Source of the DNA: Effrenium voratum
Lineage: Eukaryota; Sar; Dinophyceae; Suessiales; Symbiodiniaceae
NCBI GenBank assembly: GCA_963377175.1
Contig: CAUJNA010000580.1
Span: 87,001 to 151,000 of the forward strand
Reading direction: 5' to 3'
Length of the DNA stretch: 64,000 bases
The notes under the pieces are model-generated. The model worked only from the letters and a program-made list of their open reading frames with translations, was not told the DNA's origin and ran no database searches. The position numbers were made by a program, and so were the translations under genes. Numbering within the stretch: the first letter of the stretch is position 1; each line of letters begins with the position of its first letter. This document shows positions 1 to 64,000 of this stretch, piece by piece.

Positions 1-92
1 GTGCCCGGACCTGTCGCGAAGGCGCGGCCGCGCTGCGTGGAGCTGCAGCAAGAGACCCTCGACGAGAAAACGAGTCCACTCGCTTGAGACCT
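1..92 (+). CDS. exon-like GC-rich island, truncated by window edge
   Basis: Frame 1 is open from base 1 (VPGPVAKARPRCVELQQ and onward) to a TGA near 85, and the island is clearly GC-richer than the spacer after it. It runs directly into a family-1 introner-like module whose GGTCCC end would supply a GT donor. I do not recognise the product. The call rests on composition, the open frame and the abutting module; it could also be non-coding GC-rich sequence. Confidence 0.35.
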
Positions 93-206
93 GGGTCCCG
101 CTGGGTGCCCTCTCTCACCCACTTTGGTTGGGGGGAAAATTATACTACACTAGACAAAACAGAAAGCAGAAACAGTACCCTGACCTCTCTCTATTGGAGG
201 ACCTAG
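93..206 (+). mobile_element. family-1 introner-like TIR module
   Basis: The module starts GGGTCCCGC and ends TTGGAGGACCTAG, the divergent form of the inverted ends AGGTCCCCCAG / CTGGAGGACCT seen in more than a dozen copies in this window. Its 5' end supplies GT and its 3' end AG. Like the other copies it carries a short A-rich tract (ACAGAAAG) and a pyrimidine-rich stretch just before the 3' end. Confidence 0.7.
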
Positions 207-214
207 AAACTGGG

Positions 215-491
215 TGGTGGTGGCAAGCGCAGACATCAAGTTCCTGAGGTCTTTAGATCTCTTTTTGAGTGGTTGGGTTTCCATTTGGCTGTGGCTCAAA
301 AAACCGGTACCCAAAATGGAACCCTGGTATGCGGGAACATGGACCAAAACCTGCGTAACCCCTCCCGTTTAATTTTGAGCCACAGCCATTTATGCTTTTA
401 GCTTAGAGTGTTTAGTGGGGGTGTCCGAGATTAGCCCACTAAAAACTATCAAAACTATCAACTTGGAGTGGGGGATCTGAGTACAGCCCAG
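215..491 (+). mobile_element. family-2 introner-like module, interrupted by a TIR element
   Basis: The right half matches the family-2 consensus: TTTAGTG..., a CCCACTAAAA block and the terminal GGGGGATCTGA...CAGCCCAG. The left half (TTTAGATC..., GGTTGGGTTTCC) lies before 283. A separate TIR element (287-387) has split it. The 5' end is too diverged to place exactly. Confidence 0.5.
287..387. mobile_element. 101-bp TIR element with perfect 15-bp inverted ends and 4-bp TSD
   Basis: GGCTGTGGCTCAAAA at 287-301 is the exact reverse complement of TTTTGAGCCACAGCC at 373-387. ATTT at 283-286 is repeated at 388-391 and fits a target-site duplication. Related, more diverged copies lie near 3566-3650 and 35317-35431. 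The element has no coding capacity and is MITE-like. Confidence 0.8.
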
Positions 492-639
492 TTTGGGAAA
501 GCTCATGGATTTTTGTGGCCTGGGAAGTTACCTGATTTGCTAAAACTGACTCAACTTGCACATGTAGGTTGTTGTTTTATCTGCGGATTGGCACAAAAAG
601 ACTTGGGCCGTCTTGTTCGCCCTTTGCCTGAATAGTATA

Positions 640-860
640 TATTTTCCTGTGCGATGCATTCGACCGGAGGAAAAAGAGGGCGGGAAAAGGGGAAGCCTTT
701 GATCTCTGTCAGAAAATGTCCCAAAGAACAAGTTGGGTTTGAAGAAATCCCCATCAGTTTATTATGTACTGGTTGCGTCCTTCCCCTGTTCTATCCGAAC
801 ATCATTCCTCCCTTCGTTTACACGGCTGACAGGGGAAACCTTTTCGAGGATTTTTGATTG
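640..860 (+). pseudogene. relic of the LTR-element zinc-ribbon region
   Basis: A plus-strand frame open from 654 to 857 ends with LCTGCVLPLFYPNIIP. This matches the zinc-ribbon end of the large ORF in the LTR element (LCPGCALPVFYPNFIP; 11 of 16 residues identical). The matching DNA is about 71 percent identical over some 41 bp (around 763-803 versus 11428-11468). Upstream, one Cys of the N-terminal knuckle is gone (KCPKEQ). The piece is short and has no LTR, so I read it as a decayed fragment of a related element or as a host paralogue of the domain. Confidence 0.55.
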
Positions 861-1570
861 TTATCTTGGATTGCAAATGCCTTCCAGTGGGAGGAAGGGT
901 GCCCCTTTTAACGTTAACATGGGGTATGCAATCTCCAAAATGTGTGTATCCCCTTTTCTCGGGGGGCAGTGGCCCCAGACCCCTCCTATGGCAAGGATTT
1001 GCCTAGTCGAGAAGAAGCTGGCAACCATCGTGTCCGCTGTGCGGCACCTCGGCGGGTCTTTTAAAGGCCCAAGAAGGCGACACACCCAGTTGCCCAGTGG
1101 CTTCCGCCCGTTTTTTCCTTCTTTTCTTTTTGGGAAGGGTTCCCCTTTTTGGGGAAGGGTTCCCCTTTTTTCCCATTCTTTTTTTGGGAGAAAGGGTTCC
1201 CTTTTTGTTCATTCTTTTTTTGGGGGGACGGGTGCCCCTTTAAAGTCAACCAACAAGAAAAGGGTGCGCCCGTGCTGTTCTCCTTTTTTTATGGGGGGAA
1301 GGGTTCCGGTTCCTTTAAAGTCAACCAACAAAGAAAGGACGCCCTTTTTTTCCCATGGAAATCCACTGGGCATCTGAGCCCAAGTTGACAGGGAAAAGCA
1401 TCGATACACAGCATTTCGAGGAAGTGAAGGCCCCCCCCCTTGTCACGCTCCATCATTAACAAGCATGTGCTTGTTCATTTTTCCGCAGCCTAATTCGAAG
1501 CTCGGTGTCTTTATGCATGGAAGCCAAGCAGAACGACCTCACGAGGGAGGGTCAAGACGTATGGGGATTC
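861..1570. other. spacer; two-copy direct repeat with homopolymer-rich tracts
   Basis: No gene is recognisable. From 1100 to 1370 runs of T and G (GGGAAGGGTTCCCC) recur. A block containing TTTAAAGTCAACCAACAA occurs twice, about 80 bp apart (near 1240 and 1315). Confidence 0.5.
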
Positions 1571-1574
1571 ATAC

Positions 1575-1712
1575 TGTGGCATGGTTGCAAAATCCATTTC
1601 GCACCGCTCATAAACCCTGGTTTATGAATGATTCGCCAACCTTTTTATACCAACAAACGTTAGGGTTTCAACCATGGTTTGGTGTGAACGGATGTCGCAA
1701 CCATCAGTATGT
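1575..1712 (+). repeat. family-D dispersed repeat
   Basis: The segment starts CTGTGGCATGGTTGCAAAATCC, with TTTCGCACC next, and ends with a related inverted motif (GGATGTCGCAACCATCAGTA). Similar sequence with TTTCGCACC, TACCAACAAAC and TCAACCAYGGTTT blocks occurs at 19366-19500, 31735-31865 and, in part, 50781-50850. It is non-coding. Confidence 0.55.
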
Positions 1713-1840
1713 TATTGCCAACTCACGAACGAAGAAGAAAAAACGGTGATCCTTGCATCAAAGCGGCCATACTTGGACAGAAACAAAGGAAGAACCCAAA
1801 CTGACCTTGGTAGCTAAAAGGATCTTCTAAAGCCATCATG

Positions 1841-1961
1841 CCCACTATTGTGCTTAATATTAGGGGACTAGGTTGACTTTTCCACTATCGTGCTTACATT
1901 AGGAGAGGTTGATTTTACCCCGCTATTGTGCTTATATTAGGGGAATTGGTTGATTTTACCA
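1841..1961 (+). repeat. three-copy tandem repeat, unit about 40-45 bp
   Basis: The core CYACTATYGTGCTTAYATTAGG followed by a GGTTGATTTTACC-type block occurs three times in a row with substitutions. Nothing else is recognisable between 1713 and 1985. Confidence 0.6.
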
Positions 1962-2014
1962 TTGACCTGTGTCCAAGTTTGGCCCCTGTAGCGATCATGC
2001 TTGAACTCGATTTC

Positions 2015-2266
2015 TTAACCCGCCGAAGCTGTTCTCGGTGCTAGCTCCAGCCGAGGAACTATGACATTCGATTGCAACAAAAACATTGACCCGCCGCCTG
2101 TTGCCCTTCTCCTGTGGGAGCTGGAGCAGCTTGTACAGAGAGGAGTGCATGTACAGGAAGTTTGATGAGTCAAGTGTAGGCAGGTGCTTCCCGCAAGCCT
2201 ATCCAGCTCGCTGAACAAGTTCTGATTGGAAGGGTCCAGGTGCAGCTGTCTTAGCATCCTAATCAA
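2015..2266 (-). pseudogene. minus-strand gene fragment with one frame break
   Basis: The minus strand reads QLHLDPSNQNLFSELDRLAG and then, after a one-base frame change near 2175, continues as LPTLDSSNFLYMHSSLYKLL with more open sequence behind it. Codon content and amino-acid composition look protein-like on both sides of the break. The family is not recognised. It could be a pseudogene, or two exon pieces separated by an unrecognised short intron. Confidence 0.4.
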
Positions 2267-2269
2267 TGA

Positions 2270-3212
2270 TTTAGCAGAGAGCTGATGTAAAGGATGCGCA
2301 CAGCTCTCGACTTGTTGTTAAGCCTCGCACATTTTCCTATGAGGCTTTGAGCTGTGGGCACTGCGGACGCTGCTGAAAGTAATTCTCTCCTCACTAGGCA
2401 CGGGTCAGTTTCACTGAGCGCATTGGGAATCAGCCTGCGTGCCGTGACAGAAACGCGCGAGCCAGAGTTCGGCTAGGGTCTCCAAGCATTCTGTATTTTA
2501 ATTTGACTATATACGAAACATAAAATCTGACAACGTGATTTTTGGTGTACCCGGGGGCCCCTTGTTGGGAAGTAGCCTTGGGGTATGCAGGCGTGCGATC
2601 AAAGGTGAATGAGAAGTTGACAGCACGTGGTCCGCGGCATCGTTGGGTACGGAACTTTTTTCTGGATGGGTTTTCAGATTTGTTGTTGGCCAATTCACTC
2701 AGGCAGTGAGTGGTTGGTTTTAGACGATTACCAAAAGGAGAAGCAGAAGCCGAAGCCATTTCAGGGGTTGTACACCTTTTCAGCCATTGTCAAGCTTGAC
2801 TTTCTTCATGGCGTAAGATAGGATTTTATAATGTGGAACTGGTTCTTTGGGGGGTTTGTAACCCTTGGTGATCTTGGGCCGGCGACATGCAAGAAATACG
2901 TAGCGGCAGTGCAGAGGCTTTGCGAAGACGACGGTCCAGGTTCTGGGTCAACGCTTGGTATCTCTCTCTCTCTCTCTCTTTCTCTCTTGCTGTCTCTCTC
3001 TCTCTCTCTGTCTCTCTTGGTTTTTGTGTTTTGCTCAGCTTTGGAAGTTACAAAGGTTACAAGCTACACAGGTTTGCAAGTGTGCCAAACAACATTCCAA
3101 GTTACAAACGTACAGTTTATCAAGCTGTGTGTTTTCGTGCGCGTGTTTGTTGTTTTCTTCCAATTGTTCAAGAAATCCCACTGGTCCTAGGCTCACGTGT
3201 TCAATCCTTGCC
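2270..3212. other. spacer with a CT microsatellite
   Basis: No supportable gene. A (CT)n tract with T interruptions lies at about 2960-3020. Confidence 0.5.
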
Positions 3213-3334
3213 TAGGTTCCCCATCTAGGTGCCCTTTCTCACCGTTTCTTTTTTGGTTGGGAGGGCTCCCCTACTAGAATAAACTACAGAAAAAAATGGT
3301 ACCCTTTTTCTACCCTCTCTACTGGAGGACCTAG
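3213..3334 (+). mobile_element. family-1 introner-like TIR module
   Basis: It begins TAGGTTCCCC and ends CTACTGGAGGACCTAG, with the conserved internal block TGGTTGGGAGGG...CCCCTACTAGAATAAACTACAG. The GT and AG termini lie within the inverted ends. Confidence 0.75.
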
Positions 3335-3565
3335 TTTCTGGGCTCGCGTTGTTTGTTTTCTTTTTGGTTTTTCCCCTGTTGTTTTCCACTTTTTGTTTGT
3401 TGTTTTTTGTTTGGTTGTTTTATTGTGTTTCTTTTCTTTTTTTTTTCCCGTAGGCGTCGGCCAGTGACTGCGCTGGTCTTCTGGCAGACCCCACTCTGCG
3501 GGGGGAGTTCGCGCAGCTGGGACGAAGTTAGGGCTGAGATGGGTTCCACTACAACCCACCCCCAG

Positions 3566-3790
3566 GGTAAATTGGGATGAATGGCACCTTGGTAAATGGA
3601 ACCAGAGAGTAAAACCTCTTTAATTTTGAGCCGCACCATATGTACGGGGGTTGATCAATATTCCATTTAAGACCCCAAAATGACCATGGGTAGCTTTTTC
3701 CATTGGTGCAAGTCATCTTTTCTGGTGGTTTCGCTGATATGGTCATCCCATGTAAATGATCTTTTGATCAACCCTCATATTATATATATA
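3566..3790. repeat. TIR-element relic plus dispersed repeat
   Basis: 3566-3650 shares AAATGGAACC...TAAAACCT...TTTAATTTTGAGCC with the elements at 287-387 and 35317-35431. 3650-3780 shares the order CCCATG..., GTGCAAGTYATCYTTTCTGG, GGTCRTCYCATGT and CTTTTGATCAACCC with 52069-52222. An AT run lies at 3779-3790. Confidence 0.5.
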
Positions 3791-4693
3791 TGCACCCTTT
3801 ATGGTGGCTATGGAGTGGCTGTATATCCCATTGAATTTAATTTCCGGGGGTAGCTTTGGTTTGGGGGGAAGTGGACACCATCCGAGAAGGGGCAGCTTTT
3901 GGTTGCAGCTTGCTCGCAGGTCCCTAAGTGTCATCACGAACGAGTTGATGAGCATTTGAGTCACAATCAAAACCTGGGTAAGTGAAGGTTGGTAAGGGAC
4001 AATCCCAGCCATAAATAGCGGCCTCCGCCTTCTTAGTTCTTTACATGGTTCTGGGTCGACCATTTTTGTACCGGGTATTGATTGCGACTCATTTACTCAC
4101 TCAGACCAATGGGTCTTAGCAATGGAGGTGTTCAATCACCCAGGTAGTGTCAACTTCGGAATCCAGACACTCTTAGTTATCCAAGGCGAATTGACCCTTT
4201 TTGTTATTTGTTCGTTTTCTCTTTGTTGGTCCATATTTATTCAAGGTTCCAAAAGGTGAACCTTTTATTTCCAAGTCCTTTGGGCTGAGGTCAGATTCCA
4301 CGGGACACTTGCCAGAACCCCCTTCGAATTTGGGTCATTTCCGAAAGGGGAGCCATGAGCCACCCCTAAGCCCAGTTGTTATTATCCAAAGGTATCCAGT
4401 GCTTATGTAAGGTTTGGAGCTGTTTTCAGATACATCTTGGCAAACGTAATTGTAAACTGCTTCGCGTTGCCCGCCTCCATGACCCAATGGCGAGTTTCCC
4501 TTTGAAACCGCAAAAGAAAAGCACCCTCAACAAAAGAGCCAGGCCCCCAGGCCCCATGAATGTGTGACTTTCTCTTTCTTCAGTGTTCTTGGCAAGTTTC
4601 TTGTTTTTTTTGGTTCTATTCATTTTTTTGGTTTGGGGCCCGCAAAACACAGAAGCTATGTTTTTTTTTTTTTGCCAAGCCGTACCGTTGGCT
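3791..4693. other. spacer, no gene seen
   Basis: About 900 bp without a supportable ORF or a repeat recognised elsewhere in the window. Confidence 0.5.
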
Positions 4694-4807
4694 AGGTCCC
4701 CCAGAAGTGCCCTTTTACCCCTTTTTTGGGGGAGGGTTTTCCTTTTTGAATAGACCACAGAAAAACATAGGGTTCCCTTATTCTATCCTCTCTGCTGGAG
4801 GACCTAG
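4694..4807 (+). mobile_element. family-1 introner-like TIR module
   Basis: It starts AGGTCCCCCAG and ends CTGCTGGAGGACCTAG. The block AATAGACCACAGAAAAA and a branch-like TTATTCTATCC precede the 3' end. Confidence 0.75.
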
Positions 4808-5044
4808 TTGTTTTTGTTTGGTTCCATTCATTTTTTGGTTTGGTGCCTCCAACACATTTTTGCCAAGCCACACCGTTGATTTTTTTGAAGACTCCCCCCA
4901 GGTATGACTTTTCTTCCCTCGGATGACTCAGGAAGAAGCTCCAGGGCGCCAGCACCCAGAATGGGATTGATTTCTTCGCTCGCAGGGCTTGTAAAGGGCT
5001 CGATCCTATCTTGGGAGGAGCAATATAAGATATGATATAACAGC

Positions 5045-5151
5045 CAGGTCCCCCAGTAGCGCCCTTCTACCAACTTTTTTGGCTGGGAGGATTCCCCTAC
5101 TACAGAAAAAATATGGTACCCTTATTCTAACCTTTCTACTGGAGGACCTAG
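5045..5151 (+). mobile_element. family-1 introner-like TIR module
   Basis: It runs AGGTCCCCCAGTAG ... TTATTCTAACC ... CTACTGGAGGACCTAG, close to consensus. It ends 48 bp before the 5' LTR. Confidence 0.8.
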
Positions 5152-5194
5152 AAAGGGATTGTTTGCAGGAGAATCCAGTTCTGGTACCAGTTAT

Positions 5195-5199
5195 AAAGG
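5195..5199. repeat. 5' target-site duplication of the LTR element (AAAGG)
   Basis: AAAGG directly precedes the 5' LTR and is repeated directly after the 3' LTR at 14414-14418. A 5-bp duplication is usual for LTR-element integration. Confidence 0.93.
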
Positions 5200-5234
5200 T
5201 GTGATTAGCCATGGTTTATTTCATCACCAGGGAT

Positions 5235-5248
5235 GTCGCGGTAGTGAC
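5235..5248 (+). other. LTR copy of the GDTA-loop hairpin
   Basis: GTCGC-GGTA-GTGAC pairs five base pairs, including one G.U, around a GGTA loop, the loop class found throughout the interior. The same sequence is at 14066-14079 in the 3' LTR. Confidence 0.75.
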
Positions 5249-5260
5249 TGACCTGTGGTG

Positions 5261-5271
5261 TTTGGCTCAAG
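5261..5271 (+). promoter_or_regulatory. spliced-leader-like 11-mer in the LTR
   Basis: TTTGGCTCAAG equals the last 11 nt of the published dinoflagellate spliced leader (quoted from memory as ending in CCATTTTGGCTCAAG). The bases before it (CTGTGGTG) diverge. It lies 13 nt after the LTR hairpin and recurs at 14092-14102. It may be a captured leader or chance. Confidence 0.5.
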
Positions 5272-5583
5272 ATTTTGGGTTCCGTCGCGCCTCGAATGGG
5301 CGTCGCCGAACCCCTGCGTCGACCGACGGCATCTCGGGGGAGAAAGAGACCTCGGGCCGCCGCCAGGTTGGTAGGGACCAGTCGTGCGGCCTGTTGTCGA
5401 CCAAGGTTGCGGGTTAACCCTTTTCTTGTTTGGTTTGTTTCCCTTTTGGTTGTTGTTCTCTGGTGTGTGGGAAACCCTGATCTTTGGGACCGGGGATTGG
5501 TTTGCTTTTGGGGAACCTTTCTTTTGTGGCTTGTTTACCCCAACTTACCCATTGCCTGGGCACAGGCTCGTGCCCGAATCACA

Positions 5584-5610
5584 GGTTATCAGCCGTAGGA
5601 CTTTCCTACG
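5584..5610 (+). other. post-LTR region: possible primer-binding site and strong hairpin
   Basis: The interior starts GGTTATCAGCC. This resembles an initiator-Met primer site (TGGTATCAGAGCC) with one inserted T and a two-base gap, which is not convincing. CGTAGGA-CTT-TCCTACG (5594-5610) is a perfect 7-bp stem 10 nt inside the LTR edge. Its three-base loop sets it apart from the GDTA series. Confidence 0.45.
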
Positions 5611-5637
5611 CGCTTGAGACCATCAACTACAAGCTCA

Positions 5638-6264
5638 ATGACGTCGACCCCACGTTCGCACAGGAGCGTCGTGGATGAGGAGGCCATCCTAGGTGGCCTC
5701 CGCTCAAGTGAGGACCTACCGGACTATGACTACGAGGAATTCGAGACAGGTTCAGCAGGTCAGGACCGCAGGGGTGATGATCCCGGTAGGGACACACCCA
5801 GAAGCCGTGGCAGGTACACTGACGATGGAGACGACCGCATTTTCCGTCAGGCCACCGATGATGAACAAGGACGAGGAGCTCGCTCCGGTAGGAGCGGCTC
5901 CGAATCAGGTTTCGGACAAGGTCATTTGGACTTCATCAGCATGGCGATGAACATGGCTCGTCCTCATACGGACGATCAGGAGGCTCTGCCTAATCGACCC
6001 CCTACGGATCAGGTTGAGGACAGACCGTTAGGTCCGGGAACCATGGTTGTGGCTCCGAGAGATATCTCGGGTCGATCAACAGGTTCTCAAAATCCAGGTC
6101 AGTTTGATGAGCAAGAGGAGAGGGCGTTTGCGGGCATCGGATACGATGCCCTGCTGGCGTCGACCGCAGGTTGGGGCAGTAGCGTGAAGCAAGAGTCTGA
6201 TACTAATAGGCCCAACCCGGCTTCGACGACCAATTTTGAGTTCAATGATGATGAAGATTCGTGA
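5638..6264 (+). CDS. ORF A, acidic disordered protein (208 aa)
   Basis: This is the first ORF of the element. ATG at 5638 is the first in-frame ATG; the frame is open from 5614. The product is hydrophilic and looks disordered: an acidic tract near residues 30-45 (DYDYEEFETG), repeated RG/GR and DD pairs, and an acidic C-terminus (FNDDEDS). No domain is recognised. The end overlaps the start of ORF B by 20 nt in another frame, so reinitiation or frameshifting could couple the two. Four GDTA hairpins (5781, 5881, 6023, 6132) lie within it, including the perfect 8-bp one at 6132. A gag-like N-terminal part is possible but not shown. Confidence 0.65.
   Translation: MTSTPRSHRSVVDEEAILGGLRSSEDLPDYDYEEFETGSAGQDRRGDDPGRDTPRSRGRYTDDGDDRIFRQATDDEQGRGARSGRSGSESGFGQGHLDFISMAMNMARPHTDDQEALPNRPPTDQVEDRPLGPGTMVVAPRDISGRSTGSQNPGQFDEQEERAFAGIGYDALLASTAGWGSSVKQESDTNRPNPASTTNFEFNDDEDS
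5881..5896 (+). other. hairpin CGCTCC-GGTA-GGAGCG
   Basis: Perfect 6-bp stem, GGTA loop, inside ORF A. Confidence 0.9.
6132..6151 (+). other. hairpin with perfect 8-bp stem and GATA loop
   Basis: GGGCATCG pairs perfectly with CGATGCCC around GATA. Here the loop is read in a codon phase different from most other members (Gly-Tyr instead of Asp-Arg). Confidence 0.92.
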
Positions 6265-7606
6265 CGAGGAAGAAAGTATGTCGTATCGGAATGCAAGGAG
6301 CCGTGCTGCTGCGAAGGCTAGGAGTCTCTCTCGTGGAGCTGCTAGGGACCTTCGTGTGGACACGGATACTTGGAGTGCAAGAGAGCGGATCAGGGACAGT
6401 CGGGGCACCCTTAGAGGTTTGGAGGCCATCCATGACGGAAGAGGACTGGTAGGTCCTCCCGTCATTGATCCCGTCCCAAATGTTCCCCCTTTTCCCAACA
6501 TCCAGTTTGGAGGACCGCTGCATCAGAGAGTCGGGGATATGAATCGGGGTACTGGTTCATCCAGGATTACTCAGCGAGCCGCCGATGTGGTTGAGGCAGG
6601 CGCGAGGGACGGAAGACTTGCTAGTGCGCTTGGAATCGAGGATCGTCCGCCGATCGCTAGCCCGTTAGGGCGAGATCTCAGCGACCTCGAGCCACTAAGG
6701 TCTAGCAATGAGTTCACTCCCCAATGGGGATCAGCAAGCAGGGAACGAAGTGCCTCTGCGAAGAGGCCGTCATCCGTAGCCGGAGGGACCGATAGGTCGA
6801 AGGCGAGGAGGGCTAGCCCTGGACCGATAGGTTCAACGCCGCAGGATGAAGACATGTTTGATCCTGCTGATGTTCATACTCATTCCACTCCTGAATCTCA
6901 TGGGTCGAATGTCAATCCCAGATCCGGCGATAGCCGGGGAAGGGGTATCAGTCCAATCAGGCCGCCCAGGATCGCTGATGCTCCTGTTTCCGACCCCAGG
7001 GGACGTAACAGAGTTGAAAGGGTTCCTGAGAGGATCGAGATATCGACTCCTCCAGCTCTGAGATCCCATTCTTCTGCTGAATCTGGAGATGCTAGGGTCA
7101 AGGAAGTATTTGACCTGCATATCCAGGAGCTGTTTGAACGAGGCGAGGCATCCGGTTCCGTTGCAAACACTCTCAATGCTTTTGCTAATCAGATCAGGTT
7201 ACTGAACGGTCAGGTGAGTTCCATGCAAAAGGAATGGCAAAATGAGAATCGGCTCATGAAGGACAAGGTCGGCCGTCTAGCTACCGAGGTTGTGACCCAA
7301 GCGGATGCTGATCGTATGCGAATGATTGTTCAACGGTTTGCCGGTGAGGTCATTCCCGATAGCGGGGCCATTGTCAGGCAGGCTATCGATGAGCAAAGCG
7401 AGGTTGTGGATCAGAGGATCAACTCGTTATCCGACGAGGTTCGGGAATCCGTTATCAAGAGACTTGGTGTCGTATTCAGTTGTTTCTCTTCTAAGTCATT
7501 CAATTCGATTTGGAGCACTTGCAAGATGCGAGGAGGGGATACCCTCTCTCAGCATGACCGGTCACTTGCCGTTAGGAAGTGGTTGAATAACTTGATTGCC
7601 GCGTAG
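6245..7606 (+). CDS. ORF B, basic/disordered protein with C-terminal coiled coil (453 aa)
   Basis: It starts at a run of three ATGs (6245) overlapping the end of ORF A. The first 275 residues are Arg/Ser/Pro-rich and low in complexity (SYRNARSRAAAKARSLSRG near the start; many RD, SP and RG dipeptides). Residues about 285-420 are predicted by eye to be alpha-helical with heptad-like spacing (VKEVFDLHIQELFERGE, LLNGQVSSMQKEW, DEQSEVVDQRINSLSDEVRE), so an oligomerising coiled coil is likely. The C-terminus is Trp/Lys-containing (RKWLNNLIAA). No enzyme motif is seen. Eight GDTA hairpins lie inside, in different codon phases. A structural or gag-like role fits but is inference. Confidence 0.7.
   Translation: MMMKIRDEEESMSYRNARSRAAAKARSLSRGAARDLRVDTDTWSARERIRDSRGTLRGLEAIHDGRGLVGPPVIDPVPNVPPFPNIQFGGPLHQRVGDMNRGTGSSRITQRAADVVEAGARDGRLASALGIEDRPPIASPLGRDLSDLEPLRSSNEFTPQWGSASRERSASAKRPSSVAGGTDRSKARRASPGPIGSTPQDEDMFDPADVHTHSTPESHGSNVNPRSGDSRGRGISPIRPPRIADAPVSDPRGRNRVERVPERIEISTPPALRSHSSAESGDARVKEVFDLHIQELFERGEASGSVANTLNAFANQIRLLNGQVSSMQKEWQNENRLMKDKVGRLATEVVTQADADRMRMIVQRFAGEVIPDSGAIVRQAIDEQSEVVDQRINSLSDEVRESVIKRLGVVFSCFSSKSFNSIWSTCKMRGGDTLSQHDRSLAVRKWLNNLIAA
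6441..6458 (+). other. hairpin GAGGACT-GGTA-GGTCCTC
   Basis: Six Watson-Crick pairs with a U.G pair closing the GGTA loop. The wobble would be an A-C mismatch on the opposite strand. Confidence 0.85.
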
Positions 7607-7829
7607 CATTTCGCTTGATCAAGCTGGCTCACACGCAGGTAACCGCACCACACCCACAGGCATTTCAGGACACAGACAGGTCAGAATGCGAGGATGAAGC
7701 AGATATGCTTGTCACCAAGGTTTATCTTCTGCTTGTTGAAGGACTGATTTGATTGATTTCTCAGTTGTTTGTCACAGTTTTGAGGGAGAAGGTCTCTGGC
7801 CGGTAGGCTGAGCCTTCTGGGTCGACTAG
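7607..7829 (+). other. non-coding gap between ORF B and ORF C
   Basis: All three frames are interrupted. It holds hairpins AAGCA-GATA-TGCTT (7697-7710) and GCC-GGTA-GGC (7799-7808). A CAG/GTAACC donor-like site (near 7636) and several CAG/G acceptor-like sites follow one another, so a short intron joining ORF B to ORF C is conceivable. The GGCCGGTAGGCTG block recurs at 7838 and near 13469. Confidence 0.5.
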
Positions 7830-8840
7830 GGAATTCCGGCCGGTAGGCTGGGTTCCTGGATCGCTCGCGCCCGCGCGCTGCTGTCTTGGGTTCCGTGGCC
7901 GGTGGAAGAAGCAGAGGTTCCCGCCGGAAAGGGAGGAGATGTTCCCGATAGGGAGGCTCAGGTTCCCCAGGTCGCTGCGGCAGCAAGTCGACCTACCATA
8001 GAATCGGTGAAGCGAGCAGCATCTCCCGTTAGGGAGGAACGCAGGGCCAAGGACCCGGTCGACACTCAGAAGAAGGATGAGGTGCCAGTTTCCCATGCTC
8101 CCAAGTACACGGACGATGATGGGGATCTGCGGGATACCGCGGCGACCCCGAGGGGAGCATCGACTCAGGAGTCTCGAGGAGGCGTGCACAATTATGTGAA
8201 CACGCCCTACCCGGAGCACCCGGGGGAGGCACCGGAGCTGAAGCCTGCGGAGGTTAGGCATTTCAAGGAGTCGGGCTCCTACCATGCATCGAGAGGTTCG
8301 CGGACTTCTGCTAGGCCAGCGGAGCACAGATCCAATAGGAGGTACATCGTTCACCATGTCCTGGCGAGGGAGGCAGGCGAGCCCTTCATGTATGCAGTGA
8401 TAAGGAACAAAGCGATCAATCGCGAATATGCGCGGGTTACCGCCGAAGAATGGAGGAGGGCAAATGAGACTGCGCACCTCGCATTTCCCACCCGCGATAG
8501 CGAGTGGGATGCTGTGTTGAACAGAGCCGTGCACAATGACTATATGTACGGGGCCATTGATGCTAACCGGGCAGCCGGGAGGATTGATTTGGAGTACGTC
8601 GACCCTCGTGATCGGAGGACAGCGCCGTGGGCTGACCAGCAGTGGAACATGAAGAAGCTGGCGACCGAGGCTGCCAATATCCCGTTAGGGATGAGGCAGG
8701 ATATCCAGGCGAAGTATCAGCATGGGAGGGCACCCGTGGGAGACTGGGCAGATATGCCTGATCGGGACGATTACATGGTTCGTGGTACCGCTAGTGACCG
8801 AACCGGAAGGCCTACGATTGTCTCCGGGCGCCTGGAGTGA
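7830..8840 (+). CDS. ORF C, unknown protein without N-terminal ATG
   Basis: The frame opens after a TAG at 7827 and runs to TGA at 8838-8840. The first ATG is only at 8388, so the first 186 codons must be reached by splicing, frameshift or a non-ATG start (a GTG is at 7902). The N-terminal third is charged and disordered; from about residue 175 it looks folded (RRYIVHHVLAREAGEPFMYA, then EWRRANETAHLAF, and DLEYVDPRDRR). No family is recognised. It overlaps ORF D, whose frame is open from 8798; a -1 shift between 8798 and 8840 would fuse them. Hairpins at 7839, 7943, 8023, 8127, 8486, 8679 and 8747 lie in this ORF. Confidence 0.6.
   Translation, partial: GIPAGRLGSWIARARALLSWVPWPVEEAEVPAGKGGDVPDREAQVPQVAAAASRPTIESVKRAASPVREERRAKDPVDTQKKDEVPVSHAPKYTDDDGDLRDTAATPRGASTQESRGGVHNYVNTPYPEHPGEAPELKPAEVRHFKESGSYHASRGSRTSARPAEHRSNRRYIVHHVLAREAGEPFMYAVIRNKAINREYARVTAEEWRRANETAHLAFPTRDSEWDAVLNRAVHNDYMYGAIDANRAAGRIDLEYVDPRDRRTAPWADQQWNMKKLATEAANIPLGMRQDIQAKYQHGRAPVGDWADMPDRDDYMVRGTASDRTGRPTIVSGRLE
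8486..8509 (+). other. hairpin with 6+3 bp stem, 1x1 mismatch and GATA loop
   Basis: TCCCAC pairs with GTGGGA, a C/A mismatch follows, then CGC-GATA-GCG. Confidence 0.85.
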
Positions 8841-9391
8841 GGGCTACCTTGCTGAACGCGCAGACGGGCCAGTGCATCCCGCTGGATGACCCGACTTGGG
8901 TGCCGGAGGTGGCCTCATCGCATTTGCTGGCGGCGACGATCACTACGATCGCGTCGCATGTGGACTGCGCCCTTGGGCGCGCGTGGCGGATGCCCATGTT
9001 CCACCCTCAGCTGATGGCAGCGACGGCGATGCTGGAGAAGCTGCAGAAGTACTTCAACGCGCTGAATGAGGCTGTGTTGGGCAAGAGGCTAGGCACAGCG
9101 CCTTTCAGCATGATTGCCGGCCACCTTGCTCCGGAGTTGCGGACTATTCCGACGAGGGAGCAGATGTCTGACACATTGGCGCAATCGGCAGAGGAAATCA
9201 TGCTTTCCCATGTTTCGGCATTGTCTCACTCGGGTTCTGTTGCCGATAGGCAGCAAATCCTTGGAAGAGATGGCGACCCATTCGGGAAGTCGTGGTTTGA
9301 GGATGAGCCTGGTAGCCACCTGGCCTGGACATCACATGGCTGGTGGTGTTGCTGTTCCCCTGAAGCCGAAGACGAAGATCGTGTGGGGTAA
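8798..9391 (+). CDS. ORF D, small helical protein or continuation of ORF C
   Basis: The frame is open from 8798. A GTG at 8837 overlaps the ORF C stop as GTGA; the first ATG is 8990. The product has hydrophobic, helix-like stretches (SSHLLAATITTIASHVDCALG, then QLMAATAMLEKLQKYFNALNE) unlike the disordered neighbours. It resembles a folded, possibly capsid-like helical domain only in general character; no motif supports that. The C-terminal codons after about 9336 are probably not read, because the ORF E frame takes over there. One hairpin lies at 9238-9255. Confidence 0.55.
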   Translation, partial: PNRKAYDCLRAPGVRATLLNAQTGQCIPLDDPTWVPEVASSHLLAATITTIASHVDCALGRAWRMPMFHPQLMAATAMLEKLQKYFNALNEAVLGKRLGTAPFSMIAGHLAPELRTIPTREQMSDTLAQSAEEIMLSHVSALSHSGSVADRQQILGRDGDPFGKSWFEDEPGSHLAWTSHGWWCCCSPEAEDEDRVG

Positions 9392-9998
9392 GCGACCACA
9401 TGTCGATGATGAGGACGAGCAGGACCAGGAGGCAAGTTCGTCAGGACGGCAGGTAGCTGGACCGGCCCCCGATAGGGGCGCCGGGACGGGAACGGCTGAT
9501 GATGAAACGCTCCCTGATATTGGGAAGTTGTCCATGGCGGAAGGAAAGAAGGACGACATGGACGTGGACCAGGACGCTGCCAAGGGAGGTTACTCCGGGT
9601 TGTTCAGGTCTGCAATGAACGAGCCCAAGCCTCGGGATACTGAGGCTGGGCAGGTGAGTCCGGACAAGACGAAGTTCGAGGAGTACCGAAAAACTGCACC
9701 CAGGTATGAGTACAGTGGGGAGGGAGATGATAAGAGGCTCCTTCCCACGAACACTCCCATCGACATGGAGAAGCCCTTGCCGGCCGAGACGGCGATCTTG
9801 ATTCCCCGGGCCGTGGCTACGCAAGCGGAGGCTGAGGAGGCAGAGAGGAGTGCCATGGAGGCTATCCGCGGAGATGCGAGGCTTCCCGACGTTGGTCAGG
9901 AGGACCGGGCGGCGGCTGATCCTCAACATGGCGGCATCGGTAGATGCGCTGACCAGGACATTGAGCAGCTTGCCCGGGTGGTCGGGAAATTTGCTTGA
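9336..9998 (+). CDS. ORF E, acidic linker-like protein (220 aa)
   Basis: ATG at 9336 lies inside the end of ORF D (+1 frame), giving a 56-nt overlap. The product starts MAGGVAVPLKPKTKIVWGKR, then an acidic DDEDEQDQE stretch and a low-complexity middle. The frame extends upstream, but that part looks like shadow sequence. It overlaps ORF F by 71 nt if F starts at its ATG at 9928. No domain is recognised. Hairpins 9467, 9628 and 9934 lie within it; the one at 9628 is an 8-bp stem with a GATA loop. Confidence 0.6.
   Translation: MAGGVAVPLKPKTKIVWGKRPHVDDEDEQDQEASSSGRQVAGPAPDRGAGTGTADDETLPDIGKLSMAEGKKDDMDVDQDAAKGGYSGLFRSAMNEPKPRDTEAGQVSPDKTKFEEYRKTAPRYEYSGEGDDKRLLPTNTPIDMEKPLPAETAILIPRAVATQAEAEEAERSAMEAIRGDARLPDVGQEDRAAADPQHGGIGRCADQDIEQLARVVGKFA
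9628..9647 (+). other. hairpin AGCCTCGG-GATA-CTGAGGCT
   Basis: Eight consecutive pairs including one G.U. Two further C-G pairs can form beyond a 1x1 mismatch. Confidence 0.9.
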
Positions 9999-12900
9999 CG
10001 CGAAGTCTGCTGAGCTGGTCGCGGCGAGATGGGGTGGTAAGGCGAGTTACGACAAGCCGGAGGCCCCACTGACCGAAGCCGGAATGAAGAGTGCTTCGCT
10101 GGAGGACCGAGCATATGCTCTCACGCAGCTGAACCGCGTGGTGAACTTCCATAAGAAGTACTTGTGCTTTGGACGAGGGGCGCCATCGGTGGGCCCGTCG
10201 GCTCCAATCAACCCATTCGCGCCCGGCCAGGTTGACGAAAGCAGGGGATTCCGCACGAGTGAGAATCCTAGAAAGATGACGTACAATCTCGTGGTCTCGG
10301 ACGGGAAGAGGGACTACCTTGCCGATAGGCTAGAGATAAGTCAGGAGATGCGAGCATCCGGGCTAGTGCCTCCTGAGGCTAGGACGTGCCAAATAGTGGT
10401 TCCCACGAAGAGCAGGATGGGCGAGTACGTCCCTGGCTATGAGCAGGGAATCGCGGCCACGATTGCAGGGCGTGAGACTGCTCAGGCAATGATGAAGCTA
10501 CTCACGAGCGACTTTGATGGATTGGTCATCAATTCGAAGAAGATCTCGGAGTTATTCGAGGAACGGGTATTGAAGGAAACCGGGCGTCAGCCTGGAAATT
10601 GGGTGAACATAGATCAGGTCGTGTCGTTCCTGAAGGAGATTGTGGGGATGGAGAACGCTGAGATGAATTGGGCATTCTTCAACCCGGCAATCAAGGCTCT
10701 CCCGGACGGGCAGGTTGAGGTCATGTTAATGGCCATGTATGACGGATCCGGTGTCCTCCTCAAGGACTTCACCAGGTTGGTGTCCGTTAGGTTCACACGG
10801 ATCGGACGGGACATGAGCTTTCAGGCTGTGCGGCGCATGTACACCGAGGTGGATGCTCCTGGTGGCTCTCTTATGTGTGAGATGCCATGGAATGAGCTTC
10901 CTATGGTGGGGTACGTCGTCATGAAGTTTCAACACTTCCGGAAGGCGGTCCAGCTCCAAAGGATGAGGCGGAATGGAAAGGCCATGATCGAGATATTGAT
11001 CACGAGGCCTGATGAGTACGAATCAATTGATGGGAGGCCGGATGAGGGCTTGGTGCCGATTACGGCGACTTTGCGCCCTGATGCTGAGGTATCGCCTTCG
11101 TGGTACGTCAGGGACAGGCTACGGAACTACTCAGGTAGGTACGTGGTGGTCATGGTGGATCTTCGGGTGCACTGGTCGTTGGTTGGGCCCGTGTTTCTGA
11201 CCAGGAGAAAGACTCTTGCCGTTCGGGACGAGATCCAGATGGGTACGTGGAAGGCTGCGTACATGTTCGATGATTACACGATAGTGTATCATCGCGTTTG
11301 GGAATACGGTGACTTCACTCCCGATAGGGGAAATCACAGGCGGACGCGTGAGGGCGTCAGGCTGAGCGTGACTAGCACCTTCTGTTTGAGGTGCGCGGAG
11401 CTCACGCCATCTGGGATGCACTTGTGCCCCGGTTGTGCGCTCCCGGTCTTTTATCCGAACTTCATCCCCAACGCGGACGTGGAGGACTTCGTTAGGAGCC
11501 AAATCGTCCCGGACTGGGTGAGGAGCACGGGACAGTTTAGTCCCCGGAGGATCGCTTCCGATGTGGTCGGGGTCATCAAGAGGAACCTGATTTCCTATTC
11601 GATGGCATCCGACCTGAGGCTGACGGTGCAGAGTGGGATCAGGCTGCCTCCTTATCTCGGTGAAGACAAGGATGGCGTTGACGCGGCGTGGGATGAATTG
11701 GCAAAGGTGCTTTTCCAGTCCTCCTACGTGTCGGGCATCTCGGCCTCGGACGCATTCGTGGAGAAGTGGGTGGTGAAGCATCTGATCAAGACCGACCAAA
11801 TCGATAGATTTGAGTCGGTGACGGATTACTTCCGAGCGAGTCCGGCGCATGCGGCCCAGTGGGGGAGACGTATGACGACTTCCGTTAGGAAGTTCGCACG
11901 TCACGACACGTATTTGTCCTTTTACATCCCGATGGCCTATGTGATCGGTGCTGCTGCGGGTCATTTGACTCCGATGTACCCGACCCATAGGGATGATGTG
12001 GAAATCCTGGCCAGCCATCGGTTGATGTCGGACCTCAGGAACTACCTGGTCTCGTCTACGGGGTATGATGAGAAGAAAAGGTTGAGGGAGGCGGTAGCCA
12101 AAGTGCAGAAGGCAATCAGTGCTGGACAGTCGGAGCCTCCTGCTCCTTTCCGGGACCCATTCGTCTACGTTAGTGACGATCGGGTGAGGACCGTTCTTGG
12201 TGCTCAGCAACCGGAGCCGGTTGATGTGAACATCGAAGAGCTTCAGTCGGTACATCATGTTGCTCCGGGTCCTGGTCCAAAGCAGGAGCCGGTCACCAAG
12301 GGTGGAAAAGGAAAAGGGAAGAAGGGCGAGAAGGGTGGTAAGGGCGATAGTCCTTCCGACCCACAACCGAAGTCAGGCGAGGCATCGGGCAAAGGGTCTG
12401 GCAAGGGCGATAGTCCTGCCGCTCCGAAGGCAAAGGCTAAGGCTGACGCTGGGCCGACTCTGATGGAGGTTGATCCGCCGGAAGGTCAAGCGAAGAAGTC
12501 GTGGATCGCGGTAGCGGTCGAAGGAGCTCGACCAAGTGCAAAGGCAAAGGCAACTTCAGCCCCGAGGTCTGAGCCGAAGGGAAAGGGAACTCTGGCTTCT
12601 GAGTCGAAAGGCTCCCAAGCTCCGAGGACCGAGCCCAAGGAGAGGACGCCTGGAGACCCCAAGGTTGAGGTCAAGCAGGAGAAGGGGAGCGGAGATGATG
12701 CTCCCGGCGATAGCCGGGGCTCAGCCGATAAGCAAAGGAGAGAGAGAAAGTCTCGTTGGGATCATGAGGTGCCTGCTAAGGAATCAACGAAGCGGGAGGC
12801 ATCGAAGAGACCCGATGATGTCGACAGCAGGCCAGGTGCAGCGGCGAGAGAGGCAAGTGGAGACGACCTTCACTCCGCGCTTGGTACGTCTTCGGCAAAG

Positions 12901-13449
12901 GACGCGGTAGCGCCCCTGACGGCTTCCAAGGCAATGGCGAAGAAGCCAGAGGGGAGCGAAGTCAGGCTGCACTCGGCGGGGCGAGCTGCCGCAAGCCCGG
13001 TGGAAGGTCATTTCAAGACGCTACCGGATGCTTCTATGGTGGATGCGTTCCTGGGGATGTCATCCGATAGGGCGCTCAACAGACAGGTGAGAGACTTCAT
13101 CAGGAACGGCGAAACAAGTTCGGCTTTGGAAGCTCTCAACCAGATCGTGGCGAACTCCCACGCGGGGCGGATACGTCGGGGTACCGATGTTTCCCGAACG
13201 CCGTCTAGGAGGTCCGATAGGACACAGGACGCTAGGGATTCCCGAGAGTCGAGAAGGCGAAGATATCGACCACGGAGGGACGAGGATCGAGATCGTCGGA
13301 GAGACGATCGTCGGGATCATCGGGATGATGATTCGCTGGAACGCGACAGAGATCGACGGAGAGATGATCGCAGGAGATCCGAGAGGGATCGCGACAGGGA
13401 CCGTGCGCGGGGCGGACGTGACCGGAGGAGGCGTGATGATAGCCGGTAG
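9928..13449 (+). CDS. ORF F, large zinc-ribbon protein with charged RD-rich tail (1173 aa)
   Basis: This is the longest ORF of the window. The frame is open from 9850; ATG 9928 is chosen because residues before it look like shadow coding of ORF E. Residues 1-480 look folded but match no family I know. C486-X2-C489-X10-C500-X2-C503 is a zinc ribbon followed by ALPVFYPNFIPN. Residues about 510-760 again look globular (YSMASDLRLTVQSGIRLPPY, then WVVKHLIKTDQ). About 785-1010 is Lys/Gly/Ser/Pro-rich and basic; the last 85 residues are almost only R, D, E and S, like nuclear RNA-binding RD/RE domains. MVDLRVHW (about 412-419) and YMFDDYTIVY (about 446-455) superficially recall polymerase motifs A and C but are too close together. 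A nucleic-acid-binding structural or maturation protein is a reasonable inference. Twenty hairpins lie within it. Confidence 0.8.
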   Translation: MAASVDALTRTLSSLPGWSGNLLDAKSAELVAARWGGKASYDKPEAPLTEAGMKSASLEDRAYALTQLNRVVNFHKKYLCFGRGAPSVGPSAPINPFAPGQVDESRGFRTSENPRKMTYNLVVSDGKRDYLADRLEISQEMRASGLVPPEARTCQIVVPTKSRMGEYVPGYEQGIAATIAGRETAQAMMKLLTSDFDGLVINSKKISELFEERVLKETGRQPGNWVNIDQVVSFLKEIVGMENAEMNWAFFNPAIKALPDGQVEVMLMAMYDGSGVLLKDFTRLVSVRFTRIGRDMSFQAVRRMYTEVDAPGGSLMCEMPWNELPMVGYVVMKFQHFRKAVQLQRMRRNGKAMIEILITRPDEYESIDGRPDEGLVPITATLRPDAEVSPSWYVRDRLRNYSGRYVVVMVDLRVHWSLVGPVFLTRRKTLAVRDEIQMGTWKAAYMFDDYTIVYHRVWEYGDFTPDRGNHRRTREGVRLSVTSTFCLRCAELTPSGMHLCPGCALPVFYPNFIPNADVEDFVRSQIVPDWVRSTGQFSPRRIASDVVGVIKRNLISYSMASDLRLTVQSGIRLPPYLGEDKDGVDAAWDELAKVLFQSSYVSGISASDAFVEKWVVKHLIKTDQIDRFESVTDYFRASPAHAAQWGRRMTTSVRKFARHDTYLSFYIPMAYVIGAAAGHLTPMYPTHRDDVEILASHRLMSDLRNYLVSSTGYDEKKRLREAVAKVQKAISAGQSEPPAPFRDPFVYVSDDRVRTVLGAQQPEPVDVNIEELQSVHHVAPGPGPKQEPVTKGGKGKGKKGEKGGKGDSPSDPQPKSGEASGKGSGKGDSPAAPKAKAKADAGPTLMEVDPPEGQAKKSWIAVAVEGARPSAKAKATSAPRSEPKGKGTLASESKGSQAPRTEPKERTPGDPKVEVKQEKGSGDDAPGDSRGSADKQRRERKSRWDHEVPAKESTKREASKRPDDVDSRPGAAAREASGDDLHSALGTSSAKDAVAPLTASKAMAKKPEGSEVRLHSAGRAAASPVEGHFKTLPDASMVDAFLGMSSDRALNRQVRDFIRNGETSSALEALNQIVANSHAGRIRRGTDVSRTPSRRSDRTQDARDSRESRRRRYRPRRDEDRDRRRDDRRDHRDDDSLERDRDRRRDDRRRSERDRDRDRARGGRDRRRRDDSR
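10985..11002 (+). other. hairpin TGATCGA-GATA-TTGATCA
   Basis: Seven pairs with one G.U next to the closing pair; GATA loop; inside ORF F. Confidence 0.88.
11383..11436 (+). other. zinc-ribbon coding segment
   Basis: The codons give C-L-R-C, ten residues, then C-P-G-C. The CPGC end and following LPVFYPN are conserved in the relic at 640-860, which suggests purifying selection on this domain across copies. Confidence 0.8.
11791..11819 (+). other. longest hairpin: 12 bp, one bulged A, GATA loop
   Basis: CAAATC-GATA-GATTTG is extended by ACCGAC pairing with GTCGGT, separated by a single bulged A at 11813. All within ORF F coding sequence. Confidence 0.93.
11877..11894 (+). other. hairpin GACTTCC-GTTA-GGAAGTT
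   Basis: Six Watson-Crick pairs plus an outer G.U; GTTA loop; inside ORF F. Confidence 0.88.
12337..12420 (+). other. two paralogous hairpins with re-paired stems
   Basis: 12337-12357 and 12400-12420 share the core AAGGGCGATAGTCCT. In the first, AAGGGC pairs with GTCCTT. In the second, the 3' arm changes to GTCC-TGCC and is matched by a 5' GGCA with one A bulged, so the arm still pairs. This looks like compensatory change. Confidence 0.75.
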
Positions 13450-14020
13450 GCTGATTCACGAGGGTTGCGGCCGGTAGGCTTGCACCCGCCCTCCAATGGT
13501 CAACGCTGCGGGGTGATGATCACGTTCATCCTACACCGCTGAGGCGTGTTGTCCATGCCTCTCCTGTACCGCTGATCTGCTGCTGGTGATGGTCACCAAG
13601 AAGTAGTGTGAGTGAGCGGGGAAGCGAACCAGTGGAGGGTACTCCCAGGTTTGCAAAATTAGTATTCGATTTCAAGTATGCATGGTCAGGTGTACCTCTC
13701 GCCGATAGGCAAGGGTACAGATTGGACAAATGATATCCTTTTTCATGGCTTCTGATAAGAATTAAACTTCTTGCATTTCTGATGCAAACAGTTGTGACCT
13801 ATTGTCGTCATGTGGACTTTTCCACAAGGTATGTTGGACAGCGTTACCCCGACTAATTCGGGGTGGTGGCGGGAATTTAATGCCCGGGATGTCGCGCGAC
13901 TGCCTTTGTGGGTTTGCTCCACCGCTGACGGCGGTAGTGTCCAGCTGTTTGCGGACGTATGCGAGCAGTTAAGTCCTATCAGTAAATGGCACGCTCCACC
14001 CGTCATTTGACGGGCTCCTC
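13450..14020 (+). other. 3' non-coding region of the element
   Basis: After the ORF F stop come GDTA hairpins 13462-13487 and 13691-13719 (about 11 bp with one bulge and one mismatch), then hairpins with other loops: TTGCAT-TTCTG-ATGCAA (13771-13787), TGTGGA-CTTT-TCCACA (13811-13826), CCCCGA-CTAAT-TCGGGG (13847-13863) and CCCGTC-ATTT-GACGGG (13999-14014). It looks like a structured 3' untranslated region. Confidence 0.7.
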
Positions 14021-14030
14021 GTGAGGGGGG
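14021..14030 (+). promoter_or_regulatory. polypurine tract
   Basis: GTGAGGGGGG lies immediately before the TG of the 3' LTR, the usual place for plus-strand DNA priming. Confidence 0.85.
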
Positions 14031-14413
14031 TGTGATTAGCCATGGTTTATTTCATCACCAGGGATGTCGCGGTAGTGACTGACCTGTGGTGTTTGGCTCA
14101 AGATTTTGGGTTCCGTCGCGCCTCGAATGGGCGTCGCCGAACCCCTGCGTCGACCGACGGCATCTCGGGGGAGAAAGAGACCTCGGGCCGCCGCCAGGTT
14201 GGTAGGGACCAGTCGTGCGGCCTGTTGTCGACCAAGGTTGCGGGTTAACCCTTTTCTTGTTTGGTTTGTTTTCCTTTGGTTGTTGTTCTCTGGTGTGTGG
14301 GAAACCCTGATCTTTGGGACCGGGGATTGGTTTGCTTTTGGGGAACCTTTCTTTTGTGGCTTGTTTACCCCAACTAACCCATTGCCTGGGCACAGGCTCG
14401 TGCCCGAATCACA
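14031..14413 (+). repeat. 3' LTR (383 bp)
   Basis: TGTGATT...AATCACA, about 99 percent identical to the 5' LTR. The same internal hairpin (14066-14079) and spliced-leader-like 11-mer (14092-14102) are present. Confidence 0.95.
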
Positions 14414-14418
14414 AAAGG
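14414..14418. repeat. 3' target-site duplication (AAAGG)
   Basis: It matches 5195-5199. The joined flanks would read ...GTTATAAAGGTTCTC..., the inferred empty site. Confidence 0.93.
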
Positions 14419-15557
14419 TTCTCATCTCAAAACGGGGCCTTCTTTCCCCTTTTTGTGGGGGTTTGAGAGCTTCTTGATTCTCCCATGACTCGATTTGGCT
14501 AAAACAAGTCCCCAAGGATCGCGGGGCAAAACACCATGGTCCATGGGTGTGAAAGTCCCGCACAATCTCATGTTCGAATTCTTCAACTCCGCACTAACTA
14601 GGGAGTGCAAGCCGGGAACCGTTCAAAGCCGGGCCGCTGCCTACTTTGGGCGATGAGGGTTTGTCCCGGAGTGGAAGCGGGAATTGCCAGTCACCTCTAT
14701 AGAAGGTAACCAAGTATTTTTCCCCTAAGCTGCCACATGATGGCTTTTTTGGTTACCCACTAGACCCACTATAGTGGCTTGGCTGGAAGCATTGGGGGAG
14801 GTTCACTGGTAGAGCAGAACCACCCTCATTCCTATACCCTGCAACTGGTTGGTTTGCTTTGGATCGAGGTGTCTCCGGGGCCCGTTGCTTTCCGGGCCGG
14901 GTGCGGGAAGCGCCGCGATGAATCGCAGATGGTTTAGTGTTGTTAGCAAGGGGAACGGGGGAACTGACCTGAAGAGTCCATTCTTTATGCGCCTATCAAG
15001 CCTGGTTGTTTTACGATGCCGGTGCAAGAAGGTCACAGTTTTTGTGGAGTGTCGTGCATATATTTGTTGTATTGAAATGGTAATGTACTGGATGGACAGC
15101 GGATTGCATTTTCATTGGCGATAGCTTCAGAAATTCAACACTGAGCGTTGATTTGTTCACGTTCAAGCGGAGAAGGAAAGTGTTGAGAGAAAGGGGTGGT
15201 TCGAATGGGTATTAGAATAGTACTCGCTACAATCGGATGTGGACAAACATAGGCGCCTCCAAGCGTGAAACCCCCTAGCGTTTGAGTTACTAGTTGGGTG
15301 TTAGCGTAGTTGCCGCTAATTGATTTGTTGTTCTTATCCATTGCCTCTCAGATTGCTTTTGGGGATTTTGCGACAAACCCAAAATGGTTCTTCCCTGGTA
15401 ATACCAGAAACACTTGGAGGGATCTAACTATCGAATTGGATATTTTGATGGATGGATGGGAAGAAACAGGTGGACGCTGGCCACTGGTTCTGATGTACTT
15501 GTTACTTTGGACATGGGAAGCTACCATCCACTACTTGGGATGTACTTGTTTTTGTTT
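14419..15557. other. spacer, no gene seen
   Basis: No supportable coding region or repeat shared with the rest of the window was recognised. Confidence 0.45.
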
Positions 15558-15560
15558 CAG

Positions 15561-15771
15561 TCACGTGAACAAACAAACTGTTGGGGCGCTGGGCGCTGGT
15601 TTCCCTTTCGGCCTTCAGACACCGACGCAACGCGAGGAAGTTCCTTGGAGGTCTCGGAGAAGCCGCGCCGGGCGATTTTTGACGCCGTCGGGGTCAGCAG
15701 GTTTGGTCAACTCGACTTGGCGGAAGCCGAGGGCCAGTCGGTGGAACGGAGCTTTTCAGATCTGTTTCCAG
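15561..15771 (+). CDS. exon-like island ending at a family-1 module
   Basis: After a TTTTTGTTTCAG acceptor-like site the frame reads SREQTNCWGAGRWFPF ... DATRGSSLEVSEKPRRAIF ... FGQLDLAEAEGQSVERSF. Composition is GC-rich and protein-like. It ends exactly where the next introner-like module starts (CCAG/GTCCCTCAG), so the module's GT would be the donor. Product not recognised. Confidence 0.5.
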
Positions 15772-15866
15772 GTCCCTCAGTAGTGCCCTTTTACTATTCG
15801 TGGGGTATTAAAATAGAGTACAGAAAAAGGGTACCCTTATTCTAGCCTCTATGCTGGAGGACCTAG
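15770..15866 (+). mobile_element. family-1 introner-like module placed directly after an exon-like island
   Basis: AGGTCCCTCAGTAG...TTATTCTAGCC...GCTGGAGGACCTAG. The TIRs carry the putative GT and AG, and a CTAG/CTAAC-like branch region precedes a pyrimidine stretch. Confidence 0.75.
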
Positions 15867-16770
15867 TTTTAGTTGGTTTAGTGGTTGGATGTCCAACTTT
15901 CACCCACCAAAAGTGAGCAACTTTTAGTCGCTTTTTTTGGATCTTGTTAGTTGGTTTAGTGGTTGAACATTTCCAAATTTAACCAACCAACAGTAATTTC
16001 ATGGCTTTAGGTGGTTTAGTGGTTGGATTTCCGAGTTTAACCCACCAAAAGTTAGTAACTTTTAGTAGCTGTTTTTGGATCTGTTTAGGTGGTGTAGTGG
16101 TTGGATTTCCGAATTTCATCCACCAAAAGTCAGTCTCTTTTAGTGGCGCTTTTTGGATTTTTAGGTGGTTTAGTGGTTGGATTTCCGAATTTAACCCACC
16201 AACTGTAGTTTTAGTAGCTTTTTGTTGATTTTGTTTAGGTTGTTAAGCGGTTGGGTTTCCGAATTTCATCCACCAAAAGTTAGTCTCTTTTAGTAGCTTT
16301 TTGGATCGGTTTAGGTGGTTTGGTGGTTGGATTTCCGAATTTCATCCACCAAAAGTCAGTCTCTTTTAGTGGCGCTTTTTGGATCGGTTTAGGTGGTTTG
16401 GTGGTTGGATTTCCGAATTTAACCCACCAAACATTAGTAACTTTTAGTTGCCTTTTTTGGATCTTTTTAGGTGGTTTAGTGGTTGGGTTTTTCCGAATTT
16501 GACTCACCAAAAGTTAGTAACTTTCAGTAGCTGTTTTTGGATCTGTTTAGGTGGTGTAGTGGTTAGTTTTCCGAATTGAACCCACCAAAAATTAGTAACT
16601 TTTACTAGCTTTCTTAAAATATATTTTTTGGTGGTTTAGTGGTTGGGCTTTTCCGATTTTGACCTCACCATTTTTTTTTATTTTTTTTGTTTTAATATAT
16701 ATATATATATATTTTTAGTTGGTTGAGTGGTTGGATTTCCGAATTTAACCCGCAAGTTACACTTTTTGCA
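15867..16770 (+). repeat. tandem array, unit about 75-80 bp, related to family 2
   Basis: About eleven degenerate units of GGTGGTTTAGTGGTTGGATTTCCGAATTT-type sequence followed by CCACCAAAAGTTAGT and CTTTTAGTAGC are arranged head to tail. The unit is the core of the family-2 modules. It ends near an AT run (16697-16713). Confidence 0.8.
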
Positions 16771-17500
16771 AGGATCTTGCTGGCGCGACAAGTAGGTACC
16801 CTTAAAGGAACTTGCGTTCCAATTGAGACATGCAATTCCTCCCCTTCGGTTCCTCCCCTTCCTGCGTCCAGGTCCCTTTTGGTAACCCTTCGCTATGAAT
16901 CGCTACCTCTGGGTTTCACATCGTGGGGAAACCCCTGTAATCCATGGACCGCTTGGATTTTTTGGTAAGCAATTCAGGAAGGGTTCCAATGAAGGAACCA
17001 ATGCCATGGCCTACAGAAGTTCTTTTTGAGCTTGGCAAGAGTATGTGAGATGTTCATCGTGCTTTCCCTCAGCGCCCCTGACACGGGTACCACGGGTTGG
17101 ATGAGTGTGACCTTCGCTGCTTTGGATCTTGCCATTTTGGTTTTCGAGAAAAAGAGGGCTCCTGAGCGGAAAGTCGCAGGCAGCGCTTTGGAGAAGACCT
17201 CACAAGCCACCCTACATGGAAGATCCCGAAACAAAGCCCAAGGAATGGACAAACAAGCGCTGAGGGCGAGATTTTGGGGATGAGCAACAGGGTTCTGAGT
17301 TCTGACAGGCCTCATTTGGCGCAAAGGACAAGTAGGCAAAGACGTTTGTCTTGCCTCATTTTCGTGCATCCAGAATCCAGGACGCCATAGGGCGAAATTC
17401 AAGGTTGAACTCGGGCTCAGTTCAGAGCCGAACAAAATATCTGGAAGTGAAGCGAAGAAAGGCAAACAGACAGACTAGAACTTCAACATCAAGGCTCTTG
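16771..17500. other. spacer with a weak coding-like stretch
   Basis: 17026-17283 is open on the plus strand (PDTGTTGWMSVTFAALDLAI, KKRAPERKVAGSALEKTSQA), but the minus strand is equally open at 16974-17465, so strand and reality are undecided. Confidence 0.3.
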
Positions 17501-17621
17501 GTGGCTCCGAGCCATCCGGTTCCTTAGCTTTTTAGATCCTTTTAGTGTTTAGAGGTAGTTTCCAGTTAACCCACTAAAAGGTAGTTACTTTTAGCGGGGG
17601 ATCTGAAAACGGGCAGCCCAG
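17501..17621 (+). mobile_element. family-2 introner-like module
   Basis: It runs GTGGCTCCGAGCCATCCGG ... TTTAGTGTTTAGAGGTAG ... CCCACTAAAAGGTAG ... GGGGGATCTGA ... GGGCAGCCCAG. It begins with GT after CTTG and ends CAG. Confidence 0.7.
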
Positions 17622-17822
17622 AAGCCCATGGTTTACTTCTAGCCATGGCCTCAAAAGGCTGAGTTTGAAACGTTCAAGTACTGAAGATTCCCTTCAAAAC
17701 GGTTGTTTCTGCTCGTGGCCGATTGAATTCTATTTTCATTGGAACACAAAGATTGTTTCTTGCTGGTGCAAGAAGTGGGGAATGTGGGAATGAACCGGTT
17801 TTTGGGGGCCCCCTTAGACTTG

Positions 17823-17942
17823 GTGGCTCCCAGCCATCCGGTTCCTTCGCTTTTTAGATTCTAGTGTGAAGTGGTAGTTTCCGAATTTAACCCACGAAAC
17901 GTTCTCAACTTTTCACGGGGGATCTGAGAAGGGGCAGCCCAG
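17823..17942 (+). mobile_element. family-2 introner-like module
   Basis: GTGGCTCCCAGCCATCCGG...GGGGCAGCCCAG, a second copy 200 bp downstream with the same internal order. Confidence 0.7.
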
Positions 17943-17952
17943 ACACTATATC

Positions 17953-18028
17953 TTTGGGGGAGGGTTCCCCTACAACAGACGACAGAAAAGAGTTGGCACC
18001 CTTATTCTATTCTCTCTGGAGGACCTAG
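17953..18028 (+). mobile_element. 5'-truncated family-1 module
   Basis: Only GGGGGAGGGTTCCCCTAC...CTTATTCTATTCTCTCTGGAGGACCTAG remains; the 5' inverted end is missing. Confidence 0.6.
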
Positions 18029-18238
18029 TAAAGGAAACCAGTGCGGTTTTCTCATTCCATTTCTTCACTTTCGCCAGGACCAGTCAGCAGCTGGTGGAGC
18101 TCTTCGACGAGGCAGAGTTCGCAGTGTGTCTCCTTTGGGGGGTGTTGGTACATGGTCTAGGGGCACCTTCCAATTCCATTGTTTCAGGAAATTCAAAAAC
18201 CCAGGGGGAACAGCCGTTTTTCAAAGTTTATCGCGACT

Positions 18239-18364
18239 AGATCCCCCAGCTAGGTGCCCTTTTACCGTTTCTTTTCTGGTTGGAAGGGTTGTAGTCTACT
18301 AAAATAGGCGTCCTGAAAAAGAACGGGTACCCTTATTCTAACCTCGCAAAACTGGAGGACCTAG
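18239..18364 (+). mobile_element. family-1 introner-like module
   Basis: AGATCCCCCAGC...TTATTCTAACCTC...ACTGGAGGACCTAG. The 5' GT has become AT (AGATCC), so this copy would lack a canonical donor. Confidence 0.7.
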
Positions 18365-18389
18365 TTTCTTTTTTTTTGTGGGGGGGGGG

Positions 18390-18790
18390 GTACATAGCCC
18401 TTTTCTAACATACCACTTGCTTTGGCTTGCTGAGGTTCGTAGTCCCTCTGCCCCCCTCATGGGACATAAAGCCCTTCTAAAGTGGGTTGGTACAAAGGGG
18501 ATGCCGAGGTGTATTTGTTTGACCCTTTGACCTTTGTTCAAACCTCTAGGGGTACCTTCCCCATTCTTTCCAGGCATTCTTCTTTCTGAAAAACCACCCA
18601 ACACCCTGGGGAAACAGATCCTGTTTTTGAAAAGAACGATGGTTGAAAAGAATGGAAATGGAATCAACCCCTAGAACATACCCCTTTTCACATACCACTT
18701 TCTTAAATGGCTTGCTGAGGTTCATAGCCCTCTCCCCCCCTCATGGGGCACAAAGCGTTTTTATAAAGCGGGTTGGGTACAGAGGGATCA
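18390..18790 (+). repeat. two diverged direct copies of a dispersed repeat
   Basis: 18390-18505 and 18676-18790 share CATACCACTT..., GGCTTGCTGAGGTTC.TAG, CCCCCCTCATGGG.CA and AAAGCGGGTTGG-type blocks. A weaker match is at 50315-50400. 18150-18225 and 18536-18636 also resemble each other. Confidence 0.55.
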
Positions 18791-18925
18791 ACATGAAATT
18801 GACCATTTTTGCTTCAAACGTAGAATTCTGGTCTTTGAAGCTCGCTTTTTAGCTAGAGGCGGCCAGCGCTCTTTGCAACGATGCCGAGGGATATTTGTTT
18901 GACCTCCCTTGGGACTTTGTTCCAA

Positions 18926-19062
18926 GCGGCAGTTCCTTTCGGCTCCCAGGTGCTCAAGAAGCAGGCGGAGGCGGTGAAGGCCAAAGCCGCCAAGGTCGTG
19001 GCAAAGCTTCCCACGACGGGCCGGGAGCCTCGGGGGACACGATTGGTCGACCCCGAAAATGG
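18926..19062 (+). CDS. exon-like island
   Basis: The plus-strand frame reads AAVPFGSQVLKKQAEAVKAK followed by AAKVVAKLPTTGREPRGTR. It is GC-rich and Ala/Lys-rich with good coding character. The first part of the open frame (from 18881) is a dispersed repeat and probably not coding. Product not recognised; transit-peptide-like composition is possible. Confidence 0.4.
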
Positions 19063-19119
19063 TCAACTCCGGTTGATTCAGGGTGCTCCCTGGGATGTAG
19101 TGTTAGCGCTAAATCACCG

Positions 19120-19236
19120 TGTTTTGGTAGCATTATTCATGTTAAAATTACATCCCCACCAACACCCGGTCGCTTGATTAAGAGACCGGGTGCTGGTGGG
19201 GATGTGATTTTAACATGAATAATGCTACCAAAACAC
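19120..19236. repeat. large foldback: 52-bp arms, 12-bp loop
   Basis: 19120-19171 (TGTTTTGGTAGC...CACCCGGTC) is the reverse complement of 19184-19236 with two substitutions and a slight length difference. The loop GCTTGATTAAGA is 19172-19183. Confidence 0.9.
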
Positions 19237-19365
19237 TGTGTTTTACGGTGTTTTCTGTCAACACAGGGCTGATAACTAGTGCATGGATCTGCGTTTCCCT
19301 CATTCAACTTTGTCAAAGTGAAAAACTACATGTTTCTCTTCTTCATGGTGGGGGTTATTTGTTAA

Positions 19366-19500
19366 TACTGTGGATGGTTGCAAAGTCCATTTCGCACCAC
19401 CGTTCAGAAGCCCTGGTTTATGATTCGATTCCCCGACGTAAATACCAACAAACATTGGCTTCAACCACGGTTTCAATGTGGTGCAGGATTTCGTCCATCC
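19366..19500 (+). repeat. family-D dispersed repeat
   Basis: CTGTGGATGGTTGCAAAGTCC, then TTTCGCACC, a TACCAACAAACATT block, and the inverted end TCGTCCATCCACAG. The ends CTGTGGATGG / CCATCCACAG are inverted. Confidence 0.6.
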
Positions 19501-19506
19501 ACAGTA

Positions 19507-19619
19507 TTAATCAACCCCAGTTTATTTTGACAGGGGAGTGGGGGCCCCTCCAAAAGTGGTATGATTTCCCACCAAATCCAGAAAGACCCCCCCCTATTAA
19601 TAAACTGGGGTTGATTAAT
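19507..19619. repeat. foldback element with 21-bp perfect inverted ends
   Basis: 19507-19527 (ATTAATCAACCCC...) is the exact reverse complement of 19599-19619. GTAGGGTCAACATTA follows, and the foldback at 38231-38326 is followed by similar sequence. Confidence 0.75.
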
Positions 19620-19786
19620 GTAGGGTCAACATTACTAGGTCGATTTGGTTGGAATGGACAGGGGTGGGTTGCTCCGGAAAGAGCAACCCCCTGCCCCGAG
19701 GACGCTTTTTTTGTGTTGGGTTTTTGCTTTGAAAGGGAAGGACATGGTGTTTGTGAGGTTGGCTCTTTTTGGTTCGGTTTAAGTAT

Positions 19787-19829
19787 ATATGTATATATGA
19801 ATATGAATATATATATATATATATATGTA
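19787..19829. repeat. AT microsatellite
   Basis: (TA)n with ATATGAATATG interruptions. Confidence 0.85.
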
Positions 19830-20766
19830 TGTTATATTTGAGCCGGGTCTCCCCAAGCCTAACTTGGGTGGAACACCAGAAAACTGATGATTTCGCCGTC
19901 GGCATTTTTTCTACCCTTGTGTTAACACCTGGGTTCAGGGAGGTTGGTTCTACACGAGAGTACCCTTTTTTGGGTATCTAAAGGGGATTTCAAACACAAC
20001 CATGTAGTTGGAGGGTGTAGCAAGCACGGGAGAAGTTCCAGTGACAAGTGGCTTGGTCCAATGGTGGGTGCGGGGGGTCAAAAGTACGGTTTGTTTTTGG
20101 CTCCTGGTGCCTCGTTCTTCAGGGAGTACCGAAAAACGGACCCTAAATTTGACAGCCCCATTTATGACTCCGCTAACACACGAGCCTGGATCTTAGTCCT
20201 GCTCTGTCCAACCAATTGCCCATCGAGATATCCTAGGCCAGTATCCATTTCCAGTTTGCACCATATACCGCAACTGGTGTCCCGCAGTGCGGGGCCATGT
20301 TTTGTTCAGAATTTGTCCATAGTTGGTGACAATCTACTTGGAGCTTGACCGACAATCCATGAAGATAAGGACGGTTGTGCACTTTGAGTTAATGTGGAAC
20401 TGCAATAACCATCACCGCCATTTAGGCCCGAAAGCCGCTCCCAGCAGTTGGCGTCCAATTGTTTGAGTAATTACTAGTTGACCTGTCATGCAACGTGAGG
20501 AAAAGTCAGTTTCCGCTGCAGGAGGCTCTTTTTTGGGTTAGTTTGCAGGCCTCTATCTTGTCTTGCGGAGGGAGGTCTTTTGCATCTCAGTATATCCTGG
20601 AATTGAATCACGAGCTCACCTGCAATCTGGGGGTTCGAGCAACAACCCCTGGAAAGGCCTTCCTTTGGGATTCCCTTATTCCAATTTGGAAAGTATGGGT
20701 GCGTCGTCTTTCTTTAGGGAACTCCCCCCCAAAAAAGCTTCGGGTTTCCTTTTGGTTTTAAAGCGC
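19830..20766. other. spacer, no gene seen
   Basis: No supportable gene. A short CCCGC-AGT-GCGGG foldback lies at about 20284. Confidence 0.4.
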
Positions 20767-21155
20767 ACACGCACACACGTACTTGTATACATACATACAT
20801 ACATACATACACACATACACATAAAGACACAGACAGACATACAGGCATCCCTACATGTTTACATGCGTGCAGACAGACAGACAGACAAACATATAGACAT
20901 AAATACATTCATACATACATATGTATAGGCAGGCAGGCAGACAGACAGACAGACAGACAGACATAGAGACACACATACATACAGACATACAGACATACAT
21001 ACAGACATACAGGCATTAAGGCATACAGGCATACACACGCAGACATACAGACATACAGGAATACAGGCATACAGGCATACTGGCATACATATACGTAGAC
21101 AGACAGAAATACAGATACACAGGCATTCAGACATTCAGACATACAGACATGCTTA
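20767..21155. repeat. CATA/CAGA tetranucleotide array
   Basis: Head-to-tail ACAT and ACAG units with few interruptions over about 390 bp. A similar array is at 29336-29965. Confidence 0.9.
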
Positions 21156-21735
21156 CAGCCATACTCTTTGAATGGTACTTGGGGTCGCATTGTATCATGC
21201 CTCATTGGGGCTCAAAGTGGGGCAATGGAGGCTGCGAAATTCCTTCTTTTGAATTCCACAAGAAATGATGGATGTCACCAGCCTTGTGAGGAGGAAATCT
21301 GTGAATGGTATCTATTTTCTGGCAGCTGTGTGGCCTAAGATGCCAATAATCTGCCAGTTTATTTGGCGCCTTTGTTCAATCTCCTGCCCTTTGACAACTG
21401 GCTGAGTGTGTCTGAGAGAGAGAGGGTGACACAATTTGTGGTGCACTGTTGGCTCTAACATGCCAACTTCTTAAATGGGTATTGTTCTTTCAGCTCCCAC
21501 TGAGCACTGTTCCCCACGCATCCAGTACATGTGGGCTGGTGTGATTGTTTGGTGTGAGAATTGGGAGGCATGTTTACTTGGTGCAAGGGATACCGGGGAT
21601 ACTTGGCATCTGGGTTGAAATACATGGACAGAGGTATGGATGTGACAAAGGATGGTGTGTTTTCCCAATGCAATGGCCTGTGCAATGGAACATTTTGGCC
21701 CAAACTAGGAGGTTTATACAGCCCGGCCTTGCATC
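21156..21735. other. spacer before the exon blocks
   Basis: No clear gene. It may include promoter and 5' untranslated sequence of the following gene, but no motif decides it. Confidence 0.35.
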
Positions 21736-24700
21736 ATGCCTACTAGGAAGAAGAGGGGTGTGCCTGGCAAATCCAGTTTGCCAGCTGACTATGTGCATGA
21801 GTATGGCATGAGGGGCCAGCCCAGATATGGTGCTGCTCCATGGTGGGGCCGCGCGTTCCCACAGCCACCACCACCTGGCCCAGAAGAGCCAGAGGACGAG
21901 GAGAGTGAAGATGACCAGGAAGAGGAGAGCTTGGGCTTGTTTATTGCATGGAATAGTCTCATTTTCATTTGAGCAACAGGTTGTGGTGTTTGTGTTTGCT
22001 TGCCAAGGAAAAAGGCCAGGAAGCTGAAGAAACAGAAGAAGCAGAGCAAATCAAAAAAAACAGAAGAAGAAGAAACATAGTTTCTTGGTTTAACCAAGTG
22101 GCCTTGTGTGGGGTTGCCAGGGGCTTGCGTTTGTGATCTAACTGTTGCTGGCTCAGGCAGTGAGTCTTCAGAGGTTTTGACAGCAGCCAAGATGAGGCCT
22201 TGATGAGTGATGAAGAACTTGACCAACTACCCATCTCCAGGTGACCCTGCCTGTTTGTAAACTTGTTTGAAATATTCAGATGCCTATCCCACAGGTTTGC
22301 TCGTCATCAATGTTGAGCTGAGGCACTGGTCCTATCTTGGGCCGGATATAAAGGCAGATGATGGACTTGGTGGCAGCACTGATGCCAAGGTGAAGGTGTT
22401 CAGCCGCAAAAATAGCCTACCACGTTCTAGACAACTAAAAGCAATGGACAGTGAACGATTGGCCCCAAGCTTCTTTGCTTGCAAGTAATTCTGAGGCAGT
22501 CACATCAGCGCACCAGCCTTTACAATGCAGCACTTAGGCCTCACAAGCCAATTGGGTGATTTTCAGGTGGAACAGCTGTGCTGGCTTTGCACAGGCAGGG
22601 CTGCAGACCCATGAGCTTAGCAGGCAAGCAAGCAGTCATGGTGTGGCAGTTTGCAAGTGCAAGTTGTACAGGGCTGGGGCCCCGCATAGCTGTGAAAGAT
22701 CTGTTTTGCAGAACGAGAGGAGAATTGACCCTTGGATTGCAAATGAACAATGCATCAGGGTTGCCACTCATGACATTAGCAAACCTGATGTGTGACCAAA
22801 CAATTTATTTTGTGGGTGAGACAAACCAATTTGTTTTGCACCCAGCGAATGAACCAGACCACCACTTTGTACAGGTCCAGTGGATGAGCCAAACCCTTGT
22901 CCTTTGCAAGCCCAGTGGATGAGCCACACCATGCCTTTTGCAGGCCCTGTGGGTGGTCTAACCATGCTTTTGGCAGGCCCAGTGGGTGAGCCATCCATGC
23001 CTTTTTGCAGGCGTGGATGAGCCAAACCATGTCCTTGCGTAGGTCGCATGGGCCCTGCAAGCGCAGTGGATGGGCAAAACCATGCCTTTTTTCATGCCTT
23101 TTGGATGAGGCAAACCATTTGATTGTGCAGGGTGGCTGTGTTCTTTGCAAGCCCAGTGGGTGAGCCAAACCAGTTCATTGTGCAGGCCCAGCGGGTGAGG
23201 CAATTTTTTTGGTGCAAGCCCAGTGCATAGGCCCAACCATTGGTCAGCCACACCCTATCCTTTTTGCAAGCCAAATGGGTGAGCCAAACCATTTGCCTGA
23301 GTGTGCAAACCTTTCTCTTCCTTGAAGCTCAGTGGGTAAGACAAAACATGCCTTTGAAAGTGCACAGGCCCTGTGGCAAGCCATCTGGTGAGCCATGCAC
23401 ATGGGCTGCCATGTAAGGATGCCCTGTACTAGTTTCTCAACCCAGTGGATGAACAAAGCCTGAGGGCTGCCGTTATGTAGAACACAGCTGCTCAGGCCAC
23501 CTCCCGGTAGCTTGTTTGGTGCAGGTGCCCTTTCACCATTCCCTCAGGGCAAGACTGTGCTGGCCCTTGCAATCTAAGCCTGATGCAATCTAAGGTGAAA
23601 TCTGCCCTAGTTGCGCAGTTTAAGAGGAAGCAGAAAGAGGCTGGAGGAGACCAGCTGCATGGATGCATCTTGGCCACAGCCTGCTTGCCATTCCCTGTGG
23701 GAGTTGTGATGGGCTAGGCGCACAATTCCTAGCTGAGCTTGTGGTGATAGATGGGTGTGCTGAAATTGCTACCAAGGCAAATTTTGCCAATCTCAGCCTG
23801 ATCTGCCAAAACCAGGGGTGGCAGAAGTTGTTTGAGCAGCAGAAGAAGAAGCCTGGCAACACCAACAACAGTGCAGCCCAGCTTGAGCTGGACTTGGCTG
23901 CAAAGCCACAGTACACTGGCAGGAGGGTTCAGCAGGGCTTCCTCATAGCCAACCGGTCAGGGCTGGAGCATGCGCCAGAGGGCTGCCCAGCTCAGCTCAT
24001 TCACAGGTCAGGGGTGTACCAGCTCAAGTTGCCTGAAAGCCACCTTTCACAGGAGCAGCCTGGCATGAATTGAATTGGTGACCACTTCAGTGAAAGCAGC
24101 TTTGCTGCTAGCAGGGGCGGGTGATAGCCAGGGTGTGGACACAATGTGATTAAGGATGACAATGACATGTGACCAGATCTTCCAGAATCCAACTGGGGTG
24201 GTTACATGGTGGGCAAAGGTGGTGCCCCAGCTCAGCTTGCTTTGCTGCTTGCATTTGTGGAAGTGGGTGGCAATAGTGCATGGGCCCTGAGGCTGAAATG
24301 GCTGTGTTGCACAGGGAGTGCAGCCAATGGGCTTCCAACTATGTGAGCTTTTGCCAAGGCAGTCATGACTTGCAGTTGTGTGTTTGTGTGGCACTTGCCA
24401 CAAAACAGCTGCTGGTGCACCAGGGCAGACAGCTGGCAGCACATCCAGGTGAGCAACCTCTTGAAGCAGGCGAAAGGCCCAGCGGGTGAGCCAAACCATG
24501 CCTTTTTTGCCACAGTGGATGAGCCAAACCATGCCCAGTGACCATGCCTTTTTGCAGGCCCAGTGCATGAGCCAAACCATGCCCAGTGACCATACCTTTT
24601 TGCAGGCCCAGCGGATGAGCCCAGTGACCATACCTTTTTGCAGGCCCGCCTTTTTGCAGGCCCAGTTAAGCCCAGTGGATCAGCCATACCTTTTTGCAGG

Positions 24701-27390
24701 CCCAGTGGATGAGCCAAACCATGCCGAGTGACCATTCCTTTTTGCAGGCCCAGTGGATGAGACAAACCATGCCCAGTGACCATACCTTTTTGCAGGCTCA
24801 GTGGATGAGACAAACCATGCCCATGCCTTTTGTGCAGGCCCAGTGGAGTGTGGGCTACCTTTTGCAGTTGTATGTAACTCTTGTAGTTGTTGCTTCCCTT
24901 GTTCTTTCTCCTTCTGTCTTTGTTATTTGTCCCTGTGTTTCTCCCTCTTATGGTTCTGTTTCTTTCTCTCTTTCCCCCTTTGCCTTTGTATTGTGGTACA
25001 GGTGGCTTTGTTCTCTGTCATTTTCTTTTCTTTGTCTCTGTCTCTGTCTCTTTCTCCTCCTCTGTCTATTTGCCTGTCTCTTGTCTCCTTAACATTCTCT
25101 GTCTCTATCTCTTGTTCTTTCTCTGGTTCTTTCTCTTTCTCTTTCTCTGCATCTTATTATTGCTCTTTATCTTTCCCTGTCTCTTTCTCTTTCTCTGTAT
25201 CTTTATGTATCTCTTGTTATTTCTATGTTTCTTTATCGTTCTCCTTATCTTTGTCTTTCTCTTTCTCTGTCTCTTTATGTTTATCTTTACCTTTCTCTGT
25301 CTCTTTATCTGTATATATATTTTTATTTTTGTCTTAACCTGTATCTTTATCTTTCTCTTTCTCTTTCGCTTTCTCTTTTTCTTTCTCTTGCTCTTGCTCT
25401 TTCTCTTTCTCTTTCTCTTTCTTTTCTCTTGCTATTTCTCTTTCTCTTTCTGTTTCTCTTTCTCTTTGTCTTTCTCTGTTTCTTCTTATTTATCTTTTTC
25501 GATCTCTTTCTCTGTTTCTTTCTCTCTATCTTTCTCTTGACCTTTCTCTTTCTCTTGCTCTTTCTCTTTCTCTTAATATTTATTTTTCTCCTTCTCTTTG
25601 TGTTTCCATGTTTCTTTCTCTTTCTCTTTCTCTATCTCTGTCTCTTTCTCTTTCTCTTTCTCCTTATCTTTCTCTATCTCTTGTTCTTTCTCTGTCTCTT
25701 TCTCTTTCTCTTTCTCTTTCTCTTTCTCCTTCTCTTTATCTGTATCTTTCTCTGTCTCTTTCTCTTTCCCTTTATCCGTATCTTTGTCTTTCTCTTTCTC
25801 TGTCTCTTTCTCTTGCTCTTTCTCTTTCTTTTTTTCTTTCTCTTCTTCTTTCTCTTTCTCTTTCTCCTACTCTTTCTCTTTCTCTTTCTCTGTATCCTTT
25901 TCTTGCTCTTTCTCTTTGTCCTTTTCTTTCTCTTTATCTTTCTCTTTCTCTTTCTCTGTCTCTTCATCTTTATTTGTTCTTCCTCTTTTTCTTCATCTGT
26001 ATCTTTATCTTTCTCTTTATCTTTCTTTCTCTCTTGTGTTTGTCTATTCTTTTTATTTGTCTTTTTCTCTTCTATTATATTTCTCGTTATCTTTCTCTTT
26101 CTCTTTTGTTCTTTCTTTGCCTCTGCCTCTGCATCTTGATCGTTCTCTTTCTCTTGCTCCTGCTTTCTCTCTATTTCTGCATCCTTATCTGTCTCCTTCT
26201 CCTTCTCCTTTTCCTTGTCCTTCTCCTTCTTCTTCTTTGTCTTTGTCTTTTTCTATTGCTCCTGCTCCTTCTCCTTATTTTTCTCTTTCTCTTTTTCTTT
26301 CTCTTTCTCTTTCTCTTCCTCTTCCTCCTCTTCCTCTTTCTCTTTCTCTTTCTCTTTCTCCTGCTCTGTCTCTTTCTCTTTCTCTTTCTCTTTGTATTTC
26401 CGTGTCTCTTTCTCTGTCTCTTGCTCTTTCTCTTTATCTTTCTCTTTCTCTTTCTCTTTTTCTCTATCTTTCTCTTTCCCTTTCTCTTTCTCTCTCTTTT
26501 TATGTGGTTCTTTCTCCTTTTCTTCTCCTTCTCCTTCTCTTCATGTTATCTTTATCTTTCTTTTTCTCTTGCTTTTGCTCTTGCTCTTTCTCTTTATCAT
26601 TATCTTTCTCTGTCTCTGTCTCTCTTCCTGTTTCTCTTTCTCGGTCTCTGTCTCTGTCTCTTTCTCGTGCTCTTGCTCCTGCTCTTTCTCTTTATATTTC
26701 TCTTATTTGTCTCTTGCTATTTCTCTTTCTGTATATCTTTCTCTTTCTCTTTCTCTTGGCATTTGCCTTGTTCGTTCTTTTTCTCTTTTTATTTCTCTTT
26801 CTCTTTCTCTGTTTCTTTCTCTTTCTCTGTCTCTGTCTCTTTATCTTTATCATCTTGCTCTTGCTCTTTCTGTTGCTCTTTCTCTTTATCTTTCTCTTTT
26901 TCTTGCCCTTGCTCTTGCTTGTGCTCTGCACTCTTTGTTTTTGTTGGTGTCTTTGCTTGTCTTCTCTTTTGCTCTTTCTTGCTCTTTTCATCTCCATTTT
27001 TTGTTCTTTCTCTGTCTCTCTTTCTCGCTCTCGCTCTCTCTTTTTGTCTCTTTCTCTCTCTTGTGTGTTCTCTTTATTTCTGTCTTTCTGCTTGGCTGAA
27101 TGTTGTTTCATTTGTGTTTCTGTGCTCTTGCACTTCCCTGAAATCCACCCTTTGTATGTGTGGAAAAGGGCTTGGCAATGTGCCTGCAGGTTCTACACAC
27201 TTGTCCACCAGCACAGCTTCTGGGACAGCCAAGCCTGATGAGGAGGTCAGTGCATGGGGTGTCTGAAATGCATGTGTGCCTAGTTTTGTAGGTGAGCTCT
27301 GCCTCCTACGTGGATGACGTGCAGGCCAAATTGCAAGCCTTGCAGCAGGAGATTGCTGCTTTGCAAAGCCAAGCCCTTGAGACGCACTGA
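21736..27390 (+). CDS. probable multi-exon gene, model unresolved
   Basis: Consecutive plus-strand exon-like blocks are separated by GT...AG-type boundaries. 21736-21930: start MPTRKKRGVPGKSSLPADYV, then Pro-rich and acidic EEPEDEESEDDQEEES. About 22007-22080: Lys/Glu-rich. 22184-22240: SQDEALMSDEELDQLPIS. 22295-22484: VINVELRHWSYLGPDIKADD and onward. 22567-22690 and 22712-22790: the latter NERRIDPWIANEQCIRVATH. 23585-24006: QFLAELVVIDGCAEIATKAN, LICQNQGWQKLFEQQKKK. 24315-24448. 27190-27245 and 27292-27390. The last two join in phase and end in a coiled-coil-like VDDVQAKLQALQQEIAALQ and TGA. Several other junctions do not keep phase in my reading and a TAG lies near 23717, so exons may be missed or the gene may be decayed. 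The product is not recognised; charge suggests a nuclear protein. Confidence 0.45.
22295..22484 (+). CDS. exon block of the 21736-27390 gene
   Basis: Follows TATCCCACAG; reads GLLVINVELRHWSYLGPDI, then KADDGLGGSTDAKVKVFSRK; a GTAATT donor-like site follows CAA at 22485. It is among the best coding-like blocks in the region. Confidence 0.45.
22712..22790 (+). CDS. exon block of the 21736-27390 gene
   Basis: Follows CTGTTTTGCAG; reads NERRIDPWIANEQC and IRVATHDISKPD, with a GTGTGACC donor-like site after it. An overlapping frame (22578-22922) is also open, so the reading frame is a judgement. Confidence 0.4.
22855..23460 (+). repeat. intronic degenerate repeat, unit about 40-55 bp
   Basis: Units such as GCAGGCCCAGTGGATGAGCC followed by AAACCATGCCTTTT repeat with many substitutions and length changes. 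The related, more regular array is 24470-24850. Confidence 0.7.
23585..24006 (+). CDS. exon block(s) of the 21736-27390 gene
   Basis: The first part reads SKVKSALVAQFKRKQKEAGG to about 23710. After a frame change near 23715 the next reads AQFLAELVVIDGCAEIATKA, a Gln/Lys-rich EQQKKKPGNTNN stretch and YTGRRVQQGFLIANRSG. It ends at ATTCACAG/GTCAGG. Not recognised. Confidence 0.45.
24470..24850 (+). repeat. 45-bp tandem repeat carrying acceptor-like TTTTTGCAG/G
   Basis: CCTTTTTGCAGGCCCAGTGG, ATGAGCCAAACCATGCCCAG, TGACCATA repeats about eight times. Each unit has a near-consensus 3' splice site, and each can also be read as a QAQWMSQTMPSDHTFL peptide. Confidence 0.75.
24955..27080 (+). repeat. 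2.1-kb pyrimidine tract (CTTTCT/CTCTTT)
   Basis: Almost only C and T, based on TTTCTC hexamers with TGTC and ATC interruptions. It lies inside the presumed intron between 24448 and 27190. The apparent long plus-strand ORFs over it are artefacts of this composition. Confidence 0.95.
27190..27390 (+). CDS. two terminal exons joined in phase
   Basis: 27190-27245 (after GTGCCTGCAG; STHLSTSTASGTAKPDEE, donor GAG/GTCAGT) and 27292-27390 (after TTTTGTAG; VSSASYVDDVQAKLQAL, QQEIAALQSQALETH, stop TGA) both break at phase 0. The short 46-bp intron and the coiled-coil ending make this the best-supported splice in the window. Confidence 0.5.
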
Positions 27391-27499
27391 TGTGTTGTGA
27401 GCTGTGCATGTGTTGGCACGGCAATGAGACTGATATTCTCAGAAGGCATGGGTTTAACATGCGATGGGGCATGTTTTTGGCCATCGGGTTGCAAATCTG

Positions 27500-28060
27500 T
27501 AAGCTGCCTATTCTGGATCCCAGGCAGGCTTGGGGCAGCCAAGTACACAGAGCCTGCACCAGCCCCAGCTGGCTAGTGGGCAACAGAGGCTCCAACTTGC
27601 CACGCCACAGCAGCAGCAGCAGCAGCAGCAACCTGCCATGCCTCAGCAGCAGCTGCTACAGGCGCAGCAGCCTGCCATGCCCAGCAGCAGCTTGCACAGC
27701 TGCCACAGGCACAGCTAGCTGCCATGCCTCAGCAGTCCCAGCAACCTGCCATGCCTGAGCAGGCTTGCTGTGACTCAGCAGGCGCAGGCACGGATACCTG
27801 CCACAGGTCAGCAGCCGCAGGCGCAGCTACCTGCCATGACTCAGCAGCAGCTGCTGCAAACATCACAGCAGGGCGTTCAGCAATTCGCGCAGCAGCAGCA
27901 GCAGGTGCAAACCCAGCCACCGCAGCAACAGGCCAACAGGCCCAGCAGCAAGTGCACCACCACCCACCCCAGTGGGAGCAGCAGCCACAGCCAGGCCAAG
28001 GCCAACAGCAGCAGGTGCAGCTCCAGCAACAAGCACAGCAGGGCCTTGCACATGCAACTT
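27500..28060 (+). pseudogene. Gln/Ala-rich low-complexity coding-like sequence
   Basis: CAG-rich DNA encodes PAMPQQQ and QAQ repeats in frames that change at least twice (27530-27718, then 27770 onward). It could be a decayed or slippage-damaged poly-Gln gene, further exons, or simply a CAG-type repeat. Confidence 0.4.
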
Positions 28061-28250
28061 GGGTGCCAGCTTGGGTGGCAGCTTGGGTGTGCTGGGGTGC
28101 CAGCTTGGGTGCCAACTTGGGTGCCAGCTGGGGTGCAAGCTTGGGTGTGCCAGCTTGGGTGCAAGCTTGGGTGCCAACTTGGGTGCCAGCTTGGGTGTGC
28201 TTGGATCCCAGCTTGTGTGTCAGGCACCTTGCTTGGGTGCAAACTTGCAA
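28060..28250 (+). repeat. 12-13-bp minisatellite (GCTTGGGTGCCA)
   Basis: About fifteen head-to-tail copies with CAGCTTGGGTG, CAACTTGGGTG and CAAGCTTGGGTG variants. Confidence 0.85.
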
Positions 28251-29335
28251 GGGCTAGGGTAAGTGCCATGAAACATGGGGTGACAAAAGGTATGATGTGC
28301 ATACATGTGGCACCCAGCCATGTGCGAACATGTGCCTCTCTGTGTGACAGTTCTTTTTTGCACTTCCCTGAAGGTGCTCTGAATGACTATCAGATCACTT
28401 GCTGAGGGGCTTTTATTTTGTGACAGGTCCTGTGGCCACTTCTCATGTGGCAAATCCAGGCAAACATTGCCAGGTGTGCCAAACAGTGCCTGAGCCTGGC
28501 AGAAGCTTGTGGCAAAAAAACATTTGGGTCACTGTGACTATATGCAGGTCCACTTGGGTGCACCTTCTGCTTCTTTGACTTTGCAGGCACTCTGAGATTG
28601 ACAACCTTGTGCCCCCTTAAGTTACTTGCAAACACTTTGGGGTTTACAACCTTTTGTGCACCCTGGGGAAAACATGTTTTTCTGCAGAAGGGCGCAGCTG
28701 TTTTTCAAGAAGTTCAAAGCACCAGAGGTAGTGGTTTGCAAGGCATATGATTTGTGCAGCATAGCGCAGCATAGCACAGCATAGCGCAGCATAGTGCAGA
28801 ATAGTGCCGCGTTTTGCACATTTTGCAGCCATGCTTTTTGGGGAGTGTGACTCGGTTTCAGACAGTTGTTTGCAACTCACCCAGGATTTGTCCACTTGTT
28901 TGAGTAACATTTGGATTTACACTTGCTTCAGTGTTGGGATTTACAGCCAGCATGTTTGAATAACATTTGAAGGGCTTGGATGGACCCAAGGGGGGAACCT
29001 GAGCTGAATAGGGTGAACCTGGGCAGCTTTGACAGGCACCCTCAGCCTTCAGCCAGGCCCACCAACGTGTTGGAGCAACCTTTTTGGGGTTGCAAAGGCC
29101 AAGTTTTTCAAGTTGCGCCAAGTTTTTCAACATAGTTGTGATTTCTTGGGGATTGTTTTAGGAGGCTTGTTGTCATAAGGTGCAGCCTTTGGGAAAAGGA
29201 ACAATGCAGCTTTTTGCAGCATTTGGCAGCTTTTGGCAGCTTTTGGCAGCCACCCGCAGGTATTGTGTAGCCTACACATATATAGGGGCACTCCAGTGAG
29301 GCACCATACAAAGAAGTACCAAGTACTACTATATG
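28251..29335. other. spacer with two short tandem repeats
   Basis: 28756-28805: five decamers of CAGCATAGCG type. 29205-29255: TTTTGGCAGC repeated. 28438-28525 is open after GTGACAG, but support for an exon is weak. Confidence 0.45.
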
Positions 29336-29965
29336 ACATACGGGCATACCGACATACTTACGGACATACCGACATACTTACGGACATACCGACATACAGA
29401 CATACGGACAGACAGAAATACATATAGACAGACAGACCGACAGACAGAGAGAGAGAGACAGACAGAGACAGAGACAGAGACAGAGACAGAGACAGAGACA
29501 GAGACACAGAAAGACAGACAGAGAGACAGAGAGACAGAAATACAGACAGACACACGGACATACAGGCACGCTGGCGTACATACACCTGGACAGGCAGACA
29601 GACATAACGACATACAAGCATTCAGAATTTAAGACACACAGACGTACTTACAGATATACGACACATTCCGACATACACGCACATACGGACAGACAGACAG
29701 ACATACAGACATACAGCCAGGCAGACAGACATATAGACACAAAGACAGACAGGCATGCTGGCACACATACACATACACAGGCAGACATACAGGCATTCTA
29801 GCATTCAAACATACAGACATGCTTACGGACATACCGACATGCCGACATACCGACATACAGACAGACAGCCAGGCAGACAGACATAAAGACGCACAGACAC
29901 ACAGACACACAGGCATACCGAAAGGCAGACATGCACACAAGCATACATACATAGATACATATACC
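29336..29965. repeat. CATA/CAGA tetranucleotide arrays
   Basis: ACAGACAGAGACAGAGACAG and GACATACGGACATACC runs over about 600 bp, in part with a 12-bp higher order (GACATACTTACG). Confidence 0.9.
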
Positions 29966-30169
29966 AACAGGTATTTGTATTTGTTATATCGTCTCTGTTT
30001 CCCTGAAGCTTGGTCTGGGTGGACTGCTTCGTTTGAGGCCTGGTGTCTTTCAAGGACACCTTGGAGGCCCTGAAAACCGCGGAGCTGCCAGAGGCTTTGG
30101 GTGGGAAGTGGGATACACAACGGGGCCGGCTAATGGGGGGGGCGGTCGTTTTTGGCTTCACAAACCTTG

Positions 30170-30275
30170 GTGGCTCCCAGCCACCCCCTAGCTTTTTGCC
30201 CTCTTAGTGTTTAGTGGTAGTTTCCGTTTAACTTGTTTTTTTAACTTTTAGCGGGGGATCTGATGGCAGCCCCAG
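30170..30275 (+). mobile_element. family-2 introner-like module
   Basis: After CCTTG: GTGGCTCCCAGCCACCCC...TTAGTGTTTAGTGGTAGTTTCC...GGGGGATCTGA...GCAGCCCCAG. Confidence 0.7.
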
Positions 30276-31734
30276 AATCAACTGGGTGCGTCTTTGTTTG
30301 AGTTGTTTTTTTCTTTGGGGGGGTATTTAGAATGAGGACCAAAGGCAAGCACTTCACCATTTTCGGGGGTGCCGTACGGACAGAAATGCACAGTGCCTAC
30401 AAATGAATATGTGGAGGGGCGTCGGAGGTAGTTTCTCATTCCCATTTGATCCGCTCTCTGAGCTCGTTTCAGAGTGTTTCGCGATTTCCAGGCCCGGAAG
30501 TTGACCTACTGGAAACAACTTTGCCACAGCTTGTTAGGACTTGTTGCAAGGGTCATCACAACCCACACAGGGCAGTGGGAACCCCAACGGGCAGATGGAG
30601 GGACTCCAAGGGGGTTGCAACCTTTTCGCTTCAGCGGGTTGCAACCAAAGCCAAAAGGACACGCAAAAGGACACCCTTCCAATAGGTTCGGTTTGAGGCC
30701 CGGCCACGAGAAAGCGTGTGCAGGCATTGTATCCAGTACGCCCCAACATGGAACGTGAAGCACCTTTTTGCACACACGCAGGTTTCGTGAAAATTTCAAC
30801 GTCAGCGAGTCGGGTAGAGCAAGAACTCACCCATGAGATTCTTTGCAGGGGCTGCGTTATTTCTTTTTCCAGTGAGTGAATGATATTTTCTCCCCATTGT
30901 GTACCACCAGTTGGGATGGAGGAATCCCTGTAGAACATGGCCAGTGCTTCCAGGTGTTTCGCCACTTTAGGCAACCAGGGGTGAAACCCATGGTAAAACC
31001 TAGAGGTAAGGGTTAAGGATGCTAAAGGGTTACCTACTACAGTAGCGAATTGCCTTGCAGCACTGGCATGGACCAACAGCGCTTCCGTAGGCGCTGCGCA
31101 CCGATTGGGTTCTTTGGCACTTCCTCGGGTGCAGCCGCTTCAAAGAGGACGGGATGCCTGTGCGATAGTGGTGATCGGTCAGCCGGTCCAAAGACTCACT
31201 TGCAACATACGCGAGTCGACCGGATGTGATCTTTGGGATTTTCCAAGTTGGTATGTGTTTGTGGTCCCAGAAGGTTGTATAGAGCCTTAGTGCCTTGTGT
31301 TTCAAGCTTCTTTGGGCAAGTGAGATGGCGGAAAGAAGCAAACGCAACTGGGGGTGTAACCCTGAGCTGGTCTGGCTTGCACCCCTGCTTACACAAATCG
31401 AAAAGGGGGTGAACTGGGAGTTAAGTAGGGCTTACTAACCCCTGTGTCTGGCTGAGGGCTGCAGCAGCTTGGAACCTCAAACAGGGATCAAACCACCTTT
31501 GGCTCCGGAACATTGGAAAAAGTTCCGTTTTTTCCCCCCCCAGTGCTGAGATCCGAAGCTAAGCCTGACAGGTTCTCAGGGACCCCAGCAAAAGCTGTAT
31601 CCAGTTTCTGGAGGCATGTCAGAGGCAAAGAAACAAAGACTCATCAGGTGCCTGTTGCACCCTCAGAGGCCTGTGAAATGCTCAGTGACCTCATTCGGGC
31701 TATGGCCACTTGACAGCCTCGATTTACCCGAAAT
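30276..31734. other. spacer, no gene supportable
   Basis: Open frames exist on both strands (for example minus 30534-31076), but none stands out by composition or boundaries. Confidence 0.4.
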
Positions 31735-31865
31735 ACTCTTGGATGGCCCAAATCCATTTCGCACCCCCTAAGAAGCCCTCGAAGGATGAGTGGCCTGTAA
31801 ATAACAACAAGCAAGGGTCTCGCTTTGTTTTGAAGCGGTGCGAACGGATTTCGTCCAGTTCACGG
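31735..31865 (+). repeat. family-D dispersed repeat
   Basis: CTTGGATGGCCCAAATCC, TTTCGCACCCCC, then AATAACAACAAGCAAGG and GGTGCGAACGGATTTCGTCC. Confidence 0.5.
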
Positions 31866-31972
31866 CGAGATGTCAATCAGATCCCAGGCCCGTTTGCTTG
31901 TTCAGGAAGTGCCGTGCCTAGCAGCGGAGGTGGCCGCTTGAAGAGCACTTACTGAGATCCTGGCTGTCTTGG

Positions 31973-32095
31973 TGGCGAAGCCAGCCATCCCGTTCCTTAA
32001 GATCTTTTAGATCTTTTAGCTGATTTAGTGGTAGTTTCCGAATTTGAGCCACGAAAAGTTAGTCACTTTTTGCGAGGGGTCTGAGGGCAGCCCAG
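31973..32095 (+). mobile_element. family-2 introner-like module
   Basis: GTGGCGAAGCCAGCCATCCC...TTTAGTGGTAGTTTCCGAATTT...GGGTCTGAGGGCAGCCCAG. Confidence 0.7.
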
Positions 32096-33150
32096 GTTTT
32101 TGTCGTCGCCAAGCGCGGCCGGAGGGAGTTGCTGGTCGCCCACTTAAGTAAACCTGACTCGACCTTTGGTTTTCCCCTTGTTGGTCCCACAAGATGATCA
32201 CAGTGATCACCTGATATTTTTCTGAGTCCCTTTTAAGGGGCAACTGAGACAACTGATCTTCCATCTTCGTTCAATCCTCAAGAGCCTTCCTGACACAAGG
32301 CCCTCTCGCCAATGGCCATAGTTGAGCAGCCTCGGAGAAGATCGAGGGTTTGAAAACCCAACTCATAGTGTCATATACACCATATATGATATGTACAGGC
32401 AACAGAGACACACACACACACAGTTTGATGTGTAAGAAGATGCTGAGAAGTTGAGGCGGGTCTAGTTTCATCGGCAACATGGTTCAAGTGCAGTATCTCT
32501 TACTGTTTGATTCCGGTGATTCTGCGCGCCAGCCAACTTTTCGCGATGTGTTTGGCAGACTGCTGTAAGCACGCCCATACACAGACAGTGCTCAGCTGCA
32601 CGACTGTCGGACAAGCTCACACATGATGTATACACACATGCATATTATCACCCTGCTATAGAGGAAGGTGATTTCCGGTTGTCAAAAAATAACTCCACCA
32701 ACATAGATTTGCACCTTGGATATGAAGGCGGATCTCTGTCTGTTGGGCTTTGCTCCTGCTTTGACTCGTCCGGTATCCCCCTTCGTTCTTCATATGGAGA
32801 AGGAGGGTCTTGGCAGGCTTGAAACTTTGTATTTTCTGCAAGAACAAGCATGTTTGTTGATGGGGTCAGCAACCCTCACTCTCTAACGGTTTGAGTTGTA
32901 GAACCTGAGTCTGATCAGGATGAGTACGATTTGACGTAAACATTGTAGCTGTCATATTCGCTTTCGTTGGCAGTCGCCTGGCACTAGATTTTGTCTTGCA
33001 GGTTGGCTCCTTCTAGGATTATGGTAACCTTAATTCCCACGACTTTCTACATATACTTTAGAGCCTCCGGCTCAGTCCGCCGACATTGTCCTCTCCCTTT
33101 TCTCCTTCTTCCCTCTCCCTTGTCTCCCTCGTGCGTTCTGTCGTCCTCTC
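32096..33150. other. spacer, no gene seen
   Basis: A CA dinucleotide run lies at about 32408-32421; nothing else is recognised. Confidence 0.4.
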
Positions 33151-33154
33151 TCCC

Positions 33155-33345
33155 TCCCTCTGCTCCCCATTCTCCCCATCCCCCCAAGCCTCTCTCTCCT
33201 CAATCTCCCACTCTCTCTCTCTCGCTGTCTCTGTTTCTCTGTCTCTTTCTGTCTCCCTGTCTCCTTCCTGTCCACGCCCCTCTACAGAAAAAGGGCACCC
33301 TAATTCGAACCTCTCTACTCTCTCACTTTCTCGCTCTTTCTCTTT

Positions 33346-33380
<35 letters not shown>

Positions 33381-33528
33381 TTCTGTGTCTCTCTTTCTCA
33401 GTCTCCGTCTTTCTCTCTCTCGCTGTCTCTCTCTCTGTCTGTCTCTTTCTCTGTTTCTCTGATTCTGGCTCTGTCTGTGGCTCTGTCTCTCTCTCTCTCT
33501 TTCTGTCTCTCTCTCTGTCTCTCTCCCG

Positions 33529-33583
<55 letters not shown>

Positions 33584-33592
33584 TCTGCATTG
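33155..33592 (+). repeat. CT-rich microsatellite containing a family-1 fragment
   Basis: CTCTCT and CTGTCT runs are interrupted at 33281-33321 by CTACAGAAAAAGGGCACCC and TAATTCGAACCTCTCTAC, the 3' half of a family-1 module. The module's own pyrimidine tail may have seeded the expansion. Confidence 0.7.
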
Positions 33593-34240
33593 CAGCGTCA
33601 CGTCCCCCCCCGAGTTGCCTCGATGTCCGGGCACTGCCCCTGCATGACCCTGAACTGTCATCTCACTACTGGCTTTCCCCCTTCATGTCCTTGTCACGTT
33701 TCCCATGATGTCCTGGTCCTGTCCCTTCCATGCCATTCAGCCCCCCCTTCATGTCCCTGACATTTTCTCGGTATGTCCGCTTCATTTGCCATGTATGTCC
33801 CGTTCTTTCGTTGCGAGTCATTTCCCTACATCTCCCGTCGTGCTTGGTTTCCTTGTGCTTTGTTTCCTCTCCTTCCCCCTGCACTCCCCTTGTTTTCATT
33901 TCTGTCCCTTGCATGTCCCTTTCAGTTCCCCTTTGTTTCCCTTTCATGTCCCGCTGCTTTCCTGTCATGTCGACTTCCTATTTCCTCCCCTCATTTCACT
34001 TGCACTTCCTTGCATTTCCCCTCTGCTCCCCAATATTTCCAGCAAAAAACACGGGTTTTCCAGCGTTTTCACAATTAGGACGTCCAAAAACACAGAGTTT
34101 TTTCCAGATTTTCTGCAAAAGGAGGCAGGAACCCCAAACCAGCAAAGAGCCGGCAGGGGGAATCGAGCCTGGGACCCCTGTTTTGCGACACCGGCTCCCC
34201 GAAGACTACGTTTAGTGGAACGTCATCAAATTGCCGCGCG
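33593..34240. other. pyrimidine-biased spacer
   Basis: Frequent TTTCATGTCCC and CATTTCCC words from 33660 to 34030, then unremarkable sequence. No gene. Confidence 0.45.
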
Positions 34241-34244
34241 GTCC

Positions 34245-34381
34245 TTGGGCGGGGGGGGGGCCCCCCCCCCACGTATCAGACGTCGGGCGGGGGGGGGTTA
34301 GGGGGGGGGTTATCGGGCGGGGGTTTGGGGGGGGGGTTATCCTATCCTCTCTTAGGTGTCCGACACGCCGAGCAATGTCGG

Positions 34382-34417
<36 letters not shown>
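34245..34417. repeat. G/C homopolymer cluster and AT microsatellite
   Basis: G10, C10, G9 and G8 runs lie at 34250-34340; runs of four or more G recur and could form quadruplexes. (TA)n follows at 34386-34416. GCGGATATATA-type sequence makes the join. Confidence 0.85.
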
Positions 34418-34419
<2 letters not shown>

Positions 34420-34544
34420 AAATTGTGCAAAGTGCGGGTGGGGCTTTTTTTGCGTCGTGCGGGTCAGTATCCCCATTCTCTGAGAATGGTGGTCCACCCC
34501 CCATTTCCTTGACACGGGAGGGGGATTTCCGGTCCGGATTGCTC

Positions 34545-34650
34545 CAATTTGGACACGCCTCGCGCCGAGGCCAACGAGCGGGTTGCACGCTGGCGCTCAG
34601 ATGTTTGTCGTGGGTCTGGGATTCCACGGCGTCTACACAAAAATGTGTAA
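34545..34650 (+). CDS. weak exon-like island
   Basis: GC-rich stretch reading LDTPRAEANERVARWRSDVC on the plus strand. Boundaries unclear; product unknown. Confidence 0.25.
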
Positions 34651-35316
34651 ACGAGGTCTCACCGTTTCTTGGGTGAACCGGAAAGCGATTTCATCCATGA
34701 TCATGGTCGCTTACTTGGGAGTTGCTTCTACGTGAATAATGGTAATTTCCCTAGACGGCAGGGTCAGATTCAGTCATATGCGAGTCACACGGGACCATGT
34801 TTTGTCGGGTGCTGGTATGGCTTGTCCCCTCCCTTTCACGGCAGGTACTTTGGTACTTTATCCCTAAACCCGCGATGATCCCCTTAAACCTTGTTCCTGC
34901 GATCCGAGTTCTTTCGTGCGCTGATGGTGCCCTGGCAGACTACGCCAGCGCCTGAGGAATCAGTGGTGCTTATTCATGGCATATATGCTTGTATATATAT
35001 ATATATATTCATTTTTGTTGCAAAGAGGAGCTTTCTTCCAACCATGCGCTCAGGACTGAGATGTAGCCATGGGATTCCAATCCAAGTAACCCAGAATCTT
35101 TGTCCCTAGCCAGTGGGTGTGTCTCTGGCGGGCACTTTAAGAAAATCGCTGAGTTTGCTTTTGGCCATTCAAATCCCATCCCAACCCTCAGACTCAGTTC
35201 AGACCCAACGGCTCTTCCGTCTCCGAACAAAGAAAGAAAACCTCTGCCGAGGTTGTGAAGCTGCACGTCCTGGAACATTTGGACGCGTGAGCAGGGGCTA
35301 AAACGAGCGAGTCCAG
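34651..35316. other. spacer with an AT run
   Basis: No gene. The AT run is at about 34992-35010. Confidence 0.4.
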
Positions 35317-35431
35317 TGCGGCTCAAAATGGTGGGGTGGGTCAAAAATGGGTGCCCCAAATGGAACCCTAGCAAATGGAAACAAGGACTAAAACCTGCGG
35401 TCCCCTGGTGGTTTAATTTTGACCCGTACAC
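35317..35431. mobile_element. TIR element related to 287-387
   Basis: It starts TGCGGCTCAAAATGG and ends TTTAATTTTGACCCGTACA, with the internal blocks CAAATGGAACCCTAG and GGACTAAAACCTGCG also present near 305-355. Confidence 0.6.
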
Positions 35432-35525
35432 AATTCTCGAGTTTTTGAACTAGTCTCTTGGGAATTCTTATCGAAATTGCAGGCTTGAGCGACTGGATGA
35501 GTGGGCCTTAAGATCGACCACCCCT

Positions 35526-35630
35526 CGACTGCTATTGGGTTGGATCTTGAGACTTTCACTTGGATTCCCCTCATTTTTTCTTTCAACCAGCAAAAACTAA
35601 AACTTTTTGCTGGGAACTACGGCACCCAAG
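35526..35630 (+). repeat. family-F dispersed module
   Basis: ATTGGGTTGGATCTTGAGAC, CTTTTTGCTGGG and a final CAGC/CACCCAAG-type end. Relatives: 50390-50482, 61270-61379 and 63790-63872. Confidence 0.55.
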
Positions 35631-35836
35631 CCAAGTGCCCGCAAAAATGGCGCACCCACGTGCCTCAACCGCCTGGAACCCCAAGCAACGCTTTGAGAAC
35701 TTTCTGGTGCAGTGCAGTCTCCTTGTGCTTCTCCAAATGGGCCCTGAGTCACAGAGCAAGCCCAAATAGGAGCGTGCAAACAACAGACGGCACAATTCCC
35801 ATGTGGGCCTCTCACAGGCTGACTTGATTTGGCTCC

Positions 35837-35921
35837 CTTCCTTCCTTCCTTCCTGCCTTCCTTCCTTCCTTCCATCCTTCCTTCCTTCCTTCCTTCCTTC
35901 CTTCCTTCCTTCCTTCTTCCA
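35837..35921. repeat. TTCC tetranucleotide array
   Basis: CCTT repeated about twenty times with three single-base interruptions. Confidence 0.95.
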
Positions 35922-36669
35922 AGAGCATGAACCGAGTTGTGCCAACCGTCGAGGAGCTTCCCAAACCAGCGCAATATATACCTGGGGCTTCAACCACCTG
36001 GAAATTGTTCTCGTACCTTTGCAAAAAAAACACTGGGAGGTGTCTTGGGTGGGGAGGGCATGCTGAAAGCATCATGTTTCCGGAAAAACACCTGTTGTTT
36101 GTTTTTAAACATCCTTCTAAATTGCTTTGTGAGCGTCAACTTGCCACCCTGAGTGGGGAATGCAGCTGCAGTTTCTATTCAATGGCTTGCGCCGGAATAG
36201 GCAGTTGGTGACTCCCCCTGGAGTGGGGCTTCTTTGCTGCCGGAGGGTGCGGGGAGGCCTCTCAATGCCTAAAGCCTGGTGTTCCAATCAGCCCCAGCAG
36301 TCAGGCTTCGACACTTTGAGAAACAAGGGAGGCTCCTGCAGCAAATCTGTGGAAAACCTGCGGCAACCCGAATTTTACCCGCAGCTCACTACCGTAGCTC
36401 CAACCAAAAACATTAGGGTTTTTGGAAAACTTTAGTGTCTAGCAACGCGTAGATAAACCGAGGAAAAACCGTGGTAGCCCACCGTAAACCGTAGAATTTC
36501 TAGTGCTTTGCCAGGGTGCGCCATCTTGCCCACGATGAGCTTGTGCTTGCCCTTTGTGGCAATGACGGATCCTCTGGTTTGAACCGAAGCTGGTCAGGGC
36601 CAAACTGCCTTTGCGGATTGGGGAGTTTTCTGAGAGATTGTTGGCGAGTACATGCAAACACGAGACTTG
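35922..36669. other. spacer, no gene seen
   Basis: Open frames are short and on both strands; no repeat was recognised. Confidence 0.4.
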
Positions 36670-36781
36670 GTGATGGCTCCCATCCATCCCCTTAGCTTTT
36701 GAGCCTTTTAGTGTTTAGTGGTAGTTTCCATTTAACCCAATAAAAATTGAGCTTTTAGTGGGGGATCTGAGGGCAGCCCAG
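36670..36781 (+). mobile_element. family-2 introner-like module
   Basis: GTGATGGCTCCCATCCATCC...TTAGTGTTTAGTGGTAGTTTCC...GGGGGATCTGAGGGCAGCCCAG. Confidence 0.7.
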
Positions 36782-38230
36782 TAGAGAATTGAAACAAAAT
36801 GGCTAAACACTCTGTGAACTGCAAACGGGCGAGGGCCACTGGCAATGTGCATGTACACATGGTCTGCTGAAGTCGAATTGTGGCCTGCAGAAACATGTTG
36901 AAACGCTGGAAGTTCAAATCATTGTGTTTTTTTCGCAAATCACAGTGTTTTCCTTGGATATGACATGTTCGTCGGTTTTTGAAGCTGGTACCCATTAATC
37001 ACATGTTTCTTTTGTTCCCATGCTTGGGACCCGCTAGTGTCGATACTTCCCTGTGGCGATCAACACATCACCTTAGCCAAAGTGAGTTTCCTTGGGCGAT
37101 GTTTAAACTTCAGTGTTTACAGTTTGCCCTAGCCAGATGATGTTTTGCCTCTAGGGTTTAGTTGTATGTCCTGGTTGCCTGCCGTTTGCTCTCTCCCTGA
37201 GTTCATGCGGTTTAGTCACTTTTTGGGTCTGGACCATTTTAGTGGTAAACACAAATGTCCGGGGCGACTTATTTCGGCCAATCCAGTCGTTCGGCAGTGG
37301 GCTTTGTGGTGTTTTTACTAAAGCTTGCTGGTGATCAGATGCGGGCAACCCAGGCTTTGGTTCCTTTAGATAGCCCACCAGTTGGATGGTTTATTTCGGC
37401 TTCTTTTTTTTCATGTCTCATTCCCTGCATCTCTCGGCAAACAAATCGGTCTCCCGGAAAAAAATGCGCCAGGTACAAGACCTGGGAGGTGTCCATGGCA
37501 GCCACCAAGCAGGACGGACACGTAGACACGAGTCTTGTCCCTCGCTTGTTCAGTCGTGGTGAAGTGTAGCAGCTAAGCCTCGAGGGTTTCCAAGCGTTTT
37601 TGCTTCTTTGGGGGATCCACCCCCCAGAATTATGGTGTTTTAGGACCCCCCCCGCAAGCAACAAACGGTTTCGGTGTTCCTTTCTGTCCATGTACCACAA
37701 CAAGCATCGATTGCCGCTCCCAACTAAAAAGGAACCGCGCCATCCATACAGGCAACAGAGCATCACTTTGTAGGGCCATGGGGGTTGTTTTCAGTGAGCC
37801 AAAGGAATCTCCGAAGTGAGAATTTCTTTCATTTGGTTAAGAATCTGTTTTTTTCCCCCTCATGGTTTTGAGGGGAATCTATCACTACTGGGAATATGTG
37901 TTTTTTGCCCAGGGGCCTTAAGCAAATGGAGGATTTGGATCACCGGGATGTCATAGGTTGCACAGGGAAGCTGTTTACGGCAACGTTTCGACTGGATATT
38001 TGATTTCGAATCGAAGCGAGCAAGAGGAGTATTTGTTCGAATGAAATTTGCAACCAGACCTGTGGCGTTCAAGCGATCAGTCGCCAGTAGTCCCAAAATC
38101 GCGAAGTCTCACATATTCGCAAAACCAAAAAAACGATGTCCATTCGATTTGTTTGTTTTTGTGAGTTTCCTTGTGCTTGCCATCTGTGTATTTTACGACG
38201 GTAGTTTTGACGGTTGCTCATGTCCGGAGG
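36782..38230. other. spacer, no gene supportable
   Basis: Minus 37335-37766 is the longest open frame (143 codons) but has no recognisable domain or neighbours; I do not call it. Confidence 0.4.
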
Positions 38231-38326
38231 AATAAACCTTTGTTAATATGGGTGTGTCCATGATTTAGACGGGATTCATCACTTTTGGAGGGGATCACCC
38301 CCCATATTAACAAACCGAGGTTTATT
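38231..38326. repeat. foldback element
   Basis: AATAAACCTTTGTTAATATGGG (38231-38252; split as AATAAACC and TTTGTTAATATGGG) is inverted at 38301-38326 with a 4-base insertion. Like the foldback at 19507-19619 it is followed by TTAAT...GGRTCAACATTA. Confidence 0.65.
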
Positions 38327-39079
38327 AATCCGGGATCAACATTAGGGGGAAGCTGAAAGAATGCACTCTGAGCTTAAACTCAGCGGTTTGAAATGAACAC
38401 GCGTGGCTGGCTTGAACAGCAGACGCGCCTTGTAAGTTGATGTGCGGATATGCAGTTGTTGCAACCTAGGGTAACTAATGATTCCTGGGTTCAAGGGCCA
38501 AAGCCTTCCCATTCCGTGATCTGGACCAACAGTTTGGAGCTTTGCTGAAGGTTCAGCCTGAATTGCAATTGTTCGCGGAAAGGAATTGGCGGGATCACTG
38601 GGGACTCATTGATGACATGTTTTCTCTTGTGATTGTGACTGAATTTGGTTTGCAAGTACCCGCAGCCCCATCTGCTCATTTCGACCCTTGTCCGCTCCGA
38701 AATTTGCAGGTGCCGTAGGAAGGACCATTTCTCATACATGTGCTTTGTGCTACAAGGGACTCATTTAGGTGTGGACCAAAGCGGAGGGCCCCCCATGAAT
38801 TTCGATGTTCCTTTTGGCTTCCTTGTCTTTTTTGGAGGGGATCCGGATCCCCAAAAGGGCGGGGATCCGGTTTTCCCTTTGTGGCTTCCCTTTAAGACAA
38901 CACCAAATTCGGAGTACCAACTCCACAACAGACCGACCCATGCTTTGGTGCATTTTGCCAAGGGATGTTCGGACTGAACAACTTGTTGCCAACCAATGAG
39001 TTAAACCACTAAAAGCTAACCTGTTGCCAACCAATGAGTTTTCCATGAAACCATTAGAAGCTAACCTTTCAGCAGGGCA
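38327..39079. other. spacer with a short duplication
   Basis: TTGCCAACCAATGAGTT followed by AAACCA and (T/A)AGAAGCTAACC occurs twice (38988-39023 and 39024-39067). No gene. Confidence 0.45.
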
Positions 39080-39190
39080 GATTTCGCCACCGACCACGGG
39101 TTGCGTCGCGAATCGCGAGGCGGCGTGCAGCCAAGTCCAAGCGCCCTTTGACGCCAAGACGGCACAGCAGGCCATGGAAGTCCCGTTTTG
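39080..39190 (+). CDS. weak exon-like island
   Basis: GC-rich; reads SPPTTGCVANREAACSQVQA, PFDAKTAQQAMEVPFWG. Alternative frames are open on the minus strand. Not recognised. Confidence 0.3.
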
Positions 39191-39316
39191 GGGCCGTGTT
39201 TCTGGTGGATTTTTTTTCGCTGGATACAGAAAGGGATTTTGTTTGGTGGATTTTTCCTGGTGGATTTGTTTGCCGTTCGCAACACCCAAGCAATCAGGGT
39301 TGAAATCGTAACCTAT

Positions 39317-39396
39317 AGGTCCCCCCGCCAGGTGCCCTTTTGCTATTTTTTTGGGGAGGGTTCCCCGACTAAAATAGACTTCACTGGAGGACCTAG
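39317..39396 (+). mobile_element. family-1 module with internal deletion
   Basis: AGGTCCCCCCGCCAGG...ACTAAAATAGACTTCACTGGAGGACCTAG. About 30 bp, including the A-rich tract and the branch-like TTATTCTAACC, are missing relative to full copies. Confidence 0.7.
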
Positions 39397-40250
39397 TAAC
39401 GCTTGTTGGTATTTACGGGGGAAGCATCAGAAACCAGGCGTTCTTAGGTGCTGCGAAATGGCTTTTGTCCATCCGCGGAGAAGCTTTCCTGGCGTTAGTG
39501 GGGAGCCCATCTCAAACTCACCCCCAAGCCCCAACAAACCCTGGTCAAAAATGGTTGCGATCTCAGAATCATTGTTCAAGTAATCCTTAGCTGGTTTGGA
39601 TTGGTGGTTTGGATTTGGATTTGAAATTATGGTTCCTGTTAGGGGTAAATGAAACAAAGCCACCAAACAAAGGGGAAGCTGATTAATGGCAGAGAACACC
39701 CGTAGATCGAGTGGGGAATCACTTTTGGAGACTTTCCTCGCACAAAAATCCATATGGCTCAAGTTGGAAGTTAAACTCTTTTTGGAGTACCATTCAAGTG
39801 GCAAGCAGTGCCAGGAGGTTCTGTTTACTGAGAAAGCTTCGGGATTAGCCGCCAAAATAAGGGGCGCCGGATGGGTGCAACTCGGAGTGAAGGATTCGGA
39901 AGTTCTCGAGCATTTTGCCTAGCATTCCTGATGCAAGGTGAAGGGGACGGGTTCCTTCCCCACAATTGTCATGATCAGAATGCTCTTCCAAGACAAAAGG
40001 AAGAGCCCCGTTCGGTTCAGCAACAGCGGATTTGTGGATTCTTGGAGGGATCCCTTGCCCTTTTGGGGATTGCTTTAAATCGAAATCCAAAGGGACACAG
40101 AAGTCCATTTAGGGCTTCTATTTTGAGACACTCGTTGTTTGGATGGGGTTTGCCATTAAATCAACCAAGAAGAGAACGGCAAGTCCTCCGGTGTCCCTAT
40201 TGTTGTTGGCGGCGGGTTCCGCGCCTAGGATCGACCACCAAACATGGCGA
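39397..40250. other. spacer, no gene supportable
   Basis: Short open frames only. Confidence 0.4.
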
Positions 40251-40355
40251 AGTTCCCCAGTAGTGCCCCTTTTTTGGGGGAGGGTTCCCCTACTAAAATA
40301 GACTACAGAAAACAAGTTGGTACCCTTATTGTATCCTCTCTACTGGAGGACCTAG
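40251..40355 (+). mobile_element. family-1 introner-like module
   Basis: AGTTCCCCAGTAGTGCCCC...CTACTAAAATAGACTACAG...CTACTGGAGGACCTAG. Confidence 0.75.
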
Positions 40356-40848
40356 ATGAGGCGCCCTGTTTTGCCCAAGGCCTGCGGGTGACAGGAGCAA
40401 ACTTCTGCCGTTGAAGATACCTCACCACAGCCCAACCTCGACTTGAGGGCAAGATGAACGGCCTGACACGCGATGGTCGTTTTGTTTTTTTCAGTAATAC
40501 TGATACTAGTCATCTATTCTCAAGAGCTTCCGACTTTTCTCAAGTGTTAATGAGACTCCTGACAAAAAAGCGACATTTTCCTGGGGGGAGCCGGCTCCCT
40601 CGCGCTCCAGGTTCCCAGAAAAGTGGGGCCCCCATTCATTTCTTTGCCCCCCGATGGGTATCTCTCGGGCCGAAGACCAGGCACGGGCTTGATTCCGAAT
40701 TCCTTTCTTCGATTGTCCCCTTGAGCCCTGTTTCACATTGACCACTCGCTTGGCTACTCGCCACTTTCCAAAAACAAACATGACCGAGTATTCCGAACCA
40801 GGGCCAATTTATCTCTCGTCTTTTTGCCGTTTTGAGTCGCTTCCGCTG

Positions 40849-41030
40849 AGTTTCCCTTGGCTGACCACACCACCGACACGTCGCCCACGTGGCCCACGGC
40901 GCAGGTGGCGCTGCGGCGAGCCCTGAGCCAAGCGCTGCCTCTGGAGGTGGCGGATCACATCTCCGCCCAGGCGCGCGCCCGATGGCAGGGCACGGCGCAT
41001 GGCCGGATTGGAGAGACGGCTCGGCCGTGG
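40849..41030 (+). CDS. exon-like island with consensus donor
   Basis: The plus frame reads EFPLADHTTDTSPTWPTAQV, ALRRALSQALPLEVADHISA, QARARWQGTAHGRIGETARP and breaks at CCGTG/GTGAGTAT, a strong donor. It is strongly GC-rich and helix-like (Ala/Leu/Arg). It is followed by a family-G repeat in the putative intron and another exon-like island at 41220. Product not recognised. Confidence 0.55.
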
Positions 41031-41071
41031 TGAGTATAGGGAGAAAAAAGGGAGGAAACCCGAAGAAGACT

Positions 41072-41169
41072 GGGGTAGACTTAGGATACATCTTACATTT
41101 TACCAGTGACTCAGAGTGAAGCAAATAATAACATATACATTCTATAACTGGGCCGAACTCTAATCATGG
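41072..41169 (+). mobile_element. family-G repeat (copy 1)
   Basis: GGGGTAGACTTAGGATACAT...ACCAGTGACTCAGAGTGAAG...CTGGGCCGAACTCTAATCATGG. Nearly the same sequence is at 54286-54383 and 60399-60496, each just downstream of an exon-like island. Confidence 0.8.
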
Positions 41170-41219
41170 AAACCCATAAAGAAGTCGGTTTGGCCGGGCT
41201 GTGGGGGGGGGCCTAAAAA

Positions 41220-41312
41220 CCCAGCCGCACCCGTGAACTTGGCCAATTCGGGGGTTGAAGGTGATGCGCGAAAGCTGGAGCCATCGCGTCGGCGCGGTTT
41301 TTACGCTCTCAG
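41220..41312 (+). CDS. exon-like island
   Basis: After TAAAAACCCAG: PAAPVNLANSGVEGDARKLE, PSRRRGFYAL, then CTCAG/GTTGGG. Phase with the 40849 island does not match directly in my reading. Confidence 0.4.
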
Positions 41313-41441
41313 GTTGGGTTTCCAGAAAACATATACAGTCATCCGCTTTTCTTGGAGGATTCCCCCGTTTGATGCACCTTGACTAAGTTTGATATGGGAA
41401 ATGGCGCCAAGGGAATCCCCCCATATCTCCACAGAGTTTCT

Positions 41442-41559
41442 AGGTCCCCCAGCCAGGTGCCCTTTTACCGTTTCTTTTTTCATTGGGAGGGTTCCTCTAC
41501 AAAAAATAGACTACAGAAAAAGGGTGCCCTTATTCTAACCTCTCTACTGAAGGACCTAG
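41442..41559 (+). mobile_element. family-1 introner-like module
   Basis: AGGTCCCCCAGCCAGG...AATAGACTACAGAAAAAGGG...TTATTCTAACCTCTCTAC...GAAGGACCTAG. Confidence 0.8.
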
Positions 41560-41830
41560 TATGCAGACAAATTTTAGAGTGGCAAGAGTGTAGATGTTTG
41601 TTTTGCCAAACTCGAGTGATTGTCCCACTGGAGCAAGCTTACTTCCCCACAAACAGACCTTGTGACCTTTCGGTCGCCCACCTCCAAAGTGGTTGGTGGA
41701 CATGACTTCCCACCACAATGATGTCCACCGAACAAAACCTCTTTCTCTTCAAGAAAGGGATCTCCACTACAAGACCCGTTCTCATTACCGCCCACCTGAG
41801 ATGGGCCGTCTGTTACGGTCTCAATCCTTG

Positions 41831-41938
41831 GTGGCTCCTGGCCATCCCCTTAGCTGTAGCTGTTTAGATCCTTTTCGTGTTTCCGAATTTAACCCACTAA
41901 AAGTTAAACTTTTAGCGGTGGATCTGAGGGCAGCCCAG
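41831..41938 (+). mobile_element. family-2 introner-like module
   Basis: After CCTTG: GTGGCTCCTGGCCATCCCC...CCGAATTTAACCCACTAAAAG...GGATCTGAGGGCAGCCCAG. Confidence 0.7.
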
Positions 41939-42529
41939 AATCTTGGATGGCAATTCAGCGCCATGAAGACATTGCAGCCAGTGAGCATTGCAACCAACAA
42001 GCATCAAGGGTCCTGATCTTCCCCTGACTTCCCTTGCTGTTGCATTGTCGAAATGCCACGCCTTCATCGAGGAATCACAAAGTGGTTGGCTTTGCATCCC
42101 TTGAACCCCCCAGTTGACTACCTCTTCAACCCTGGCTCCCACAAGATAACACGGAAGCTGACAGAAGCTCCCTTTAAAAGGAAAATGGTCCAAGCCAGAA
42201 CCTGAACGTCAGGTTTCATGTTGATTAGTGGGAGGGTAGCAATCCCCCCTCAGACCAAGAAGCCTCAAGAAGCAACACACACACACACATCCCCAGCAAG
42301 CGTCACACGCCCCCAGCCTCACCTCCCCCCGCCCCTCTTGGCTTGGACGACCACTCAGGGCAAAAACTATCAAACACTCAAGGGGTCTTGGCACACGTTT
42401 TCGGAGGGACCATCTAGGTCCACCCAGTTGGCTCTGAATATGATAGTGACCAGCTCAAGAATGGTTGAACATCAGCCTGTGGAAATCAAACGGAGTTGTC
42501 TGCAACCATGTCCAACCATCACTCCCTCA

Positions 42530-42672
42530 ATAGATAGACAGACAGGCAGGCAGGCAGACAGAAAAAGGAAGACAGACAGACCGACAGACCGACAGACAGG
42601 CAGACAGACAGACCGACAGACCAACAGACCGACAGACAGACAGATAGACGCATAGACAATAGACAGATAGAT
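42530..42672. repeat. CAGA/CCGA tetranucleotide array
   Basis: ACAGACAGGCAGGCAGGCAG and ACAGACCGACAGACC runs. Confidence 0.9.
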
Positions 42673-42839
42673 ATAGGAGTGGATAATTTCCGAACTACAG
42701 AATTTTTAGTCGTTCCGCCAGTTTCTCGCATTCATCCAAGGTGACAAGGTTCTGGAAAATCGTCTCAAGGCAAATTTATGGTGACCTTTCCTGAAAAAGC
42801 AGTTTTGCGCGGAAAGGCAGCCAAAAACCAGGAAGACCC

Positions 42840-43092
42840 ATATATATATATATATTAGCTAGGCCCAGTAGACATGTTAGTAGGTAATTAAAAAGCAGTA
42901 CGGACGGTGCTGACGATCATTTGGACGGTGTGACGGACGGGTGAACGACGGGAGGACGATAAAAGGACCACAAGAGGACGACGGGAGGACGACGGAAGGA
43001 CGACGGAAGGACGACGAAAGGACGACGGGAGGACGATGGGAGGACGACAGGACGACGACGGGAGGGTGACAGGACGACAACATGAGGACAAC
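42840..43092 (+). repeat. composite repeat, left copy: (AT)n, CTAGGCCCAGTAGACATGT, GACGGGAGGAC array
   Basis: AT run 42841-42856, the block CTAGGCCCAGTAGACATGTTAG at about 42859-42880 and an 11-bp GACGACGGGAG-type minisatellite at 42901-43092. The same order is found at 50090-50285. Confidence 0.7.
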
Positions 43093-43435
43093 AGGAGATG
43101 GACGGTTTAAGCGGTGTCGTGTGCAATCAGTGCATTGATTGTTTGTGTTCTCGCACGTGTTTGTGCGACTGTGCGTTCGCTACGTGTAGGAATTTGTGAG
43201 ATGAATACAGGAACAACCCGTCACCAGCGTGCGTTGCTATCACTGCTCTATTGTATCAAATCTTTACCGACTAATACTGTTTGTTTAATCATCATCAAAA
43301 TCAGAATCAACACATGAACTATGAATCGTCATATTAAACTTAAACACATTGATGTAAGTTGTAGAGCTTAGATTCAGGCTATGATACGATTCACGATTCA
43401 CCCATATGATTACTTAATGGGAACAGTAGAAGTGT
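43093..43435. other. spacer, start of the distinct block
   Basis: No gene. Composition shifts to more A/T with frequent ATGA/TCAT words. Confidence 0.4.
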
Positions 43436-43630
43436 GTTCGCACGGGTTCGCCTACCCTTCCTGCGAGAGGTTCGCCTAACCTCTGTGGGTTCGCATAACG
43501 CCGGCTGCGTTCGCAAGCTTCGGCTGGTTTTTTGTTGCAAATTGTAGATGTCCCTTCACAAACGTTTGCAGACCTTGGTCAGGTTCGCAAACGTTCGCAA
43601 TCCCGTTTTAGGTTCGCACACGGTCTACCG
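43436..43630 (+). repeat. cluster of GTTCGC motifs
   Basis: GTTCGC occurs about nine times in 190 bp. Two sit in small foldbacks, GGGT-TCGCCT-ACCC (43444 region) and GAGGTT-CGCCT-AACCTC (43466 region). Confidence 0.6.
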
Positions 43631-43699
43631 ACTACATCCGTTTTGCCCCGTACAATTGTGAGTCGTGGTCAAGTGGTCCATATGTGATTCAAACTTCGC

Positions 43700-44590
43700 A
43701 CGCGTATGAACATGAATCATCGTTCTTAAGTCATAGTCATAGGGGATCGAGAAGTTATATGTGTCGGCTATAGTCATGAGTTAGGATATAGCACATCTAT
43801 GATATGGAATAACGACATCATCATATTACTCATGACTCATGACGCGTGAGCCGTGCTGCGACAACGCTATACTTTGGCTAGCCATCACACGTATGAGTCA
43901 GAGTCCTAGGCAATGTGGCTATGAGAGTCATAGCTAGGGCTCTCAACTTGACTTCTGATGACTCATGATTCATGACTGATGACTCATGACTAATGGCTCA
44001 TGACACTTCTGACGGCGTATGACCTTTGTGTTTTCTGCGGCACTTAAGACTTCACCAAAATGGCTAACTACTTACAACTTATAACTTCTAACTCTGACTT
44101 GCAACGTATGACGACCTTCTTGTGCTTATACTTCGACGTGTGCCTCATCATGACCCTTATGGCCGGCTCCAACCTGTTTCATGACGCTTGCCGTGTGCAC
44201 TCATGACTCATGAGACTATCCATGATGCATGACTCATGGACTCATGGTCTATGACTCTGAAGTATGTTGCGAATCTTTTCACTTGCTCTGTGTGACTTAC
44301 ACAGCAAGCACTGTCAAACCGGCTCGCAACGTGCGAGCCTGAGTCAGCTCTCATGACAGATTTGATGACTCACGGCTCACTCAGCACTAATACTAACACC
44401 CATGATCACTGGTTCACAACTATAACGAGTTAATGACTCATGACTCGTGAAGCAGGAATCATGACTCATGACGCTCATGTTTGGTAACATAGTTTGACAC
44501 ATCTGACTTAGAACTTATAGGTTACATTTTACAACTTACAACTTATGCCCCTGTGATTCATGACTGACTCATATCTTTTAACTCGCAGCT
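43700..44590. repeat. TGACTCA / CATGACTCATG-rich segment
   Basis: The near-palindrome ATGACTCATG and variants (TGACTCATGA, TGATTCATGA) occur dozens of times without a fixed period. No gene. Confidence 0.7.
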
Positions 44591-47500
44591 CACAACTCCA
44601 ACTTGTACTTATGTGACAACTACTGCCTGTTGGGAATGCTTGCGAATAACAATGGGCCATTTGCGTGGGCTGACACGGGTCATGTCATGCAACATGTGGA
44701 AGTGGAAGACATTGGAATGTTGTTGGCTACGCTGCACTAGTGTTGCACTAGCAACCAAGTGTGTTGAACCCGACATGGTGCAACACGGGCAACTCAAGGC
44801 ATGTATCTCGGAGGGCGTGCCTCACACCATGTTGCTCAGCTTTCCTACAATGCGCGCAACATGCTTATGGGCTCTTGGCTTACTCGCTGCGGCTTGATCG
44901 ATATCTGAGGAGTTCATGTTCAACGCCGGCGCTCATTTGTTGGAGGTGTTTCAAACTGTTCACGCGCTCAGCCACTGTGCTCAGCAAGTATTGAGTCTAG
45001 AATCTTGATTCTTGAATATTGAGCGGCTTGACAACCATGAGATCGGGGGCGCCGCCAGCATTGTGTTTCTAGTTTGGATTTGTCTTTCGTTCGGAACAAC
45101 AAGACTGCGTCACGCATGACCAAATTCTTAACAACTCTTACCTGCTGACTAGACTCTTAGCCAATCGACCAGCCTGGCAATCTCCCAACCAGAAAACCAA
45201 CCAGCAAACCTGTCAACCAATCAACCACTCACCCACCAAGCAACTTGGCAACCAACCGAGCCGCGCAACTGATCGAGCCACCAATGAACCGACCAACTGA
45301 CCAAATGCCCAGCCTGGCCTTGCGGAAACCGAGCAGCAATCCCACCACACCAGCGTCAGCCCGTCATGCACGCAGTGTGATCCCGACCACGCATATGCGA
45401 CTGCAGCCCGGGTCTGGACAGCAAGATTGGCTCGGCTGGGTGTCTTGGCTGCAAGACGGGCGCCCTTTTACTGTCGTTGTGCTTTACCCGTTTGCCGGAT
45501 TGCCGCAACATTGGAGCGAGTGCAGCAAGTGGGGACTAGCGTGGACAAGTGTAATTAGATTAGTTCCTTTTTGTTTTCCGTTTGTTCCTTGTTCTTCGAT
45601 GTCGCCCCCAAGGTACGTTCGCAAAGTGATCAGGAACGCAGGCGTTGACTGTGTGACGCCAAGTAAGGTGAGGGATATTTCTTGTTGCTTTCTTTTCAGA
45701 GACTTACGGAGATGCGCACGGCTGCAAGGTAGATGGAGTATGCATGGCGCGTGAGCTGGGGTAAACGATGGGATGCAGGGATGCCTATGAAGAGCCCATA
45801 GCCTGTAGCCTATAGCCTAAATCCTATATCAGCCTATAATTTACAAACCTGAATTCCTAATCCAAGACACACTACATTGGCATGATAGTACGCACCTCCT
45901 GTGTTCGGGGTTGAAGTTGCAGGAGGTTGGACATGTTGCGTTGGCTTGGGGAAACTGACATCCGTCGGTCCATCGGCAAGCCATTTGCGGCCAGCTATAG
46001 TTCTGTATGTTTGCTGCTCCGCGTCGTGCGCAGCCAGACCGCGCAGAAGTTTGAGGATGATCGCACTGTTCAAGCGCCGAGGCAACTGGTGGAGCAGATA
46101 GGGGGGAGTCCAGAAATGGGTGCCTCAAGGCATGCTTTGATCTGTTGGAGCAATGTGCGATGCGTAGCTACGGCATCCACGCTGTTTTGCGCTGTTAAAC
46201 TGACAATGCAACGTTGCACTGGTTGTTCTGGTGAAGACACGTTTTGTGGAGAAAGTCATATAGGTCATCGTTCTATCATTTAGGCCATTGGGCCAAAGGC
46301 TATATATTCACTCAGGTAGTGAGCACATACTTGTAGCAGACTGACAGAGATCATAGACTATGGAACAGATTTATGGCATCCACCGCGTTGCATGGGCCCC
46401 GTCAGGGTCACAGCCGAGGTTCGGGATGCGCTTGTACAGGTGCCCGACAGTTCGCCCAGAAGTTGATGCAGGCAAGGCTTTTTATCTGCATAATTAATCT
46501 GTCAGGCTGGCTGGCGATGAAATAACAGTGACAGTGATGGTCATAGCAGTGGTAGTCCAGTGATAGTCGCGAGTCACGAAGCATGCTTCTGATACTTGAT
46601 ACGGGTGTCTCTGCGTCAAATCTTGCAATGCAAACTGAAAGTTACAAACTATAGATTCAACACTGCAAAAGAATTGTAAAGTAATAACCTCTAAAGTATA
46701 GAGGCCTTGGCTTGCCCGATCCACTTGTTCGGAAGTGGGTGTGTGACAAAAAGATCAGGCCGGGGCTACACACAGGTACAATAATATTCAATCCGAGAAA
46801 CGCTTCCCTTTTCTTGCAGGGGCGCTGGGCAATTGGGGGGCACCATCTGCTTTTCGTTGTGTGTGTGCGTGTTGCACTTTGTTCTTGGGGCTGGTTGCCC
46901 TTCGCTGCGCCGCCCAGCCTGCTGTTTGTCTTTGAGCGTGTGTGCGTGTGTTGCGCCTTGTTCTTGGCTTTTCGCCTTCTGCCCCGCTCTTTGTCTTGGG
47001 TGTGTGTTGTGCGCGCTGTGCACTGACACTGGCTATTGGGTTGATCTCTTGCTTTTGCTGGGGCTGTTGTTGGGCTGGTGGGCTGTTGGGCTAATGTCCG
47101 TCCCCCGTCCTGAGGTTGGGTTTGGGCCCAAACCAGACCTTAGGACGGGTGCATGATTGGCGGACGACGGGCGTGCGACGGGTGGACGGCGGGTGTGCGG
47201 CGGGTGTACGACGTTTGTGCGACGGGTGGGGGGTGGGGGTGGGGGCTGCGGGGTGGAGTGGGGAGGCATCCCGCCAGCTCTTGTATGAGTTGCAAGCACT
47301 AGACACTCAACAAATGCTATCTTGGGTGTTAGGCTTGCGTCACGTGACTGAGTCATGAGATTTGTGGTTGGCCTAGTGGAGGGAGCTGATCCTGTTGCTG
47401 CCCAGGACGGCTTCCTGCTAATTCACAACCACCCGCTGCGCGGACTCAGCCATGTGCGCGAACTTCGTGAAAACGCACAAACCGCCAGCGCTGCAACTCA

Positions 47501-48829
47501 GCGACACAAGCCAGGCGTGAGTCAAGATGCGCATGAGCTTGGCGGAGCGGCGTCGCCTGGGTGCGGGGTGGGCGCAAGGCCAAAACCGATTTTTCTCGTT
47601 TTTTTTTTTAACTTTTTCATGTTGGTCCGTAAATATCGTATCAGGCCATTCCAAGTTCGTACAAGTTTGTACGAAGCTCATAAGTCCCGTTATATAAGTC
47701 CCATGACCCATAAGATTAGTTAATAATCATTATTGTCAATTGTTCTTGTATTTCCAGGTCGTTGGGCGACTAGAGGCCCTGTAAACCAATGCCAAGCTGC
47801 TTGCGTGAGGAATCGCCAGACTCTGGATTTAGACTAGGCTAGCCTGCGGGAAAGCTGCAACGCAGCTGCAGAGCGTCAAATCGCGCAAGCACAGTCACAC
47901 TTTAACACATGCAAGCGCAAACGCAGGAGCGTTTGCTGACAGACCATAGGGTTACAACTTGGACTTTAACTTCAACTTAAGGCTGTAGTTAAACTTGAAG
48001 CATGCGTAAACTAATCTAAACATAACTTAATTGGCTAAGCCTATGATGCCCTATGCCTATGACTCTGACTATGACTCTCTGGATGCTACGCCGATATAAC
48101 AATGGCTGTGACTTAAATCTAGGAAAAAAGCGACGGGGGGGTAGCGCCAGGGACCTGGAAAAAAGACTGGGGGCTAACATAAGGACGCCCTGTTGGTCTG
48201 ATTACCATCATCGATCATCATGGATTCTCTCAGCCGGGGCGCGATGCTGTGGCCGATCTGCCCAAAGCCAGAAAGTTAATGCGTCGCCGTGGTACCAAGC
48301 ACTTCCAGCCCGCACACAGGAGGCATCCCTGCTAGACAGATGTGAATCTGACTGTGACAATGTGCGCGCCAATGGCACATAGATGCATGCCCATTCTCGC
48401 GCTGGCTAATGTGCATGACAGCTCCCATTTGCTGGAGGTGTTGCCATCGTCAGTCATGTGCAGCTTGCAGAGCATTGTGCGACGCAGTGACGCGCGCGTG
48501 ACAGACATCTAACATCTGTTTTGAAGCTGCTTTTGCGCTTACACAGTGCTGATAAAGAGAGCATCAGTTGTTTGAGCCGACTTGACTCGCGTGCAGTTGC
48601 GATGCTCCTGTGTGAACTTCTTCGGCTCCAGGGCTTGTCTGGCATCAGTTTCAGGGAGTCGCTTTTCGCCGCTTTTCGACATGTTCACAGAAGCGCAGTT
48701 GACTGACTTAACTGGCAACGCGCACTGCTGTTTGTTGGTGCGCCGAGGTGCTCCGGTCCGGCATTGTCCTCATTTTGCGGCGATTGTGTCGGTGAGGGCG
48801 CAGACATTACACGGTCGCGCATAGAATCC
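44591..48829. other. distinct block: no confident gene, several local repeats
   Basis: 45150-45310 is rich in CCAACCAA words. 45785-45840 repeats AGCCTATA. 45605-45668 reads SPPRYVRKVIRNAGVDCVTP and stops at AAG/GTGAGG, a weak exon-like call. 46860-46985 has two GTGTGTGCGTGTTG...CTTGTTCTTGG copies. 47160-47235 is a GACGGGTGGAC-type minisatellite. 47355-47590 is open on plus (LVEGADPVAAQDGFLLIHNH) but uncertain. Confidence 0.4.
47104..47149. repeat. 46-bp imperfect palindrome
   Basis: It is centred on GGTTTGGGCCCAAACC, with outer arms CCCGTCCT / AGGACGGG, next to a GACGGG minisatellite. Confidence 0.8.
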
Positions 48830-49415
48830 GCGCTGTGTGCTGTTGCTTGCCGGTGATGGCATGATGGCCTCAATGGCCTTCCCATAGCAAAAAGCATGTA
48901 GATTCAGAAGAACTGCTGGGTTTCGTATTTATTGCTTGCTGAACTGCTCAACATGTATAGGTTCAAAAGAAAATATAGGCCTTTGACAACACTCTTGCAG
49001 ACCTGCGGACATGGTGAATCCATGCTGTGACGCTGTGTGCTTTTGCTCGCCGGTCCTTGCCAGAGATAGTCCTGGTCTTGATTCCTTCAATTGCCTGGCC
49101 AGCTAACCTTGCAATTAATCACCTTAGAATACTCAGTCGAAGAAGGCAAGGCCGTTGACAGTACCCTTGCAGCCCCGATGACCCGGAAAGTTCGTGGTGT
49201 GTGCCTTTGCTTGCAGTGTGGGCCCTGACCCGCCCTGGTGATGCAAATAGAGAAGTGTGTGCTTGCGTTGTTCCTTTTCGCAACTCAAATGACGCAGGCC
49301 AGTTGGAGAAACAACAGCTAAGAAGGCGAAGCCGTTGACAACACCCTTTAAGCCTTCTGTTCAGTGCCGAATCCTCGCTGTATGATGTTGCTTTTTCAGC
49401 AATCAACATGTGCTG
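48830..49415. repeat. three degenerate units of about 180 bp
   Basis: AAGGCNAAGCCGTTGACAACACCC-type sequence followed by GCTGT...TTTGCTTGC occurs at about 48972, 49146 and 49325 with heavy divergence. Confidence 0.5.
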
Positions 49416-49734
49416 ACGTATCCATGCTGAGAGCTGTGGCTCAAAACAAAGGGCGGCGGGTTGACATGCTCATAAGGCTTAAAAGACTCATGACTCATGC
49501 ATGAGTGCATGACGCACGCAACATGCAGCAGGACAGCTTGTGACGTTTGACTCCGATTGACTACGACGACGACTCTGACTTAGCACTACCCAGCCACGCA
49601 AAGCTCATCTCGCTCGGGAGTAGCCTCGTATGTCACTTCTCCCATATGGCATTTGGCACGTCAGGTCCTTGTAGCAGTTTGACTTTTGCAGATAGTCGCA
49701 GCGTAGAGTCGCGGTGATTTAGACGGTCCGCTTT

Positions 49735-49865
49735 GCGTGCAATTGACATCCCAGCAAATGTGTTGTCCGTTCGTTGTCCCGTCATCCTCTCGTCGTCTTC
49801 CTGGTCTTCCTTCCGTCATCCTCCCGTCGTCCTCTTGTCGCGCTGCCGTCGTCCTCTTGTCGATC
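49735..49865 (-). repeat. minus-strand GACGAC minisatellite
   Basis: CGTCGTCCTCTTGTCG and CCCGTCGTCC units, the reverse complement of the arrays at 42901 and 50190. Confidence 0.7.
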
Positions 49866-49947
49866 CTTGGTTCCCTGCGCCAACCACAGTTGCAGAAAAA
49901 CCACACGCACCACATATCACATTGCGCGAAATCACGGGTGATGGCAC

Positions 49948-50063
49948 CTGGGCTGCCCTCAGATCCCCCGCATTTGACTAACTTTTAGTGGGTTAAATTC
50001 GGAAACTGCCACTAAACACTAAAAGGATCTAAAAAGCTAAAGAACCGGATGGCTGGGAGCCAC
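49948..50063 (-). mobile_element. family-2 introner-like module, minus strand
   Basis: The minus strand reads GTGGCTCCCAGCCATCCGG...TTAGTGTTTAGTGGCAG...CCCACTAAAAGTTAG...GGGCAGCCCAG, very close to consensus. Confidence 0.75.
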
Positions 50064-50089
50064 CAAGTTTGGTAGACACGTGTATCATA

Positions 50090-50285
50090 AATATATATAT
50101 ATATACATATACTAGGTCCAGTAGACATGTAATGAGTGGTTTCTAGTCATGAGCTACGTGTGGTACAGGGCTAGTATGTCAAGAAAACGACGGGTGGACG
50201 ACGGGCGGGCGACGGGTGGACGACGGGTGGACGACACGTGAACGACGGGAGGACGGGAGGACGACAAGAGGACGAGGGGAGGACT
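50090..50285 (+). repeat. composite repeat, right copy
   Basis: AT run 50091-50108, ACTAGGTCCAGTAGACATGT at 50110-50129, and a GACGGGTGGAC array at 50188-50282, the same order as 42840-43092. Confidence 0.7.
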
Positions 50286-50389
50286 CCATGAAATGTTTCA
50301 TAGCCAGAGTCCAGGGTGCTTGTACATAACAAAAGGCCTGCTGATGTTCATACCCCTCTCCCCAAAAGGGTATATACCCCTTATAAAGT

Positions 50390-50482
50390 GGGTTGGAACC
50401 CAGGGAACTTTTTGCATTCCCTTCATATGTCCTTCTAACCAACAAAAATTCTCAACATTTTGCTGGGGGATCTACAGCACCC
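50390..50482 (+). repeat. family-F dispersed module
   Basis: GGGTTGGAACCCAGGGAACTT...TTTTGCTGGGGGATCTACAGCACCCAGG. Confidence 0.5.
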
Positions 50483-50535
50483 AGGGAAATGTTTCATAGC
50501 CAGAGGTTCGGTCTGTAACGAGTCCTTCTCGCAAG

Positions 50536-50633
50536 GCAGACACAGCGGCGGCGCTGCAGCAGGCGGCGGCCGCCGCCAAATCCGCCACGGTGTTGCCAAG
50601 GCCCCGGGCGGATCGGGCCCCGGAGAAGTGTTT
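50536..50633 (+). CDS. Ala-rich exon-like island
   Basis: After TTCTCGCAAG: ADTAAALQQAAAAAKSATVL, PRPRADRAPEK. Extremely GC-rich against its surroundings, and followed by an inverted family-1 module. Not recognised. Confidence 0.45.
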
Positions 50634-50670
50634 TTTTGTTCTTTTCTTTTTTTTCTTCTTCTTTTTCTGG

Positions 50671-50778
50671 GTAGTTCCGAGAGGTTAGAATAGGGGTACC
50701 AACTTTTTTCTGTAGTCTATCTTAGTAGGGGAACTCTCCCCCAAAAAGTTGGTAAAAGGGCACTACTGGGGGACCTAC
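50671..50778 (-). mobile_element. family-1 introner-like module, minus strand
   Basis: The minus strand reads AGTAGGTCCCCCAGTAGTGC...AAGATAGACTACAGAAAAAAG...CTATTCTAACCTCTCGG. The 3' inverted end is diverged. Confidence 0.7.
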
Positions 50779-50915
50779 TGTGGATGCTTGCGAAATCCGT
50801 TCGCACCACGAAACGAAACCATGGTTGAATCCATTGCTCGTTGGTATTTGCGTTGGGGAATCACTCATTCCTTGGTTTTCAAGGGAATCTCTGCAGGGGG
50901 CGAAGAAAACCGAAG

Positions 50916-50970
50916 TCTCCCAGTTAGGTGCCCTTTCTCACCACCTTTTTTGGTTGGGAGGGTTAACCCT
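50916..50970 (+). mobile_element. 5' fragment of a family-1 module
   Basis: TCTCCCAGTTAGGTGCCC...TTTTTTGGTTGGGAGGGTT, then unrelated sequence. Confidence 0.5.
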
Positions 50971-51037
50971 GATTGTTTCTGGTGATTTTCTCTGGTTTTC
51001 AAGGAATCTGTCACTTCTGCAAAGGGCGAAGCAGTGG

Positions 51038-51165
51038 ATTTTAAAACTCGCTTTGCTGGTGTTGTTCTTTGAACTTTCCTGGAGATTATCAAAGTGATTG
51101 GGGACTGTCTCGCTTCAGCCAACCACTTTGAACATGGCAAACTCATGGGCGCGGTTTTGGATATA
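51038..51165 (+). repeat. family-H repeat (copy 1)
   Basis: TTTTAAAACTCGCTTTGCTGG...GAACTTTCCTGG.GATTATC...GAACATGGCAAACTCATGGG...GGTTTTGGATATA. The copy at 60770-60897 is about 90 percent identical. A family-1 module starts directly at its end. Confidence 0.75.
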
Positions 51166-51167
51166 CT

Positions 51168-51261
51168 AGGTCCCTTTTTGGTTGGGAGGGTTCCCCTACT
51201 AAAATAGACTACAGAAAAAGTTGGTACCCTTATTCTAACCTCACAAAACTGGAGGACCTAG
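51168..51261 (+). mobile_element. family-1 introner-like module
   Basis: AGGTCCCTTTTTGGTTGGGAG...TTATTCTAACCTC...ACTGGAGGACCTAG. A small deletion removes the GTGCCC part. Confidence 0.75.
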
Positions 51262-52928
51262 TTCCCAGTCATCCGCTTTCCTAGTTTTTAGTAGTTTTAG
51301 TTGGTTTAGGGGTAGTTTCAATGTAACACTGGTTGGACTTGTCTTCCATTTGGCTTAATGAGACCATTGGTTCTTCCCGTTGCTTCCATTTACATGTCAA
51401 TGTGAAAATAGGGGTTCACAAAGATCCTTTCTTCCATGTGCTTGAGGATATGTTATATATATATATATGTATATAGAAATATATATATCTTTTTGGTTTT
51501 GAAGGGAATCTATCACTACCGGAAAACGTTCCTCATTTTTTCCCAAGGGGACTTCAGCAAGCCTAGTTTTCGGTTGACCAAATATGGATCGGAATGGTCC
51601 TGAAGGGAACCAACATGGAAACCAGCAATCTGCAATTTAGAGACCAACCCAGGGGATTAGGGATCAACCCAGGGGATCCTGAAGTAGGGAAAAAACTTCT
51701 CAGGAGAGGCTGCATCAATTCCTACCTCTCAGCTCTGGGGTCAGGCCCAGATCGGCGCTCATTTTTTATTTATTTATTTTTCCGGCAGCTTTCAGGGAGG
51801 GCTTATGGGGGGGATTTGCGGGGGGAGGGTGTTCGGTTCCAGGGGGCTGGGGATACCGCCGGGGCTGGTTGCTCAAACTTAGGAAACCATGGGGATCAAA
51901 CGAAGCCCCCCCCTCCGGTTTTCTCCAAGGGAGTGTGTGATGTTTTAGGGCACTACGCAAAATGTCCTTTAAAGCCAGAAAGTGAGTACCCTCAACAAAA
52001 ACGCAAACCCCTTTTGTGCGCGTGCATGTTCGTTTGTGTGTCAGTGAAAACCATTTAAAGCTGGGCCCCCTTCCAGGCGTTTCGCCATAGGTAACCCTTC
52101 GGAATTCCTGGCCCGCAGTTTTGACCTTGGAAATATTTCCCATGTTGTGCAAGTTATCCTTTCTGGCGGTTGTTTGAAGGGTCGTCTCATGTTTACCGGA
52201 CCTTTTGATCAACCCCCCAAATCAGTTTACAGGCGAGGTTCAATGAAATGCGTGAACAGACATCAGATTTGTTAAGAGCAAGCTCCGAGGCTTTGTGGGT
52301 GTCTTGTTGCTTTCAGTGGGACCATGAAGATGGTTGCCATTGGGAGACATTTGACATTTTTGCTTATGGTGGTTTAGTGGGAAATCCCATCTTAACTGCT
52401 GAAATATTTTTTGCTCCTCTTCCAACGTCAACCAAGTGACGATGATGGTGTCAAATAATGCACGTCTGCCGCAGGTATGTGCCCCCGACTGCACCTGTGG
52501 AGAAGGCTGGGCCAATGTGAGTCATGCAAGCGCGAAGTGTTGTGAGGGTAGCGTGTTTTGGGTTGGGCTGCATCCTGATTTTGACGCATCCCTTGGAAGG
52601 CTGCAGACATGATTTTGCTCATGCGAAGGTTTGAGCCAAGTACTTAGAGTATGTGGACCCTGGCGAAAAAACGGCTCGGGGGTTGAATCTCTTCAGCTGA
52701 TGATTCGAACACGGTCCAGTGCCAAGTAAGGAAACAGATGCACCGAGCCAACAAGCCAACAAGTAGAGCACGAGCTCTCGGGTGCCCCCTCGTGTTTTTT
52801 TGTTCTTCTTTTTTTGTTGTTCAATCCGGGGCTCCCGCAAGAGATAAATTTTAGAGCCCGGGGTTTGCTGCGATCTTTGAACTTGTTTGGACTTTCGGAA
52901 CCAATGTGGCAACCACACCGGTGAGTCT
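51262..52928. other. spacer; dispersed repeat at 52069-52222
   Basis: An AT run lies at 51455-51490. 52069-52222 is related to 3650-3780. Open frames (51594-52058 plus, 51766-52212 minus) compete on both strands, so no gene is called. Confidence 0.4.
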
Positions 52929-53046
52929 AGGTCTCCCAGTAGTGCCCTTTTACCAACTTTTTTTTTCGGGAGGGTTCCCCTACTAAAATACACAACAAAG
53001 AAAAAAGCTGGTACCCAGATTCTAGCATCTCTACTGGAGGACCTAG
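52929..53046 (+). mobile_element. family-1 introner-like module
   Basis: AGGTCTCCCAGTAGTGCCC...CTACTAAAATACACAAC...CTACTGGAGGACCTAG. Confidence 0.75.
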
Positions 53047-53144
53047 TGACTTAACAAAGCATTTGGGTGGTAAAGAGGGTGCCCAATTGCCAGTATATAT
53101 TTGGTAGCCACAGGAGCATATTTAACAGTTGGGGAATTCCCCAG

Positions 53145-53271
53145 GTTTTCTTTTCGGGGTGGCTTGCCTTTGATCGGGTGTTTGTTGGGACTGAGGATGC
53201 GGGCAAGAAGAAGGCCGAGAAGGAGGTTGGGAACTCGGGCGTTTCAACCGGAACTGCGGGGTGTGGCCAAG
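53145..53271 (+). CDS. exon-like island with acceptor and donor
   Basis: After ATTCCCCAG: VFFSGWLAFDRVFVGTEDAG, KKKAEKEVGNSGVSTGTAGC, GQ, then CAAG/GTGAGCC. Both boundaries fit GT...AG. Product not recognised. Confidence 0.5.
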
Positions 53272-54154
53272 GTGAGCCACGTCCTCAAAACCGATTCGGG
53301 TAGATGAGAAACACCTATGGCTGGAGGCCCAACCAACTTTAGAAACCAACCAAACGCACCTGAGCCACAATCAAAAGCCAGGTGGATGAAGGTTAGCAAT
53401 CAAAACCCGGGTAGATGACTCGGTTAGTAAGGGGCAGTCCCAGCCAGAAGTAGTTGCGGATATCCGCAAGCAGCCTTCGGTGTGGCTACCTATGGTTTCC
53501 CCTAGTTGCCCAGAGAAGGTTGGTGGTTCCCCCTTGTTCCCATGTCCAGAATCCCAAGTACTGTCCAAGAAGCAGTGTTTGGGGGGTGCTGGAGGGGGTG
53601 ACACTTTTCGAAACACCCATATGGACCACGAGCAATAATAGTTGCAGGCTCTCTCGGGGATGGTTTTAACGGGATGAGACCTTGGGTGATCACTACATTG
53701 CCAAGGAAAACGCGCGGCCAGAACGCAAGGCTTTTCTGCGTCCATTTGTGCGAACCTGTCATATTAATCCATAGCTTGGTGTTCCTTTGGCGCAATTGTT
53801 TCTGACTGTTGGAAGATGACTCGTACCATGTACACATACCATGTACACACATACCATGTACATACATGACTCATACCATGTACTCATAACTATAAGCTGG
53901 AGAATCCCTTTCAGACAGCTTCACGAATGGCAGCGACGACGACAGGTCCGGATTTAATTCGCGGTCGCGTGGATAGCTTGGGCGTCTTACGTCGCGCAAA
54001 TGAGAGGCTGGCTGGTGCTCAGCAGGGAATGAGGGACTGACCCTTATAAACCATCCCTTGCGGTTTCCTTTCCGGGGATCCCTGGGTTGATTCCCTCATT
54101 GACTCATTCCTTGCCTATCGCACCAGCAACGAGGGTTAGCGGCGCATCCTTCTT
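53272..54154. other. spacer with a short ACCATGTAC repeat
   Basis: TACCATGTACACA-type units lie at 53825-53884. No gene. Confidence 0.4.
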
Positions 54155-54285
54155 GAGGTGCAATCCGCAAGGTGCTCAGGAAGTCCATAGCTTTCTGCCG
54201 TGGAAGGGCTCGTCGGGTTTGGTGCTTTGGCCTCGCTCGAGCCAGTCGCCTGGACCGAAGGATCCCATTCAGATGGTCGGTGACT
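54155..54285 (+). CDS. exon-like island before a family-G repeat
   Basis: Reads FLRCNPQGAQEVHSFLPWKG, SSGLVLWPRSSQSPGPKDPI and breaks near CAGATG/GTCGGT just before the family-G repeat. Not recognised. Confidence 0.35.
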
Positions 54286-54383
54286 GGGGTAGACTTAGGA
54301 TACATTTTACATTGTACCAGCGACTCAAAGTGAAGCAAACAATAAGATGTACATTCAACAACTGGGCCGAACTCTAATCATGG
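54286..54383 (+). mobile_element. family-G repeat (copy 2)
   Basis: Same sequence as 41072-41169 with a few substitutions. Confidence 0.8.
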
Positions 54384-54920
54384 TGAGTTGTTATTGTTAC
54401 CAAACAGGAACCACGAACAACCTGAGATTTCGTCATGCAGAGTTGGACTTCCAAGGAAGCCATGGTAGGCACCCAAGTCGCCCACAGATCCGTGTTTGGC
54501 GTGCCTTTGCGCCAGAGCAGAAGGACGTTCTCAGGGCTTCATGGCTGACATAAAGTCACCGGCACCCCAACAGCTCTCAAAGAGTTTGCTTGCTTTGAGG
54601 GATCAAGTCGGGACGTGCTTGTTCCAACCCTAAGCCTTTGTGTTGGCTTCTGTTGTACCTTTGCGTTGGTTCTGAAACATACCTCAATATCAAAATCTAA
54701 TTCGCTGCAATTTGTTGCTGGTTTGGAAATCAATGATTTGGAGCTTGGATATTATTGTTTCGAAGAGCAATTGGGCCAAGAACACTGGTGGGTTGGCAAA
54801 ACAGGCCCCGCCCCTCTTCCCGTCTTCCCCCGGAGTCGGCTGGTGTCCGTGCCCGTGCCAGCCTGCGGGGGCTCCCGCAGCCAAAGCGAACAAGATGAAT
54901 GCAGGCGAGGCAACAGCTGC
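54384..54920. other. spacer with GC-rich end
   Basis: No confident gene. 54795-54935 is GC-rich (ANTGGLAKQAPPLFPSSPGV in one frame) and leads into the tandem array. Confidence 0.35.
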
Positions 54921-54934
54921 TGCCGTGCGAGTGT

Positions 54935-57115
54935 GACGGTGTGTTTGTGTGTGGGTGTGGATTTGTGTCTGTTGTGTGTGTGGGTATCTGGGTATCTGTG
55001 TCTGTGACGGTGTGTTTGTGTGTGGGTGTGGATCTGTGTCTGTTGTGTGTGTGGGTATCTGGGTATTTGTGTCTGTGACGGTGTGTTTGTGTGTGGGTGT
55101 GGATCTGTGTCTGTTGTGTGTGTGGGTATCTGGGTATTTGTGTCTGTGACGGTGTGTTTGTGTGTGGGTGTGGATCTGTGTCTGTTGTGTGTGTGGGTAT
55201 CTGGGTATTTGTGTCTGTGACGGTGTGTTTGTGTGTGGGTGTGGATCTGTGTCTGTTGTGTGTGTGGGTATCTGGGTATTTGTGTCTGTGACGGTGTGTT
55301 TGTGTGTGGGTGTGGATCTGTGTCTGTTGTGTGTGTGGGTATCTGGGTATTTGTGTCTGTGACGGTGTGTTTGTGTGTGGGTGTGGATCTGTGTCTGTTG
55401 TGTGTGTGGGTATCTGGGTATTTGTGTCTGTGACGGTGTGTTTGTGTGTGGGTGTGGATCTGTGTCTGTTGTGTGTGTGGGTATCTGGGTATTTGTGTCT
55501 GTGACGGTGTGTTTGTGTGTGTGGGTGTGGATCTGTGTCTGTTGTGTGTGTGGGTATCTGGGTATTTGTGTCTGTGTCTGTGTGTTTGTGTGTGGGTGTG
55601 GATCTGTGTCTGTTGTGTGTGTGGGTATCTGTGTCTGTGTGTCTGTGTGCGTTTGTGTGTGGGTGTGGATCTGTGTCTGTTGTGTGTGTGGGTATCTGGG
55701 TATTTGTGTCTGTGTCTGTGTGTTTGTGTGTGGGTGTGGATCTGTGTCTGTTGTGTGTGTGTGTGGGTATCTGTGTCTGTGTGTCTGTGTGCGTTTGTGT
55801 GTGGGTGTGGATCTGTGTCTGTTGTGTGTGTGTGTGGGTATCTGGGTATTTGTGTCTGTGNNNNNNNNNNNNNNNNNNNNNNNNNNNNNNNNNNNNNNNN
55901 NNNNNNNNNNNNNNNNNNNNNNNNNNNNNNNNNNNNNNNNNNNNNNNNNNNNNNNNNNNNGGGTATCTGTGTCTGTGTGTCTGTGTGCGTTTGTGTGTGG
56001 GTGTGATCTGTGTGTGTCTGTGTGTGTGTGTGTGTTTGTGTGGGTGTGGATCTGTGTCTGTTGTGTGTGTGTGTGGGTATCTGGGTATCTGTGTCTGTGT
56101 GTCTGTGTGTGTGTTTGTGTGGGTGTGGATCTGTGTCTGTTGTGTGTGTGTGTGGGTATCTGGGTATCTGTGTCTGTGTGTCTGTGTGTGTGTGTTTGTG
56201 TGGGTGTGGATCTGTGTCTGTTGTGTGTGTGTGTGGTATCTGGGTATCTGTGTCTGTGTGTCTGTGTGTCTGTGTGTTGTGTGTGGTGTGTGGATCTGTG
56301 TCTGTTGTGTGTGTGTGTGGGTATCTGGGTATCTGTGTCTGTGTGTCTGTGTGTGTGTTTGTGTGGGTGTGGATCTGTGTCTGTTGTGTGTGTGTGTGGG
56401 TATCTGGGTATCTGTGTCTGTGTGTCTGTGTGTGTGTGTTTGTGTGGGTGTGGATCTGTGTCTGTTGTGTGTGTGTGTGGGTATCTGGGTATCTGTGTCT
56501 GTGTGTCTGTGTGTGTGTGTTTGTGTGGGTGTGGATCTGTGTCTGTTGTGTGTGTGTGTGGGTATCTGGGTATCTGTGTCTGTGTGTCTGTGTGTGTGTG
56601 TTTGTGTGGGTGTGGATCTGTGTCTGTTGTGTGTGTGTGGGTATCTGGGTATCTGTGTCTGTGTGTCTGTGTGTGTGGGTGTGTGGGTGTGGATCTGTGT
56701 CTGTTGTGTGTGTGTGGGTGTCTGTGTGTCTGTGTGTGTGGGTGTGGATCTGTGTCTGTTGTGTGTGTGTGTGGGTATCTGGGTATCTGTGTCTGTGTGT
56801 CTGTGTGTGTGGGTGTGGATCTGTGTCTGTTGTGTGTGTGTGTGTGTGGGTATCTGGGTATCTGTGTCTGTGTCCGTGTCTGTGTGTGGGTGTCTGTGTC
56901 TGTGTCTGTGTTCTGTGTCTGTGTGTGGGTGTGGATATGTCTGTGTGTGTGTGTGTCTGTGTCTGTGTCTGTGTGTCTGTGTGTGGGTGTGAATCTGTGT
57001 CTTTGTGTGGGTGAGTTTGTGCGTGCGTCTGTGTGTGTGTGTGTGTGTTTGGCTATCTGTGTCTGTGTCTCTGTCTGTGTCTGTGTGTCTCTGTGTGTCT
57101 GTGTGTGTTTGCGTT
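54935..57115. repeat. 71-bp tandem array of TGTG-rich units, degenerating downstream
   Basis: Starting at 54935, a 71-bp unit (GACGGTGTGTTTGTGTGTGG, GTGTGGATCTGTGTCTGTTG, TGTGTGTGGGTATCTGGGTA, then TTTGTGTCT) repeats eight times almost perfectly, then with variable TG runs. Long ORFs on both strands follow from 71-bp frame cycling and lack of stops, not from genes. Confidence 0.95.
55861..55960. other. assembly gap (100 N)
   Basis: Exactly 100 N in the tandem array, so array length is unknown. Confidence 0.99.
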
Positions 57116-58434
57116 TGTTTCTTGGAATGTATGTTGATATTATGCTCAAGCTAAATGCTCGGAATGAGGAACCAGAGCCTTCCGATCTTTGGTGGGAAGG
57201 GGTTGACAGGGAATCAACATGAAATCACGCGGCGAGAGGTTTGCACGCTGGACACAGGGCCACACTACTTGCTTCGACATCGACATGGAAAGACAGCTTA
57301 TGGTTCTTTGGGCGGCGATGTTGGCTGCTTCAAGCAGCAACTTTCCAGATCCCGAAACTCACCTTCCGTGATATATATATATATATATGTAACCAGTTTT
57401 TCGGTCATGGGTCTGTCTTTTCTCATACATGACTAGCTAGGAGTTCCTGTTTCGAAGCGGGGGTCTGGGGCTGGAGGTCGTGTTCTTGACGCGTCGCAAC
57501 CGTCCGCAATGGTCCGCAACCGTCCACAATGTGGCGAGAAGGCTGCGCCGTGGGGGAAAGCTTAGACTGTGAGGTTTGCATGGTTTGAGAAGCATGCCTG
57601 GACCGTCCGACCAATTAAAATTTTGGCCGTTTTCCGAAACAGCAATAGTTTTCGCCGGCTGCTGCAAAGAACGCTCTTTCGGAGAAACGCTCGCCGCGAG
57701 TCCAGCTCCTGACCAGCAAAAAAAACACCCCCGTTTCGCCAGGAAGTTACGTCGTTTTGCATTTTTTAGTGATACTAGAGTGTGCAACCACTGCAACTGC
57801 CGGCAGGCGGAATAATAGCCGTTGGGTCAAAAAACAGTTCTCGACAAAGCAGCAACATTTTTGCACATGTTGGAAGAGCCAGGTATTGTTCTTACCTCGC
57901 GTGTGCGAAAATCATGGCGTTTGCAACGTCTCATGTTGTTGTGCTGCGCAGGCGCGGTTGCACCTTTAGTGCCATTGCGATTGGTGCTTGAGGGGTTGTT
58001 TTTTTTTCTTGTTCCCCCGTTTTGCTTGGCAGGCGTGTGGCGTTTGCGCCAGCATGCCCTCTCATAGAATTGGCTCTTCCAAGCCCGAAGCTTGTGAATA
58101 TCGTCGAAATCATTCTGGCGCCGCAGTCCCGTGCCAAAATTTGGGGAAGCGCCATAAATTTCAAAGTTGGATTTCGCTGCAGCTCTGGACATTTTTGAAG
58201 CCGTTGCAAGCTCACTGTGCGTGACGGGCGCAGCACTCTGGAGTGTTCTGAGCAAATTCCGTGGTAGCCGTAGCGCCTTGGTGCCAAAAAATGGACGAGT
58301 AGATAGACTCGCAGAATGATACGGTATGCGGGTTCGTTGATGTCATTGACTAAGATAACTAGTTCGATGTAAGTGGACAGATGGAGAAATAGACGGAATG
58401 CGAGCTAGCTGTGAAGGTAGATCAGCAAATCGGT
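57116..58434. other. spacer, no gene supportable
   Basis: An AT run lies at 57371-57388. Open frames 57576-57815 (plus) and 57827-58255 (minus) have no recognisable domain. Confidence 0.35.
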
Positions 58435-58760
58435 TGAAAGAAAGAAAGCAGAACAATTAAACAAAAACAAGAAGAAAAGAAGGAAGGAAGGAAAGAAGGC
58501 ATGAAGGACAGGGAAACACAGAAAGGAAGAAAGGAAGGAAATCAAGAAAGTCCGGAAGACATAAAAGGAGCAAGGGAGAAAGACATAAAGAAAGAACAGA
58601 CACAAAAACAAAGTGGAGTAAAAGAAGGAAGGAATAAAGCAATCAAGACAGAAATACAGAAAGAAAGGAAAAAAGGGAAGAAACAAGGACATGATGTTAT
58701 ACAACAAGAAAGGAAGGAAGGAAGCAAGGACAGAAGGAAAGTTATTGAATACATGATTAG
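58435..58760. repeat. GAAG/GGAA purine tract
   Basis: GGAAGGAAGGAAAGAAGG-type sequence with ACAGA interruptions over 320 bp. Confidence 0.85.
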
Positions 58761-58799
58761 CACAGCATAAATATCAAAAACAAAAAAAACCGTTGGACA

Positions 58800-59205
58800 A
58801 CTAGATGCGCAAACGGACAGATTAGATAGCTGGAACGATAGATAGTCAGGGAGATGGCGAGACAAGCAGATAGATAGACGGATCGGTAGATGTACAGATG
58901 TGTAAATGCACAGCTGGGCAGATACATAGACAGATGGATAGGTACATACGCAGAAGTACAGGTAGGTGCATGGATGGATATATATATATATATATGTTCC
59001 AGGCCGTGGACCCCCCTGTGGGGGTGGGGTGGGTGGTGGGGTGGTGGGGTGGTGGGGTGGTGGGGTGGTGGGGTAGTGGGGTGGTGGGGTGGTTGGGTGG
59101 CTGGGGTGTGGTTCGGAGTTGGTTTAGGCTTGGTGGGTTGGTTTAGGGTTGGTTCAGGGTTGGTTTGCGGTGGGGTTGCAGGGTGGTTTGGTTTAGGGTA
59201 GGATG
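58800..59205. repeat. AGAT words, AT run, GGTGG array
   Basis: AGATAGA/AGACGGA words to 58975, (TA)n at 58980-58995, then GGGGTGGTGGGGTGGTGGGG from 59022 to 59110 and GGTTTAGG words to 59200. Confidence 0.85.
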
Positions 59206-59254
59206 TTGCGAGAGGTGTGGGGGTGTTGGTTCACGGGGTGAAAGGGGGAGTCTG

Positions 59255-59360
59255 GGACCGAAGCTGCAGGGCTCACACGGTACTGGACAGCATCCCCAGC
59301 ATTGCCAGCATCATCCCCAAGATGCGGATGATGCGGGGGAGTGGGACCATTGGGGGGGGG
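59255..59360 (+). CDS. weak exon-like island
   Basis: Plus frame reads CRAHTVLDSIPSIASIIPKM, RMMRGSGTIGG. Boundaries are unclear and it is embedded between simple repeats. Confidence 0.3.
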
Positions 59361-59387
59361 GGGGTACGTTGCCCAGGGACTGGTACA

Positions 59388-59480
59388 TATATATATATAT
59401 ATATATCGGTAGATGGGTCAGTAGGCAAATCAATAGGTCAGTAGGCAGGTAAATGGATAGGCAGGTAAATGGATAGGCAG
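59388..59480. repeat. AT run and GTAGGCAGGTAAATGGATAG repeats
   Basis: (TA)n at 59388-59406, then GGCAGGTAAATGGATA twice. Confidence 0.8.
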
Positions 59481-60233
59481 AGACGTGTGCAGATTGCCAC
59501 GGTAGCTTTGGGGAATTGATTTGCATTCGGGTTCCTGGCTTCTATTAGGGTTCGAGGGTGCCGTTTGTTGTTCCCTTTTAAAGGGAAACCAATAGGAGAC
59601 CCACCTTCTTTAGGGTCCCTCAAACGAGGCGTACCCCTTATCCTTTTGGAATCCCTGGTGTACAGGCGTCACATACGTTTGGCGTGTGCACGCGGGATCC
59701 TTCCCACAGCCTATTTATGGATGAACCAAAATGGAAGAACCAGGGGTCCCCGGTTTGTAAAGAACACTGGCTCGTGCTTTGAGTTGGAACATGGTGAAAA
59801 CAAGTTGGGTATCAGACCACCCTTCTTAACAGGGCTCGGGGTTTGGTCGTTCAAGCCGCAGGCATTACAGCCATGATTTGTTCGGTCAATTTTCGTAAGG
59901 GGACGGGAAAATGTGTTTTGCTTCCAGAGCCCCAGCAAGAAGACACACAGAAGTTCCAGCATAGAACTCTAGGGAACTATGAGGGTTCCACGGCCATATC
60001 AGCCTAAGGCCATGCCAAACCCAGTGGCTCCAGGCAAACCATGGTAGGTAACCAGGATTTCGGGGTGCCCACCGAAATGTTGGTTTTCCTTTTGGTTTAC
60101 CTTCCAAACAGCAAAAAACGGGTACCCTCAAAAAAAGACACACCCATGTAACACCTCCAGGCAACTGGAAGCACTGGGGTCTTGTCCTCTAGGCTCGGCT
60201 TCTCATGGGCCACTGGGCTTCCAAAGCCTTGGC
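59481..60233. other. spacer, no gene seen
   Basis: No supportable ORF or known repeat. Confidence 0.4.
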
Positions 60234-60239
60234 GTGATG

Positions 60240-60398
60240 CGGCCAGGTGCCTTTACCAAGCTCCACCAGTCCATGGGCACGCAGGAGTACAGCTGGTCCT
60301 TGCTGGTGCGCCGGACCGAAAAAACGTCGTCGAGAAGCAAACTGGGACCTGGTGTCTGTCGTTTTTGGCTCGCTGCTCTGTTGGAGGTGGTAGTATCT
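60240..60398 (+). CDS. exon-like island before a family-G repeat
   Basis: Reads RPGAFTKLHQSMGTQEYSWS, LLVRRTEKTSSRSKLGPGVC, RFWLAALLEVV in the most protein-like frame, after an in-frame GATGCGGCCAG acceptor-like site. A second frame is open too. Directly followed by family-G. Not recognised. Confidence 0.4.
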
Positions 60399-60496
60399 GG
60401 GGTAGACTTAGGATACATTTTACATTTTACCAGTGACTCAAAGTGAAGCAAACAGTGGCATATACATTCTATAACAGGGCCTAACTCTCATCATGG
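60399..60496 (+). mobile_element. family-G repeat (copy 3)
   Basis: GGGGTAGACTTAGGATACAT...CAGGGCCTAACTCTCATCATGG. Confidence 0.8.
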
Positions 60497-60539
60497 TTTA
60501 AAGGGAGGAGACCACCATGTTTGGGATCCCCGTTTTGTT

Positions 60540-60650
60540 TTGGCACACCTCCGACTCGCCGCGGTTCGCGAAGCGCGCATCATCTTGCAAAGCTCTGGAT
60601 GTGTGGTCCCCCTCTTCGAAGCCCCCTTGCATGGGTGAGAAAAGCGAAGC
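60540..60650 (+). CDS. weak exon-like island
   Basis: Reads HTSDSPRFAKRASSCKALDV, WSPSSKPPCMG on plus. The minus frame (60498-60695) is also open. Confidence 0.3.
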
Positions 60651-60769
60651 ACCTAAGGGTACTTCACAAATACATTCAGAATGCTGGAGTTCCAAACATA
60701 CTTAGATGCTCTAGTTCCATCGAGAGGGCCACTTTTGCCATCCAGAATACACGAGTTCCAGATGGTGTT

Positions 60770-60897
60770 TTGAAACTCACTTTGCCGGTGTTGTTATCGT
60801 GAACTTTCCTGGGGATTATCAAAGTGATTGGGGACTGTCTCCCTTTAGCCAACCACTTTGAACATGGCAAACTCATGGGGACGGTTTTGGATATATC
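60770..60897 (+). repeat. family-H repeat (copy 2)
   Basis: TTTTGAAACTCACTTTGCCGG...GGTTTTGGATATA, matching 51038-51165. No family-1 module follows here, so it marks an unoccupied site. Confidence 0.75.
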
Positions 60898-61265
60898 TGA
60901 TAGGTGACAAAATGGGAAGCAAGGTCTATAAGTCTCTCCAACAGCCATGGTGTCGGAAGACAGTTGTCACCACTACTGGACTTCAAGCTCTAAGCGCGTC
61001 GTTGTTGTCCAATACCTTTCCCCAAATAATACTTCCCAGACTCCCAGACAATGATTATTTGTTGACCTTTATGTTATTTTTTGTATGAGGAAGTTATTAA
61101 GTGGCAACAAGTGCGTTGACTTGTTTCGGACCTCAGGCAGGGAGAAATATGTTGGGGTCTGGGCGATACCGAGACCTGGCAGGGGATCACAGAACCCATG
61201 AAAAAGAATCACAGCATTCCTCAAGGGACGGGATGGAATCCACGGCAAGAAGGACGTTGATCATT
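60898..61265. other. spacer, no gene seen
   Basis: Nothing recognised. Confidence 0.4.
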
Positions 61266-61269
61266 TCTT

Positions 61270-61379
61270 GACTGCTATTGGGTTGGATCTTTAGACTTTA
61301 ACTTTTTTGGAAATCAAGGGGTTTTCCACTAAACCCCCAAAAGTTAAACTTTTTGCAGGGGGGTCAACAGCAACCAAGA
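61270..61379 (+). repeat. family-F dispersed module
   Basis: ATTGGGTTGGATCTTTAGAC...CCACTAAACCCCCAAAAG...TTTTTGCAGGGGGGTCAACAGCAACCAAG. Confidence 0.6.
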
Positions 61380-61546
61380 TTTTGTGAACAAAACAACTCG
61401 TCAAAGTTGACCTTTGGGTGTCACAGGTGGCTGGCCCAAGTATAATGTTGACCCGGATGAATAAACACATCCTATTGGGGGGGGGGGTCCGAAATTCAAG
61501 TGAGCAGCTTTTTATTTTTCTCAACATGTATATAGAAACCAAAACT

Positions 61547-61659
61547 TTGGTGCATTTTGCTTGGATGTTAGGACTCTAACTTTTTGCCAACTGATGGGTT
61601 TTCCGTATTAAACCACTAACAGTTAGTCACTTTTAGCATGGGGGCAGAAAGCAACCGAG
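61547..61659 (+). repeat. family-J introner-like module (copy 1)
   Basis: TTTGGTGCATTTTGCTTGG...CTAACTTTTTGCCAACTGATGGG...GGGGGCAGAAAGCAACCGAG. It is almost identical to 62059-62171. Confidence 0.75.
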
Positions 61660-62058
61660 AAAAGGCGAGGGAAATTGGCTTGGTGGCCGCGTAGCCTATT
61701 CCTCGGACCGCATAGCCTCGCGGGAGCCTCGTAGCCACTGGCAGAGGGAGCTGTCGATAATTGCCCGCGTAGCCTCCGCTTAGCCCCTTTGCTTTGAACT
61801 AAAAGCTTAGGTTGAAAGCTTGTCGTGTTGCGAAAGTGCTCAGGTGATGATCCACGACTAAGCCCAGGGGAACTTCCTAATCAACCAGGGTTTGAGTAAT
61901 CCGGGGCTAACATCAGTTGTTTCCAGTTGGGCCTTTTGCTTGCCGATCCGCTATTGTATAGATCTAAGGCGGAGGCCTATTTCCAAATTGCAAGGGACCA
62001 CTCCAAACCTTGTAATTTAATCCGAGTCAAGCATATTGCCCCAAACTCCCCTCAGAAC
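61660..62058. other. spacer with GCGTAGCC words
   Basis: CGCGTAGCCT and CGTAGCC recur four times in 61685-61780. No gene. Confidence 0.4.
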
Positions 62059-62171
62059 TTTGGTGCATTTTGCTTGGATGTTAGGACTTTAACTTTTTGC
62101 CAACTCATGGGTTTTCCGTATTAAACCACTAACAGTTAGTCACTTTTAGCATGGGGGCAGAAAGCAACCGA
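62059..62171 (+). repeat. family-J introner-like module (copy 2)
   Basis: Nearly identical to copy 1. Its CAACCGAG end directly precedes an exon-like island. Confidence 0.75.
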
Positions 62172-62362
62172 GAGAACTTCAGCCTTGTCGTTTGGATTTG
62201 TTCCTTCCACCGCGCCATCGTGCAACAGGCGTACATGATGCGCCCCGGCACCACCCTTTCGTCCGGCAGTGGTGGCAGTGGTGGCAGTGGTGGCAGCGGG
62301 GCCATCAAGGCTGGCCCCGAGTTCTTGGCAGATTCCTGCTCCATTGTGTACAGTGAGAGCGC
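62172..62362 (+). CDS. exon-like island with Gly-Gly-Ser linker
   Basis: After CAACCGAG: ENFSLVVWICSFHRAIVQQA, YMMRPGTTLSSGSGGSGGSG, GSGAIKAGPEFLADSCSIVY, ending near GAGAGCGCT/GTATAAG. Donor and acceptor are plausible and the acceptor is the end of a repeat module. Product not recognised. Confidence 0.5.
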
Positions 62363-64000
62363 TGTATAAGAAATCGGTTGGTCAAGGCCCAGGGGGACTG
62401 AATTTCTTAGCGTCCATTTTGTCTTTAAAAGAGCTGGTTTCTACCCCTCTGGAGCCAGGGGGACTGTATTTTGTGCGCCCTTTTTTTGTCAGGTACCCTT
62501 ATGTGGTGGTTTGGATTGGTGGCTTGGGGATTTGAATTCCTGGTTCGTGTTCGAGGTAACTGGAAAGCTACCCCGTAACTTCTAGACCACCAAACAAAGC
62601 CAAGCTATTGGAGATGCTGTTTTTGGATTGCACAGGAGCAAACAGAAGGATATTGGCAACAGGGACCCAATTTAAAACAGTGTTGAGAGTGACCCTGGAA
62701 CTTGGACACGCTACTTCGAGCGATTCCTTGGCACTGCCGAAGTAGTATCCCTCCAATGGACGCTGACCGGGACTTTGAAAGACTACTTCCCTTTTGGAGA
62801 ACCATTTGTCCACTCCCATGTTGGTTGGAAAGGGGATACATAAAAGCATAATAATGCCCGCAAAAGCACTGTCTTTAGCACTGCCGAACAGTTCACCAGC
62901 GCGTTGTCGAAAAGTCGATATAGTAAGGCCTATATCAACCTTCATAACCAGCTTGGTAGAACTAAGAGTCAATGGGTTTTGGACGCTGCTCAGGTGAACA
63001 ACTCACGTATGTTCAGGGAATGTGAAAGCAAGCAAACCGCAATGCGACACACGAGGAGCATTATCATGTCGGTATTTATGCTTGGGTCCAACTCACAAAT
63101 GACACGCACACAGACACAGACATACCATCGCCTTTGCATCTTTTCCGCGTGCAGGGAAAGCTTGCCAGTGCACGCTGCATTGACCCAACTGGCAAACATT
63201 GGCGAAGCCCGCAACACCGGCGAGTAAACAACTGATTGGATTCCTCAACTCGAACTGGCTGAAAGGGGAACCCAAAGGAAAACCTCCAATTTTGCTGTGG
63301 ACCATCTCTTTATGCGTCTTTGTGGCCATTTGGTAACGGATAGAATGGGGGGATTGAGCCCATTTTGGGCTTGTTTTTGTTCTAAGGATGTCACCTCCCA
63401 TGGTAGGGTTGGCACCCCCCATTTCCTAAATTGTGCATAAAAGAAAATGGGCCTGGTCAGGAAGGGTCCTAGGTTGGCCCCCATTTTCTAAAATTAGTTT
63501 TTTTTCAGTCTGGATTGGTTGACCCTCCCGTTGTCTTGACCCCGCGTTTTTGCGTGCATTAACAAAACACGCGAAGTACAGAACTACAAATGAGTTTTTG
63601 CTGATTGAGAGTCCAGGAGCCGAGACTCTTGAACCGAGTCACAACTTCATGTCCCGTTTTCCGTTCGCATGGTGAGGTTGGACCCCTGGACCCCCACATT
63701 TTCTAAATTGAGCATGTTTTATGAAGATGGGGTCGGCCCGCCGTCTTCTAATGAAAAATGGGGTTGGACCCCCCCCCCCTCCCAACACCAGACCCCTAAT
63801 TATCTTGGGGATTGTCCAGTGGACCCACAAAAAGTTTAAACACTCTTTGCAGAGGGGTCAACAGCAACCAAGCTTTCAGCGGGTGTACGCTTGGCGTGCA
63901 GTTTATCATTTTGGGGCAGCCATGCCTGAATTCTTCCCCAGAATGAGTTCCCCTTTTTTTTGGATTTTTTGGGGTTCCCTTTGTTTTCCACTAACCAGGC
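62363..64000. other. spacer with a local duplication
   Basis: 63410-63500 and 63675-63775 share the order CCCCCATTT.CTAAATTG.GCAT, AAAATGGG and GGTTGGCCCCC (diverged). 63790-63872 is a family-F module. No gene is supportable. Confidence 0.4.

Follow-up and report, generated by a model that had tools for sequence, protein, structure and literature searches.

Dispersed GDUA stem-loops in giant dUTPase-Copia retrotransposons of Effrenium voratum suggest a family-specific RNA code

Among the closest described systems are the packaging signals of MS2 and STNV. In the available parts of two accounts (PMC6281560, PMC3662417), the MS2 signals are dispersed stem-loops with the motif (x)xYA in the loop and a bulged A, and the STNV loop reads A.X.X.A. 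The same portion of PMC6281560 suggests that packaging-signal mechanisms may occur in Gag-like proteins. For Ty1, Ty3 and HIV-1, the accessible sections of PMC4974528 and PMC11381356 assign the packaging sequences to the 5' portion, and a mini-Ty1 that retains 380 nt from the 5' end and 357 nt from the 3' end still transposes when the proteins are supplied in trans. Thus, a code along the full length is unnecessary for packaging in general. Excerpts of PMC5633025 and PMC3173479 report that GUUA and GCUA loops fold in the UNCG-like manner and that the enterovirus 3C protein recognises them; the latter excerpt calls the GAUA tetraloop stable by expectation, without a structure. We found no earlier report of a hairpin code such as the one described here in an LTR element in the open-access literature, outside which most subscription journals lie.

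The window analysed here is a stretch of 64,000 nt from Effrenium voratum (contig CAUJNA010000580.1; all coordinates are window positions). It contains a 9.2-kb LTR element with TG...CA LTR ends and a 5-bp target-site duplication, AAAGG (Table 1). This copy derives, by internal deletion, from a Copia-like element of 23-24 kb with dUTPase and reverse transcriptase (RT). The approximately 11 kb missing at the first junction comprise the rest of ORF1, the zinc-finger region, the integrase region, dUTPase, RT and RNase H; no RT match was found among the ORFs of the window copy, and the RT region is deleted. Its ORF3 region gave no Pfam match above cut-off. Rfam covariance models at the gathering threshold and a tRNA search (bacterial code) returned no match in the window, and searches of viral contigs and genome contigs yielded no relative.

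Large retrotransposon derivatives (LARDs) are LTR copies without pol. The window copy is like them in lacking pol; unlike them, it keeps coding remnants, and its deletion is unseen in the sampled copies. We rejected a LARD-type non-autonomous family, or a trans-mobilised deletion lineage, because none of 12 sampled places, 10 of which align to the element there, spans the window junction. There is thus no sign of a pol-less copy mobilised through its hairpins.

Throughout, GDTA denotes a G-[A/G/T]-T-A tetraloop. A perfect hairpin has at least four uninterrupted Watson-Crick pairs closing the loop; the relaxed rule asks for a Watson-Crick closing pair and at least four Watson-Crick pairs out of five. 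The interior (5584-14028 scanned) holds 31 perfect GDTA hairpins, compared with a mean of 0.26 and a maximum of 2 in 300 dinucleotide shuffles, and 45 under the relaxed rule (shuffle mean 0.82, maximum 4, n=300). A sequence-only reading had claimed about 45 hairpins between 5781 and 13719, and this holds (45 in the interior, 43 within that span); the test against dinucleotide shuffles that it had proposed also comes out in its favour. It had also recognised the perfect class, but its count of 23 was too low: 30 are found in the span.

Perfect tetraloop hairpins of every loop number 68 in the interior, compared with 35.6 +/- 6.1 over all loops in the shuffles; since 31 of the 68 are GDTA, the excess is the GDTA class. 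The fourth GNTA loop, GCTA, occurs at 26 sites, none with at least four leading pairs and one satisfying the relaxed rule, and other tetraloops are not equally dense, in agreement with that reading. Counts of leading pairs at GATA, GTTA and GGTA sites fall into two peaks, most sites having either 0-1 or at least 3. In the flanks, the relaxed rule finds one GDTA hairpin in 1-5199, and one GDTA plus three reverse-complement hairpins in 14414-64000. Loops of 3, 5, 7 and 8 nt gave no class in the element comparable to GDTA, and those of 6 nt are the same GDTA hairpins, their inner pair being assigned to the loop.

Table 1. Features of the element in the window; hairpins are named by their loop.
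Feature	Position	Strand	Remark
Target-site duplication AAAGG, 5' side	5195-5199	.	read directly
5' LTR (TGTGATT...AATCACA)	5200-5583	+	one GDTA hairpin at 5235-5248
Element interior	5584-14030	+	45 GDTA hairpins (relaxed rule), sense strand; reverse orientation, 0
ORF1 5' part (gag position)	5599-6264	+	
GGTA	5781-5792	+	
GGTA	5880-5897	+	kept in subfamily B
GTTA	6023-6034	+	lost in subfamily B
GATA	6054-6071	+	subfamily B: double compensatory stem change, loop GGTA
GATA, 8 bp stem	6132-6151	+	
GTTA	6660-6671	+	
GATA	6787-6798	+	
GATA	6820-6835	+	
GATA	6923-6938	+	
GATA	7035-7046	+	
GTTA	7194-7205	+	
First deletion junction	7454-7455	+	about 11 kb of full-length A relative missing
GATA	7532-7547	+	
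GATA	7697-7710	+	between listed long ORFs
ORF3 region of full-length relatives	7830-13449	+	scattered over several frames in window copy
GGTA	7835-7852	+	
Second deletion junction	7898-7905	+	about 3.4 kb missing
GATA	7942-7955	+	
GTTA	8022-8037	+	
GATA	8127-8142	+	
GTTA	8432-8443	+	
GATA	8491-8504	+	
GTTA	8678-8693	+	
GATA	8745-8760	+	
GATA	9238-9255	+	
GATA	9467-9478	+	
GTTA	9585-9596	+	
GATA, one G.U pair	9628-9647	+	
GGTA, C.A mismatch within stem	9698-9711	+	
GGTA	9934-9947	+	
GATA, T.T mismatch within stem	10319-10332	+	
GTTA, one G.U pair	10544-10561	+	
GTTA, one U.G pair	10719-10734	+	
GATA, one G.U pair	10985-11002	+	
GATA	11275-11288	+	
GATA	11797-11812	+	
GTTA	11877-11894	+	
GATA, G.U pair	12340-12355	+	subfamily B: G-C there, loop GGTA
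GATA, one G.U pair	12404-12417	+	
GGTA	12504-12519	+	
GATA	12702-12719	+	
GGTA, A.C mismatch within stem	12901-12914	+	
GGTA	13173-13190	+	
GATA	13212-13223	+	subfamily B: loop GTTA
GGTA	13440-13453	+	
GGTA	13634-13645	+	3' of listed long ORFs
GATA	13699-13712	+	subfamily B: loop GTTA
GATA	13750-13761	+	beyond span 5781-13719
Polypurine-tract-like G-run preceding 3' LTR	14021-14030	+	
3' LTR	14031-14413	+	GDTA hairpin at 14066-14079
Target-site duplication AAAGG, 3' side	14414-14418	.	

Three full-length relatives (23-24 kb) carry 101, 108 and 105 GDTA hairpins, LTRs included, spread along the whole length. At 30 LTR loci, the density is 5.09/kb inside (229 in 45 kb) and 0.11/kb in the outer flanks (5 in 45 kb), and the LTRs themselves hold 30 GDTA hairpins. 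The reverse orientation is absent from 45 kb of interior and occurs three times in each of the full-length A and B pieces. The spacing is irregular, with a CV of 0.83-0.87 and a range of 19-1144 nt. RNAfold with 50-nt flanks kept the three inner pairs in 85/101 hairpins of subfamily A and 88/107 of subfamily B, while sampled chance hairpins kept theirs in 21/150 and 27/150. The interior of one locus (L007), which had looked divergent (49%), was rejected as a divergent copy: after 202 nt of element it passes into sequence without a match to A or B, in which no GDTA hairpin was found. The phenomenon is larger than the sequence-only reading had claimed, with 101-108 hairpins in full-length elements and a sister family that uses another loop.

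This sister family, C, is 62% identical to the window family in dUTPase-RT, and its loop is CDANGC (C-[A/G/T]-A-N-G-C). The GDTA/CDANGC counts are 101/1 in A, 108/0 in B and 1/66 in C, the last from one copy. RNAfold with 50-nt flanks supported 30/65 of the family C hairpins, less than in A and B. Three other Copia families of the same genome showed no enriched loop class in 4.7 kb of each. Between the window and sister families, the region of RT, RNase H and integrase core is 60-63% identical, the ORF3 parts are 24-31% identical, and ORF1 is alignable over one Cys-rich stretch only (30%). Divergence of ORF1 and ORF3 beside a conserved RT is as expected if the reader changed along with the loop, and the family-specific loops argue for a reader encoded by the element.

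The Copia-type RT (RVT_2) matches with E=2e-5 and 24.7 bits in B and 26.4 bits in C, both below the Pfam cut-off of 31.6. Relatives approximately 50-57% identical carry PF07727; the 794-aa ORF upstream of dUTPase-RT has no Pfam match at E<=1 and is integrase-like by eye only. In the window family and in the sister family alike, CCCH zinc fingers precede the integrase region. Family C has two, within a 1312-aa ORF and above the Pfam cut-offs; in subfamily B they sit in a separate 362-aa frame, with every match below the cut-offs, and subfamily A has one clear finger only. Many related Copia proteins also carry CCCH fingers by Pfam annotation. In this the elements are like the Symbiodinium Copia-like elements (RE2, unnamed proteins), which have dUTPase and/or RVT_2 and in some cases CCCH fingers, a comparison made by proteins only. 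For two pieces of ORF3, AlphaFold gave models too poor to use (mean pLDDT 31 and 35). The first candidate for the putative reader is the set of CCCH fingers towards the end of the gag region.

The sequence-only reading had inferred packaging, transport or translation control as the possible role of the hairpins. Among these, we favour packaging: an element-encoded RNA-binding protein, likeliest Gag-like, probably reads the selected, family-specific GDUA stem-loops to select and package the RNA of that element. The same reader could instead serve RNA export, localisation or translation control, which we consider unlikely. The sequence evidence for this role is identical to that for packaging, and LTR elements must export unspliced RNA, as stated in the part of PMC10309623 available; however, about 100 sites distributed over 23 kb suit coating or assembly better than a switch, for which a single site or a handful close to one end might serve; this is a plausibility argument only. 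It is less probable still that the loops are read by a protein of the host, one that binds or modifies RNA, for silencing, masking, editing or stability, with the element using or evading it. A constant loop and RNA-level selection would suit any reader, but a shared host reader is expected to impose a shared loop. The different loops of two related families of one genome therefore count against a host protein, and the lack of a code in the three other Copia families (4.7 kb each) does too.

Subfamilies A and B, which are 83% identical, were compared at gap-free aligned hairpins (6 of A and 6 of B were not gap-free and were excluded). GDTA hairpins were kept in 77/95 cases, compared with 92/281 chance hairpins (P=1e-16), and double stem changes restored Watson-Crick pairs in 10/11 cases, compared with 15/30 (P=0.03). 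Among changed stem cells, 23/50 were broken (two subfamilies). Pairing and motif are conserved among relatives, as the sequence-only reading would have it; the covariation rests on two subfamilies. The substitution rates at loop bases 1, 2, 3 and 4 are 0.03, 0.24, 0.02 and 0.08, and those of the first two stem bases are 0.03-0.04 on the 5' side and 0.04-0.10 on the 3' side, with approximately 0.2 in the surroundings. Where the rest of the loop was kept, base 2 was swapped 18 times among A, G and T but never to C, for which 4.8 changes were expected (P=0.002). Single interior non-Watson-Crick pairs in A and B together are G.U in 38 cases and A.C in 6, compared with 81 and 62 in chance hairpins; this tolerance of G.U above A.C marks the sense RNA. 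One-sided changes from B to A show little bias (G.U 16, A.C 12).

Stem symmetry is also present in DNA, and the sites could work there as spaced inverted repeats, protein-bound or extruded as cruciforms. The stem sequences are unrelated, though, G.U is tolerated above A.C, and the reverse orientation is rare, which makes this very improbable. Equally remote is that the sites have no function and were seeded by tiny mobile hairpins or by some process of mutation. Double-hairpin elements are such tiny mobile hairpins, and the number of hairpins does differ between A and B, some being present in one subfamily only; against seeding, the differences at the gap-free aligned hairpins are base substitutions and not insertions, and conservation peaks at loop bases 1, 3 and 4 and the inner stem. 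That the hairpins are a by-product of protein coding through repeated motifs is refuted, although most lie within open frames: synonymous-codon shuffles leave approximately 4 hairpins of the 78 observed in four ORFs (two overlapping by 308 nt), a loss of about 95% of the signal; the hairpins occur in all three frames, though unevenly, and they also lie between the listed long + strand ORFs (7697-7710) and 3' of them (13634-13761). By these shuffles and comparisons, the hairpin set, whose stems vary around a constant loop, is under RNA-level selection; the structural claim of dispersed predicted hairpins is sustained.

In the packaging mechanism that we favour, the sense RNA is predicted to form hairpins at the GDUA sequences, and a protein would recognise their loops. 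This reader is likely encoded by the element itself, with the CCCH fingers as first candidate. As in the UNCG-like fold, base 2 of the loop is probably flipped out, which would explain its freedom to vary. The roughly one hundred sites would act jointly in packaging, and family-specific loops would keep the RNAs of co-resident families apart. More tentatively, the RNA of giant dUTPase-Copia elements might be tagged by about a hundred hairpins, with GDUA or the sister loop CDANGC, read by the CCCH Gag of each family. Under such an orthogonal RNA address system, the reader would coevolve with its loop and each family would package only its own RNA; this is possible, and we put it below an even chance.

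As in MS2 and STNV, many dispersed stem-loops differ in sequence and have a short motif common to all. Unlike those signals, the sites here belong to an LTR retrotransposon of 23-24 kb, number about 100, are almost invariant at three of the four loop bases, were found by a rule without a bulged A, and have a sister family with another loop. Recognition of the genomic RNA of an LTR element by Gag, as proposed here, is shared with Ty1, Ty3 and retroviruses, but the sites lie along the whole RNA and not in its 5' part. The enterovirus GNYA/YNMG loops occur at one or two sites per genome, whereas GCUA is the avoided variant here.

Viral dispersed signals share a short variable motif only; here they would amount to near-explicit text, repeated about 100 times per RNA, and the sister family with its different loop is a natural control. 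If true, this reading would extend packaging-signal-mediated assembly to LTR retrotransposons and would be a source of orthogonal RNA-protein pairs. It would also suggest how very long retroelement RNAs get recognised among many competing families.

The hairpin pattern, which the sequence-only reading had proposed to be a recognition code, is longer than first reported, lies at the RNA level and is conserved between two subfamilies of the element; its nature as a code is probably correct. The LTRs of the window element match as ungapped direct repeats over 249 nt (100% identity) and 172 nt (91%). Reading the sequence shows a target-site duplication of 5 bp and, before the 3' LTR, a purine run. 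Its interior holds 31 hairpins in which at least four perfect pairs close a G-[A/G/T]-T-A tetraloop (called GDTA here; GDUA in RNA). Dinucleotide shuffles gave a mean of 0.26 and a maximum of 2 (n=300). Under a relaxed rule requiring a Watson–Crick closing pair and four or more Watson–Crick pairs out of five, we counted 45, against a shuffle mean of 0.82 and maximum of 4 (n=300). The dispersed set of about 45 hairpins first noticed from the sequence alone is borne out. Perfect tetraloop hairpins of every loop number 68, including the 31, against 35.6 in shuffles, so the GDTA class is the excess. GCTA, the fourth GNTA loop, occurs at 26 sites, none with at least four leading pairs and one a hairpin under the relaxed rule. 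Outside the element, the window has one GDTA hairpin in 1–5199, and one plus three in reverse complement in 14414–64000. Just downstream of the 5' LTR, positions 5584–5599 might pair with a piece of a tRNA anticodon arm instead of a tRNA 3' end, as reported for fly copia. Two further regions of the window (24001–28000 and 54001–58000) show strong skew (AT skew about −0.5) and long ORFs, repetitive in sequence, in several reading frames.

The genome searched comprises 1.16 Gb in 3699 contigs. The LTRs of the 40 candidates scored, out of 1007, are 99–100% alike, and 30 of these 40 loci were read (5' interior at 15, 3' interior at 15). With locus L007 left out, identity to the window is 96–99% for subfamily A, that of the window copy, and 77–81% for subfamily B. 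The 45 kb of interior contained 229 GDTA hairpins (5.09/kb; L007, counted here as interior, matches A or B over its first 202 nt only), and the 30 LTRs contained 30. The 45 kb of outer flank contained five, plus five in reverse orientation. Full-length elements carry 2–9 hairpins per full kb inside, and a copy of 11 kb has 53. Two stretches of the full-length element, of about 11 kb and 3.4 kb, are missing from the window copy, which has lost the RT, dUTPase and zinc-finger regions and retains the LTRs and hairpins. The interiors of A and B diverge by about 20%, with LTRs 99–100% alike, a pattern suggestive of LTR exchange or recent recombination; since the LTRs are nearly identical, the two subfamilies may have exchanged sequence. 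The B-type RT region is 99–100% identical in the 40 copies scored of 507 candidates, suggesting recent activity.

Location and hairpin content of the elements and reading frames (G000, genome searched)
Feature	Location	Strand	Details
LTR element	5200–14413 of window		TG...CA LTRs
Full-length element	C343		23–24 kb between LTR copies; 101 hairpins, LTRs included
Full-length element	C3123		23–24 kb between LTR copies; 108 hairpins, LTRs included
Full-length element	C3173		23–24 kb between LTR copies; 105 hairpins, LTRs included
Sister dUTPase-Copia element	G000:C3440:94001–118000	minus	pieces L068, L045, L069
Five sister-element ORFs			CDANGC hairpins 19, 3, 10, 6, 7 observed; 1.34, 0.10, 0.46, 0.97, 0.49 shuffled

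One B open frame matches dUTPase (E=7e-37) and, below Pfam's cut-off, Copia RT. The B pol frame also shows, by eye, the motif YVDD and an RNase H resembling that of Copia; the putative integrase region was likewise assigned by eye. Among relatives of the pol protein, most of the named ones come from Symbiodinium, pointing to a dinoflagellate host. ORF3 follows the pol region, in the env position (open over 1929 aa in the B copy, L034 minus strand; window 7830–13449); it matched no Pfam family and has relatives P0001–P0003. Upstream of the dUTPase, residues ~570–720 of L035:386-6010:- contain a PCGPWSTWQ motif that appears methyltransferase-like by eye. A 1524-aa open frame at L042:5428-9999:+ matches C-5 cytosine DNA methylase (E=6e-8).

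Conservation was assessed by aligning full-length A (L031–33) with B (L034–36); the alignment spans 22,052 of the 24,001 positions of A, with 83% identity. Of 101 A hairpins, 95 aligned gap-free (six were dropped); 86 of these kept the loop class and 77 were still hairpins. Among chance hairpins with other loops, 281 of 345 aligned and 92 of the 281 stayed hairpins (P=1e-16). In the reverse direction, 102 of 108 B hairpins aligned and 77 are hairpins in A. Substitutions are fewest at loop bases 1, 3 and 4 and the adjoining pairs, and loop base 2 is at background. With the other loop bases kept, base 2 changed among A, G and T 18 times; no change to C occurred, where 4.8 were expected (P=0.002). 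In two further loops base 2 became C alongside other loop changes (GCAG, GCTC). Where both sides of a stem pair changed, 10/11 were Watson–Crick again, against 15/30 in chance hairpins (P=0.03), and 27/50 changed stem cells still pair (Watson–Crick or G.U), against 110/342 (P=0.004). This covariation is drawn from two subfamilies. One-sided A-to-B changes gave 17 G.U, 6 A.C and 16 other (chance hairpins 94, 112 and 106; G.U against A.C, P=0.014); B-to-A changes showed little bias (16, 12 and 11; chance hairpins 80, 79 and 107). Standing single mismatches within stems (G.U/A.C/other) are 17/5/7 in A and 21/1/13 in B, counts that are not independent since A and B share ancestry, and 42/30/148 and 39/32/136 in the respective chance hairpins. 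The preference for G.U over A.C points to the sense RNA.

The hairpins are not a by-product of coding sequence: four B ORFs, including two with a 308-nt overlap, contain 78 GDTA hairpins (18, 22, 9 and 29), and synonymous-codon shuffles (200 per ORF) leave about 4. Other loops in the same ORFs are at or slightly under the shuffle expectation. The hairpins occur in all three frames, unevenly. RNAfold with 50-nt flanks kept the three inner pairs in 85/101 (A) and 88/107 (B; one of the 108 lies too near the piece end), and in 21/150 and 27/150 randomly sampled chance hairpins.

Four 10-kb pieces sampled without regard to content (L043 and L044 partly read N) contained seven GDTA hairpins over both strands. 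One piece, L045, belongs to a related element with dUTPase and RT, 62% identical to B pol over 631 aa. Over ~20.5 kb this sister element has one GDTA hairpin and 66 whose loop has six bases, C-[A/G/T]-A-N-G-C (CDANGC), a class found by a loop-class scan (best single class 36 against 4.0 expected, P=3e-22). CCANGC occurs at 31 sites, none of them hairpins. Elsewhere, CDANGC hairpins number one on the antisense strand of this element, one in A and none in B. The five sister ORFs contain 45, against ~3.4 in synonymous shuffles. Standing stem mismatches are 8 G.U, 2 A.C and 12 other. RNAfold keeps the six-base loop in 42/66 (20-nt flanks) and 30/65 (50-nt flanks), weaker than in A and B; alternatively, a further C-G pair may form on the inner side, leaving a C bulged. 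This second code was read from one copy. No loop class was enriched in 4.7 kb of each of three further Copia families (3 of 150 RVT_2 matches, picked for open frames of 1960–1990 aa), in contrast to equal-sized pieces of A and the sister family. As far as one sister family shows, the loop code is family-specific.

That related families within one genome have different loops speaks against a host reader common to them and favours one that diverges along with its family. A family-specific protein of this kind would recognize the loops. Between A/B and the sister family, identity is 60–63% in the integrase core region, RT and RNase H, 56% in the stretch before dUTPase, 39% in the N-terminal part of the integrase ORF and 24–31% in parts of ORF3. 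ORF1, in the gag position, is alignable over a Cys-rich stretch only (30%), and a 1501-aa sister ORF matched none of the seven A/B-side proteins compared. Upstream of the integrase region there are CCCH zinc fingers in both families. The sister family has two in a 1312-aa ORF (PF22628, E=1e-6; PF00642, E=5e-6; over cut-offs). B has two, below the cut-offs (best E=2e-5 and 4e-4), in a 362-aa frame that overlaps the ORF1 frame at its end, and A has one clear match. The motif scan that gave the match in A also picked up the Cys cluster, one time in A and one time in B, and gave no match in the three other Copia families, whose gag regions may lie outside the 4.7-kb pieces read. CCCH fingers bind RNA, and their location corresponds to the nucleocapsid end of Gag; on these two grounds they are the first candidate reader, with ORF3 the second.

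In the UNCG-like fold base 2 points outward, which fits the freedom of base 2 in the GDTA loops. Such a fold is reported for GUUA and GCUA loops in PMC5633025. Avoidance of C at base 2 would then be the choice of the reader. The hairpins are many and widely spread, and they parallel the dispersed packaging signals described in PMC6281560 and PMC3662417. For these reasons packaging appears the most likely purpose of the code, and the hairpins would serve to package the element RNA.
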